Source: Magnolia sinica (lineage: Eukaryota; Streptophyta; Magnoliopsida; Magnoliales; Magnoliaceae). Taken from it: 64,000 nucleotides of DNA. This document shows positions 1 through 64,000 of this stretch, piece by piece. How positions within the stretch are numbered: position 1 is the first letter of the stretch; each line of letters opens with the position of its first letter. The stretch spans positions 76,474,862 to 76,538,861 of the forward strand of contig NC_080584.1 in NCBI RefSeq assembly GCF_029962835.1, in the 5' to 3' direction. A program made the translations under genes and the position numbers. Below the pieces are notes generated by a model. The model saw only the letters and a program-made list of their open reading frames with translations, did not search any database and was not told the origin of the DNA.

Positions 1-1161
1 GGCTCTATCCCTATCAGGAGAGACCAGGCATTGAATGTACAAGGTTGGTGACCGACATAAATTATTGTGGGGCCACAAAGCACCGGCATTTTCATTTCCA
101 TCGTTTGTTTCTACCCAAAACATGTCATGAAACAGGGATGGCATATGTAGAGTTTGTGAGGGGAGCAGGTGTGGCCTTACCGTTGGCTTCACCTTGATTT
201 ATGTACTCTACATCCAGGCAGTCCATCCGTTTTTCTATATTAGTTTAAGGCATGGGCCCAAAAAAAAAAAAAAAAAAAAAATTAAATAAAAAAAAAAAGA
301 AAAAAAAAGAAAAAATCTAAATTTCAGGTGAGCCAAATATATTATAGGAAATAATTAATGTGATTAAATGCCCTAATATAAAAAAACTTCCTAGTGCCCA
401 CCGTTGCTTATTTTCTATCCAAGTGACAAAAAATAATAATAATAATAATAATAAAATCCGCTTGATCTAAAGCTTCTGTGGCCCACAGGAAGTTTTTAAC
501 GGTCAATCGCCTAGTGTTTCCTTTGGTATGGTCCACCTGAATTTGGATCTGTGTAAAATTTTGGCTCACACAGTAAAATGAGCTGAAAAACGTATGAACA
601 GTGTGTATTAAGATTACATACATCCCACTGTAAGGGCCGCACCTAACCGGCACCTGTTTCCGAGTGCAAGAGCTTCGGTCCCCTGTATGGCCTCGCCTCC
701 ATGTATTCATCGTATATCCACACGGTTCATCTGCTTTTTTCACCTTATTTTAGGCATGATTTCGGAACTGAAGCAGACAAAAATTTCTAAGTGTACCAGA
801 CAATTGGAAACAGTAGTCAGTGACCATTAAAAACCTTTGGTGGGCGACCAAGTTTTTGATTGAGCGGATATTTCTTTTTCCCTTTAAGTCTGCGTGACCT
901 TATCGAGAGGTTGGATGGTCAATAAAATTTATTTCGGATGTTAGGTAGCTTTTAATAGTGGTCATTCAATGATGACTATTTCCTGTGTTGTGCTGTGGTC
1001 CACCTGAAATGTTTACCTGCATAATTTTTAGGAAGATGTCCGAAAATAATAGGAAAAATAGATGTACGGCGTGGATATCCAGTTAAGCGACAGAGGTGGC
1101 CCCTACCACAAGGTTCTTACCCACATAGCTGGTATTGGAGTGGCAACCTGGTAACACTCGC
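1..1161. repeat. Left flank: dispersed magnoliid-type repeat and simple repeats
   Basis: No gene is seen here. A poly-A rich tract lies near 259-315 and an (AAT)n run near 430-455. From about 455 to 1135 there is one decayed copy of the repeat family that recurs through the window, recognised by phrases such as GGTCCACCTGAAAT, GGATGGTCAAT and GGCGTGGATATCC. Confidence 0.6.
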
Positions 1162-1169
1162 CCTCAAAG
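1162..1169. repeat. 8-bp target site duplication of outer hAT (left copy)
   Basis: CCTCAAAG directly precedes the TIR at 1170. CCTCGAAG directly follows the TIR that ends at 28004 (28005-28012), matching at 7 of 8 positions. Eight base pairs is the duplication length made by hAT transposases. Confidence 0.75.
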
Positions 1170-1560
1170 TAGAGCTGGGCATGTTTGACCCGATCCGAAC
1201 CAATCCAAACCGATCCGATGGCTTAGATTGGTTCAGATCGAGTAGGGCCATTAAGATCCGACAGTTTTTTGGATTGAGTTCGGATCTTGATCAATTCAGA
1301 CCGATCCAATCCGAATCCGAACCCACCCGTCCACCACCGTTCAGCCCGACAATTTGGCAACTCGTTCGGCCGTCCCTATCTTCTTTGAATCAGGTACGCA
1401 TTTTTACTTTTATTTTAATAATTCCTTTTACCCTAAGTCCCTCTTCTCTAAACTCTAACCACCCATCTCCTCTTCTCTAACAGCCACGCTCGATCCGAAC
1501 TCTGAACCCACCCACCAACAACTCGTCCAGCCCTTTAAGCCCGATCCGGTAAGTTATTTG
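1170..1560. repeat. hAT 5' subterminal region, GATCCGA-rich
   Basis: Many short copies of GATCCGAACC and CCGATCC follow the TIR, a clustering typical of hAT subterminal transposase-binding regions. Similar clusters lie at 2571-2800, 11590-11800 and 27785-28003, which are the other three ends of this family in the window. Confidence 0.65.
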
Positions 1561-2561
1561 ATGATTTTTTTTTATATATATATAGGGATATAGTTTCAAG
1601 CTAGTGGCTCGCTGGTGGACCACACTGGCTTGACGAAGGTCCAACAGTGGTCGGGTGGTGCGGCCCTGGCTCGACGGTGGTCCGGCAGTCGTCAGGTGGT
1701 CCAGCCCTAGCTCGACGCAGGTCCGCAGTGGTCGGGTGGTCCAGCCCTAGCTCATTGCCCGTTGGTGCCAATATAATGTTTTTAATCGTGTGGCTCATTT
1801 GAAATACAAACGGGTGTGAATTTTAGTCCATGGGCCTAGCTTGTGAGGACAGGCCTGATGGTCGGGTGGATTTTACATAAACCACATGTTGTTGACTAGC
1901 AGAGTTGTTAATCCCTTCTCTCTCAATGATGATTAACATCAATTAATGGCTCAAAATCCAACGATTAGAATGGGATGTGGATCAGGTAGAGGTAGGACAA
2001 TGGTTTAGTTGGTGAGGCTCTGACCATGAGCCCACCTTGATATATTTGTTGTATATCCAATTATCTACACTGGATGTCCAAATTATGGTGTTTACTATAG
2101 ATGTATTATGATCCAAAAATTAAGCTTATTTGATTATCTGATTATTAGATTGGTGGTCAGTAATTCAATGGCGCTATTTCTCTAAACAAGTGTCCATGAA
2201 TTAGAGGTTAGGATTGCTCAACCAATCTGATATTAGGATTGTGATTTGGCAACCGTGGGTTGCACATTCTAGTGGTATGTGTTGGATATGAGCCATATGG
2301 CCACAATGGGTTGATTGTCAAACCCACTTTAATGAATGCCTCAATTCCATGTGTGGCCTGCCTTTCGCATGAAAACCATCTCAACCAGGAAATAAGATTT
2401 TAGTTTTTTGATTTTTTTTTTTTAAGTATAAACTTTGTCTACAAATAGTTGCTCGAGCCCACCATGATGTTTTATTTGCTTATTCGTTTACTGCTTAATA
2501 TGTTTGTATAATTAACTAATTGTATTACATTGCTTCTTCTTTTTCTCATTATTGTGCATTG
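1560..2561. other. Interior of outer hAT, no gene recognised
   Basis: Between about 1600 and 1770 a GC-rich phrase like GGTCGGGTGGTCCAGCCCT is repeated three to four times. The rest (1800-2560) is AT-rich with no recognisable coding sequence. Confidence 0.5.
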
Positions 2562-2569
2562 TATATAAT
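2562..2569. repeat. 8-bp target site duplication of inner hAT (left copy)
   Basis: TATATAAT lies directly before the TIR starting at 2570. The identical TATATAAT lies at 11804-11811, directly after the inverted TIR. The match is 8 of 8. Confidence 0.9.
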
Positions 2570-2570
2570 T

Positions 2571-2800
2571 AGAGTTGGGCATCGGATCGAGTCGAATCGG
2601 ATTGGGCCCAACTTGACCAGGTCCGAGTTCTACATGGCCTGACCCGGACTCGTTTAGATCCGGGACTGAGTCCTAGTCCTCTGACCCAATCCGATCCTAA
2701 CCCATGTTGCCCTGGACCGATCTAAGTCCAACTCGGTCAGGAAAACCGAGTCAGATCAGATTGGCCCAGGTTCGGATCGGTCAGGACGATACAGCAAATG
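2571..2800. repeat. hAT 3' subterminal region of the inner element
   Basis: GATCGAGTCG and CCGATCC type motifs are clustered here. The stretch aligns base for base over long tracts with the reverse of 27785-28003, including the shared CTACATGGCCT phrase. This is the direct evidence that inner and outer hAT copies are the same family. Confidence 0.8.
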
Positions 2801-4349
2801 TTTGGAAAAGAAGCTACAAATCACCTCTTCGGGAGGAAATGGCAAGATTGGATACTAGAAATCTATCTCAAACGCCAAAATGCAATATCCTGGCAACCCT
2901 TTGTTTGAAAATTTAAAGCATATAGAAGGATAACTACTATAAAACTGGAAGATAAATGTTTACATAAAAGCTATATATTACGATATAACACTTCTATCTT
3001 TGTAAAGATTACCTTAGCCTAAAAACAGCCCAATTTATTCATCTGATGAACTGTGTCGAAAGCTCATGGTTTTACCTGATGTATTTACTGTGTGTGGCTC
3101 ACCAAATAAATGGATTGTACAAATTTTTTCCTTATGAAGGCATGCCTATATATTTTTAGTTTCAAGGTTGTCTTATGTATTTAGGCAATTTATTGGTAAC
3201 TTCTGTTTTGTGGGGTGCTTTTTCTCCTGGGAATTCAGCCTCTGGGAAACAGATTCCATCAGCAAGAGGTTGATGTTTGTGTTTGGGTCCTAAGAAAGTG
3301 AGAAATGTATTCCCAAGAGAACTGTAAAAGGTTAGATATTGGGAAATGGATTCCCTTATTATAGTCATATTTGTTTAAGCGAATAAAATGCCTCTCTTCT
3401 CGTAACATTAGCAAAAGCTTCAGTCAGTTCACAGAGAAACATATCCTTCTCATGTTTTTATCTGATGTAATTAGGCAATTCAAATTGACTTAATAACACC
3501 GAGATGATCATGCAAAATATATAACTATAAGGTATCACTTTTACTTTGCACTTTAATCCACCAAATGCAAACATCGGTCGGTACTCAGTTACGCTAGGCT
3601 GGATGTTCGATTGATCAAAACTAGTTTCGCTAATGGCCATGACAATCTCATTGACCTAAACAGGTTTCACATCACCATCCTACCATGGGCGAGGTTAATT
3701 TGAAATCTTACTTAAACTAGAATTTCAAAGGATTGTGATATTAGGTTATTTTTCTTCACTTTCTGTCGATTTTCTTCACAAACCCATGTTGAACATTGAA
3801 GGCAGTGACAATGGTATTGTTGAAATAAATGGAACTTCTATACAAATCAAACAAGGGCTATGATTCAATTTGTTAAAATTACTTACCAAATGGTAGGGGT
3901 TAGATGTACTGAGAGCACCCAAGAACAGCACAAAAATCCTGGTCTAAGTGACAGTAGTCAGAAAAACCAGCCATCATAATCTCACAAGTTTTACAACTAC
4001 ATATAATTTGTTGGTTCAAATTGTGCCAGCCACCATTAGTGATAGAACTTGAAAAGCTGTGTTTGGATGCCAAAGTGAAATACCAAAAGTTACTAATGTT
4101 CCTGGCATTCAAAACGAGGAAGTAGCCCTCAAATTGCAATTGCATTTCCTCAATTCCAGCTTGAAATCAGCAAAATTAACTGCAATGTGGATCTCAGGCC
4201 TTCAATGTGAATGTGAAAGAATAGAACTCTGATTTGGTTATTCCCACTTTGTAAGAGGGAATTGTAATGCAGTTCAAAGTGCATCTAAACACATGCAAAA
4301 TGGAACTAAAGTATGGAGTACAAATAATAATAATAATAATAATAATAAG

Positions 4350-4382
<33 letters not shown>

Positions 4383-5490
4383 GCAATAGGACTTCCGTCC
4401 TGCTGGACCTGGTTCCCATAACAAAGAGACTACCCTTCACTAACCTTGGATTGGAACAACAACATAAGGTGTTTCTTGTTATAGAGCGAATAGAAAAACA
4501 TTGTTGAGAATGAGAAGTGCCATGATATTCGAGGACTGGTAGGATTTATCTTAATGCAGCTCTTTTTTCAAAGGAGTAGACTACAGTGATTGTTCACAAT
4601 TGTGTCATTCACCATGCACATGATCTGGTAAAAAAAATAATAATAATAATAAATCCTCTACTTGGTATAAATGCACGACAATCTGGAATTTGGACTGAAA
4701 TAGTGGGGCATAGCCAGATACCGGAACTAATTAATGATCATAGCCATCTAATTTCATTCGTTAAATTTAGACTATTGAACAATTTCTTCATCTGTAAGCA
4801 TCCATTTAATAGCAAGCTATAGGATGGTGCTCAATTTGAAATGCTCCATCCACAACTAGCCCCACGATTTGGACAATCTAAATTTAAGTGCATGAAAAAA
4901 ATAAAAATAAAACAAAGGGTGTGTGTTCCACTTGCCTGATCAGTCAACAAATGCAGGGAAGTGTTTGCATTTTTGTGACTAATATTAGAAACAAGTCAAT
5001 CCAAATCAAGGAGAACCTTGCTTAATGCTACAAGAGTTGAAGTTTGACATGAGAAAAAGGAGAATCTTACAGCTCCCTTTGGGAATAAATAGAGTACAAG
5101 AAAGGACAAAACAGACTTACCTAAGCAGGAGAACACTCCATTCAATCACATTTTCTAAGATGAAAAATATTTTGAAAGCTGATGGTGGCTACCTTGAAAA
5201 TCACCATCAATAGCCCACAAAACAAAAGTTATTGAGACAATGTGTTAGATTGCACCATTAGTTCATGAAAATATCATGAGATTTTGTGCCACATTAGACA
5301 TGATATTTAGTGCAGCCAAGATGTTAAGAAGTTGTATGGATAAAAAATTGTTATGGTTGCGGCAAATACCATGAAATTTCATGACTAATCTATCTAATTT
5401 AGTGCAGATTTTTATGAAATTTGGTACCAAACACACTTTAAGCTAAAATTTAAAAAATAATAAAGAAAGAAAGAAAGAAAGAAAAAGAAA
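2800..5490. other. 2.7-kb segment present only in the inner hAT, no gene recognised
   Basis: The outer copy has only about 130 bp between its 3' subterminal region and its second gene, while the inner copy has about 2.7 kb here. The segment is AT-rich and largely free of the window's dispersed repeats. It holds an (AAT)n tract at about 4325-4380 and a second short one near 4637. A minus-strand open stretch around 3190-3310 has coding-like composition, but I recognise no family. It may be captured host sequence or a later insertion. Confidence 0.45.
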
Positions 5491-5609
5491 AAGATTAGGT
5501 AACATGCACATACTGAGATAAACCATGTCCAACATCATGTCCAAAATCAAAAGTAAAAAAACCTAACATGCACATATTGACATATAGATTAGGTAAAACT
5601 TTCATACAT

Positions 5610-6490
5610 TCAATACCCTCTATATGATGAATGCCTTTGTGGCATGTAACTAAATAAACCTTGTCCGTAATAGTAACCCTCTCCTCCACCTCCACCTTCG
5701 TCGCCAGATTCATCCTTCGGCTCTCTTTTTACTGATTCAACTGCAGGAGAATTCTTGGGCGACTCTGAGCTGGATGTGTCCAAAAAATGGTCGTTCACTT
5801 CTGCTAAATCAGATGGTGGGGATCCCTTCCTATCATCCTCATTCACAGATGCAAGAAGTTTTTTCGAACGCTTTTTATGACCCGATTTGTACGGGATTCC
5901 CAACAACCTATAAAATGCTGTAAGACTTTTAACAAACTTTAATGGTTTACTTGTATCTGTTTCAGCATCATGTTGTCTCGAAGGTGGATGTTGTTGTCTG
6001 GTACTTCTTGATCTGTATGCCATTTGCATGCTTTCTTTGATGGCCTCTTTATAATCTCGTTCTTCTTGCTCCCTTAAAATTCTCTCCTGTTCTTCTTCTC
6101 TACTAATTGTGGTTGTGGAAGACGTAGAACTATAGCTAGAGGTAGTTACAGTTCCTTTGCTAAACCCTTCTTCATTTATAACAGACCTACTTATATATAT
6201 TCTTTGGTTAGTTGTATTGGTTGTAGTTGCAGGGTGAGGGGTATGGGAAGTCTTTGTATTAAGATCAATAATGGCTCCAAATAAATCTCAGACCTCCTGA
6301 GAAGCTTTGCTACAAGGTGCGGCGTCTCCTCCCCAACAAGCCAAATGTAATTTGAGTCGATTTGTTTTGTTGACAAACTGTTTTCCACACAAGCTACATT
6401 CCAACTTTATCTTTCCATCCTCGGAGTAGGTTTGGACCCTATAATCCCAAATATCCGCCGATGCATCATCTTCCAATGACTTATATATCT
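5610..6490 (-). pseudogene. hAT second gene: BED-like zinc finger protein with UIM-like helix and Gly/Tyr tail
   Basis: Reading the minus strand from an AG acceptor near 6490, one frame stays open to 5610 apart from a single TGA near 6296 (probably a CGA codon changed by deamination). In order it shows a BED-like finger (IWDY, CSLCGKQF, RLKLHLACW), a Ser/Thr-rich linker, an acidic and basic helix (REEEQERILREQEERDYKEA continuing IKESMQMA), and a charged region containing KREPKDESGDE. The tail is Gly-rich and ends in HSSYRGY. No RNase-H transposase domain is present. The helix matches the ubiquitin-interacting motif spacing (hydrophobic-x-x-A-x-x-x-S), which is a pattern match only. The true start codon is not visible and is probably in an upstream exon. 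A second copy exists at 13610-13660 plus 26946-27559. The function is unknown; a DNA-binding accessory or regulator of transposition is my inference. Confidence 0.65.
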
Positions 6491-6717
6491 ACTGTATATC
6501 TAGTTAGCTTAGAACAAAAAAAAGGAAAAAAAGTTATGAATGAATGCAATTACCCAACAATATAATAAAAGATTTAAACAACATTATCTAATTGAATAGT
6601 ACTAATGAAAAAAGAGAAATATTCATCCAACTATAAAACATAACCATAAAACTTCAATGTAACTGTTTTAACAAAATTACAAATAACATGATATAACAAA
6701 ATTAGAAGGCATCAAAA

Positions 6718-8792
6718 TTATATTGTAGCTGCAGGCACTGTCTCTTCAATCTTGTTACTTTCCTCTTCATCAAACTCCTCATCAATAGAGGTCTCTTTCC
6801 CCCACATCGGACGCAGTCAATCCTGAGTACAAATGAGCGCTTCAACCGATTAAGGTGTAAGTGAGCTTCTATACTTGCTTACGACCCCACTCCCCGTACT
6901 GAAAGTGAATCCTAAAGCTACAGTTGAAATTGGAATTGATAATATGCCGCGTGCCATTAACAAGAGCACAGGTTACTGCAACTTACCAGATCTCGTCCTC
7001 CACCACTCCAAAACGTCAAAATCATCGCCTTTGTTTAGAACTAGAATATCCTCCTTAAGATACTCTTCAAGTTCTGATCTATACATCTGTGCTCGAGTCC
7101 CTTTCAGCTGTGTATAGTAAGATATGAAATCATCTATCGTGTCTTCTTGTGATTCATCAACAGCAGAACTAGAACTCACATGAGGAGATTGTTCTTTTAC
7201 GGCACATGCATAGAAATTGTACAATTTACTGGCTGCACCAGAAATCTTTTCGGCCTCAGCAACACCCATCACACCATACAACCTATTACATATGAAGCCA
7301 ACCATAAGCATCTTGTACCAAGGATCAAGAATGACCGCAAAACCCATTATCAAACTATACTCAGACCAATACTTATCAAACTTTACTTGCATACCCATGG
7401 TCATGAATTGTAAAAGTCTTGTCCACTACTAGTTTTATGCAAGGTATCTTTTACCTTCCAAAGTTTAGGTAGAAATATATTTGCTGTTGCATACTTACAA
7501 CCCGAAAATTTCTTCATGCTGTTGTAAAAAATAGAAAAGAACTTACGAACTGATTCAGGTCTTGACCAGTCATCTTCAAAAGGCAGTCAAATATACGCAC
7601 TATCACGCTCCGCATAGTGAGAGAAGGCAGGTCTCGAATCTATCGCTGAATCCAACATTTCAAAAGTTGAATTCCAACGTGACGTGGCATCTAACTTCAT
7701 CGTTCTTTGAGTTGACAAATTCAACCGCTTCACGATCTCATTCTATGCATGTAATCATAAAGGTGACCCACGTATATACTTCACACTCTCTCTTATGTTT
7801 TCGATCGTGGGATCGATTGTTTTAAGGCCTTCCTGTACAATCAAGTTTAAGATGTGGGCACAACACCTAACATGAAATATCTTTCCATAAAAATACAAGT
7901 CACCGATGGCCTTAAACTAGTTGTGCAAATTCACTATCACGCTATTATTTGCAGAGGCATTGTCTAGTGTAATTGTCGAGATCTTCTTCTCAATTCTCCA
8001 CTCCATTAGACATCTGTTTATGCAGTCTGAAATCATCAAACCACTATGAGGAGGCGCAAGATAACAGAAATTTATTATTCTCTTGCAAAGCCTCCATTTT
8101 GCATCAACGTAGTGACTAGTTAGGGACATATACCCCTTTCGTTGATTGGATGTCGTCCACAAATTTGATGTCAGGCTAATTCGGGAAATCGTGGCCAACT
8201 CTCCTTTCAACTTGACCTCCTCGCCTTCATACATCCTCATATACACCCTCCTGATTGTTGTATGAGAGACCTTCTCGTATTTGGGGTTAAGGCATTTGGC
8301 TAGTCCAACAAAAGCAGGACTCTCTACCATCTGAAATGGTCTTTTATCTGAAATAATTAACTTGGCCATCCACTCATTCACTGACTCTTTGTCATACTTG
8401 TAGATGGACACTGACGGACCCCCTACAGATTGTGAAAATGAAAGTGTTTGTTGTCTTAGCCCACTTCTCGCTTTTTTAAGATACTTTGTTAAATGTTTCT
8501 TCAATGTTGTGGTTGAACCATCTGCTTGCTTAGTATACTAACTCTTGCAATGCTTGCATTGTATCTTTACTTGGCCGTTCTTCAAGGTTACTTCTTCAAA
8601 ATCTTCCCACACTGTCGACCTCTTTTTCCTATTTCCCGCAACATGTGACTGTGTGGTACTAGTATTAACCACGTCGACGGGTACCTCTCCATGTTCAACA
8701 CCTAATCATTCATCTTCAAGGATCATTGGTGATGTAATTGATCGACCACCAGGGGTCGGGGACAGGGTATTGGAAAGACCCTCGCTTTCCAT
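6718..8792 (-). pseudogene. hAT transposase, RICESLEEPER/DAYSLEEPER type, degenerate
   Basis: The reading begins at an ATG (8792). The N-terminal BED finger shows VWEDFEE, CKHC and TLKKHL. The central RNase-H-fold region shows LTSNLWTTSNQRKGYM and CCAHILNLIV, followed by VKFDKYWSEYS. The C-terminal hAT dimerisation domain shows SELEEYLKED, LSIPISTVA, YRSSLTP and LICTQDWLR, and the frame ends at TAA 6720-6718. That is the full domain order and roughly the full length of the plant family. At least eight internal stop codons and at least one frameshift (between 7900 and 7404) break it, for example after EDE, CKHCKS, NLHN, GKLQ and SLTP. Excision and integration of TAGAG-ended hAT elements would have been its job. 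No intact copy is in the window. Confidence 0.9.
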
Positions 8793-8852
8793 CTGATAAT
8801 TGAAATATACTAAATCATATTGGCATTAGCAATCTAATGCTAACAGAGTTAT

Positions 8853-9660
8853 ACTAAATCCTAAATTAGTTACCCATCTAAGGTTAGATAGATTGTAATA
8901 CTTTCATATTCTCATTTAAACGTCCACACTGAAAATCCGGCAGCATCTCCTCATGCCTCTCCAGATAAGTTGATCTTACATTACATTCCGATGTCAAATT
9001 CTAAAGCAATGTAAAGATATTTGGCATTGGATATGAAACGAAAGAAACATATCCAGAAAGAAACAAGGAGATGGACCGCGGATCAAGCATGAACATTTAA
9101 AAAGGTTATATGAAAGCATACTATCCATCTAACCTTGAACTGTCCAAAAAGGGACAATTTTAGTGATTTCTATGATACCAAAAACACACTATATCTATGT
9201 ATGGCCACATAGAAATTCTCAAACGGGTAACTAATTATCTAACTTACAAGTAACAACTAAATCCTAAATTAGTTACCCATCCAAGGTTGGATAGATTGTA
9301 ATACTTTCATATTCCTATTTAAACGTCCATGCTGAAAATCTGACAGCATTTCCCCATGCCTCTCTAGATAAGTTGATCTTATATTACATTCCGATGCCAA
9401 ATATCTAAAGCAATGTAAAGATATTTAGCATTGGATACGAAACAAAAGAAACATATCCAAAGAGAAATGAGGAGATGGATCGCGGATCAGGCATGAACAT
9501 TTAAATAGGTTATATGAAAGCATACTATCCATCTAACCTTAAACTATCCAAAAAGGGACAATTTGAGTGATTTCTATGCCACCAAAAACACACTATATCT
9601 ATTTATGGCTACATAGAAATCCTCAAACGGGTAACTAATTATCTAACTTACAAGTAACAA
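8853..9660. repeat. Tandem duplication, unit about 403 bp, two copies
   Basis: ACTAAATCCTAAATTAGTTA begins at 8853 and again at 9256. The two units (8853-9255 and 9256-9660) align end to end with scattered substitutions. It lies upstream of the transposase start, where a promoter would be expected, inside the inner hAT. No coding potential is seen. Confidence 0.9.
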
Positions 9661-10814
9661 TCACAACTAAGCTAAGTATACAATGCACAATAATTAACTA
9701 AGCAATGCACATATTATGCTAAGTATACACATTACAATGCACAATAATTAACTAAGCAATGCACATATCAATCCCAAATATTTTTCAGAAAATTAAAATA
9801 TAGAAAATAAAATCAAACAGCTAGTGTCCCAGTATGTCGTTGCATTTGAGCAAACCTCACAAATCACAATCCAATAACATCTCTTGTATCAATTTAAGTT
9901 AAATTCAAATAAATGGATAAACTAGAGAGTTCAAGGAAAAATTTGGAAACTAAAGTTAAGGATTTCAATCCTCTAGAGACTAGAATGCTACATCTGTGGT
10001 ATAGATTTTGAACCAATCTTAAATTGAAATGAAGATTTTCAGCAATGCCAAATGAATCCACTTATATAAATTCTAGATTTTCAGCAATGCCAAATGTATT
10101 TGTAGGTCCACTTAAATTGAGATTTAATAAAGTGGAATGAATAAGTGTCACATTCTCACCCACTCAAATCAAATCAGTTTTACAGTGCTTCAAAACAAAT
10201 CATAAGAGCAAATGAGAGTGTAACTAATTGAGAAATGCTGAGTGCAGTGGCTCAATACAATTTGAAATTGCACCCACCTCAAGCATGTAAAAATCGAACC
10301 CACGTGCTAGATCTACAGTTGAAGCCAACTTAGTGTCAACGTAGTGTTTATTTGCCATCCAACTTGTTCATAAAAATCACATATATCAAGATGAAGGGAA
10401 AACATAAATATTAGCTTGATTCAAAACTTCTGTTGCTCTCGGGAGGTTTTCAACAGTTGGAGTTCAATCTCCATTATTTCCTGTGGTGTGGTCCACTGGG
10501 CATTTGATCTGCCTCATTTTAGGACCTACAAATTACTTATAAATTGCATGGTTTCTAATGCAAGTTAAATCAAAATATACAAATTACGGGTCCTTGTTTG
10601 GATGTATCAAAATTAAGCTTCCATAATCATCTTACAATCAGATTCTGAACATATATTGGATGATTAAAAATGAAAATATCTGTTAACCTATTTCAAATCC
10701 AAGAATCTGAGGTTAGTTGCTCAACTGATTAGATTTTGTGACCATGTCTGTTTAACTTTAGTCAATATATGCCATGTAAATAGGCCCTGTTTCAATAATA
10801 CATACATACATACA

Positions 10815-10850
<36 letters not shown>

Positions 10851-11516
10851 TATATATGTACACACACGCATATATATGCACACCCACAACCTGTGCGGCC
10901 CATGTGGATTAATTGAGCTATGGTTGTCAAATGGATGGTTAAAAATAAAGGAATAAATTGTACATATTCAAAGGGAACAATTAAATGGTTGATATTATCT
11001 TGATCAATCGAGTAGTGGGCAGCGGGTCATGGTTGGCCTGGCCGACGAGCCACGACCGCACACTCGCACGGCGAGCCATGGCCAATAGTCTATTCCATGC
11101 AATAGGTGACCTGGCCACCATGAGATTTGAGCTCTTAAAATAAAAAAATAATAATAATAAAAATGGAGTGGCCGAGTGGGTCCTACCTGATTGGGATCGG
11201 GAGTGGTGTGTCGGACTGTGGGGTGAAGAGTGAGAGTGAAGACTTTGAACTTTGGGTAGAGATCGGGATCGGGACGATTTGGGGATTCCGGATCTGGTGC
11301 GGTGAAGGTTCTTCGGGTGCGGGTAGGGACAGGGTAGGGTAAAAACAGGTCGGGTATTCGAGATCTTCGGGTGTGGGTATGCCGGGTAGGGTAGAGAAGA
11401 TGAATAGGATTTGGGGATTAGGGTTCGGCTCGGTGGCGAGAGGAGCTGTTTGGGTAGGGTAAAAAAACACTTCGGGTAAGGATAAAACTGTAACAGTAAA
11501 AGGAAAAACCTAAAAA

Positions 11517-11520
<4 letters not shown>
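9661..11520. other. Upstream region of inner hAT, noncoding
   Basis: Near 9665-9770 a roughly 50-bp phrase containing ACAATGCACAATAATTAACT occurs twice. At 10430-10540 there is a short fragment of the dispersed magnoliid-type repeat. A (TACA)n microsatellite spans about 10799-10843. The GC-richer part at 11000-11470 has no protein I recognise, although open frames run through it. Confidence 0.55.

Positions 11521-11586
<66 letters not shown>
11520..11586. repeat. (TA)n microsatellite
   Basis: A nearly perfect alternating TA tract of about 65 bp lies just inside the 5' subterminal region of the inner hAT. Long translated Tyr/Ile runs across it are artefacts. Confidence 0.95.
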
Positions 11587-11588
<2 letters not shown>

Positions 11589-11589
11589 A

Positions 11590-11803
11590 GCTATCCGGTC
11601 CGGATCAGGTCGGTCCGATTCGAGTCCATTCAGATTGGGTCGGTTCGGAACAGGCCCTATCCGTATTCGACTCGAAAAAATTTCGGATCTGGATGTTGTT
11701 ACCCGATCAGGCCCAATCTTGGCCGTAGGTTCTATTTGGAATGGGCTGGATCAGGTCGAATAGAGTCAGATCCGTCGGATTGGGTCAGAAATGCCCACCT
11801 CTA
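11590..11803. repeat. hAT 5' subterminal region of inner element
   Basis: GGTCCGGATC and GTCGGTCCGATT type motifs lead into TGCCCACCTCTA, the inverse of the TIR. Composition and motif spacing resemble 1170-1560. Confidence 0.75.
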
Positions 11804-11811
11804 TATATAAT

Positions 11812-13605
11812 TAGCTTAACATTTATTACATTTGTAATGCCCTGAATTTTCACGACCAAAGTTCATACTTGTTTTCGAGAAAATCGAGTGTTAATAATGC
11901 ATAAACATGGATGCTTTTGACAATTGCACCTTTTTTTTTCATTTTTTTTCATTTGAATCACATATTGATACATTCATGAAGGTAGCATTCATAAGAATAA
12001 AATTTATTGTATTGATTATATTTGATTAGAGTAGAAAGAATAATCAAATGTCTTCTCAATGGAAGCTTATTACATTTATCGAATTCGCAACGGAAGTACA
12101 AACTAAATAATAAAACTATCTCCGTATTCTTTTAGTATAGTCTTTTATAGGAAGATGGTCCTCTAGGTCTTCAAGCTGTACATCACCTGCATCATCTATA
12201 CATTTGGGAGAGGGTCAATGCCCTACTCATAGTGATGATTATCCTTTAAGATTAACAGTAATTCAAGAGATTTATAAAACAATATAACGATTCTCATACG
12301 TCTCGTACTCCACAACTACAAGAGGTATCAATGCACAAGCAATCTATATGACATACATGCATTGCAAAGTATATGTGATTTATCACCTTTAGCAATCGCC
12401 ACAATGTAAAATATGATTAGAGTTATCCAACTCGCCCCGCATCCCATATTACGGAGATTTGCCAGCGTGTCACACGTTTAATATGGATTTATGTAGTTAT
12501 CCCAAGACAAACACAACATATGATTGGGTGAATCATGCAACTCGGATTGAAGTGACTAATTGTGACATCCAACCCCCAAAAGAAAAGACCAGATTGGAGC
12601 AACTAAATGCGACATCTAGCTCCCAAGAAAGCATTGATGTATCACGTAAATATAACAATTTACATAAACCAATTTGTGCATTATCACCCATGAAATATGA
12701 AATTACATGTTGCCCCAGAGCCACTACCAAAAATACATTACATCCACGATATTTATTCAATCGCTAGAAGATGGATTCTTAACATAGTACTTGCACTTAT
12801 AGAGAAAACATACTGAATCATGGAGGTTCTGGAATATCCAGACACATGCCTAAGCCCTTTTTAAAAATGGATATCACAAAGCCAATATAGAGAAGAGTGA
12901 CAATGGTCAACTCAAACAGTGACACTGGCCAACATAATAAATAGAAGAGTGGCAACGGCCAATTCTTTAGTAAGGAAAGTAGTAATGAACAACTCAATGA
13001 ATAGAAGAGCAGCAACAGCCGATTCTTTAATAAGGAGAGTGGTAATGACCAATTCAACGAATAGAAGAGTGGCAACGGCCAATTCTTTAATAAGGAGAGT
13101 GGCAATGGCCAACTCAAATACATTTGATAGGGCAAGGGCAAGGCTTGTATCCAAGATCTATATAAATTCAGAAAGATCACTTGTAGGCAATATTATATTA
13201 TAATCTCAAAAGACAAATAATTGATGGTAAAACATATAATTGAAGGAAGAATTCAAAGTAACATGAAGGCATGTTAAGACAAGGTAGAAATAACACGAAA
13301 GCATGTAAAGGTAAGATAAAACAATAGGATGGCATGTAAGGTAATGTAAATACAATAACTTAAATTAATGTAAGCCTAAAGGTTAAAACCCTCACCTTGG
13401 TTGTCTAAATATCTTCTAAGGTTAGATGTTTGGCCAGATTAGGTTTACCTATTTTAAATTCAACTAAAGTGGTTGTTAAGGGTTCTATACCACGCAAAAC
13501 TTTGTATTTTTCAAAGCTTGGCGAGCCCTTCTACCGAGTCAACCAGGTTTTGTCAAGGAAGGCTTCTCTATTTCTGTTTGAAAGAGATTATTGTGGAAAT
13601 AAGGA
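11812..13605. other. Middle piece of outer hAT, possible LTR fragment, no gene
   Basis: At 11829 the phrase TGTAATGCCCTGAATTTTC resembles the start of a Ty3/gypsy chromovirus LTR, but I cannot place a matching end. The rest is AT-rich with no recognisable protein. A 60-bp minisatellite lies inside it and is listed separately. Confidence 0.4.
12931..13120. repeat. 60-bp minisatellite, about three copies
   Basis: ATAGAAGAGTGGCAACGGCC recurs at exact 60-bp steps (12941, 13001, 13061), with a partial fourth unit on either side. Because 60 is a multiple of three, the array is open in the plus frame as a 20-residue repeat (NRRVATANSLIRR type) and also open on the minus strand. I do not regard it as a gene. 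Confidence 0.85.
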
Positions 13606-13609
13606 GGAA

Positions 13610-13660
13610 AGGAGATTTAATTGACCTGAACATTCTTGACTCAAATACAAAGACTTCATA
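13610..13660 (+). pseudogene. Second-gene fragment of outer hAT, 5' side of CACTA insertion
   Basis: AATACAAAGACTTCATA aligns to the second gene of the inner hAT (minus strand near 6265-6250), where the same codons read DLNTKTSHT. The homologous sequence resumes at 26946 on the other side of the CACTA element, showing that the CACTA inserted here. Confidence 0.75.
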
Positions 13661-13985
13661 CACTACACTAAAATGGCAAAAATCTCTTGGTTTAACGACG
13701 GATTTAATCCGTCGCTAACGGAAAAGGTCCATCGCTAAGCTCATTTTTCTCGAATATCCGTAGTCCAAATGTCATGGAATTTAGCGACGGAGCAAAATTT
13801 GTCGGTAAAATCTGATTTACGACGGATTTTAGTCCGTCGTAACTAGGCGATGGACGAAATCTATCGTAAATTTTAATTTAGTGACGAGAAATGAACAGTT
13901 GCAAATTCCCACCCAAAATACCAAAATGGTGGGCTTTTCAGTTGATCTTGCGACGGATCAGGTCCGTCGTAAAAGGACTTTTGCC
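13661..13985. repeat. CACTA left terminus and subterminal repeat array
   Basis: At least five copies of a GACGGATT...AATCCGTCG type motif occur in both orientations after the CACTA terminus. Such arrays are the binding sites of the TNPA-type protein in En/Spm elements. Confidence 0.85.
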
Positions 13986-13989
13986 TTAA

Positions 13990-15110
13990 CATTATTTTTT
14001 TTTCATTTTTCTTAGAATATGGTGGAAAGTTGTTTTTTTGTAGTCTAATAATTGTTTTTTAATAGAATTTCAGTGGCTTAATTGTACATATTTGTATCTA
14101 AGATTATTTTTTAACAATTGATTGAATGCGAAAAGAAAATTTATTTTGTTTTTATATCAAATGAGTGGAATTTTTTTATTTTTATTTTTGTAATTTAAAA
14201 CTAATATTTAAATGATTTGTAATATCACATGAAAAAGAATATTGAGAAGTTTAAAAATTTTAACAATGTTTGAGAAAAAAATAGATTTTGAAAAAATAAA
14301 AATCGTGATTTAATAAAAATCTATTTTGTGGGAACAAAAAAGAATATTTAATAAAGTTGATAAATTTGAAAAAAAAAAAAAGCATTTGATTTTAAGAAAA
14401 AATAATATCCTGAAAAAGAAAATTTAAAATACTTAAAAAATGTGAAAATTTTCACAATGTTGAAAAATGAAAATATTTTTAAAAAGAAAATGAGAGTTTG
14501 AAATTTGAAAATTAAAAATAAAAATTGTGAAGTTCAATAAAAATTGACAAGTTCAAATAAAATGCTTTTAAAAAAAATTGAGAAGTGAAAAAGAATTGAA
14601 AATTTTTAAAATAAAACGATATTAAAAAATTGATACTTTATCAAAAAACAAACATTTTGAAACGAAAAATAAATAAGTTGAAAAATTTTGTGATTTTGAA
14701 AAATAATTGAAAATGTTCAAAATTCAAAATTAAAAGAAAAGGTTATTTATAAAAACACTAAGATTTTGAAAAAATATATATAATTTTAAAAAAAGAAATT
14801 TTGAAAAGTTGAAAACAACATGATGCTTTTGAAGAAAAAAATCGGCATTTAGGAATTTTTGAGAAAAAAAATTAAAAATTGTGAAATTTTAAGATATTTT
14901 GAAAATAAAAATTCAGAATTTGTATTTTAATTTATTTTTTGAAATATTTTATAATAAAAATGATATTTTGTTAAAAGTTTTCAAAGAAAAATTAAGAGTA
15001 AAAAAATAAACCTTTTGAAAAAAAAATGTCATTTTTAAATGGAAATTGATATTTATCTGTGAAAAAATATTTTTTTAATAAATTATTGGGCACATCCTCT
15101 AATTGAACAT
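13990..15110. other. AT-rich low-complexity stretch inside CACTA
   Basis: This is about 1.1 kb of very AT-rich sequence dominated by GAAAATTTTGAAAA-like words, with no open frame of interest and no recognisable repeat boundary. Confidence 0.7.
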
Positions 15111-15349
15111 TTAACCGTTTTTGGACAATCGAATTAGTCCAGACTGAAGAGTAAATAACTTCATATGTTTAAATGAAATTTCTCTCAAATTGTTAATCAA
15201 TCTTGTATTCCCAATACCTTTCTCACATGTAGCTAGCCTGATTGGGGCCAGTAACTAGTCAAATTGAGGGTATTGATCAATAAAATAGAGTGAATGGACT
15301 ATACATATAAAATGGGCTAAGTATTATTGTCAAAATTGTGACCCAACTT

Positions 15350-17650
15350 ATTGACCTCGCGAGAACCTACGAATTGATGTTAATAAGTTTTGTGAGCCCC
15401 ATCATGATGTGTGTCGAACATCAACACTGTGCATTTAATGTGTCCCCTTTAGGTTATGAGATATCTCAAAAATCATCCGTAAATGAAACTCAAGTGGACC
15501 ATACCATCTAAAACCATGTCAAGACATCATAAAAAATATAAAAGCACTTGGTGAGGCCCACATGAGTTTTGGATGTGGCTAAAACTTGGTTTGACCCCTC
15601 ATCCAAGTGGGACACATAATGAGTAGGTTGGATATGTGAATCACATTAAGGCAAGCCCAATATATGATTATGAATGTTTTAAGGAAACCCCTCTACATTT
15701 AGGTGAGTTAGCCATTACCTTTACCAAAGTAAACTTTGTGGGGTCCACCATTATTTATTTATTTTATCCATTTCGTTTATCCACGTTAACAGATAATTTG
15801 AGGTCTAAAGAACAAAAAGGAAGCATATCCAAAGCTCAAGTGGACCACACCACAGGAAATAGTGTAATTGAACCTCTAACATTGAGAAATTCTTGGAGGC
15901 CATAGAAGTTTTTAATCAAGCAGATGTTTGTGTTTTCTCTTCATTTATATATATTTGATATTATGAATAGGTTGGATGGCAAATAAATATTACTGTGGGC
16001 CTAAGGAAGGTATCAATGGTGGAAATCATTATTCCACATTGTTTCGTGTGGCATGGTCCACTTGATTTTTGGATTTACTGAAAATTTGGGATCAACCCAC
16101 ACCGTTCATCCATTTTTCAAGATAATTCAGAGAATTATTCCAAAAATGAATCATTTCCAAAGATCAAATGGACCGCACCACAAATACCAGCATGGATGGG
16201 AACGGATTGGCTACTCCCCTGCCACCCACTCGTTGGCTAGTATTCGGTGCTATGTGGGGCCCACCATGATGTATGTATTTCATCCATTATGTTCATCCAT
16301 TTTTATCGATCATTTTAGGGCTTGATCAAAAAAATGATATGGATATAAACCTAAGGTGGACCACATCATAGGAAAACAATATTGATTGGATATCCACCAT
16401 TAAAATCCTCTTAAGGGCCACAGTACTGTTTATTTGACATCCAATCTGTTGATTAGATTATAAAGGCCCTGATGAAGGGAAAAAACAAAGATCAGCTTGA
16501 TCCAAAACTTTTATGGCCCCCAAAAGGGCTTCAATGGTAGATGTTCAATCCCCCACTGCTTTTTTCAATGTGGTCCACTTGATGGTTAAATCCGGCTTAT
16601 TTTTTGTCTCAAGCCTCACGACGAGCTCGCTAGTTGGATGGATGGTTTGGATATAATACATACCTCACGATGAGACCCACAGAATTTGCTGACGTCAGCC
16701 GACTATTCATCTCCCTTCATTTGGCTGGAAACGGATTGGCTACTCCCCCTGCCACCAGCCCCATGGTTGGTGGTCAGTGCTATGTGGGCCCCACTATGAT
16801 GTACATGTTTCATCTATTTCGTTCATCCATTTTTTTAGATTATTTTACAGTTTTATACAAAAAATTAGTGGGACATAAATCTCAGGTGGACCACATCACA
16901 TGAAGACAATGGCGATTGGATATCCACCATTAAAATCCATCTTAAGGCCCACTGTACTGTTTATTTGACATCCAATCTATTGATTAGGTCATACAGGACC
17001 AGATGAAGGGAAAAACCAAAGATCAGTTTAATCCAGAACTTTTATGGCCCCCAAAAGGTTTTTAATGGTCCACGCTCATTCAACATTGTTTCCTGTAATG
17101 TGGTCCATTTGAGATTGGGGTATACCTCATTTTTAGTCTTATACCATAAAATTTTCAGGAAAAATAAATGGACGGCATGGATGAAACACGTACGTCATGT
17201 TAGGGCCCACAGAGCACCGATTACCGGCCATTGGCTGGTCGCCACATTTTATCGGGACACGGATTTCCTGCTAAAGCCCTTGGTGTCCTGCGCAAGGATG
17301 CTGGGTGGGGCCCAACACTATGTGTTTGGAAAATCTACTCCGTTAATCTATTTTTAGAGATCATTTTAGGACGAGACTAAAAATGAGTTGGATCCAAAAA
17401 TCAAGTGGGTCACACGAGAGGAAACAGTGGGGAAACAAATACCTACAGTTGAAACATTCTGGACTCCACCTTGATGTTTATATGCCATGCAAATAGTTTA
17501 TAAGTTCATTAACACTGGGAATAAGTGAAAATACAAAAGAAATATTAAAAAAAAAGAGCCTGAAACAAAGCTTTTTATGGATACGTATTATTTCCACTGT
17601 TTTGTTGGTGTGTCCCAATTGAGTATTGGATATTCTTCTTTGTTATTATT
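15350..17650. repeat. Cluster of the dispersed magnoliid-type repeat
   Basis: Several diverged units carry the same ordered landmarks: GGGGCCCACCATGATGTATG, then TTCATCCATTTTT, GGTGGACCACATCA, and GATGAAGGGAAAAA. Parts occur in the inverse orientation as well, for example GGACGGCATGGATGAAAC near 17170, suggesting a fold-back structure. There is no coding sequence. Confidence 0.75.
16202..17259. repeat. Tandem duplication, unit about 529 bp
   Basis: ACGGATTGGCTACTCCCC starts at 16202 and at 16731. The following roughly 400 bp of each unit align with modest divergence. The duplication sits within the dispersed repeat cluster. Confidence 0.8.
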
Positions 17651-17704
17651 ATGTTTTATTGTTTTATTTTAAAACAGATAAACGGAAGGGATTCGATAAG
17701 TAAC

Positions 17705-17876
17705 CTCTGAGTGGACCCCACAAGGCCCAAGAGGTACATTGATTTATATCTGCCGCAGACCACCGATTCATTTTCAGCCCTTTCTTACACTAAAAGCTCC
17801 CAAACCCAATTTCGCCCATTTTTATCTCCCTCTCTCAATCTCCCTCTCCCTCTCTACTCCCCTTTTCTTCGATCTC

Positions 17877-17920
<44 letters not shown>

Positions 17921-18235
17921 GGAGATCGGCGTCGGCCAGATCTGAACCGTTTTCACTCTCTCCCTCTCAGGTTTTAATGGCGGTCAAATGTCTGTAAGTG
18001 TGGAAGAACCCAATCAATCCCCGCCATTTCTAATCCTCTTGGATCGAGATCTCTTCCAATCTCAATGGCTTCCACATCTTCCCTGTCTCCTCCATATGCT
18101 CTCGAGATCCGAGACCAGTACGACGAGAAAGAGGATTTCACCGACAACAAATGCGCTTTCGTTGCGCTAGCTCTTTGCCCTTGCCTCGTGATTCTCATCA
18201 TTGTCGTCATTGTTGTGTCAATCGTCCTTATGGTA
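17705..18235 (+). pseudogene. Candidate captured promoter/5' UTR and first exon, protein unidentified
   Basis: A pyrimidine-rich leader ending in a (CT)n tract (about 17880-17916) precedes an ATG at 18065. The frame runs about 56 residues to a consensus splice donor, ATG|GTAAAG, near 18231. The peptide has a short polar N-terminus (containing RDQYDEKEDFTD) and one strongly hydrophobic helix (LVILIIVVIVVSIVLM), so it would be a membrane-anchored N-terminus. I do not recognise the family. It is upstream of, and in the same orientation as, all the captured exons that follow. It is probably the 5' end of another captured gene. Confidence 0.4.
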
Positions 18236-18239
18236 AAGC

Positions 18240-18754
18240 TCCGCATCTTCTGCCACATCCCTATCCACAGTCTCTCTAGTCTCATTTCTAAGAAGAAATA
18301 CCATGCCTAAATGATTCTAGTGCTTTTTTCTATGGTTTGGATTGGCAGTACATGTTTGTTGTTTAGGGTTTTTCTTGATGCTTTCAGGTTCTGGGGTTTT
18401 GAGTGGCATGTAAAGAAGATTGGGTTTGAGATCTGATGGATTTGAGTTGAAATGTATATGATTGTGCCATCATACTATGAAAAGCCTGATTCACTTACTG
18501 TATTTCTTGATTTTTCCATCCTGACATTGTGTGAAAGTTTCTGGATTTTCTCTGTATTTCTTGAAGTTCAGCACAGTAGATAACCTGATCTAATTGACCT
18601 CATTCTTGCATAAACATTCTCCCCATTGCTTTGCTTTTGCTGTTTGTCATGACAGGTGAAATATTTTGTGTTTAATTTGCTCAATTGTTCTGGATTTTGG
18701 GTGCATTAAGGACCGGTGTAGATGTGAATGATTGAACTATTGCATTGGTGACAG
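18240..18754. other. Intron-like sequence between captured exons
   Basis: T-rich sequence with intron-like composition runs from the donor near 18231 to the acceptor ACAG at 18754. No other exon is recognised. Confidence 0.4.
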
Positions 18755-18865
18755 GTGCTGAAGGATGGACTTGCAACTTTACACATTCCCTATGCATATG
18801 GATTTGCAATTATCTTGCTCACTGTTATTGTGAAGGTGGCTACATTGCCGTTGATAAAGAAGCAG
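18755..18865 (+). pseudogene. ALB3: Captured exon of ALBINO3 / Oxa1-YidC thylakoid insertase gene
   Basis: This 111-bp open exon of 37 codons is bounded by an ACAG acceptor and a CAG|GTGAAT donor. It reads VLKDGLATLHIPYAYGFAII then LLTVIVKVATLPLIKKQ. This is the start of the conserved membrane domain of chloroplast ALB3, which inserts light-harvesting proteins into thylakoids. Only this single exon, of the several in the family, is present. The frame is intact. The neighbouring exons expected for ALB3 are missing and the next recognisable exon downstream belongs to enolase, so it is a captured fragment rather than a gene. Confidence 0.85.
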
Positions 18866-20103
18866 GTGAATGACTCCATTGCCACTCTAATATATAGAAA
18901 AGCGAATGTTGACTTCTAATTCTTAAACATGTTAAATATAATGTTTTTAGTGTAGATTGATTGTGAAATACTGGGAGGAGTGTATCTTCTTATTTATAAG
19001 ACATCTCATGCATGAATAGTTTTCAAGAATTGGTTTTAGCTTTTCTTTTCTTTTTTGTTTTTTAATTCATTTGTACTGACTGGATTTTAGTGGGTGGGTT
19101 TCTTATTAGCACTGGACTCTTGAGCAGAAATGGTAATGGCACTGATGGTAGGTTGGGTATGCAAATCCACATGTTCTTGTCATAAGTTATCTGATGCAAG
19201 GTTTTGCTTTTCTGTACTATATTATGTGCCATTTCATGTTACTATATTCTTAACTTCCTGTTTAAGTTTTCTTACTCATCAGTTGATGGTAGCATTCTCT
19301 TCCACTACATTGGCAATGTTGATGCCATTGTTCAGAAAGTAATATTTCTCATCCATTGTTATGTACATTTGAGCAAACCAATTTTCATCTAATTTCAAGG
19401 AATTCAGTTTTTTTTTTTTCCAAAGAATTTTACAGTTATTCTCTTCCAATACAGTGGCAATGTGGATGGATGGCATGATCTCCACTGGAGTAAATAAGGC
19501 ATTACATATAGTTGCTAGTACATTATTTAAATGGATTTTAAATAATCATCATGGTGAACCCTGCAAATTTAAGGGTGCCTGTCTCTCTCCCAACAGTTTC
19601 CTTCATTGTGGCCCACTTGAATAATAGGTCAGCTTGATTTTTTGGCCCTATGGCTCTAGGCCTAACGTGAGATTACACATTTGGTGTTGTAATCTAATGG
19701 AACCTTCAGTTGTCATGTTATTTTGATAGGTGTCCATGATGGGCTTTCCAAATTGGGTTGGTGTTTTCCAATGCTAGGCCAACCAGAACTTGGGTCTGAA
19801 CCCAAGTTGCAGCCCTAGACCAAGCATGCAGCTGGGCCCAACACTTCTTCTTTACTTTGTAATGGGTGCCACTGCTAGCTAACTATCATAGTAATAAAAA
19901 ATCTGCATATTTACAAATTGCTTTGAAACTAAAATTCACTCTTTTGGGTCTGTGTGTCTTCTTTCAATATGATTCAGTCCACTTGATTTATTTGATGATA
20001 TAGATATACCAATGCAGAGAAAATCTTCTTTTCTTTTTTGGTAAGTTGAAATTCATTACATGCCCACTTTATCAGTAATAATATCTGGACTGCAACATTT
20101 CAG
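18866..20103. other. Intron-like and repeat sequence between captured exons
   Basis: No exon is recognised. A fragment of the dispersed repeat lies near 19530-19720 (GTGGCCCACTTGAATAATAGG). Short open frames at 19130-19480 have no family resemblance I can name. Confidence 0.4.
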
Positions 20104-20182
20104 GATGCAGGGGGAACTTGGTGCAAATGCTATATCAGTTGTGTCAATTGCTGCTTGTAAAGCTGGTGGTGCTGAAAAGGAG
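20104..20182 (+). pseudogene. ENO3: Captured exon of enolase gene (cytosolic enolase 3-like)
   Basis: After a TTTCAG acceptor the frame reads GELGANAISVVSIAACKAGG then AEKE. This is the conserved enolase block that precedes the VPLYKHI strand, closest to my memory of plant ENO3. Enolase converts 2-phosphoglycerate to phosphoenolpyruvate. The donor is GAG|GCAAGT, the consensus of a GC-AG intron, or a mutated GT. A long (TA)n tract begins directly after it. No other enolase exon is in the element. The frame is open but this exon alone cannot encode an enzyme. Confidence 0.8.
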
Positions 20183-20187
20183 GCAAG

Positions 20188-20250
<63 letters not shown>
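20188..20250. repeat. (TA)n microsatellite
   Basis: An alternating TA tract of about 60 bp starts a few bases after the captured enolase exon, within its intron remnant. Confidence 0.95.
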
Positions 20251-20251
<1 letters not shown>

Positions 20252-22074
20252 TTATTGCCAAGCTGACCTGTTTTTAAAGCCATGCCCCAGGCAATTTTTT
20301 CTTGTGTTTCAATTTTCACTTGCTTCAATGTTTCTAGTACTTTTTATACTATTGCTCTTCAAAAATTTTACTACTTTTTTTTTTAATCCCACGGTGTGCG
20401 TGTGGGGTGTGTGCGTGTGTAAAAAAAAAAATTACTACTTTTTTATTTTTTTATTTTTCATGAAATACAACTAGGAGCAATTTCTGGCCCCTCAGCGGAA
20501 TCCTCTCCCCAAAGTTAGAGCCAAACTTAATGGAAAAGGAAGAAGAGGATGAAGCGAGAGCCACCCTAAGACACCATGTGCATTCCCTGTTTTGGGTCAG
20601 ATTTTTATTTTTAATTTTTTTTAATTTTTTATATATGGCTGACCTTAGACTGTACAGGTTTTTTTTTTTTTTTTTTTTTCCTTTTTCTTTTTCTTTTATA
20701 TATGAGCACATCTCACTTTACATATGCATGTGGCTCGTTCGATGAGTGGATTGGCTTCAGTCAGGGCACTTACACAGTGCAGCCAGCTTAGACCCAGATC
20801 TCACACCAATGTTTATACACTCACACATGTAGTTTGTTGCATACAGATGAAAATGCAGTGAACGTTCAACCTTAAATGATTCTGGTTTTAATTTCTACAT
20901 GCCAATTTCACTTACCTTTTATCTATGCAGGGAACTGCAAAAGCCTACCAACTGTGATGTGCCAAAATGACAATTTGAATGCTATTTGAAATGCTTATAG
21001 ATTCCTACCAATTGTCCATGCTCCGCATCGAAGTCATGCTCTTACTATTATCATTATCAAATTCTTTTTTTTACAAACATCATGTCAAACTTCTTTTTTA
21101 CTCTATTCTAATTTGTTTGATTTTTGTTGTCACTTTCCTTAAGAAACAGTTTGATGAGGTTGTTGGTCCAGTGATAATTAATTTAAAAAACTTCTCACTT
21201 ATTGTTCATCTCCATTTTCATCACCATCAGACTGTTCATCTTTGGAATGGGCTCCGATTGGACCATTGATATTCAACTTTAGACTAATAGGACTGTTAAT
21301 CTTCATATCGGTTCTAATAGAACCGTTCATCTTAAAACAGCTTCCAGTGGTGGTATCACCAAACACTGTTGTAGTTGAATATAGACACAAACTTATGTAT
21401 GTGACCGACATGATTCTTCAATCTTGATTATAGTTCTTGAGTATTTTATGCACAACAATTATTCTTGCATTTCCTTGTTGTTGGAGTTGATATCTTGATG
21501 TCCCGTTCTTAGAAATATGTAGTTTTTTGAATCTTCCATTGACTTGCAACTATTGAGAATGTATTTTTAGTTGTATCTTATTGGGGTGTTTCATAGTTGT
21601 AGAATGGAGATTGGACTGGTTCATAGTTGAGTCCCAAAGCATGACATAGACTATGATTATTTCATTCGTCTAGTGTGCATTGCCCCAAATGGGCCATTTT
21701 TAGAGTTGTCCCATCCCACTAATTTCAGAATCATATAGCTGACCTACAATTGGATATAGTAATCCTTCCCTACATAATATTATTATGCTTTCAATTTTGA
21801 ATAAGATGTTTATTGCTGATATCATATTTTATTAATTTCACTTGAGAAAATTATGAGAATTACCAAATGATTTTACGTGAGATACAAAAATGATTTTGTG
21901 ATTTATGTAGGAAGGGAGCTGATGTGAATGGACCAACTTCATGTGGGTGAGATCCACACTCTACATAAGGTGCAACACACTGTGCTTGGACCATTACCCA
22001 AAATCAGAAAACCCAAAGGCCTTCCATATAACAGAAGATCAGTCCTTTCTCTCTTGTTTAACTTCTGCAAGAAA
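20251..22074. other. Intron-like sequence, no exon recognised
   Basis: T-rich sequence with poly-T tracts near 20660-20690 and 21065. A possible acceptor TATGCAG lies near 20930, but the sequence after it (GGAACTGCAAAAGCCTACC) stops quickly and I cannot assign it. Confidence 0.4.
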
Positions 22075-22215
22075 CAACAGTTGGCGGCGTCAGTTCTGGT
22101 GGTCAGCTAACTACTGCTCCCAATGGTGGAGTTCCAGTACTTTCCAACTATCAGAAATCTCCCATGCCTGGTATTCCAGATTCCGAACTCAACCTGCCAC
22201 TTCCAACCATGAATG
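22075..22215 (+). pseudogene. Possible captured exon, Pro/Gly-rich, family unknown
   Basis: One plus frame is open and reads TVGGVSSGGQLTTAPNGGVP and, further on, PMPGIPDSELNLPLPTMNDL. Codon composition is GC-richer than the surroundings, as for the recognised captured exons. I cannot name the source gene. It is placed between the enolase and hydrolase exons in the same orientation. Confidence 0.35.
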
Positions 22216-22438
22216 ATTTATGGTCTGTTGTTTATAGGAAGGGAGCTTTGATTTTTACAGAGGCACCAATGTTGAGATAAAATTGATCATCTGGAATCTA
22301 TAGGTGCAAATGATCTCCTACAATCAGTTGTAGTTTAGCTTAACGTACAATCCAGCTCTCTTGCCATTGTGATGTTTGATGAAGGCGCTAAATATTTATG
22401 ATTTCATCAGCTATTTTTTTGTTTATTGCCATTTGTAG

Positions 22439-22567
22439 GCCGCTGAGAAAGGATGCCTGCCTGTGTTGATCTTGAGCATGAAGGAAAGCATACAGCAAAA
22501 CAGGCCAACTATCATATTTTTCCATGGCTCTTACAAAACCAATGAATGGTTACGGCCATTACTCAAG
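22439..22567 (+). pseudogene. Captured exon of an alpha/beta hydrolase gene
   Basis: Classical borders (TTGTAG acceptor, CTCAAG|GTAAAA donor) enclose 129 bp, exactly 43 open codons. The peptide contains LPVLILSMKES, RPTIIFFHGSYK and NEWLRPLLK. The segment around FFHGSYK is the beta strand and oxyanion turn that begins many alpha/beta hydrolase folds. The whole exon resembles the plant prolyl-oligopeptidase-like hydrolase group that has RPAVVFLHSSYK in this place. The catalytic Ser, Asp and His regions are not present. Confidence 0.7.
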
Positions 22568-22767
22568 GTAAAAGTCAAATGCTACTGAATTCTCCCATCC
22601 CTTTGTCATTATACAGAATTCAACTTTGTAAATCTATTTCAACTTTTTAAAACAGTGGGTCACACTATAGATGAGTCATAGCTCATAAACAAAAAGATAA
22701 AAGATAAAGACAAAAAAAAAGAAAAAAAAAAAAGAAAGAAAAGATAACTAGAGGATGACTATGACCA

Positions 22768-22888
22768 CCTGTAAGTTATGTTGAGGATGCAGGGGATCCT
22801 TATAGAGATCAAATGGAAGATTGTATCGGTTTAATAATGGAAGAATTGAAATCTACAGGAATTGCCAACAGTCACTCTTGCATACCAG
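22768..22888 (+). pseudogene. Captured exon of ferrochelatase gene, 2-nt deletion
   Basis: The frame reads [20 protein letters not shown] then [16 protein letters not shown]. This is the conserved region after the HGVP motif of ferrochelatase, which inserts iron into protoporphyrin IX in plastids. Near 22874 two bases are missing relative to the expected HTLAYQ codons. After the gap the sequence returns to the family frame and reaches a CAG|GTAATT donor at 22888. The upstream border of the exon is unclear because a low-complexity A-rich tract precedes it. Confidence 0.82.
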
Positions 22889-23623
22889 GTAATTCATTTA
22901 AAATTTTAGCTTTTGGTTTCTAGGTTTGATTTCCAACTGCTTTATGCTTCTCAGTTCTTCAGTTTGTTTGCCACTTATGAGACATCTAAATCACCATCAT
23001 CTAAGCCTTATCCCGACTAATTGGTGTTGGCTTTTGAGACATCTAAATAAATAATGAAAATTACATGTGCTACACCAACCAAGGCTTTAGAACTCGCCAA
23101 AACCAAGTGGAGTTGGTTTCGTTAAGGAACAAATTGACAGGTCCCTTTGAAATATGTATGTTTCAGGATGAGTTGTGTGACAGGTGGCAGTTTTAACTAA
23201 CAGAGCTGTAAACTTACATATTCCTAACTACCCAAGTCTCGGTGAGTTTGGTATCCATGATTCAGTGGTTTGTACAAGATTTCATATAGGTATTTAGCAA
23301 ATTTGAGTTGACTCAGCATGTTTTCTAGAATTGTCTTCCATTTTGGGTTCAACTGTTCTCAGTTGGATCTCTTTTTCATGTTTGAAATTGGCTTTCATTT
23401 TCATCAGTCTCTCACAGAGTCTCCATCGTCCTCTTATGTGCTTAATGTTGCGATGTTGCATCATCTAGTTAGCATTATATGCCTTTACTTTTCCTTTTTG
23501 TTTATAAACCATCTTTTGAGATGGTTGGCTAAGTGCTTTTTTTTTTTTTTTTGCATTGAATGGTTGGTGTAGACAATCACTTATTTATTTATTAATTTTA
23601 GTCATGATCTCCTCCTCATGCAG
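22889..23623. other. Intron-like sequence, no exon recognised
   Basis: T-rich, intron-like sequence with a poly-T tract at about 23537. There are no recognisable exons between the ferrochelatase and RPAC1 fragments. Confidence 0.45.
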
Positions 23624-23752
23624 CTTCCTACAATTGTTATTGAAAAGGTCTTTGTTGCAAACAACACATCGTGGTCCAAGATGAAGTCCTAGCTCATAGG
23701 TTGAGCCTTATTCCCATCAAAGCTGACCCAAGGTTGTTCGAATATGTTTCAG
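23624..23752 (+). pseudogene. Captured exon of RNA polymerase I/III subunit RPAC1 gene, frameshifted
   Basis: After an ATGCAG acceptor the frame reads [17 protein letters not shown] one-base deletion near 23672 follows, and then the next frame reads [26 protein letters not shown] to a CAG|GTTGAT donor. QDEVLAHR followed by a LIPI strand is the signature of the alpha-like subunit shared by RNA polymerases I and III (RPAC1/RPA40). Only one exon is present and it is broken, so no function is expected. Confidence 0.85.
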
Positions 23753-25114
23753 GTTGATAGTTCCTTGACTCTCTTCTTCTTATTCTTCTTCTTCCTTTTA
23801 TTTTATTTATTTATTTATTTATTTATTTTTTTTTTTTTTTTTGCTTTCGTTAATTTGAATTGGGCTTTTTTATACATTGATTTTTTTGTATGTATGTATT
23901 AGGTACTTCTTCAAGGTCTTTCTTCGAGGGATTTAATATGTGGAAGGGAGAAACTGTAATGAAGGTAAAAAATCAAAGATTATATGGTTTGCTAGATCTG
24001 TTTCAGGCATATGAATTACTGAAGAATAAGTGGAGAATTGTGAAATCTGAACATTTGAACTTTTTAACGGTCAAAATTTTATTAGCTTTTGCTCGTAGTT
24101 GCACAGTTTTTTTTAGTTTAAAACTGTTCTGGAATAAGAAAAAATACCATTCATCAAGGTTTATGTGACCTTACCAACAGGTTCAGTGGCAAATAAACAT
24201 TATGAAAATATTATGGTGGGCAGTAGGGCATTAAACACTATTGTTTCCTATAGTATATTCCACCTGAGATTTGTATCTTCTTCAGTTTTGGGCTTATAAC
24301 CAAAATGATCTAGCTACGAAAACAGATGCACGGCATGGATATAGAATACATACATCAATTCCCTAACCTGCTACCTCCAACAACTGCAACCATAATAGTT
24401 TCTATAGCCATCCTTTTTCCAAGCCATGGATGAGATGGCTAGATTGCCTGACAAAAGCGATTCTTTAAAATCATAAGCAATCCATAATAGTTTCTCGCAA
24501 ATAGATGGATCAAATTGTTGCTTAGACATATTTATGTAGATGACCTCGACCAGCCATATTTAAGGCCATTGATCAAATGGTTAATATGTCATATCAGTGC
24601 AATGTTTTAGAGGTAGCCCATAAAATGTACCTTGGACTTGACGAACAGTGTCCCAATGCAACTAGGATCATTATAACTTATAGTGCTCTGAGAGCACTGG
24701 AGCATTAGAATTTGGACTTTTATCTTTAAATTTCCTTATTTCGACACTTCGAATTCAAGTTGAGATATTTTAGGAGAGTTTTATGTGTGGGCCGATGGGT
24801 TGTAATATCAGTTGATTTGAGCTAGCAGTTAGCACTCGGTACTTTTTGTATGGTTTTAAAGCCAGTTATTAGATCATGATGTTGTTTCTGAGTGAATAAA
24901 TTGGTTTTTCTTGTTTCCTGCAATGGGCTTCAAAACCCTACAGTAGTGATTCGTCTAGAAAGCCTTCGGTTTTATTCCTTAGGCCCTCCTACGAACTGAG
25001 ATGGCACATTTATTTTTATTTGCTGTTATATCCTCATTTCTTGGCGACTATTGGATTAATCGGAAACATATTAGAGCATCTAATGTGAAATCGATCATGT
25101 CGTGCTTCATGCAG
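23753..25114. other. Intron-like and repeat sequence, no exon recognised
   Basis: A T-rich tract lies at about 23790-23845. A fragment of the dispersed repeat is at 24175-24360. An AATAAA-containing stretch near 24895 could be a captured 3' end, but nothing coding is identified. Confidence 0.45.
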
Positions 25115-25187
25115 GTAAAAAATCCATGGCCTAATTTGATGCTCATAGCGGGGTGTTGCTGAACCATTTTGGTTTAACAGAGGCAAG
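25115..25187 (+). pseudogene. Captured exon of citrate synthase gene, 1-nt deletion
   Basis: Between an ATGCAG acceptor and a GCAAG|GTAAGT donor the sequence reads VKNPWPN. A one-base deletion near 25136 follows, then DAHSGVLLNHFGLTEAR. This is the highly conserved block of mitochondrial citrate synthase that contains one of the catalytic histidines (HSGV), in an enzyme that condenses oxaloacetate with acetyl-CoA. Only this exon is present and the reading frame is broken. Confidence 0.88.
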
Positions 25188-26600
25188 GTAAGTAGTTCCA
25201 AACCTCTCTTAACAGAGCAGAATTAGAAGGGGAACAAAAAAAGAAACAAAGAAACAAGGAAAAGATCAAACTATTAGAAGTTGGGTATGACTTCTGGCGA
25301 CAGCGTGTACCAAGAGTTGGTGCACACACATATCTCCCTCCACCTAAAAATGATAGGTTATACGAAAAAAAAAAATTGGCACTGGGATTTTAAAAATCTA
25401 TTTTTGAAACACATTTAGGGCCTCTTTGTTAGCCACTCTCGAAAAGATTTGATGCATAATTCTATGAAAAGTAAATTATGAAAACTTTCCAGAAATTTGA
25501 TTTTATTTTGAAGGTTGTTTGGTTGGCACTGCTTGTTTTTCCATCTTCATAGACAATTTGTTTTCCAACTTTGGTCCCTGCCAGGTCAACTTCCTAATTT
25601 TATTTAAAAAGGAAAACTTGTTCAGAACTGATACTGCGCTCCCATCCAAACTGAGTTGACTCAGCAACTAAATCCAGAACTAGTATGAATAATGAGTGCT
25701 AAGAGTGACAAACCGGTCATGGTGAAAATATGGTGCAGAAAAAACATCTCATGGCCACCACACTACTAGCTGATATTTTATGGAAAGATTATCACAGCTT
25801 GCAAATTATGGCTTCTAAAAGCTTTAGTGGTCTCCACATTAATGGGCATCATAATTTTTCTGTTTGCTCATGCACAAATACTAGTTTGCTTCATCAAAAA
25901 GCATGTTACTGACAAATGGACAAATGACATTTAATAGTAGAATCCCAAGATGGAAGGCATACCATCAGCATCAGATGCCACAAATTAATATCATGAACTC
26001 CCTCTGATACCACCAGTAAAACATGACTAATGGATACTAGTAAAACATGACTAGTAGATGACTTGGTTTTTTAGTAGTATGCACAGCTCTTTGGCTTGCT
26101 ATTTTGTACTTTTTCTTACTTTTTTAAGTTCCGTGACCAGTAATGGAATTTCAAAACTGTTTTTGAGGCAGACTAGTGATACTTGAGTTAAATCTGATTT
26201 TTAACATGGATGATTTCTCACACAAGAATGTTTCATGCAGATTCGAATGGCTAGCACCATTCAAAGCGATGGAGTTGCTAAAGTTTGATTGGGCAACAAT
26301 TAGAAAGTCTCCACCATGGGCGATTGATTCTTGATATGATGGGATCGATGCATGTACCATGTTCCGTCAACCATTTGTGTGTTGACAATAGTGGAGGTGA
26401 GACAGTGACAACCAAACTCTCTTTGCAATTCCATGTTTCACGTTCAATTTGAAACCTATTCTGAGTTGCTGCCACTTGGCCATTTCCTCTTTATTGAATT
26501 GAGTTGTTACCAATTTTGTGAATAGTATTCTTATTAAACAATCGTGTGAATTATTTTTTGAATGACTATCAGGTATAAGATTCAAAAAAAAAGAAAAGAA
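25188..26600. other. CACTA interior between citrate synthase exon and right end
   Basis: No exon is recognised. Short minus-strand open frames at 26150-26640 have no family I can name and could be remnants of an element-encoded protein. Confidence 0.4.
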
Positions 26601-26629
26601 AATGATGATATTTTTTTTTATTCGCAGAT

Positions 26630-26945
26630 ATTTAAGCAACGGAATAAATCCGTCGCTAATTTCTGAACAAGAATCAACGACAGATTTGAGGTCCGTCGCC
26701 TACTCATATAGCGACGGACCTTATCCGTCGCCAATATTTTAATCACTACGGTTTTTCCGAATTTTAGGTACGGATTTTTTATTTTTTTGCAACGGACTTT
26801 ATCCATTGCAGATTAAAGACGGATTTTCTCCGTTAAAAAAAGAAAACCCAGTAAACAGAATGGACCAAGCGACAGACAAAATTCATCATTTATTTGGTTT
26901 TGCGACGGATTTGGTCCGTCGTAAATTCGCGATTTTGGCATAATG
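26630..26945. repeat. CACTA right terminus and subterminal repeat array
   Basis: Repeated GCGACGGA and TCCGTCGC motifs lead to TTTTGGCATAATG, a diverged inverse CACTA end. Read in reverse, it matches 61158-61500 over its whole length, including the outside phrase TCATTCAAAAAA. Confidence 0.88.
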
Positions 26946-27559
26946 CTACACTCTTCACCTTATAACTACAACCAATGCAATTAATTAAAGAATATATAGA
27001 AGTAAGCTTAGTATAAATGAAGAAGGGTTAAGCAAAGGAACTACCTCTAGCTCTGGTTTCAAGCCTTCCACAATTAGTAGAGAAGAACAAGAGAGAATTT
27101 TAAGGGAACAAGAAGAACGCGATTATAAAGAGGCCGTTAAAGAAAGCTTACAAATGACATCCAAATCAAGAAGTACCGGATAACAACATCCACCTCTGAG
27201 ATAACATGATGTTGAAGTAGGCACTAGTAAACCATCAAAGTTTCTTAAAAGTCTTGCAGGCATTTTATAGCCTGTTGAGAATCCCTCGGATCATAAAAAG
27301 CATTTGAAAAAACTTCTTGTACTTGTGAATGTGGACAATGGGAAGGCATCCCCACCATCTGATTCAGCAGAGCTGAACGACCTTTTTTTTAACACATTCA
27401 GGTCAGAGTCGACTAAGAGTTCTCCTAAAGCTGAATTAGTAAAAAGAGAACCGAAGGATGAATCTGGCGACAAAGGCGGAGGTGGAGGAGGGGGTTACTA
27501 TTACGAATAAAATTCATTTAGTTATATGCTACAAAGACATTCATCATATAGAGGGTATT
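26946..27559 (+). pseudogene. Second gene of outer hAT, 3' side of CACTA insertion
   Basis: This aligns throughout with the minus strand of 6255-5610. The helix region again gives EERDYKEAVKESLQM, and the C-terminal part is still open (27304-27510), including KREPKDESGDK, a Gly run and YYYE. A stop replaces the GQ codons found in the inner copy, then the HSSYRGY ending follows out to 27559. Several further stops and small indels lie upstream (27010-27300), so it is a pseudogene. Comparison with the inner copy shows which features of this protein are conserved in the family. Confidence 0.8.
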
Positions 27560-28004
27560 GAATATAGAAAGTTTTACTTAATCTATATGTCAGTATGTGT
27601 ATGTTAGGTTTATTTATTTTTGATTTTGGACATGGTTATTTTCTTTTTTCATTTCATGTCAGAATGTGTGTATGTTAGATTTTCATGAAATTATACATTA
27701 TGTATGATTTACGAATCACCACCATTTTGTTACTATTTGTTATACTATTTTTAGATTTTTTTAAAAATTTTCAAATAAATAAATACATCTGGACTGATCC
27801 GAACAGTGCCCAATCCGATCTGACTCGATTTTCCTGACTGAGTCGGACTCAGATCGGATCCGGCCAGCAGTGTTTCAGATCGGTTCGAGTCAAATAACCC
27901 GGACTCGGTCCCGGATCGGATTGAGTTTGCGTTAGGCCATGTAGATTTCAGACTGAGTCGAGTTGAACCCAATCCGATCCGACTCGGTCTGATGCCCAGC
28001 TCTA
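27560..28004. repeat. hAT 3' end of outer element
   Basis: A short AT-rich spacer precedes a GATCCGA/GACTCGG-rich subterminal region and the inverted TIR GATGCCCAGCTCTA. The reverse reading matches 2570-2800. Confidence 0.85.
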
Positions 28005-28199
28005 CCTCGAAGGCTTTTCTCCTATGGTGCAGCATTGTGTTTGTAGTTTAGATGGTATGCTCAATCTTTGGTGCAAGTTAGTGGGCATTTTCTCGTCGAT
28101 CTAACTCGTGGATATTGTGGTTATTAGATGGATGATGCACCAAAAATCTCTTACTAACCTTTCAATGGGTGGAAATTGACTATTAAAAGATAAGATAGC

Positions 28200-28783
28200 G
28201 AGAAAAGTCAACAAATTAGACTTTTACAAAGTCCTTTTCAATGAGTGTTGCTCGTTGAGAAATTTGTTGCGAATATGGTGTCACAAATTTTATTTAGCAA
28301 CGAAAATACTAACCCATCTCTAATGAGTTTATTATTTACGATGACCTAATAACTTGTCCCAAAATATAACTAATTAGCGATGAGTTGACATGTCATCATT
28401 ATATATTGTAAAACGTCTCAAAATATAAAACTTGTTGCTAATAGTGATATTTTGTGAGGAGTCGTCAATAAAAAATTTCAACCTCGTTGCAAAAGCCTTT
28501 TTATTACGAGTGTTACTCGTCGCCAATTTTGTTACAAATATATTAGATTAATTATTTGCGACAACCTAATAACTTGTAATAAAATATAACTAATTAGAGA
28601 TAAGTTGATACGTCGCCATTATATAATATAAATGTCGCCAATGAGTTAATTATTTGTGACGACCTAATAATTTATCGCAAAATATAGTTAATTAGCGATA
28701 AGTTTACATGTTGCCATTACATAACATAAAATGTCACTAAACATGAAACTCGTCACTAATAAAGCTTTTTGCAATAAATTCAT
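28200..28783. repeat. Imperfect tandem array, unit about 90 bp
   Basis: Three main units begin near 28325, 28552 and 28648. Each has TAATTATTTGCGACRACCTA, then AAAATATAACTAATTAGCGA and a TGACATGTCGCCATTATATA-like end. Short palindromic CGAC/GTCG words suggest the subterminal part of a different CACTA-like element, but no terminus is identified. Confidence 0.6.
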
Positions 28784-29044
28784 TGTCACGCCTCGACATT
28801 CAAGTACCTAAACAGGGTATTCGGGGCCTAGATCCCAACTTCGTAAGTTTTAATATATCGATATTTATTACAATCCACATAATTTAATAAAATTTAATAG
28901 ATATTCAAAGTCATCTAAAAAGAAAATATTGCTGTAATATAATATCTACTAAATTCAAATCTTTTGATAAATTTTTTTTTCTACATTGAAATTTATAATT
29001 TAAAATAAATCTAAATAATAAAAACCAAATTGAAATTCAAATTA

Positions 29045-29110
<66 letters not shown>
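28784..29110. repeat. LTR-like start and (TA)n tract
   Basis: TGTCACGCCTCGACATTC at 28784 resembles the first bases of a Ty3/gypsy chromovirus LTR. The matching end is not identified. A (TA)n tract spans about 29048-29108. Confidence 0.4.
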
Positions 29111-29114
<4 letters not shown>

Positions 29115-29289
29115 GAAGAACTAATAATAGAGACCCGCTTACTCGTAGTATTGAGCTTTACACCGGTGCATTTTTGTAGTAGGGTATGTAAACACAATAG
29201 GGTCATTTCTCCGCATTAAAAACTCCTTGCGAGCGGCACATATTTTGTATCAATGTAAATTGTGCTTTCCCTTCGTATAAGTGATCTAC

Positions 29290-30149
29290 GTGACCTTATA
29301 AACAAGTTTGATGAAAAATAAACATCAAAGTGGCCCCAGGGATGTTTCCAACGGTGTGTTTCATTATTGCCCTTGCTATGGTGCAGTACACTTGAGCATT
29401 GGATCTGCCTCGTTTTTATGGTCGTATACTAAAATGACCTGAGAAATGAATGGATGGCAGGGATACAACCCACGCATCACGGTGGGCCCCATCGATCCCT
29501 GCCTATATGGATCAACGAATGGGCGGGGCAGTACGCAATCTACTTCCGCGTTGAAGGCTGCTAACCGGCGGGCCGGGCAGGAGAAGTTCCAACGCTATGA
29601 TGCTAAGTTGAACCCAATTTATTGGTTTTGAGAAATCCACAACGTTCATCCGTTTTGAGAGATCTAGGACACATGAAAACAAATAAGGTGGATCCAAAAC
29701 CCAAGTGGGTCGCACGAGAAGAAACAGTAGGGATTCAGTGGTTACCGTTTGAAACATTCACATGACAACACAGTTTCAAATGAGGTTAAGGTTTTGGTGT
29801 TTTCACTTCATCTCAGTGGGAAGTACCTTATGAAGAGTTTGGATGGCATATAAATATCAAGGTAAATCCTAGGAAGGTTTTAACGGTAGAAAACTCTTTC
29901 TCCAGCTTTCCCTCTGGTACGACCGCCTTGAGTTTTGGATCCACCTGAGTTTTGGTATCATGTTCCAAAATGATATCTCAAAACGGATGAACAGTGTGGA
30001 TTTGTCACAAACAACATGGTGGGCCCCACCTACCATCCCAGCTCAGGAACTCCTTGGTAGGAATTTCGCTGGTGATGTTCAAGTGCTTGATCCATGTCAT
30101 ATCCATGCACGCCAACAAGATGCGCCGGGTTTCTCTCCCATATAGATTG

Positions 30150-30186
<37 letters not shown>

Positions 30187-30334
30187 ACACGCACACATGC
30201 CTCACACACTCACGCCAGTGGAATTTCACCACCTATGGGTTCTTGAACCCTTGACCGGGAGTTGAAACTCCCGAGAGTCTACCACCCGAGCAAGAGTAAG
30301 GACCCTCCCATACGTGTGTGTATGTGTGTGTGTG

Positions 30335-30373
<39 letters not shown>

Positions 30374-30722
30374 TGTGTCATGCTCACCTGCGCACGTGCA
30401 CACCTTTGCACATGTGTCATGGGTGTCTAATCTAAACGGTCCATGTGATGTGGAATCCCATGAAACCCTATTGGACAAATTTTCACCCTGATCTAAAATT
30501 CTGGTGGGCCATAGCAAAGAGAAATGCAAATCAAGCGAGGAAACTGTTTTCAATTTTCATGGCCCATCAAAGTTTTAGATCAAAGTAAAACTCGGGCCTG
30601 AGAGGTTTCACGAGGTGCTGCTTCACATGAACGGTTCAGATTTTGGATCCACATCACTTATGATGGGTTCTCAAAAAAGTTGGCACCAGTTCCGTACGAA
30701 CTGGTGCGCAAGGTTAGCATTT

Positions 30723-30760
<38 letters not shown>

Positions 30761-32060
30761 CACAACTTTTAATGCATGTAACTTTTTTGGGTCCCACCAT
30801 AATTTTTGTGTTAAATCTACACCATCCATCAAAATTTTCAAATAATTCTAAAGCATGAGCTAAAAAATGATGTACATCCAAAGCTCAAGTGTATCACACC
30901 ATAGAGAGCAGTGGGGATTGAACAAACCACCATTGAATAGTAGGGTATTCAATCACCACCGTTTGCTGGAGTATGCTACCCCTGATGATTGTATCTTCTT
31001 AATGGTGAGGTTGTCAATTAGTGCCGTACATTTATTGGGTTTTCATGTGATCAGCAAGTTGCGGCTCAATTTTGGCCCAATTTGAAAATCTGATCCAGTC
31101 CCTGTATTTTACCTGTCAAGATCTTTGATCTGACTAATCACTTGTGTCTAACGGGTTATGTATGAGAAAGATATTGGGCGGACAAGATTGATCACCCATT
31201 TGTTTTACCATATCTTGCTATCCAACTGTTAAATCATTTAATCTTCAATCGTGTCTACCACCCCAGCAAGAGTAAGGACCTATAGGTGGTGAAATTCCAC
31301 TAGCGTGAGTGTGTGGGGTGTGTGTGCGCGTGTAAAAAAAAAAAAAGAAAAAAGAAAAAAATCTCATTCTTTTTTTTTTCAAAATTTCAAAAATTTCAAA
31401 CTTCTCTATTTTTTTTTTCCAAAATGTCTGTTTTTGTAAAATTTCTCAATATTTTCAAACTTCAAAAATTTCGAACTTCTCTCTTTTTTTCTTTTTTTTT
31501 TTTTCTTTTTTCAAAATGCAAAATCTCAATTTTCTAAAACAATCTCAATTTTTCTATGGTGATGCATTAGTTTTATCCACACTATTCATCCATTTTTCCA
31601 AAACATTTTAAGATGTAAAGAAAAAAATGAGCCAACTCCAAAGATCAAGTGATCTACATAGTGGGGATTAAACACCTACGGTTGAAAACTTTTTGAGGGC
31701 CACGTAAGTTTTGGACCAAGCTGAAATTTATTTTTTTCCTTCGTCCAGGGCTACGTGACCTTATGAAAAGGTTGGATTGAAGAATGAGGGATATCCAATT
31801 TGGACCACGACCTGGTAGTAGCTAATTGGCAACTGACAGCATAAACATGAGGCCAAACATAAGGCAAATCCAACCCTCAGGTGGACCACACGACAGAAGG
31901 AGCTCTTGACAAAACATTCCATCTCCAACCCTCAAGTGGACCATGCCAAGTGGATGGACGGTTTGGATATAAATCATACCTCATGATGGGAGCCACAGAA
32001 CTTGATGACGTCAACACACTAGCCAAATCGGTGATGTGTGGTACACCAACCAATCTGCTT
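29290..32060. repeat. Dispersed magnoliid-type repeat cluster with microsatellites
   Basis: Several diverged units carry GGTGGGCCCC, GTGGATTTGTCAC and AAGTGGGTCGCACGAG type landmarks in both orientations. Simple repeats are at 30151-30185 (poly-A), 30316-30373 (GT, TA, GA) and 30726-30758 (TA). A poly-T/A rich stretch lies at 31330-31530. No gene is seen. Confidence 0.65.
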
Positions 32061-32144
32061 CCCATTTAGGGGCAACCACGGTAAGATGCTAGTTATTCAT
32101 ACCTAAACCGGCAATCTGTGTTGGCTGCCGGTAAAAATGCGCCA

Positions 32145-32168
32145 ATAATTCCCACATTTCTAGTAGTG
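32145..32168. mobile_element. Isolated CACTA terminus
   Basis: CCCACATTTCTAGTAGTG is the inverse of CACTACTAGAAATGTGGG, the classical end of plant CACTA elements. Its orientation means the element lies to the left, but I cannot find a matching left end, so the body is probably lost. Confidence 0.6.
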
Positions 32169-32259
32169 AGAGAGATTTTAAAGAATTTTTTTTTTTTAAA
32201 AAAAAAAAAGTAAATGCAAGCATTTTTATGATTTCATTTATTTTTCCTTTGATAATCAT

Positions 32260-33005
32260 CGTTTTCCCCGTGATATTATCACAAATATTCTTCTCGATGT
32301 GCATTACATTTATATTATGTCTATCATTAAGTATTCCTCAATATGACAACTCAAAGAAAATGCTCTTTCTTCTCTAATTCAACTCATTTTCAGCAAGCTT
32401 CCTCTTCTTATTATTTGGTCTCTTTCTAAATTTTACATCCTTGACTGCCTTCATTTGAGTTAATATATCATCCCTAAATATATGCTTAGGTTCCAACCGC
32501 ATTTCACACTTACCATCAAAATCCTTGCATCTTTTTCATCATCTATACTTCAAAGTGAGAAAGCGACGATGACCCATATACTAAATCTTTCTCTCATTCT
32601 TCAACGAATAAGAAATTGTTTCCTTGTCATACGTAGGACATGCCATCTTGCCTTTTGTATTCCACCCAAACAAGTTTCCATAGGCAGAAAAGTCATTAAT
32701 GGTCCATAACAATGCTGCATGCAATCGAAAATTCTCTTTATTTGACGCACCATATATCTATACGCCATCTTCCCACAAATATTTTAACGCATCCATCAAC
32801 CAGTGCAGATGCACGTCAATGTCATTTTTAGGAGACTTCGGGTTAGGAATAAGCAAGGAAATCATGAAGAATGACTCTCTCATGCACTTTTAAGGCCACG
32901 AATTATACGAAATAAGTATAACTGACCACATGCTGTAAGCGGTACTCATGTTTCCAAATGAGTTGAAATCATCCACTGTCATCAGACCACATGCTCGCTA
33001 TATCA
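32260..33005 (-). pseudogene. CACTA transposase TNP2 remnant
   Basis: On the minus strand the sequence reads DDFNSFGNMSTAYSMW, then MRESFFMISLLIPNPKSP, NDIDVHLHWLMD, NFRLHAALLWTINDFSAYGN and GKMACPTYDK. After gaps and stops it gives MHIEKNICDN. This is the usual order of the Transposase_Tnp2 (TNPD) domain, the catalytic protein of CACTA elements. At least five stops interrupt it. At 33005 it abuts a gypsy polyprotein fragment on the opposite strand. It is about a third of the full family length. Confidence 0.85.
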
Positions 33006-34023
33006 TGATAGGATACGTCCTCTACCAAAAAGGTTTTTCCTTGCCTTACCTAAGGTGCCTCTGACCTAAGAAGGCCGAGTACATTTTGTAAGAAATACAT
33101 GAAGGGATTTCTAGCAACCACTCCGGGAGTCGTGCCTGCTTCCACGAGGTTATCCGACAAGGATACTTTTGGCCGACCATTCATAAAGATGGCAAGAAGT
33201 ATACCTAAAAATACGACAAGTGTCAAAGATTTGTAGCAATACTTTGTCAACCACCTGAGCAACTAAACCCCATAACCAGACCATGGTCATCCGCCCCATG
33301 GGAGATAGACATCATCGGCTCGTTGCCAATGGGCAAAGGTCAGACCAAGTTTATTGTTGTTGCAGTCGACTACTTCACTAAATGGGCCGAGGTTGAACCA
33401 TTGGCGAAAATTACTGATTTCATCTGACAATGAAAAATAGTTCGATAACAAACAATTCCGGGGCATGTGTGAGAGGCTTGGAATCTAGAATGCATATTCA
33501 TCACCTCAGCACCCTCAAGCTAACCCAAGGAGCTCCCGCGCGTACTCTCGACATACTGATCTATAACTCAGACATCGATAGGGGGACCCCTTTTTCCCTT
33601 GCTTTTGGAGTAGAGACAGTCATTCCAGTCGAAATAGGGCTCCCCACAGCATGGATTCAATCATATGATGTGGTTCAGAATGCCAAGAAAATGGCTTTGA
33701 GCCTTAATTTACTCGAAGAGGAAAGGGAGTGAGCACAGCTGAACTGCGGCTCATCAACAACAAGTCGCCCAATTCTACAACTCTCTGGTTCAGGCATTCA
33801 AGTTTCAAGTGAGAAACTTGGTCCTTCATAAGACCTTTAAGAACACCAAAGAGCTTAGATCGGGAACCTTAGGGCCAAACTGGGAAGGATTGATGAGGGT
33901 CAAATATTGCATATTATCCTCCAGTTATATCTTGGTTTTATGAACATGATAATTCTTAATGTTTTATTTTACCCATATTTGTGTTGCAAGATGAATCTAA
34001 GAACTCATGTTTGTGTTGCAAGC

Positions 34024-34173
34024 AGCCTCCTCGACATCCCAAACTTGGAAGCCAGACCTATAGCCCAGCAAAAGAACTCGGTGAACAATGTCCGCCATAG
34101 TTTCTAACTTGTCAAACCCAACCCATTGCACTTGATCATGACCGCCATCTTCCACCTGCTCAACAATCGACGA
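34024..34173 (-). pseudogene. Captured fragment of ATG18f/BCAS3-type autophagy gene
   Basis: The minus strand reads DGGHDQVQWVGFDKLE and VLLLGYRSGFQVWDVEEA. These match the first beta-propeller strand of plant ATG18f/g/h proteins, which bind phosphoinositides in autophagosome formation. The fragment ends exactly where LTR sequence begins (about 34020), and an in-frame TAG lies just upstream of the open part. Nothing else of this gene is in the window. I infer capture by, or insertion into, the surrounding LTR-type element. Confidence 0.72.
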
Positions 34174-34379
34174 AGCAACCGACAACCCAGCAGACTACAC
34201 TCGAGCTGTTGCTCAGAGGAGAAAAAGACCTCCGATAATGGCAGCTTCAACCTCCATGCTTCTTCCTTCTTCTTTCATGTCTCCTATGCGGACGTCCAAC
34301 GACGTCTAGACACAGCTGAGTCCCAACCCAACTCGTTCAAACTTAATTCAACTTGATGTGGAGCAACAAAGGGAGAGAC

Positions 34380-36574
34380 GACTTGCTTCTCTTTCTCTCT
34401 TTTCCTTTTTCTCTCTTTAATCTCTTCCTCTCTTCTCTATTCGGCCCGAAAATGTCTGGACTCGATCTGGTTACGCCATCTCGAACCATGACTCACCCCG
34501 AATCAAAGTAGCGTGGAGCTCACTACTCTCTCTCTCTCTCTCTCTCTCAGGATTTTTGGGTGGGAATCCCGAGATATTAGAGCCCCTTATAAAGCGCTAA
34601 GGTGACAGTCGGACCACATCCAACAGTCGTCGTTTCTTGCCGCAATGGTCTAGATAAGGTGGTTGCACTCGCTACCTTCATATGCATGGGGACGATCCAC
34701 CACGTGGGATGGGCTCTCACTACCATGGCCCACCGGATGAGTATATTTTATCAGAAAATGGGGCCCACCGCACCTTGGTGGGTTTTGTGACTGGACGAAG
34801 AAGATGATGGGATCTCTCATGCTGAATCTCTATCCCGGGCCTATCATGGTGATCTGCACCATTTGGACGGACTAGATGTGACCTTAGATCATCGTGGGGC
34901 CCACTTCTCTTACAACAGTTGGGATTTTCTAAACATCCCGTGAGATAATCTGCCGCGGCTTCCTTCTCGCGTGGAGGGATGATTTCTCGGCTGTCTCTAG
35001 AGCTTCCCTAGCTTGGGCGGTCAAGATGATCCTACGAAGCCCAGGGATGGGTTGAGATCACGTCGGCTGGACTTTACTGAAGTGGGAATGTCTCCACATG
35101 CCTTTTCCATTTGCAATCGAGTGCCTGCCCATTTTTGACACCAAAAGAACGCTGAGATCGTTACCTAGAAGGACAGTCGAGATGAAAAGGAGGGGACACA
35201 CGCGGATTGCCCTCGTGGTAAGGAGAAACAGCAGGAGATTCCATTTTCAGAAACCTCCAGCCACACGCATGCCACTTGCACCCTCCGAGGTGCTTATGCA
35301 CGTGTGCATGAGTGCGTACAGACATCGTGGTTTGGGTCAAATGGAAGTCCTCTACCTGATGGATGGTTCGGATCGTCTCAAGGTGGCCCACCTCGATCAC
35401 AAAAGATCGATTTCGGAGAGGCTGAAAACACACCACCATTCGTACGTCGGTTGGAACTGTCTGCATGCTCGTGGGTTCCAACGTGCCAAAACGTTGGGTT
35501 TTTGGTTGGGGCCATGCCCCGATCATGGTGGATGGTTTGGATTATCCCATCCATGAATGGTGAGCCATAACTCAATACATGGACAGTCGTCCATTTTTTG
35601 AAAATTCCATAAACGGGAATGTGAGAGAGGAATTTTCCTCTTTTACGATTTCCATCGGGTCAAACGCATTCGGTGTGGGGCGGGTGCACATCCTAGGTGC
35701 ACATGCGCTCCGAATGTGGGGCCTATCGTGATGTTTGTGGGGGATCTGCTCTGACCATCTCCTCTGATGGCCATAATTAGGGCCCTTGGTCGGGGGTTGA
35801 CCATATCTAAGGCTCAAGTGGGCCATACCAACGAACTGTAGCCTATAAGGGTCGATTTCTTTTACTTTGACTGTCAGATTGTCATAATACCAAGAATTAA
35901 CAGTTTAAAGGAGTCCTACTTCAATGCTAGAAGTCCATTAATGATCATAGCAATGTCTAGGAATGTCTAGGTGGCATTTACTATATTTTTCTTACTATTA
36001 AAATATCATTTAACAAGGTTATTGTTAATATTCTTATTATGGTAATTATTTTATTTACATATTTATTTTATCTTGCACTAAATGATCAAGTAATTAACAG
36101 CTAATTTATATTTATTTGTGCTTAACGAATGCCTGTCATGTCCCGTGGTCCCATGGTTGGTACTGCGATCCCCTAGTTGGATTGTATGTAATTGGTGATT
36201 GGAGGCTTTAGGACTACTTGGAACCTCCTAGTGTGCCTTTACAATAGTAGGGTTGGATCTGTAAAGTTGGATTGTGTTCTGTTATGAATTTGGTTAAATG
36301 GTGGATCTCATGACTCAGGATTGTAAATCCGTACTGGTCATCTAGATTTGTCCACCAATGAGGTTGGGATCCTAAGAAAATAGGTCTCTTTTAGCGATAT
36401 GATGATCCATCTAAGAAATTGATGGATATATAGCTTGATGTATGGATTGGGACTGTTTTCAACGGTTGGATTTAGACTGGAATGAACTTGAATGTTCACT
36501 TAAGCCAGGCTTGTATTTATTCTAAGTTAGATTACATGGTAACACTCGAGTACTGGAAAGTATGGGGTGTTACA
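34380..36574. repeat. LTR-like block with dispersed repeat, ends GGGGTGTTACA
   Basis: A (CT)n tract lies at about 34522-34550 and a TATAAA word near 34590. Between 34600 and 35860 are GC-rich units of the dispersed repeat. The AT-rich tail ends at 36574 with GGGGTGTTACA, a typical gypsy LTR 3' end. I do not see its 5' border. Long open frames at 35098-35575 run on both strands and are not genes. Confidence 0.5.
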
Positions 36575-37274
36575 AAGCCATCGATGAAAAAAAATCAAAC
36601 GCTGGAGGAATAAAAGAGGGAATTAAAAGATGAACTATAAGGCAAATTTCGTTTTAGGTTTTGGTTGTCCTGAATGCTCTTTTGATTATCAATGTTATCA
36701 GGAAAATGAAGAATTGAACATTTAATTGTGATAAGTCTAGACTTCATTATGCACCTATGGGACTTAATGTTTGAAATTGTTCTAATTGATGGATTAATGC
36801 TTTGAACTTCTTTTTTTTTCAAAAAACCTTTGTACCATTGATAATATAAACAGTGCATGTACAAAGCAGGGACTCAGGAGGGCAAACCACAAAAAAACTT
36901 GGGCCTCTCCTATCGTATGAAGCTAACTAAAGGATAAAGGAAAACACACTAAGGATCCGACGTATTTCTAATCGAACCAAGGCCAACCTTATCAAGGAAT
37001 ATCAGCCCTCTGATCTTTCTCGGAAGGGAAGACATAAGAGGAAACAGGGAGGACGCTTGGAGTTCACTTCTCATGCGGGCCATGGCATGAACTTGATTAT
37101 AAAGTTACCAAGTGCTAGAGTTTAGGAAAGTATAAGACTCAACGTTGATGTACTCTGAAACTCTATTATCTAGATTGATTTTGAAATCTCTTGAGTATAT
37201 GAAGATTATACAATGGCTTCGAAATATTTTTCGCATACTTTGCTCGAGACTAGCAAAATGCTGGTTGGGGATTC
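36575..37274. other. Unassigned sequence
   Basis: About 700 bp of AT-rich sequence between the LTR-like end at 36574 and the LTR start at 37275. I recognise nothing coding in it. Confidence 0.4.
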
Positions 37275-38600
37275 TGTTGAGGGTCAAATATTGCATATTA
37301 TTCCCCAGTTATATCTTGGTTTTATGAACATGATAATGCTTAATAGTCTATTTTACTCATGTTTGTGTTGCAAGGTGAATATAGGAGCTTGGATTGGAAA
37401 AGGTGTTAAAAGCATGAATTTGATGCTTAAAGATCACCAAGGTAAGGGATGGATCTTAGGAGACTAAGATTGAAGAATTCACATGCCATAGATCTAAGGA
37501 AACCAAGTGATGAAGGAAGAGAATCAAAGACTTGATGTGAAGAAAAGGAATCCTAAAATTGTCCTAAAAATAGATTTTCGGACTAGAAAAGTCTAATTTT
37601 AGAAAACTACCAGAATAGACTTTGATTCCTATCGAATACTGTTTTATTCAATATAATCAAGAAATTCAGGATTTCAGGCCATACTCGCTAGACAGTTCTG
37701 CAATGATCTTCGATTCTATTGAAGACTGTTTTATATAATTGAAGGACATATCGAAAACACTTCGATAGAATTGAAATTGCATAAATTTGAGGCAGTTTCT
37801 AGATTTTTCTAAGTCAGTGCAAAAGGAGGTGTTGCACCACTATAAATAAGAGTCCTTAGGGCATCCCTAGGCATCATATAAGGTTTGGAGGAGTAAAGCA
37901 CAAGGGTGGAAAGCCGTTGCCAAGTGTTTTTCATGCTTTCTTCTAGGATTTTAGATCCAATCATGTCTATGATTAGCTAAACCTCTTAGCTAGGGCTAAG
38001 AGGTGAAGCCTCTTGCTTTGATTTTTATTTATTTTGAACTTCATGGATTCTAATTTGATTATTCAAGGAATACTTTCAATTTTTAATGGTTTGTTGTGAC
38101 TTCAATTACAATAGATTTGCAATAGCTTTGAGTATCTTCTTATTCCTCTTTGAGATTGTGGGATTAGTACAGCCTGTTGTTTGCCATCATCCCAGGGGCT
38201 TGGTTTGGTGATGGAATCCCTTCCAATCTTCACAATTCTCCTTCATTAAGAATTAGGTCAATGAAAGTTCAGATTGGTTTAATTGTTATATCTTCCAATT
38301 GGATAGGATAGGACTTTAATTCCAATTGAGTTATTTGAATCAAGTAAGAGGGCTCCCTAATTGCTACAAGTGGATCCTTGGAAACCCTAGTTGTCACCTT
38401 TGAATTTACAAGTTTTAGTTAAACAATTCACAATTACTCTCTCTACAATTTTAGATTTAGATTCACATCTTCTTCTAGTTCTACTTCTAGTTGCTTACAG
38501 AATACACACAAGATTAGTCCATGTGGATTCGACCTTGGTCTTACCGAGATTATTACTATATCGTGACCTTACACTTGAGGTTGTAAACAATGACCCTACA
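37275..38600 (+). repeat. LTR (second copy of inserted element)
   Basis: It starts TGTTGAGGGTC and contains a TATA box (TATAAATAAG at 37841-37850) followed by about 750 bp of leader-like sequence. It ends near CTACA at 38600. The phrase GATTCGACCTTGGTCTTACC near 38528 is typical of the 3' part of plant gypsy LTRs. Part of it (about 37466-37640) is also found at 42218-42420. Confidence 0.65.
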
Positions 38601-38707
38601 AGATAACAGGCATGACCCGACCGGGGACCTATCATTTCAAAGATATGAATAGACAACTTTTACCACACCTATGGAACACCGAGCACTTAAAGATCTACTA
38701 TCCGTGA

Positions 38708-39170
38708 AGACCGATCAGGTCTCAAATTGAAAATGATCGACCTACTATGCTAGAATAGCTTATTTATCTACTTCATTGAATCTACAATAAAAATTCCCCA
38801 GATCATGGGATTTAAATTTCTACTTATCGTTTTAGCTACTTGGACTACACGATCTACTATGAGGACCTCCCTTAGTGTAAGGGAAAATAGTCCTCTTAAT
38901 TAATTGCTCAACCCTTTATGAAGAGGTTACCGTAGTTAACTGTTCTTATGATTAACAATTGCAGAACTCCCATAAAGAAAAAGGGGAGAGCTACACCTAA
39001 AATAGCACGACCAATCTATTATTACAAAGCAACATGTGATATCTAATCTACTAAAATGTAGAAATATAAAAACTTATCTTCTATTAATATGGAAAGTCTA
39101 TTACATCGAGATATTTACAAGAATAATGGGGGAGGTTAGAGAGGTTAGTTTCCCTAAGTAGACTGCTCGG
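38708..39170. other. Spacer between integrase end and antisense ORF
   Basis: No coding sequence is seen. This position, between integrase and the extra ORF, is normal spacer in Tat-lineage elements. Confidence 0.4.
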
Positions 39171-39199
39171 CTCCTTGCAGGGTCGGGTCTTCTGCAGCG

Positions 39200-41230
39200 T
39201 TGTCTTCCAAGCTGCTCAAGTCAAGCTCAGGATATTTCCCTTTGATGTCCCCAAGTCATTTATCATAGTCGTAGTTATAATACACCTCTCCAATTCGTCT
39301 GCTTGCTCTTTCGAGGCTTTGAATTCCTCCACGCGACACCCAAATTGTCGGGATGGATGCCTCGACCTCACCAACTTTGCTGTCGAGCTAGCTAACTTAG
39401 CTGCCGAACTAACCTTCAGCTTAGCTAGTTCGACCTCCAACCTTATAGCATTAGCCTCTACCTCCTTGAGGTGCAATCGCATCACCTCTAGCTCGACCTT
39501 AGCTTGGGCCTCCCCTTCGGCCTCCTTAGCCTAGATCTTCAAAGCTTTCTGCTACTCTCAAGATTTCTCCAAGACTGATCGAAGCTTGTAAGCTTCAGTG
39601 CTCTTAGACTTGATCTCCGCCTCTGCATCTTCGCACTCTTTGCCGACGCACATCATCCCTCGCCGAGCAGACAAGATAACAGGGGTGAGCTAAAATGAAA
39701 GATAAAAAAAACATATACTAGATAACGTCAGATTACACAAGTAAGCATGATGTAAGGAGATAGCTCTACCCTGTAAAAAGTCGCAGCCACCTTGCCCAAA
39801 AAGGTGACTGGATGAGTCTTCATTAGGGTCATGATCTCGGCCTCAGGGACGTGTCGAGCAAGCCAAGGGATGAGACCTTGCGTGTAGTACCCTTGTGGAA
39901 AAGGACCTTCGCTCGCTTGCTGACCAGACAAGCTCCCCTCCTAAACCTAAATCACGGGGGACTAAGGCTCGACTACAAGAGTAACCTAGGCCGCAAGGGG
40001 CTGGGGTTCTACGACAGGGGTGACCTCCTGAGCTGGAGGGGACTGTAGATCAACCACCTCCACAACAACTGAGGATCTGTGAGAATGGGAGTGCCCTGAG
40101 CTCCCCACTTAGTAACTACCGAGCTTAGCTACTCTATTGTAGGCTAACTAACGCCTGACTCAGCTCTTCCTCCCAAAGTTACGGAGGAACTGGGGCGCTT
40201 GGAAATCACCCTCCTCTTCAGAGATGACTTCTTTTGGGCTACTTCAGCTATAAAAAGGTCACAAGATCTTTTGGCAGGGTGAGGTAGATCAACCATCCCT
40301 GTACAGAAACAAAGACTAATTAGAAATAAGAAAATTAGCATAGATTCTGAGGAAGTCACTTGAATATACCTTAGACAGATGAAGTAAGGCTGGACTATTG
40401 GAGAATCTCAGGTGTAATCAGCTTCTTCCACGACCTCTCGGATGCCACCACCAACCGTGCGCAACCGATTCAATGATATTCATGCTCAGTTATCAAGGCG
40501 AGCTTCTTGGCGAGAACTACAAAAATTACTATAGTTGGTAAAAAGGGAAGATAAGTATAAACTTACAAAGCTGCAAGGTCTTTAGTTCGGATATATCCGA
40601 CCTGGATTGGTAAAGCGGGTAAGGACCCAAGGTTGTACCCCAGCAGCCACCGGGGCCTCCCAAACTCCAAATGCTCAAAACCACTTGTCTTTCCAGTTCT
40701 TGTTCGAGGTCGAGTTATTTGTAATTAAGGCCTGACCCTTGTTCAACTAGGTCGAAAAATAATACCGACCCATATGCTTGGGATTGGCGTTCGCCTGATA
40801 GAGATGGAGGAATTCATCTGGGGTTAGGTTGGTGTTCCTGAGTTGGAACCACAAGATAAATGCCCCGAACAAAGCTCTCTAGGCACTCAGAATAATTTGG
40901 CCCTAGGCCAACCTCAGGCAAGACGTGACCTCCCTTACGATGCAATGGAAGGGAAGTCAGAGACCACATTGAAGAGTGACTAAGTATACAACCACTTCGC
41001 CCTTCCGAGGATCGCTAGGAATCTAGCCAAGTACAATAACTCAGAGTACCACCATGTCAGGAATGTGGTACTCTAACCAAATCCGCACCAGGTGGGATTC
41101 CTTAAGTCGGGATCCAAATTGGTCGATCTCCTCGGGTCCTTCCATCGAGGATCGACCTCTTTCTCCCTCTATTGAAGCAGGTTCTGCCTCAACGCTTGCA
41201 AGACGTTCTGTGGAGGATTGGGTTGTTGCC
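39200..41230 (-). pseudogene. Antisense extra ORF of Tat-lineage gypsy element (putative plant transposon protein)
   Basis: The minus strand, with several stops and frame changes, gives ESHLVRIWLEYHIPDM, LTPDEFLHLYQANANPKHMG, RYYFST and NSTSNKNWKDKWF. These are characteristic of the putative gypsy-type transposon proteins (Transposase_28-like). The C-terminal part (39485-39216) is a predicted coiled coil (LHLKEVEANAIRLEVELAKL). It lies downstream of the integrase on the opposite strand and upstream of a polypurine tract, the position known for extra antisense ORFs in Tat elements. The function of this protein is not known to me. Confidence 0.65.
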
Positions 41231-41882
41231 CTCTCGTTAGGACAGAGGTGGTCCCTCTATCTCGCAATAGAGGGATCGAGGACAATGGATCACTCTAGCC
41301 CCGTGGTGGGGAATCCCAATCCTCTGGTCCTGAATCACCTTAAAATGTCATGGGCTCATTCCAGTCGTACAAGGATCCAAACCTTCTTGGTCGGAGAAAA
41401 CACGAAGAGTAGAAGAACAAAGAAAGAAAGAGAAAAAATGGAGGAAGACAGTGAAGTATAGCTTACTAGAGAAAGGATTTCTAACTTATCAGAAATCGCC
41501 AAGTCTGAGAAGGAGGAGAGTGGCAAAGGAAAATGGTTTTGACTGCTAGGGCTTCTCCTTTGTTATAGGGAGTTCCGCCGTAAGCATTAACTGCAGCAGC
41601 CAGAGGGGCACCTCGACGGATGTGCATGGCCATGTGGAGGCCTCCCATTCGATGGACGATCAGACTTCCGAAGCAATGCGACATGTCTGGGCCTAATAGA
41701 TCGGTTATTAAAAAGACACCCCACCAGCACATGCCTCCTCGAGTGTATCGTACCATCATTGCAAATCCCCCTCGATCTCTATGCATGCCGCCTTTCTCTG
41801 CAAGTTCGACCTCCTTTGTGAAAGATATCGTATATTCGACCTCATTACACCCACTTATATCTCGAGCTTACGGAGTCAGCTA

Positions 41883-41898
41883 GAGAGTAGGGGGCTAC
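41883..41898 (+). other. Polypurine tract of the gypsy element
   Basis: GAGAGTAGGGGGCTAC directly precedes the TG that begins the 3' LTR. A purine run of this kind primes plus-strand DNA synthesis in LTR retrotransposons. Confidence 0.65.
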
Positions 41899-42107
41899 TG
41901 TTATGGGTAAAACTAAACTGGTCAGAGAGATGAGGTCGCCTTGGATATCCGTGCATGTCTTATGGTCGGGTAGTGTCGATCCTGACCACAAAGTTCCTCA
42001 GCAGCCTGATACTGGTGGTGACCTCGTTCGCCAGAAGATGAAGTACCTCCGCTTCCTTCAAAAGAGGAAGAACACCGAGCTCCTCCCACAGACCCATCCA
42101 TTTTGAG
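41899..42107 (+). repeat. Start of 3' LTR of Tat-lineage gypsy element
   Basis: TGTTATGGGTAAAACTAAAC follows the polypurine tract. The LTR seems truncated near 42107, where sequence of a different LTR family begins. Confidence 0.55.
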
Positions 42108-42109
42108 CT

Positions 42110-42560
42110 CCCATTATGTTTTTGTCATGAGGTAATGTAGAAGCCTATGATGAATATGTGCTTAAAAGGATAGATTTAGAGCTCAAAAGAAGATAATGAA
42201 GAATTGGAGATTTGGAAGTCATTAATGAAGAATTCACATGTCAAAGATCAAAAGAAATCAAGTGAGGAGTGTAGAGAATTGGAGATTTAAAGTAAAGAAA
42301 AGAAATCCTAAAAATTAGCTAGAAAAATCATATTATGAGATTCCAAGTCTAAAAAGGGAAGTCCTGAAATAATTTCAAAAACAGACTTCAGTCCGACCGA
42401 AATCAACTTCGGTCCGACTGAAATTGTGCAAAACAATCCAGTGAGAAAGTGGAATTGTCAGCCTTGATTCAGTCTGACCGAATGCTAAGTAAACTTTTAA
42501 AGAGTCGAGACATTCAGTTGAAACCACATTGAGGTCAAGCGTGTCATGTGGGTGGAGTAG
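42110..42560. repeat. Fragment of the 37.3-kb LTR family
   Basis: GAAGAATTCACATG and the following roughly 200 bp align with 37466-37640 in the same orientation, including the GGAATCCTAAAA phrase. No coding sequence is seen. Confidence 0.6.
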
Positions 42561-43009
42561 AGTTTCAAAGTTTGAGTTGTTAAGGGTACCACATTAGGCT
42601 GGACAATGGCATATAAAAATTAGAATTTTCGGTAGGATTGGCCCAATGGCCCAGCCCAAACTGTTAAAAACCAGGCCCAAAAGATACTCAGGCCTAGCCT
42701 GTTGACGGTCTATTGAATGACTTAAGTTTCAGGCATGCATCCGAACACATGAGATGATGACATGCATTCAAACGCACGGTAATTATAGTACGTTCATGCT
42801 GGGATGATGACATGCATTTGAACGCATGGCAATTGCAACACATTCAAGCTGCATGGTGCTATCATAGTGTTTGAGTGCCTTCCAACGAGATACCAAAATT
42901 TATCATTGCCAGTACCTCAAGTAGGCTAAACAAAGGGGATCAACCAAGGACACTGGAGGGAGTGTACCCACCACAAAAGCTTTAGAGGAAATGTAGAGTT
43001 TACTATGTT
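42561..43009. other. Unassigned, short tandem phrases
   Basis: ATGATGACATGCATT occurs twice near 42750 and 42805 within a roughly 60-bp duplication. Nothing else is recognised. Confidence 0.4.
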
Positions 43010-44330
43010 GTGCAATAATAACTCGGTATAACTGAGATCATTCGACAAGGACTACGTAGTTGAGAACACAATTGGAACTAAATGGATTTAAGGATTATGG
43101 TTTCCAGCAGTTTTAAAAGAATTTAAACAATAATTAAAATGCACTAAGGATGCAGGAATCTCCTCTTAACAATGTCTTAAACAAAGTCATCTTCTTCAAG
43201 TATATAACTCAACTAGAATCAAATTCCAATTCATTCTAATTGAAAAATAACTTTATAAAAAATTCATTAACAATCAACAAAGATAAATGAATCAAGATAG
43301 ATTGATCCATCATGAAGATCTAGAGAATCAATCACAGGGAATCAAAAGCATCTATTATACACGAAGTTAACAAAAGATCAATTCAATTTACAGATCAATT
43401 CGTTCTCTAATTTAGGAATTCAATCATCAAAATCACAATCCAACATTAAAAACTCATAAACTTGAATTAAAATTGAATTAAATATAAAAATTCAACACGA
43501 GGTTCATCCCTTAGCCTTAGATAGGAGATTAGCCTAGCATGACTAACATATTTTTTTTTTTAAAAAGTACAAACTTGAATCGATGGATTAAGAAAGAAGA
43601 ATGATGCTAAAAAAGCTTCATCTTCGCTTGGTCTCTCTCCCAAGCCCTAATTCCTGTATAAAACAGCGTAGAAAATATATTTATATAGGAAAATTTTACA
43701 TTAATATAAGAAGTTATGAACTTTCACACTTATGCTCATTGTTAATCGATGTCCTCAATTGATCAAGAGAGATTGAAGGTATCGTTGATTGGTCAAAACT
43801 CAGAACTCAATCAATCAAATGTGCCTAAAAACTTCTATAAAGTAATATTAATTTTTTTCGTAATGCTCGATTTATTGACACCATACTTTTGATCGATCGA
43901 AAGTAGCAAAGAGTGTCTAGCACATTTTTTGAAAAATTTTAATTTCTTTGTTCTCAATCTCAATCAATCAAGATTGCTCAAGGATTATACCGATCGATCT
44001 TACCCTCTGGTCGATCACTCGATCTCAGTTGCAAATCTTCAATTCAAATGCACTTGTTCCTTAATTGATTTCACACTTCGATACTTGGTTTCTTTTCATC
44101 TTTGGCATTTCATATCTTTAATTTCATCCTTCAAACTTCAATTCTACAACATGAATTGTTTCGGGCTCTAAATCTAAATTTTTAGCATGGATTCATTTTA
44201 AGCTCTGAAATTCTCCTGCATTTAGAAAACATATATAATTATATCTATTTAACACATATATGCATTGAAAATCAATGCATAAAAGAGAGAAAATATGCAA
44301 TATTTGAGTATCATCAATAAATTTAGGGCA
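43010..44330. repeat. Interspersed repeat, copy 1 (LTR-like)
   Basis: From about 43015 to 43640 this aligns in the same orientation with 53745-54370, sharing ordered landmarks such as CTAAGGATSCAGGAAT, GAAATCAAAAGCATCTA and GGTTCATCC. It resembles an LTR read in the antisense direction. No coding sequence is seen. Confidence 0.65.
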
Positions 44331-47300
44331 TATCGAGATGTCATACCCATTTTAGCCAAACACCTGTGGCACCCCTACTAATCGAACTATTCTTTAGGCT
44401 AACTTAATAGAGAAATGCCCATATGGCTCTCAGGCCCATGCAAAAGAATCCTCATCCTATCAAGTGCATAACCCCTCAACACGAACCTGCTCCAAAATAC
44501 ATTCTAGAAGGAAAGAGAATACTGAGACTCCAGGAAGAATGCCACTAGGTCCCATAATGTCCTTTACATAGCTAATCCAAATCCTCTATAATATGGTTGG
44601 TGCGCCATGTTGAAAGAGCACCAAGACTGGTCTGGCATGCCAATAGTTGCAAGTCTCCTCTCCTGGCAATAAGTGAGTTTTATCTTTTAATTACCAGCGG
44701 GCTGAGTTTGCAAATAACTCTCCAACAGGGAGATTTTGAAGAAGCTAAAGGGCTAGGAATGTATGCTTGAACAATCCAGCCCAAACTTAGCTTTCATGAA
44801 TATAACGTCCGGAATTTTTGCTATTTTGGATTGCCAAAAATCCTTAATTTTTTAAATATAACTAGCCTACGCCGTCACTTACTGACCTTTGATGCTCGAA
44901 GTGAGCCTATACGCAGGTGGTACTGATAGAGAATCGTACAAATACGATTGATCAACCTTAGAAAGCCAACGAATCTAACCGATCTCTTAGACATCGAGTT
45001 TAGCCCCATGATTTGTTCATGTGTGGCCTAAATTTAGCCAACTTGTCACTGACCAATTGAGACAATCTTAACTAAATAAAGACATACCTAAAGTCGACAA
45101 AACTATGGGTTAGATCTTAATTAATAACCAAATCAACCTAGTTACTCATTTAGCCTAAGAACCAACAGTTTAGAGTGATCATGACCGAATCACCATTTTC
45201 GCTAATTGTGAATAGATCAGACTATGAACATAGTTAATTCAAACCCTAGTAATTGTGCACAAGAAATCTTCATACCTAATTCATTTCAGAGATACCCTAA
45301 TTATCCAAACAAGTTCTAGACCGCTCGTTAGTGGGCCACTAGTTATGAAACTATAGGATAATGTCCGTCTCATTGGGCTTGACGCCCATCTCGAGTAGCA
45401 AACTAATGAAGTGCCTAGAACTATTGAATTGGGTTGGAAGAAAAATGCTTGAAACGTGCGAATCCCCTACGCTGAAATCTGAAAACTTAAGTGAAATAGA
45501 TCCCTCACTATTTCATAAACTTGTGACTTTTTGACCGTTAGATCGCAAACAAAATTGAGGTATGAGTTAAGGATATTTTCCTTCTCATATTTGTATAATT
45601 GTGGCCCCAATCTATCACCGACGATTGTTCATCACAAGTACGGCTCCCACAGTCGATTGAGGCATCCGATCTCCATCCAATTTGGACCAATCATTCATCA
45701 TATGATGGGGCACCTGCCCCATGGTGCGGATGAGCCAACGTTCCCTTGAAGAAGCCCTATGGGCCGAAATCAGTCCACTAGGAGCATGCATGTTAGAAAA
45801 AGGGCCCCTAGTGCCATTTAGACATAAAATCTAGACTATTTATGGCCTAAAATTCCACTCTCTCACTCCCATCTGAATTTTTAATTGCAAGGGAGTGAGG
45901 GAGAGGGGAGAAGGTTTTCCTTGCTGTTGTTGGCCATGTTAGAGCTTACAACTCCACCTCGCCATAGGGAACGACTCGACAATAATAGAAATGTAATCCT
46001 CTATTTCCCTTAAAAAATCTGAGCCTTATGGGTTGTTGCATACGCCTTTATGAGCTAACCTATTCGACGCAGGGCGTCTATCCATTGATTACTCGGCTGG
46101 TGTCCTAGGAGCGGCGTTAGAAAAATATCATGCCACCCCTAAGTGCACCTTTAGATTGCCAATTATCGAACATATGTCACAAATAATGATTGTGTAGTGA
46201 AATTATGAATTGCATGCTAAACAACGAGTAATCCTTAGAAGTATTGTACACCATGAATTGCAAATTTTTCTTATAATTGATAATCATTCATTTTAACCAT
46301 TCATTGTATGCTAGTATAAGCTGGATTTACTAAAATTTCTGCACATGCTTTCTATATTCCTCTTACACATGCACTTAATTACTTTATTCTTGGTAAATGA
46401 TGTGATGATTTAGGATAATGCACCTGCATGTCCATTTAATTACCCATATTAATTGGAACATCCTAAATTACTGACATGTATGTGGGTTTATTCCTGAAAT
46501 AGAATGTTTGTGTCATACTATTAAAATTTAGCCCATTAGTTAATTGGGCTGGCCGACAAAATCGAAAAAGCTCATAGGGTTAGCCCCATTAGGTCGGCTG
46601 CCCTGGGCCAATTTGACCAATCCAGACCGAAGACGGATAACTATGTTAGTTGGACTATACGGGATGCTTGCACCCAGCATTGGTTGTGTCGTAATTCACC
46701 TGAGTCAGCCAAATTAGTCCTCTAGCCAGCCAACCATGTGTGTTCACCATGTATGTTCATGTCTGCTTGAATCTAGAGCACCCCCATACCCTGGAGAGGC
46801 TATTGATAATCATTAGTAAGACAATCCCCAAGTCTTAGGAGTCGGGCATGGTGGTATGGGACACTATGTCCATGTTGTCGGCCGACGCTGGGGTAACGAG
46901 CCTCCCTGTAGTGACCACTAAGCAACCAATAAGGCTATTAGCCTAGCACATCAAACCGTAATGATGCCGTGACTATTACACAATTACGTTTGGGTGACGA
47001 CCATTACATTAGGCGCCCTCTACCTGTCAATGGGCGGCCTAACCCTGAGTGTCTGGGCTGTGTCATCCGGCCGTGAGTGATTGGTCAGGCCAGTGTTAGC
47101 CTCACATTGATTGGAGAGTTTTCGTCTAGGTGGTAAACCCTAACATGGATCAAGGATCGCAGGCGTAGAGCCGCTATAGACACCCTAGGCCTAGTAATCT
47201 GGATAAGGCCATTGATTATATGTGGAAGGCCTGTATCCTAGACCATAGCATTCCGTAGGCTTCCGCAGTCTTCCTGATCAGATTTCGTAACCTTCAACCC

Positions 47301-47929
47301 TTAACCAGTATTTGCACGCGACCCTGAGTCACACGCCGTCAACCTGAATTGACTCAAACCGAGACTTGTACCCCTACGACCGCGCCCTCACCGCAGTTCC
47401 GATGCCGCATCTCGCGCGCTGATCTGATACTTTGGCCAGGAGATGTGCGCCAGCGTTCGGTGCGAGGAAAACGCCGCGCGTGCGAATTTCGAGAGAATCT
47501 CTACGACTTGTCACATCAATCCCATCATGTCAAGTACATGTCAAGTACACATCACCTCACTCCCTTCCCCAAGCAACCTCCAAAGTCAAAAGTTTCTTAC
47601 ACCACCCATACCTTTCTTATACAAAATACTCCAAAAGTTAAAAAGTCTCTTACACATCCATCACCACCACATCCATCACCATCCCTCTCTCTTTACAACC
47701 CTCTCTCTCATTCTCAAACCACTTCCCAAGCAACCCCAAAGCATCACACGTCCAAGCCATAGGAATTTTTGTGTGGTCCACTTCATACCCCCTCATCTCC
47801 CATCTTAACCATCTAAACTCCATCTCCTCCGTTCAGATTGAAGCTAAGGAGTAAAGGAAGCCAAGGGAGTAAGAAGAAGACCGTGGGTGATCTTGGATCT
47901 TTATTTCCTTGTCTTTTGTGATGTAAGGG

Positions 47930-49170
47930 CCCACTTATGGTGGGACCCATCTTGATGTAGGCTTTGTATCAAAGAGGGGCCCATAGTGGCGGGGCCCCTC
48001 CACCCTCTCCGTTCTCTCTCTCTCTCTCCATTGTTTTTTTTGTGTATGATGGCCTATGGCCCACTTGATGCATGATCCACGCCATCCATTGAGGTGGACC
48101 CCACTGTTTACATGGGTGGCACGTGCTTTGGGTAAAACACAAATATCAGGATAATCCAAAATAGGTGAGCCATGTGGGACCCACCTTGATGGGGTGTACA
48201 CCCACACCGTCCGTCCTGGTGGTCGAACCAGTCAGAGTAGGTAACAGTGAAGTGGGCTAACGGTGGGAGTGGCTAACAGTGGTAGTGTGGAATGATAGTG
48301 GGTGCACTGACATGGGGTGTGTTCTGACGTGAAGTGTGTGCAGGCGGTGGGGTCTATGGGACCCACCCTCATCATCCATCCATTTTGGTAGGCCACACCC
48401 TCACACACGTGTGGTGGATCCACCATCCAAGGACGGTGGGACCCATCCATAGCTCACGTGGTAGACTGAGTGAGAGATACCCCGTTTTAACGTTGGGACC
48501 CACCCAGTCCATAGCTTAGGTGGCAGACCGAGTGAAAGATGCCTCGTTTCAACACTTGAGGTCTTGGTATCGATCTTGTGGAGGTGGCTGACATGGGTGT
48601 ACGGGCATGGGCGCCCATCCATTCCAGTGGGCCACACCACTGTATGTGTTGTATCCATGCCGTCCATTCGTATAATATGCCCCACCATGATGCATATATT
48701 GTGACCACCGTCCATCTGACGGTGGGACACACCTCACGTGTGGGGCCCCCTTGATCCACGTGACTGTACAGGCCGTGGATGGCCTGGACGTGGCTGTTTT
48801 ATATTATATAATATATATAGTATATAGTATATTATATATATATATATTATATCATATATATGAGATGGTGGGCCCTACGTGGGACCCACCTCTGCCATTT
48901 GGAGTGCAGCAAGCTGCATGCACAACAGCCATGTAGTTACTCCTCCTGTCAGCAGCCTGCAGGCCCCACATGATGTACGTGTTTTATCTACACCGTCCAC
49001 GGTTTGGATGGTCGGGCCCACCATGATGCATGTGTTGCATCCATACCATCCAACCATTTATGAGATCATTTTATGGCATGGGAGAATAAGTGAATCAGAT
49101 CTAAAGTTTAAGTAGACCCCACCATTTAAATAGTGGACCGTGACATCCACCGTTCAAACTTCTAAGGGCC
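47930..49170. repeat. Dispersed magnoliid-type repeat cluster, GC-rich
   Basis: Dense copies of GTGGGACCCACC, CCACCATGATGCATG and ACACCGTCC lie in both orientations. A TA-rich tract lies at about 48798-48860. Open frames in several overlapping frames here are a by-product of the GC-rich repeats. Confidence 0.65.
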
Positions 49171-49254
49171 ACAGTAGTTCGAATTAAACTGATAATTATT
49201 TTCACTTCATTTATCTCTATGTTAACTTATGAATAGGTTGGATCTCAAATATAT

Positions 49255-50590
49255 ATAAGGGTGGGCCCGATTTGATATACATGAGGCCCATCGGTGCGGC
49301 CTATTTAATGTACATAAAGCCCGTTGGCACGACTCATATAATACGGCCCATGTGATGTGGCCCATTTGACATAAGAGGCCCATTGAGCTGTATTCGATGC
49401 CCAAGTGTGAGGCCCACTTGTTGTTTATTTGAGGCCCAATGAGATGTACGTTGGCCTAATATGACAAGGCCTATGTGACGTAAATGAGGCCCATCATGAT
49501 TGTACTTGAGGCCATGGGCCCACTATATGTTTGGCCCTATGTAGGCCACTCCTTGGGAGCAATGTTGGTTAGATGTCCACATTGATGGGCAATGATGGTT
49601 GGATATCCACATTGTGACCTTCCCTTAGGCCTTGTTAGGCCCATTCTCATCATTCCCTTAGTGGGTTAACCCAAATAAGTGGGCCCCATTCGCTATAGAC
49701 GGATGACCCCGTGCTATCGGATTCGATATAACCATGGCTGAGTGTCGATCTTTATACTATGGTTGATTGACTGATCATTTATGAACCCCGCTTTGTTTAT
49801 CTATTGATTATCGGTGCCATTGTCGTGGCCAATTGCCGATTCAAACTGATGTGACCGATTTGCCGATTCTGATTATTGACCGATTTCGATTACCGTGGCT
49901 GATTGCCGATTAGCAATCGAGGCTGTTTATCATGACCGATTGCCGATTCTGATTGATGTAACCGATTTACCGATTCTGATTATTGATCAATCCTGATTGT
50001 TGTGGCCGATTGCCGATTAGCGATCAAGGCTGATTATCATGACCGATTGCCGATCAGTGATCGAGGCTGATTATCATGACCGATTACCGATTTCCAATTG
50101 ATGTGATCGATTTGCCGATTCTGACTATCAATCGATTCTGATTGTCATGACCGATTTGCCGATTCCGATTGTCATGGCCGATTGCTGATTCCAATTGACT
50201 TGGCCGGTTTGCTGATTCTGATTTCGAGGCCGATTTCAATTGCCAAGGCCAATTGTTGTGACCTATATGATATACGCACGACCCATAGTTGAGGCCCATT
50301 GTGACACGTATTAGGCCCATGATGCATGACCCATTTGATGTATTCAAGACCCATGTGTAAGGCCCACATGTCGTGTATTTGAGGCCCATGGGCAAGGCCC
50401 ATTGTAATGTATTCATGACCCATGGGTAAGGCTCATTAAGATGTATTCATGGCCAATGGGCAAGGCCCATTGTAATATGTATTAGGCCCATGAGCAGGGT
50501 CCACCTGTTGAGTATATGTGGCCCTTGAGTAAGGCCCATCGTGTTGTATATTAGGCCTTTGTGTGAGGCCGTGGGCCCATTATATGTTTG
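49255..50590. repeat. AGGCCCAT and GCCGATT minisatellite arrays
   Basis: From 49255 to 49510 and from 50270 to 50570, units of about 30-40 bp repeat AGGCCCATNNGATGTATNTG. Between them (about 49830-50240), units built from GACCGATTGCCGATTCTGAT are repeated with long-period order. The segment TATATGTTTGGCYCTATGT and about 80 bp around it occur at 49525 and 50580, bracketing the array. Confidence 0.8.
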
Positions 50591-50659
50591 GCTCTATGTG
50601 GCCACTCCTTGGGGGCAATGTTGGGTAAATGTCCACATTGTCGAGGCCGATTGTTGATG

Positions 50660-52200
50660 CCGGTTATTGATACCGATTATGAGTATATGACAGCATAGCA
50701 TCATAATACATGCCCATATGCATCATCTGTATGTCTGTTATGAGATGTGATTGACCATTGCATATGTCATAGGGCAGGTTATTCATAAGGCTCCTTGATA
50801 GGCAGAGTTGCCCCACATGAGAGCATGACATGCACAGGATTGATGCATGATTGGACTGTGTGACTCATACATCTCACATTTGTGTGATATGACCACCATA
50901 CGCCCTAGAGACATCAGGGTCGTAGCCTCCACATGTATTTCATGGATGGCCAGATGGGACATCGAAAATCTGTTCTACATGGGGTGCTATAGATATCCTT
51001 GGGTGAAAGTCTCAGAACCCTCTTGGTTCCAGAGGTTGCTTTAATGTCTAGACTGAGTGGATGCATGAGTGCATGGGAGCCGTATACCGTTAGGCCGCGT
51101 CTCTCACTATGTTGTAGTCGGTTGGAAGGGGGTACAGCCTTACCTGCCCGAGAGGAGGGGGCAATGCTAGGCTGAGTCTAACCAGCTCGAGGAATGGGTC
51201 CGCTATCGACAAGCCAGGCCAGATATTAGCAGGCGGATAGTGAGGTCTCTTCTACTCACCTTGTTGCACACGATGGGGCGACAATCTGATTTGAAGTGTA
51301 ATAGACCCCGGTGATTTTCCAGAGAAGAACCATACTGATATGTGGACTTATTGGGTAGGAATTGCATACTCATTCATTCATTCATTCACTATCCACTTGG
51401 GCTAGTGGTGCGCAACTAACTGTTGTGTACCTTCGCATGGTCAGGATTTCGGTTGGGCACGCGACTAACCTGAGATCAGGAGTCTACTACATTGAGTCTG
51501 ACTATCCAAATTTAGGTATGAGATTAGTTTGGATAGAAGTCCCTTGTGACGGACCCCATAGCCTGCGATACTACGTACTATCATCCCTACTTCACTCCAG
51601 CTTGGTCATTTCATTTGCACCGCATATCACATTGCATCTGCAGTACTTAGCATTTTGGGTTGCTATGTTTCTGCATTAATATGACCGTTAGTACTCACGC
51701 CTTGCATCGCATAGCCTTGGTATGGCTGATGACACTCATAGACTTATCAGTATATTTCTGTTTATTTCGATATTGTATGATTTATGGCATTGTATCCTCG
51801 GCATCTAATATTTGGCTTGCTCTGACACCTCATTTGCATAGCTGATTTGCATTATATACCCTGATATTGTATGACTCATAGACTTGTCAGTACTTCCGCT
51901 TACTCTGATTACTCTGATATTGCTTACTTGGCACTTACTTTGTGCACACACTTACACCACCCTCTAAGCTTTCTGTAAGCTTATGCACGATAGATGCGTG
52001 TAGGTGATGTTAGGTTGTAGTAGTGTGGAGCTTGGAGCTTGTAGCTGACTTCTGGAGCTTTGATTTTGACATATGTATTTCCCTTTCAGCATTGTACTCA
52101 AATGATTATATTAGTGAATATGTGATGATGATGTTGCCTTTATGACTTAGTTATACTTGTGGTTATGCTCCATTACCAAAAAAAAAATCATACTGAAAAT
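50660..52200. other. 3' part of the LTR-like block, noncoding
   Basis: No repeat array or coding sequence is recognised. Composition and the phrase CTTTCTGTAAGCTTATGCAC are consistent with an LTR 3' portion. Confidence 0.4.
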
Positions 52201-52341
52201 TCTCCTTGTAGGATCCCAAGATCGGAATCAGGCACGTGAGTGCCGGGATTCGAGAATGGGGTACAATGGAGGCTGTTGGCGCCAGATTCGGCAATCAGGA
52301 ATTTTGTGAGCCCGTTTTCTGAGTTTGGGGCGTGACAATAT

Positions 52342-53100
52342 CGAGATGTTCCAGCTTTCCCATTCTTGCTGGATGAACAGACTTAACTAATTCACTTGTC
52401 TAATATGAGCATTCATCACATTGCATTAGCTAGGTGTGGCGACTCAGCAGTTGAGGTCACATGATGATCAGGGAGTGTTGGTCATTCACAAATGTAATAT
52501 GGAGTCGCTAAGAGAGAGTGTTGGATTACGAGGGCATGCATCATATCATTATAACATGTATGTGCATTAACAAGAGTATCTAGGAATCGTATGCTTAGTT
52601 ATTTTTCATTAATTGTGCATGTAGAATTGATAACTTGTGTAACTTGATGCTAATGGAACCACTGAGTTGATCACACACTCTCACTCTAGGACGGTGTTTT
52701 AAAACACCAACCAGACCCTATCTTAAATACATGAATCACAGAGCTCGACGCGTTGGATGAGGTGACCATAAACGCCGAGGAGGAGCTCTCGTACTTTCAG
52801 CTATTGGGCAGGTCGTCATAGGCTTCCTTAGGGCCAGCGATGGGGTCTTAGGGTAGGGATATTTTGTATTTTTTTGGACTATAAGTATTTCGCTGGGACG
52901 TGCTCTGGTACACTGAATGTAAACTCATCATTTTGCTAGTCATATCTTAAGTTAAGTTTATTTTAATGTACTTGTATGATCCATTTAATTTCTCGAATGC
53001 TCACACATCAAGTAAAAACCAAAATCATTCACTTCTGCAAAGCATGAGTGACACTCGGGATATCGGGAGTTGAGTATTTACTCAGCCGTCGAAATCCAGG
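52342..53100. other. Unassigned sequence
   Basis: About 760 bp with no recognisable gene, repeat array or element border. Confidence 0.4.
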
Positions 53101-53104
53101 GTGT

Positions 53105-53705
53105 TAAAATGAGGTTGCCCCCCAAGCTACTCTTATTATCAAACTTAAAAGTCTAAGCCATCTTCATCCTAAGCCCTTTTGTTATATCATTCAACCTCTT
53201 GATCCCTAAGCTACCCTCATCTCTAGAAACAACGATCTTCTTCCAACTAACCTAGTGGAGGTTCCCTTTTTCTAGTGAGTCCAGCACCCCTTTGGGAACA
53301 TCAACTACCGCTAGAGTATGAACCAAAATGCTTCTCCAAACATGATTAATGAGCATAGCTTTACCTGCTTGATTTAAACAACCTTTCCACCCTAAGATCT
53401 CGCGTGGAATTTTGTCAACCATTGGCTGAAAGAGAGCTCTCCTTATTCTACCTTTGATCAACCGGGTCCTAAGGTATGAGAGATTGGTCCCTGCTCTCGC
53501 AATCCTAGTTAACTTTCTACCATTCTAATGCACCCTTCTTCCATCTTGGAAGATACTATAAGACTAATCTTGGACTCATTCACCTTTAGGTTGGAGACTA
53601 CTACCTTAAAAGAAAGATTAGAACCACATTGAGGGACCTATTGCAACCATTAGAGAAGATTAATGTGTCATCAGTGAACAAAGACTGGGAAATGACTAGG
53701 CATCG
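53105..53705 (-). pseudogene. LINE (L1-type) reverse transcriptase remnant
   Basis: On the minus strand, FTDDTLIFSN corresponds to the FADD catalytic box of non-LTR reverse transcriptases, with Ala changed to Thr. Downstream come GRIRRALFQPMVDKIPREIL, GWKGCLNQAGKAMLINHVW and LGIKRLNDITKGLRMKMA, the usual order of the RT thumb and zf-RVT linker of plant L1 ORF2. Many stops precede the open part (53461-53252). It is about 600 bp of a roughly 4-kb gene. Confidence 0.82.
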
Positions 53706-53744
53706 TCTTCTGGCTGTCAAGCAATCCTGGTGTAGGATTGCATT

Positions 53745-54600
53745 ATATTAATAAACTCAGTAAGACCAAAGTTAATCCACAGGGAATTTGTGAGAACATG
53801 GCGGAAGCTAAATGTTTTTCTAAATTTTAATCCAGCAGAGAGTTAAATGAAATGTTTAAACAAAAAATAAAAGCGACTAAGGATCCAGGAATACATAATC
53901 AATAGGACTTGAACTTAATTCATTTTCTCGAGTTGATAACCTTACTAGAACTAGATTATGATCCATTTTAATCAGATGATAATATAGTAAATTCAATCAT
54001 AACATCTAATATATATTAGAACTAAGATAAGTTTGATATCTTATGCAGATTTAGATAACCAATCGCAAGAAATCAAAAGCATCTAGTGTAGCCAAAGATG
54101 ACAATAGATTAATCAATTTTACATATTAATTCCATCTCCAATATATGAATTTAATCACATCCAATGACAATTCAATATTAAAACTTAAGAACTTGTATTG
54201 AAAATGAATTAAATATCAAATATCGCTCAAAAGGTTCATCCATTAAGCTTAGTTAAGAGATTAGCTAATAATAACTAATGTCTTAAACAAAAATAAAAGA
54301 AGACCATGGAAAACAAACTTGAACTGAAGGATTAAGAAGAAAAACAGCTCTATGGAAGCTTCGTCGCCACTTGATCTTTCTCCAAGCCATAATTTGCTCT
54401 TTAAATAGGAAAAATTCCCCAGTGACTTTGAACTGACTTCCAAATCGCATACTTTTGTTATGCTTTGGTTCCACAAAATCCAACCAAAGACTCTTCCGGT
54501 TGCAGTTGAATTTCTCCAAAAATTCTTTGAACTCTTTGTTTCCTTTCGGTTAGGCCAAACTACCATTCAGTGTGATACATGATTAAGATCCCGCACATAG
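53745..54600. repeat. Interspersed repeat, copy 2
   Basis: A direct-orientation copy of the sequence at 43015-43900, clearest over the first 600 bp. It ends near the receptor kinase 3' end. The two copies could be LTRs of one old element or independent insertions. Confidence 0.6.
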
Positions 54601-54716
54601 CTCACATATCATCAAATTCCCCATTAAAAAAAAAAAGAAGAAAAAAGAAAAAAAAAAATCAATGGTGCTAACTCAATAAAAAATAATAAAAATGTTACGC
54701 CATGCCGCAGTAGCTA

Positions 54717-56373
<1,657 letters not shown>

Positions 56374-56405
56374 CTATGGATCAATTACAAATGTATGTTA
56401 GATCC

Positions 56406-56815
56406 TGTTGGACTTGCAAACCAAAACATTTACTGCAATTGCTATGACTGTTCATCTTCCAAAGCTTAGCAACACTTTCCATGAGATGCTTTTTGGAAGA
56501 TGAAATTCATTGTGTATTTTCTAAGAACATTAAGCGTTAGAAGCTCCTAGCAGGGGCAGTTTTGTCTTTTCACCCTACATTCAAAAGCTTATAAATAGGC
56601 ACCTTGTATCCGGTTGTAGTAAGCAAGTGAAGAAGCAACAGTGAATAGCAAGAAGTGTGAGAAGTTTGCAGCAGCCAAACTGTTTTAAAAAATTAAGTTT
56701 TTCTTCCCTCTTTCTTCCTTCTGCATCATATAGCTGAGTTGTGCTAAGGCTTTGTAAAGCCCGAAAAATTCTCTTATCTTGAAGCAAAGAAAAGATCTGG
56801 CTTATACAACCAACA
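56406..56815 (+). repeat. 5' LTR of Ty1/copia element
   Basis: It starts TGTTGGACTTG and ends CCAACA, about 410 bp. It contains a TATA box (CTTATAAATAGG near 56590) and a pyrimidine-rich leader. The 5 bp before it are GATCC. The 3' LTR is not seen because a CACTA element interrupts the 3' end and the window ends. Confidence 0.82.
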
Positions 56816-56818
56816 AAC

Positions 56819-56830
56819 TGGTATCAGAGC
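56819..56830 (+). other. Primer-binding site of copia element
   Basis: TGGTATCAGAGC is complementary to the 3' end of initiator methionine tRNA, the standard copia primer, and lies three bases after the LTR. Confidence 0.93.
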
Positions 56831-57177
56831 CCAGGTTCTTTTTTTAGAAGAAGTTTCCAGCAGTTTTTTTTTCTAGCCAAGTACCTATTTTTCTGAAAAA
56901 ATCAGATTGCAAAGCTAAGTTCTTTTTTGAGTTCCCTGGTTGGAGATTGCCAGCAGCTTTTCAGCAAAAAAAAATAATAATAATAAAATAAAAAATAAAA
57001 AAATCAGATTTCAGAAGTTTTTCAGCCAAAGAAGAAAATCAGATTTCAAAAGTTTTTCCAGCTAAAAAAAAATCAGATCTTCTATTCCATCCTTCTCTCC
57101 CTTCATTAAAAAAATAAAAAAAATCAGCCATTCCTTTTTTAAAAAATAGAAAAAGATAACGAGAACAATCCAGCCGT

Positions 57178-60100
57178 AGGTTCCTAAGTTGTTTAAAGAC
57201 AGCTATGAAAAGTGGTGCATCTAAATGAAGGCGTTGTTCGGGTCGCAAGAACTATAAGAGATCGTCACCAATGGGTATGTATAACCCATTATGAAGGAAG
57301 AAGCTGCCTTTACCAACGAAGAAAAAACCGCTCTCAAAAATCAAAGGAAGAGAGACAACAAGGCTTTGTTCCTCCTCTATCAAGGGTTGGATGAATCAAC
57401 TTTTGAAAAGATTGTCGAAGAAATGTCAAGCAAGTGAGCTTGGGATACCCTTGGCACCATCTTCAAGGGTGTTGATCGAGTGAAGCGGGTTTGCCTTCAA
57501 ACACTAAGAGCCAAGTTCGAAGCGGCGCACATGAAGGAAGGTGAAAGTATCTCTGACTACTTCTCACGTCTAATTGTTATTATTAACAATTTAAAAAGAA
57601 ATGGTGAAAAAGTTGAAGACATGTATCATGGAAAGGGCACTACGATCTCTCACAACCAAGTTTGAGCATGTGGTTGTTGCGATCGAAGAATCAAAGGACT
57701 TGGAAAAACTGTCCATTGAAGAGTTGATTGGATCGTTGCAAGTGCATGAGCAACGAATGCAAAAGAATGCTGGTTCAATGCTTGAACATGCCTTAGAGTC
57801 TAAGATGACTCTAAATGAATAAAAGAATGGCCATACACAATGAGGGGGTTGTGGCACTAGCAATCGTGTAAGAGGCAGAGGGCGTGGATATCATCGAAGC
57901 CATCAACAAAAGTTTACCAGTTTCTGTGGAAGAGGAAATGGTAGAGGCCGGTTCATGCGTGGTCGTGGAAATACAAAAAATGTTCAATGCCACAATTGTA
58001 AGAAATTTGGCTACTATGGTTTTGAGTGTTGGAGCAAATAGATCAAGATGAATGATCCAACTATGCTGAAGCATCACACCATGAACAAGAAGACTTCACA
58101 CTCCTCCTTGCACAAGAAAAGGCATGTGAATGGCCAGATGCGTGGTATCTTGACACTGGTGTAAGCAACCAGATGAGTGGTAACAAAGAACTGTTCGTGG
58201 AACTCACAGAAGGAGTTTGTGGCAACATGAGTTTTGGCGACTCATTAAAGGTACCCGTGATAGGTAAAGGAAAAGTTAAAATCTATCAGAAGAATGGTGA
58301 GCCAAATTACATCTCTAATGTGTATTACGTACCAAATATGAAAAATAACATCCTCAGTATCGGCCAACTCCTTGAGAAGGGGTATGTCATACACATGGAG
58401 AACTATTCTCTCTCTATAAGAGATGCTCACAGGAGACTTGTGGCTCAAGTTCAAATGGCGAAGAATCGCATGTTTCCGCTCCATATTAACATAAAGGCTG
58501 ATAAGTGCCTCTATGGACTCGTGAAGAATGATTCATGGAAATGGCATCTTTGTTTTGGGCATCTCCATTTCAGTGGCCTTAAACTCTTATCCTCATCAAG
58601 CATGGTGCATGGCTTGCCGGCTATTAAAGCTCCAGAACATGTGTGTGAGGCGTGCACACTCGGCAAGCAACAAAGGAACTCCTTCTCAAGTGGAGTGTCC
58701 AGAAGAGAAGAGGAACCACTTCAGTTGGCTCACACTGATATTTACGGACCACTTGAAACATCCTCTCTTAGAGGTAATAAATACTTTATTACCTTCATTG
58801 ATGATTTCAACAGAAGAATTTGGGTATATTGCATTAAAGAAAAATCTTCCACTTTCAATATCTTTCAATTTTCAAAGCTCGTGTTGAAGTTGAAAGTGGT
58901 CATAAAATTAAAGTACTTAGATCTGATAGAGGTGAAGAGTACACCTCAAATGCATTTCGAGATTTTTATAGGGAACAAGGCATCAAGCAGCAACACACTG
59001 CAGCCTACACACCACAGCAGAATGACATTGCAGAATGAAAGAACCGCATCATCCTTGACATGATAAGAACCATGCTCAAAGAAAATGACCTAACAGAGCT
59101 TCTGGGCAGAGGCAGTCACATGTACTGCCTACTTGCTCAATCGGTGTCTAACCAAGAGCGTAAGAAACATTACACCATAGGAGGTATGGAGTGGTCACAA
59201 ATCGAGCGTGGCGCACCTAAGGATCTTTGGGTGTGTCACCTACACTCAAGTTTTAGAAGTAAGAAGAAGGAAACTTGATGATTGTGGCAAGAAATGCATC
59301 TTCATCGACTACAGTGAAGAATCTAAAGCTTACAAGCTCTACAATCCACTAACCAAGAAAGTGTGGTGAGTAGAGATGTGGTCTTTAGTGAGGAAGAATC
59401 TTGGAAATGGAACGATGAAGAATCGACCAAAGATATTCAAGTCGAAATAGAAGAACATGAAGAAAGGCATGACCGTCAAGAGCAAACGCCCGCAACACCT
59501 TCTTCGGCCGTATCATCAATACACAGAAATCCAGGAGTACATTCCATTACTCCTGGAAGTACTCCATCAAGTCAAAATTCGGCCAACCTGTCCTCGCCCA
59601 TGGCACCTATAAAAATGAAAAGCTTAAGCGACATCTATAAACAAACTGGAGAGGTCAATCTTTTCTGCTTGTATGCAGATCATGAGCCTCTAACATTTTA
59701 GGAGGCCATAAAAGAAGAATGTTGGAGAATCGCTATGAAAGAAGAAATTCATGCCATTGAGAAAAATGACACATGGGAGTTGACTATGCTTCCTAATGGC
59801 CAGAAAACTATTGTCGTCAAATGGGTGTACAAGATCAAGTGAAATGTTGATGGTGAGATTGATCACTACAAGGCAAGGCTCGTAGCAAATGGCTACAAAC
59901 AGAAGTACGGGGTGGACTATGAAGAAGTCTTCTCTCCTATTGCTCGCCTTGACACTGTGAGGATGATTATTTCTCTTGCCGCCCATCACAGTTGGATGAT
60001 CTACCAACTGGATGTGAAATCTGCATTCCTGAATGGAATTTTGGAAGAAGAGGTCTATGTTGACCAACCTGAAGGCTTTGTTATGCAAGGGGAGGAACAC

Positions 60101-61157
60101 AAGGTGTATCGATTGAAGAAAGCCCTCTATGGGTTGAAGCAAGCTTCACATGCTTGGAATGCACGCATCGACAACTATCTTTAAGGTAACGGCTTTGCCC
60201 AATGTCCATATGAGCATACAGTTTACATCAAGAAGAATGCTCATGGCGATATGCCTATAATATGCCTATATGTTGATGATTTACTGTTTACAGGAAACAA
60301 CCGACCGATTTTTAATGAATTTAAGAAGGCCATGTTTAAGGAGTTCGAGATGACTGACAGAGGTCTGATACCCTTTTTTCTGGGCATTGAAGTGAAGCAA
60401 CAATATGGTGGCATCTATATATCTCAGAAGAAGTATGCCAAAGAACTTCTTGAAAAGTTCAAGATGGCTGATTGCAATGCCGTAAACATGCCTGTAGCAA
60501 CATGCTTAAAACTGACAAATGACAGATATGGAAGAAGCGTTGATTCGACTATGATCAAGAGTCTGATTGGAAACCTAAGGTACCTCACAATCATAAGGCC
60601 GGATATCATCTATAGTGTTGGGCTTCTAAGTAGGTACATGGAAGCATCAAAAGAATCACACTGGCTAGCTGCAAAAAGAATCCTCAGGTATGTCAAAGGA
60701 ACAATGGAATTCAGTCTTTTCTATCCATACGATGATGAAGTAATGTTGTATGGATACTCAGACAGTGATTGGGGAGGTGACCAAGATGAAAGAAAGAGCA
60801 TCATTGGATATGTATTCTATCTCGGAATGACTGCTTTCACATGGAATTCGAAGAAGTAGAGTGTGGTCGCCCTGTCCACATGTGAAGCAAAAAACGTGAC
60901 AACATCGTCTACTGTTTATGACAGAATTTGGTTGAGAAACCTGCTAAAGGAGCTGAGGCATCCGCAGGAAGGATCCATAATCATATATGTGGATAACAAG
61001 TCAGCAATCAAGTTAGCCAAAATTCCGGTGCAGCATGGAAGAAACAAACACATTGATACCCGATACCATTTTTTGAGAGATCATGTGAAGCAGAAAATGA
61101 TGAAATTAGAGTATTTTCATACTACGGAATAGGTGATGGATATTTTCACAAGGCATT
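57178..61157 (+). pseudogene. Ty1/copia gag-pol polyprotein, degenerate
   Basis: Domains come in copia order. Gag (57190-57830) shows KALFLLYQGLD and [21 protein letters not shown] zinc knuckle follows near 57988 (CHNCKKFGYYGFEC, His replaced by Tyr), then protease (WYLDTG near 58145) and the GAG-pre-integrase region (WHLCFGHLHFSGL). The integrase start is HTDIYGPLE and FIDDFNRRIW. Reverse transcriptase (59700-60480) shows [28 protein letters not shown] and YVDDLLFTGN. RNase H shows YSDSDWGGD and IYVDNKSAIKLA. At least eight stops and several frameshifts disable it. The reading stops inside the last conserved block (MDIFT) where a CACTA end begins at 61158. It lies antisense to the receptor kinase and within its first intron. 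Confidence 0.92.
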
Positions 61158-61390
61158 CACTACGCCAAAATTGTGAATTTACAACGGACCAAATCTGTCG
61201 TAAAACTAAATAAACGACGGATTTCGTCCGTCGCTGTTTACTGGGTCATTTTTTCTTTTCGACGGATAAAATCCATCGTTGACAGATAAGGTCCGTCGTA
61301 TATTAGCGACGGATAAGGTCCGTCGCTTAAATGAGCAGCGACGGACCCCAAATACTAGCGACGGATTTGGTCCGTCGCTAAAATATCTAT
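61158..61390. repeat. CACTA terminus and subterminal array
   Basis: About eight GCGACGGA or TCCGTCGC motifs occur, mostly as palindromic pairs (GCGACGGATTTGGTCCGTCGC). This is the least diverged terminus of the family in the window and fixes the reading of the other ends. Confidence 0.9.
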
Positions 61391-61399
61391 GAATACAAA

Positions 61400-62070
61400 A
61401 ATATATAGCCAGATTTTTTATTTTATTATTTTTTTATTTCGAATCTTACACCTGATGGTCATTCAAAAAACAATTTACATGATTGTTTAATGAGAAGCAT
61501 ATTCAAAAAATTGCAATGAATCTTATTCCGCCATCCACTATAGCAAGGAAAATGATAATTACAAACTGTTATAGAACATAGTCTAAAGCAAGAGAAAATA
61601 CCTATTGGATGAAAAAAATGATTAGGATGAGTCCCGTGACTTCAGTTGAGTCAATTTGTTGAGTTTATGGCCTTGTTTTGGGTAGACTCAACGAGTTGTA
61701 GAACTATGGCTGACGATCTGCCTATTGGATGCACCCTCTTCGACACAAGATAGTCCCTTGAAATATGAACTCACGTTAAGCGATTGTGAAAACAATTAAT
61801 TAACCAACTGATTTTCTAAGTGAATGAAGAAATCAAAAAGGGAAATATAATCTCATAATGTCACAAAGAGTTGGAGATTAGCATGTATGTGCTATTTTTC
61901 TACATCCAACACCAAATTTATCCCAATTTGATTATGTGCTATTTCTCCCACCAAAAACTTATTCTCGCATTTTAACACCATTTTATTGTCATTTAAAACT
62001 CATTCAGATGGAAGTTATAATAGATCCCAATGGCATCAAACAATCTATTTAAAAAACATTAAGTAATAAC
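61400..62070. other. CACTA interior, no gene recognised
   Basis: AT-rich sequence. Its first 110 bp still match the reverse of the 26500-26620 region; beyond that nothing is recognised. Confidence 0.45.
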
Positions 62071-62071
62071 A

Positions 62072-62300
62072 TCAGCAATTAAGTACCATGCAAGATATAC
62101 TCACCATGGAAGAATTCAATTGTTCTTGTAACAAACCATTATGAGCCCTCAAGTTGCTTACCATATCATGTTCTTTTCCTACTGCAACTTGGAAATGTTC
62201 TCGGCAGCCAACGCCGCATCCGATTAAAGATTGTTGTTGTATTGCTGCAAACTCAATGTTATATTCTTGCAATCACTTGTTAACATCCTGAAGAGATGCT
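62072..62300 (-). pseudogene. Possible exon with coiled coil, element-encoded protein candidate
   Basis: A minus-strand frame open for 66 residues reads EYNIEFAAIQQQSLIGCGVG and SNLRAHNGLLQEQLNSSM. The second part is a leucine-zipper-like coiled coil, reminiscent of the C-terminal tail of TNPA-type plant transposase-associated proteins, but the match is weak and the sequence is short. Confidence 0.3.
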
Positions 62301-62526
62301 ATCTACATAATCCAACAATACCCAGTTGGGGATTTCAATTGAGATTCATCCAAAATGAAAATTGAAATAAATGAAATAAACAAATTAATTTAACTAAATA
62401 TTCTCATGCCCTGTTGGTTAATGGCTCTTGATGGGCTTTTTCAAGCTCTCCTGAAAAAGAAACATGCAACTTTTTAGAAGCAACTCTTGCCTCAATCTCT
62501 TTCCTATGAGAATTCAATCACTACCT

Positions 62527-63126
62527 TTCTAAATGCATAAAAGGAAAGACACAAATATCAACAATACTTGATATAAAATATTCACAGGGAACTGTGGTTT
62601 TCTCAAATTCTCACCAATTTATGGGCTTTCCCTTTCGTAAGTTTCATCATGCAAAGAATCACATTTCCCCCAAAGTCCGTAATCATTTCAATTATATCTT
62701 TTTCCTTTTGCTTCATTTTTGCCTCTAAGAAAATACAGATTTCAGGTTGCTATCTACTACATTGGCTGACTAAAGAAGAGTTGGCTAAAGGCCTTTTTAA
62801 GTTGTCTAGGTAATGTTATAGTTCACCTACTCTATAATGCAAAGCAAATCTTTTTCTAAATGCATAGAAGGAAAGACACAAATATCAATCACTTGTGAAT
62901 CACATTTCCCCCAAAGTCCGTAATCATTTCAATTAATTCTTTTTCTTTTTGCCTCATTTTTGCCTCTAAGAAAATACATGATTTCAGGTTGCTATCTACT
63001 ACATTGGCCGATTAAAGAAGAATGGACTGATATTTGACACTAATATTGGCTAAAGGCCTTTTTAAGTTGTCTAGGTAAATGTTATTGTTCACCTACTCTA
63101 TAATGCAAAGCAAATCTTTTTCTTTC
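62527..63126. repeat. Tandem duplication, two unequal units
   Basis: TTTCTAAATGCATARAAGGA begins at 62527 and at 62853. Each unit contains CATTTCCCCCAAAGTCCGTA, TTTCAGGTTGCTATCTACTA and GCCTTTTTAAGTTGTCTAGG. The first unit has an extra stretch of about 70 bp and the second a 30-bp insertion. Confidence 0.88.
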
Positions 63127-63206
63127 TTTATTTGTTTCTTCTTCTTCTTCTTTTCTTTTAGATGGTTACAGGCGCGACTGAAAGACATTGGAATTGTTTG
63201 TTACAG

Positions 63207-63251
63207 GTATAGGAAGAGTCGTAAAGGCCTGGGATGTTGGCATTGCTGGTA
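63207..63251 (+). pseudogene. Possible captured fragment of an FKBP-type prolyl isomerase gene
   Basis: After a TGTTACAG acceptor the frame reads GIGRVVKAWDVGIAG. This matches the conserved VIKGWDVGVxGM region of FK506-binding proteins, including the active-site Trp. The following residues diverge at once and soon stop. The fragment is short, so the call is tentative, but it fits the gene-capture behaviour of this CACTA family. Confidence 0.45.
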
Positions 63252-63389
63252 GCTGCCTGGAAGATAGAGAATTTGCTACCAAAGTTGTGGGGTGCAAGAT
63301 TTCTTCTAGCTACATTATTGTGCTCACACCCTAACATGAGCGGGCAAAACGGATTGATGCAGTAGATTTCTCAAAAACAGCATGATAAG

Positions 63390-64000
63390 CCTTAGGTTGG
63401 TTTCAATAGGTCCTCACTTCTGTTGGTGTGGTCCACTTGAGCTTTGGATCAACCTCATTTTAGGCTCATGCCCTAAAATGAGTTGGCAAAATGGATGGAC
63501 TGCATGGATAAACCATATACATTACATGGCCCCACGGAGTCGCAGCAAGGTTGGTAAATAGTTATCCAATGGCATCACCCATGCATGCATGCATGCATGC
63601 ATTACTACTACCTCTGTGTAAGTGTGGAGATTGAATGGCAGCCCTTGAAACACTTGGGCCCACCGTAATGTTTCTAATAATTCCACTCCATCCATCATTT
63701 GGGTGGCATCATTTTAGGTGGTTGGCCCAACAATGAGGCAGATTCAATATTCAAGTGTGCCACATGGTTTGTATTGAACTCTGATTGTTCAACTTCAATC
63801 ATTTGTGGGGCCCATCGCGATGCATCTAAGAAATTCACTGTCTATCAGTTTTGCCAACTCATGTTATGGGATGAACCCAAAAATGAGACAGATCCAAAAC
63901 TCAAGTGGGCCACATAGCAGGAAAAAGTGGAGATTAAGGGTCAAGGGTCGCAATCCAAACATTTGGCATCACCGTGATGTTTTTGAGAAATACATCATGT
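63390..64000. repeat. Dispersed magnoliid-type repeat with (GCAT)n
   Basis: This is a comparatively well preserved unit: GTGGTCCACTTGAGCTTTGG, CTCATTTTAGGCTCATGCCC and ATGGATGGACTGCATGG, then the inverse half (TTGGGTGGCATCATTTTAGG, AACTCAAGTGGGCCACAT). A (GCAT)n tract lies at about 63580-63603. The two halves are inverted relative to each other. Confidence 0.7.

Follow-up and report, generated by a model that had tools for sequence, protein, structure and literature searches.

The 64,000-nucleotide stretch of Magnolia sinica DNA analysed here (the window) contains on its plus strand a 13,285-bp element at 13661..26945, delimited by comparing its termini with those of family copies and with a colinear sibling on contig C16. 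Its left part (13661..17580, plus strand) is, by family comparison, a CACTA body common to other family copies; in the 20 other copies read, the main colinear match of this body stops between 15421 and 17580. The right CACTA end (26481..26945, plus strand) is 86% identical to a family end at 61158, with 282/327 aligned bases over the whole comparison. The family left terminus is CACTACGCCAAAATGG in four of the five plus-strand family loci examined; the window element begins at 13661 with CACTACACTAAAATGGC, which has two changes relative to that terminus and a short deletion just inside, and it ends in CATTATGCC, which aligns gap-free with CACTACGCC of the family end at 61158, again with two changes. 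A first reading that placed the start at 13666, with CTA as the target-site duplication, was rejected because the family copies place the terminus at 13661. The inverted termini read CACTA on the left and CATTA on the right (one change in five), in keeping with the CACTA superfamily, and short subterminal repeats in both orientations, a further feature of that superfamily, are present at both ends. These CGACGGA/TCCGTCG repeats lie at 13696-13969 and 26649-26921, with a further cluster at 61.2-61.4 kb, and just two such motifs occur in the remainder of the window. No Pfam match to a transposase was found in the element, in scans of long frames that were insensitive; such absence is expected for a Pack element.

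The element is flanked by ATA on the left (13658..13660, supported by the sequence and by contiguity of the hAT-like flank) and by CTA on the right (26946-26948), a target duplication that matches at two of three bases. In a hAT-like paralogous stretch at 5.5-6.3 kb, the homology to the left flank ends at 13661 and that to the right flank resumes at 26955, with 3 bases between; the left-flank match is short (about 50 bp), with a score of 37 against a maximum of 29 in 200 shuffles. The flanks join in the paralogue, and the CACTA element sits inside a copy related to the hAT-like stretch at 5610-8537, where ORFs on the minus strand resemble a hAT transposase, a label given by eye from the ORFs with no family search behind it. 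Both positions proposed in the first-pass annotation as CACTA ends are thus true termini, on the evidence of the family copies and of flank contiguity. In the opposite orientation, 61158-61510 holds another end belonging to this CACTA family, and the remainder of the element to which it belongs may extend past the end of the window.

Between the ends lie exons of at least seven unrelated genes, for which plant relatives were found. Single-exon scores for six of them fall under the curated whole-family cut-offs: ALB3/YidC/Oxa1 (18755..18865; NCBIfam 3.2e-4, Pfam 7.4e-4, PDB not significant), enolase (20104..20182; PDB 2.9e-4, Pfam 6.4e-4, NCBIfam 0.052), an alpha/beta hydrolase (22439..22567), ferrochelatase (22775..22888; Pfam 4.7e-5, NCBIfam 1.7e-4), the polymerase subunit RPAC1 (23624..23752; PDB 3.4e-14, archaeal subunit D in NCBIfam 1.3e-9, no Pfam match), and citrate synthase (25115..25187; PDB 2.2e-11, NCBIfam 4.7e-10, no Pfam match). 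The ferrochelatase exon has a frame break near its 3' end, a shorter piece of it gave no Pfam match, and its PDB matches were not significant; the RPAC1 and citrate synthase exons likewise contain a frame break. The hydrolase exon, without a Pfam or NCBIfam match, had three protein matches, Rhododendron and Bertholletia among them, and is 63% identical to a Rhododendron AB-hydrolase over the whole 43-residue query (E 2.9e-9). The seventh exon, of DUF707 (PF05212; 19426..19489), scored 9.6e-6, above the Pfam cut-off; a 31-bp part of this region (19451-19481) is repeated at 19294-19324 with 28/31 bases identical. All six genes named in the first-pass annotation were therefore recovered by translated or profile matches, and its count of at least six sources rises to at least seven with the DUF707 exon that it had missed. 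Pieces at 23.9 and 26.2 kb matched no Pfam family.

An AG precedes six of the seven exons (the start of the ferrochelatase exon is unclear), and a GT follows six, the enolase exon ending instead in a GC donor within AG|GCAAGT, the typical context of such donors. This agrees with the earlier reading that most exons keep acceptor and donor sites, and each of the seven resembles a single internal exon that has kept remnants of its introns. Two further candidates had been proposed at 17.7-18.2 and 22.1 kb. Open stretches exist at both places, and neither has a database match: a first-exon-like ORF of 56 codons with the donor GTAAAG (18065..18232, plus strand; no match in Pfam or the protein database, none significant in PDB) and a stretch preceded by AG and lacking a GT donor (22081..22236, plus strand; no Pfam, protein-database, or significant PDB match), which we retain as a candidate only. 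The ORF follows CT-rich, 5'-UTR-like sequence, and leader, ORF, and donor together (17.7-18.23 kb) look like the captured 5' end of some gene.

All seven identified exons lie on the plus strand, as the first-pass annotation had proposed for its own set. In an NCBIfam scan of 522-amino-acid pieces, no family was found in 18 of 18 pieces from the minus strand, and the plus strand (9 of 18 pieces, picked with the exon frames partly known) returned RPAC1, citrate synthase, YidC, enolase weakly (0.27), and, likewise weakly, the unrelated S14 (0.038). The less sensitive whole-frame Pfam scan found DUF707 on the plus strand and no family on the minus strand; such long-frame Pfam and PDB scans were too insensitive for exons of this kind, and one plus-strand frame scanned contains no identified exon. 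The sense strand of plant introns is rich in T. Among the 18 500-bp blocks between 17.5 and 26.5 kb, 14 have a negative AT skew (mean -0.113); outside the element this is true of 42 in 100 blocks (mean +0.017). The skew is strong up to about 23.9 kb (-0.150) and weak beyond (-0.025). This intron-like T-richness agrees with the plus-strand orientation of the exons, and acceptor-like motifs inside the element point weakly in the same direction (15 plus, 10 minus). A simple count of seven in seven has a two-sided probability of about 0.016 if the exons are independent, a figure that overstates the case since ALB3 and enolase also move jointly, within one block.

The genome (1.84 Gb, 127 contigs) was searched with the left end of the element; 40 of 1355 first-look candidates were scored, comprising the window copy and 39 others at 88-90%. 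One of these 39 is a colinear sibling that carries the array, a 13,404-bp copy at C16:24454404-24467807 with CACTACGCC at both ends, a perfect AAA/AAA target-site duplication, flanks other than those in the window, and the same splice sites. The 3-bp duplication characteristic of the superfamily is thus complete in the sibling and preserved at two of three bases in the window. Since the whole array lies between intact CACTA ends with its own duplication at a second site, the exons move as one CACTA unit: host coding DNA from seven gene exons sits between the ends of a non-autonomous TIR element and is mobile with them, as in Pack-TYPE elements. The first-pass annotation had considered that the exons might belong to separate insertions, and the opposite was found. 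Several independent insertions, or an assembly artefact, could in principle have set the exons side by side, and some segments are indeed repeats present elsewhere; however, the same order recurs colinearly in the C16 copy within other flanks and with its own duplication, and we regard this explanation as extremely improbable.

The other 38 scored copies have the left body in common with the window and different interiors. The array was absent from all 20 copies read over 10 kb and from all 18 probed over 1.2 kb at the expected place of ALB3, a place that an indel could shift. The right-end sequence is also present in two of the 20 copies read, several of which contain short matches to 17606-17723, 24229-24357, or 24657-24706, and one of the 18 probed copies has a 221-bp match at 67% to 24150-24357, where no exon was identified. 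The family is large, as the 1355 first-look candidates indicate, and several copies have common interiors differing from that of the window. Family copies with other interiors might yield further Pack elements or supply the transposase.

Comparison of the window and sibling copies, with gaps left out, gives 281 differences in 8700 sites of the captured region (3.2%; 96.8% identical), 223 in 3899 of the left body (5.7%), and 49 in 452 of the right end (10.8%). The CACTA ends (13661-17580 and 26481-26945) are therefore more diverged than the cargo at 17581-26480, and this holds for transversions as well (1.7% and 3.3% in the ends versus 1.2% in the captured region), so that methylation-driven C-to-T change does not account for the whole excess; ends swapped with other members of the family could be one cause. 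Within the cargo, 27 of the 867 sites in the seven exons and the first-exon ORF differ (96.9% identical), as do 254 of 7833 in the other captured DNA (96.8%). The frame breaks in the ferrochelatase, RPAC1, and citrate synthase exons are present in both copies, and in the C16 sibling the hydrolase exon contains an insertion that the window copy lacks. The exons evolve like the non-exon DNA around them, in a decay that looks neutral, and as they are no better conserved than the rest and share three frame breaks, nothing suggests a selected chimeric protein.

A domesticated chimeric gene, with one promoter and spliced exons selected for their product, would account for a first-exon-like ORF with a donor followed by exons in one orientation, for splice sites that are the same in both copies, and for the first three candidate exons joining in frame. 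Nevertheless, when the exons are joined the frame is lost at enolase, 240 amino acids is the longest reading among 512 exon subsets, and no long in-frame product spans the complete set of exons; together with the shared frame breaks and the lack of exon constraint, this makes such a gene very improbable, and a selected chimeric protein was rejected on the joined-exon frames and the copy comparison.

Parts of the array also occur outside the two full copies. At a locus on C16 near 66.78 Mb, 22489-24000 and 24900-25420 are present at 89-94%; near 33.00 Mb on C4, two pieces together cover 22330-24000 at 88-89%; and C18 and C5 hold smaller parts. Relatives of the array are thus present at two more sites besides the window and the sibling, both partly examined: the C16 copy near 66.78 Mb is known for the two stretches given, and the C4 copy likewise in part. 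Among the 40 of 54 ALB3 candidates scored, neither site has a listed match, and a citrate synthase match was absent at C4, with all seven candidates scored.

Other modules are shared more widely. With 40 of 54 candidates scored, the ALB3 segment at 18480-19260 matches in full length at no fewer than nine further loci (95-97%) and over 687 query bases at one more (94%); among these ten, five were read and represent another element, and one is the C16 sibling. All five read loci carry a block of the array (18421..21114 without 19349-19710, plus strand) as 18421-19348 joined to 19711-21114 (20987 in one), with ALB3 and enolase arranged and oriented as they are in the window, and in about 1.4 kb read upstream they show no first exon and no CACTA body. 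The DUF707-bearing segment at 19349-19710 is absent from this other ALB3-enolase element. The five loci are 96-99.6% alike in the three blocks compared, and the window and its sibling form a separate group, with 21 supporting sites in three blocks versus 11 for other groupings. A 300-bp ALB3 piece (18524-18823) recurs with fixed edges in at least 12 further places (two slightly shorter), and the ferrochelatase segment (22769..23240, plus strand) recurs whole or in its exon-bearing part in at least 18 further places (40 of 329 candidates scored). Such mostly fixed edges suggest that the ferrochelatase and ALB3 pieces are carried by other mobile units.

The citrate synthase block is low-copy, its seven matches being three array copies, one locus each on C13 and C1, and two weak partial matches. 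The C1 match covers the exon only, and C13:2025613-2026171 matches the whole 521 bp at 78%, introns included. As the introns match too, the C13 locus is probably the citrate synthase donor; no other donors were found. Because blocks recur elsewhere, parts of the array may be second-hand or may have spread onward; the array is modular, and not all exons were necessarily taken straight from genes. We tentatively propose, as a reading that falls somewhat short of an even chance, that exons travel as cassettes between multicopy element families, with splice-ready blocks in a single orientation, such as ALB3-enolase and the ferrochelatase segment, passing between a CACTA lineage and one or more other mobile lineages. 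If true, the modules of this Pack element were second-hand and did not come directly from genes.

It is also conceivable, though rather unlikely, that another element type such as a Helitron assembled the array and that a CACTA element then acquired it, whether at once or over a few steps. Helitron-captured fragments tend toward one common orientation, as seen here, and the five ALB3-enolase loci without first exon or CACTA body, like the recurrent ferrochelatase and ALB3 segments, would fit such an origin. However, the window and C16 copies group apart from the other ALB3-enolase element, and Helitron hallmarks (5' TC, a 3' hairpin plus CTRR end, no target-site duplication) are wanting: of 11 candidate 3' ends in 64 kb, two lie in the element and none is convincing, and no 5' motif occurs in the element with fewer than two mismatches. 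A nested Helitron was looked for on these grounds and was unsupported, and the element itself is not a Helitron, having CACTA ends and a target-site duplication.

We conclude with high confidence that the locus is a non-autonomous Pack-CACTA transposon whose exons, all in one orientation, come from at least seven unrelated genes. Against this stand the window duplication that matches at only two of three bases, the failure to find a transposase source for the element, the lack of the array in the 38 other family copies as far as they were read or probed, the incomplete view of the C16 copy near 66.78 Mb, and the finding of only one probable donor locus (citrate synthase on C13). Mobilization would have been by the CACTA transposase of another family member, working in trans on the subterminal repeats and the ends. 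The array may have grown by several captures, through tandem insertion with aberrant excision, which has been proposed as a Pack-CACTA capture route (PMC13317346, PMC8903248), or through break repair, and part of it may reflect uptake of exon blocks already sitting in other mobile elements. We hypothesize that the single orientation reflects capture in blocks, or else that arrays were retained if, once transcribed, they could be spliced out without harm; in soybean carrying Tgm-Express1, a normal F3H transcript is still produced (PMC1947982).

In the portions of the literature consulted, the closest parallel is Tgm-Express1, a 5.7-kb soybean CACTA element with pieces of five unrelated genes (PMC1947982), in which CACTA ends likewise surround intronic and exonic pieces with splice sites kept. 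As its five fragments are spliced as exons of one transcript, one orientation is implied there too, so that the uniform orientation of multiple sources, which the first-pass annotation considered notable, holds here and is probably not unprecedented. The Magnolia element differs in its size (13.3 kb), in its at least seven genes plus a first-exon-like piece, in its frame breaks, in its sibling copy, and in blocks common to another multicopy element. It resembles the Pack-CACTA of Arabidopsis, maize, and rice in being non-autonomous with host coding DNA from several loci; in maize, the Pack-CACTA contain the greatest number of distinct loci, and the number rises with element length (PMC8903248). 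It also resembles the Tpn1 family of morning glory, non-autonomous CACTA elements whose interior is replaced by host genic DNA, with mostly 3-bp duplications and a reported chimeric transcript (PMC5105172). Reported captures further include 140 events on wheat 3B, with 17 genes possibly captured via exon shuffling (PMC4290129), two copies of one grapevine CACTA family with a piece of one gene (PMC2528002), five CACTA elements with one or more gene fragments in a 22-Mb maize region (PMC2773423), and Chenopodium elements with fragments of one gene each (PMC8978399), so that the window element belongs to a known kind. Multi-gene Pack-CACTA are already known from soybean and maize, and the present element adds a rich example whose history is unusually tractable. 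What is new here is the modularity of the array; the literature searches covered open-licence PMC, and we make no claim that a seven-gene Pack-CACTA is unpublished.

A large multi-gene Pack-CACTA and an intact-ended sibling in one genome allow capture, amplification, decay, and exon constraint to be dated against each other, and the common modules make it testable whether exons are captured from genes each time or passed between families as ready-made blocks. Elsewhere in the window, ORFs at 58056-60859 resemble, by eye, a Copia-type retrotransposon polyprotein, and 8853-9660 holds a tandem duplication of about 405 bp at 92%.
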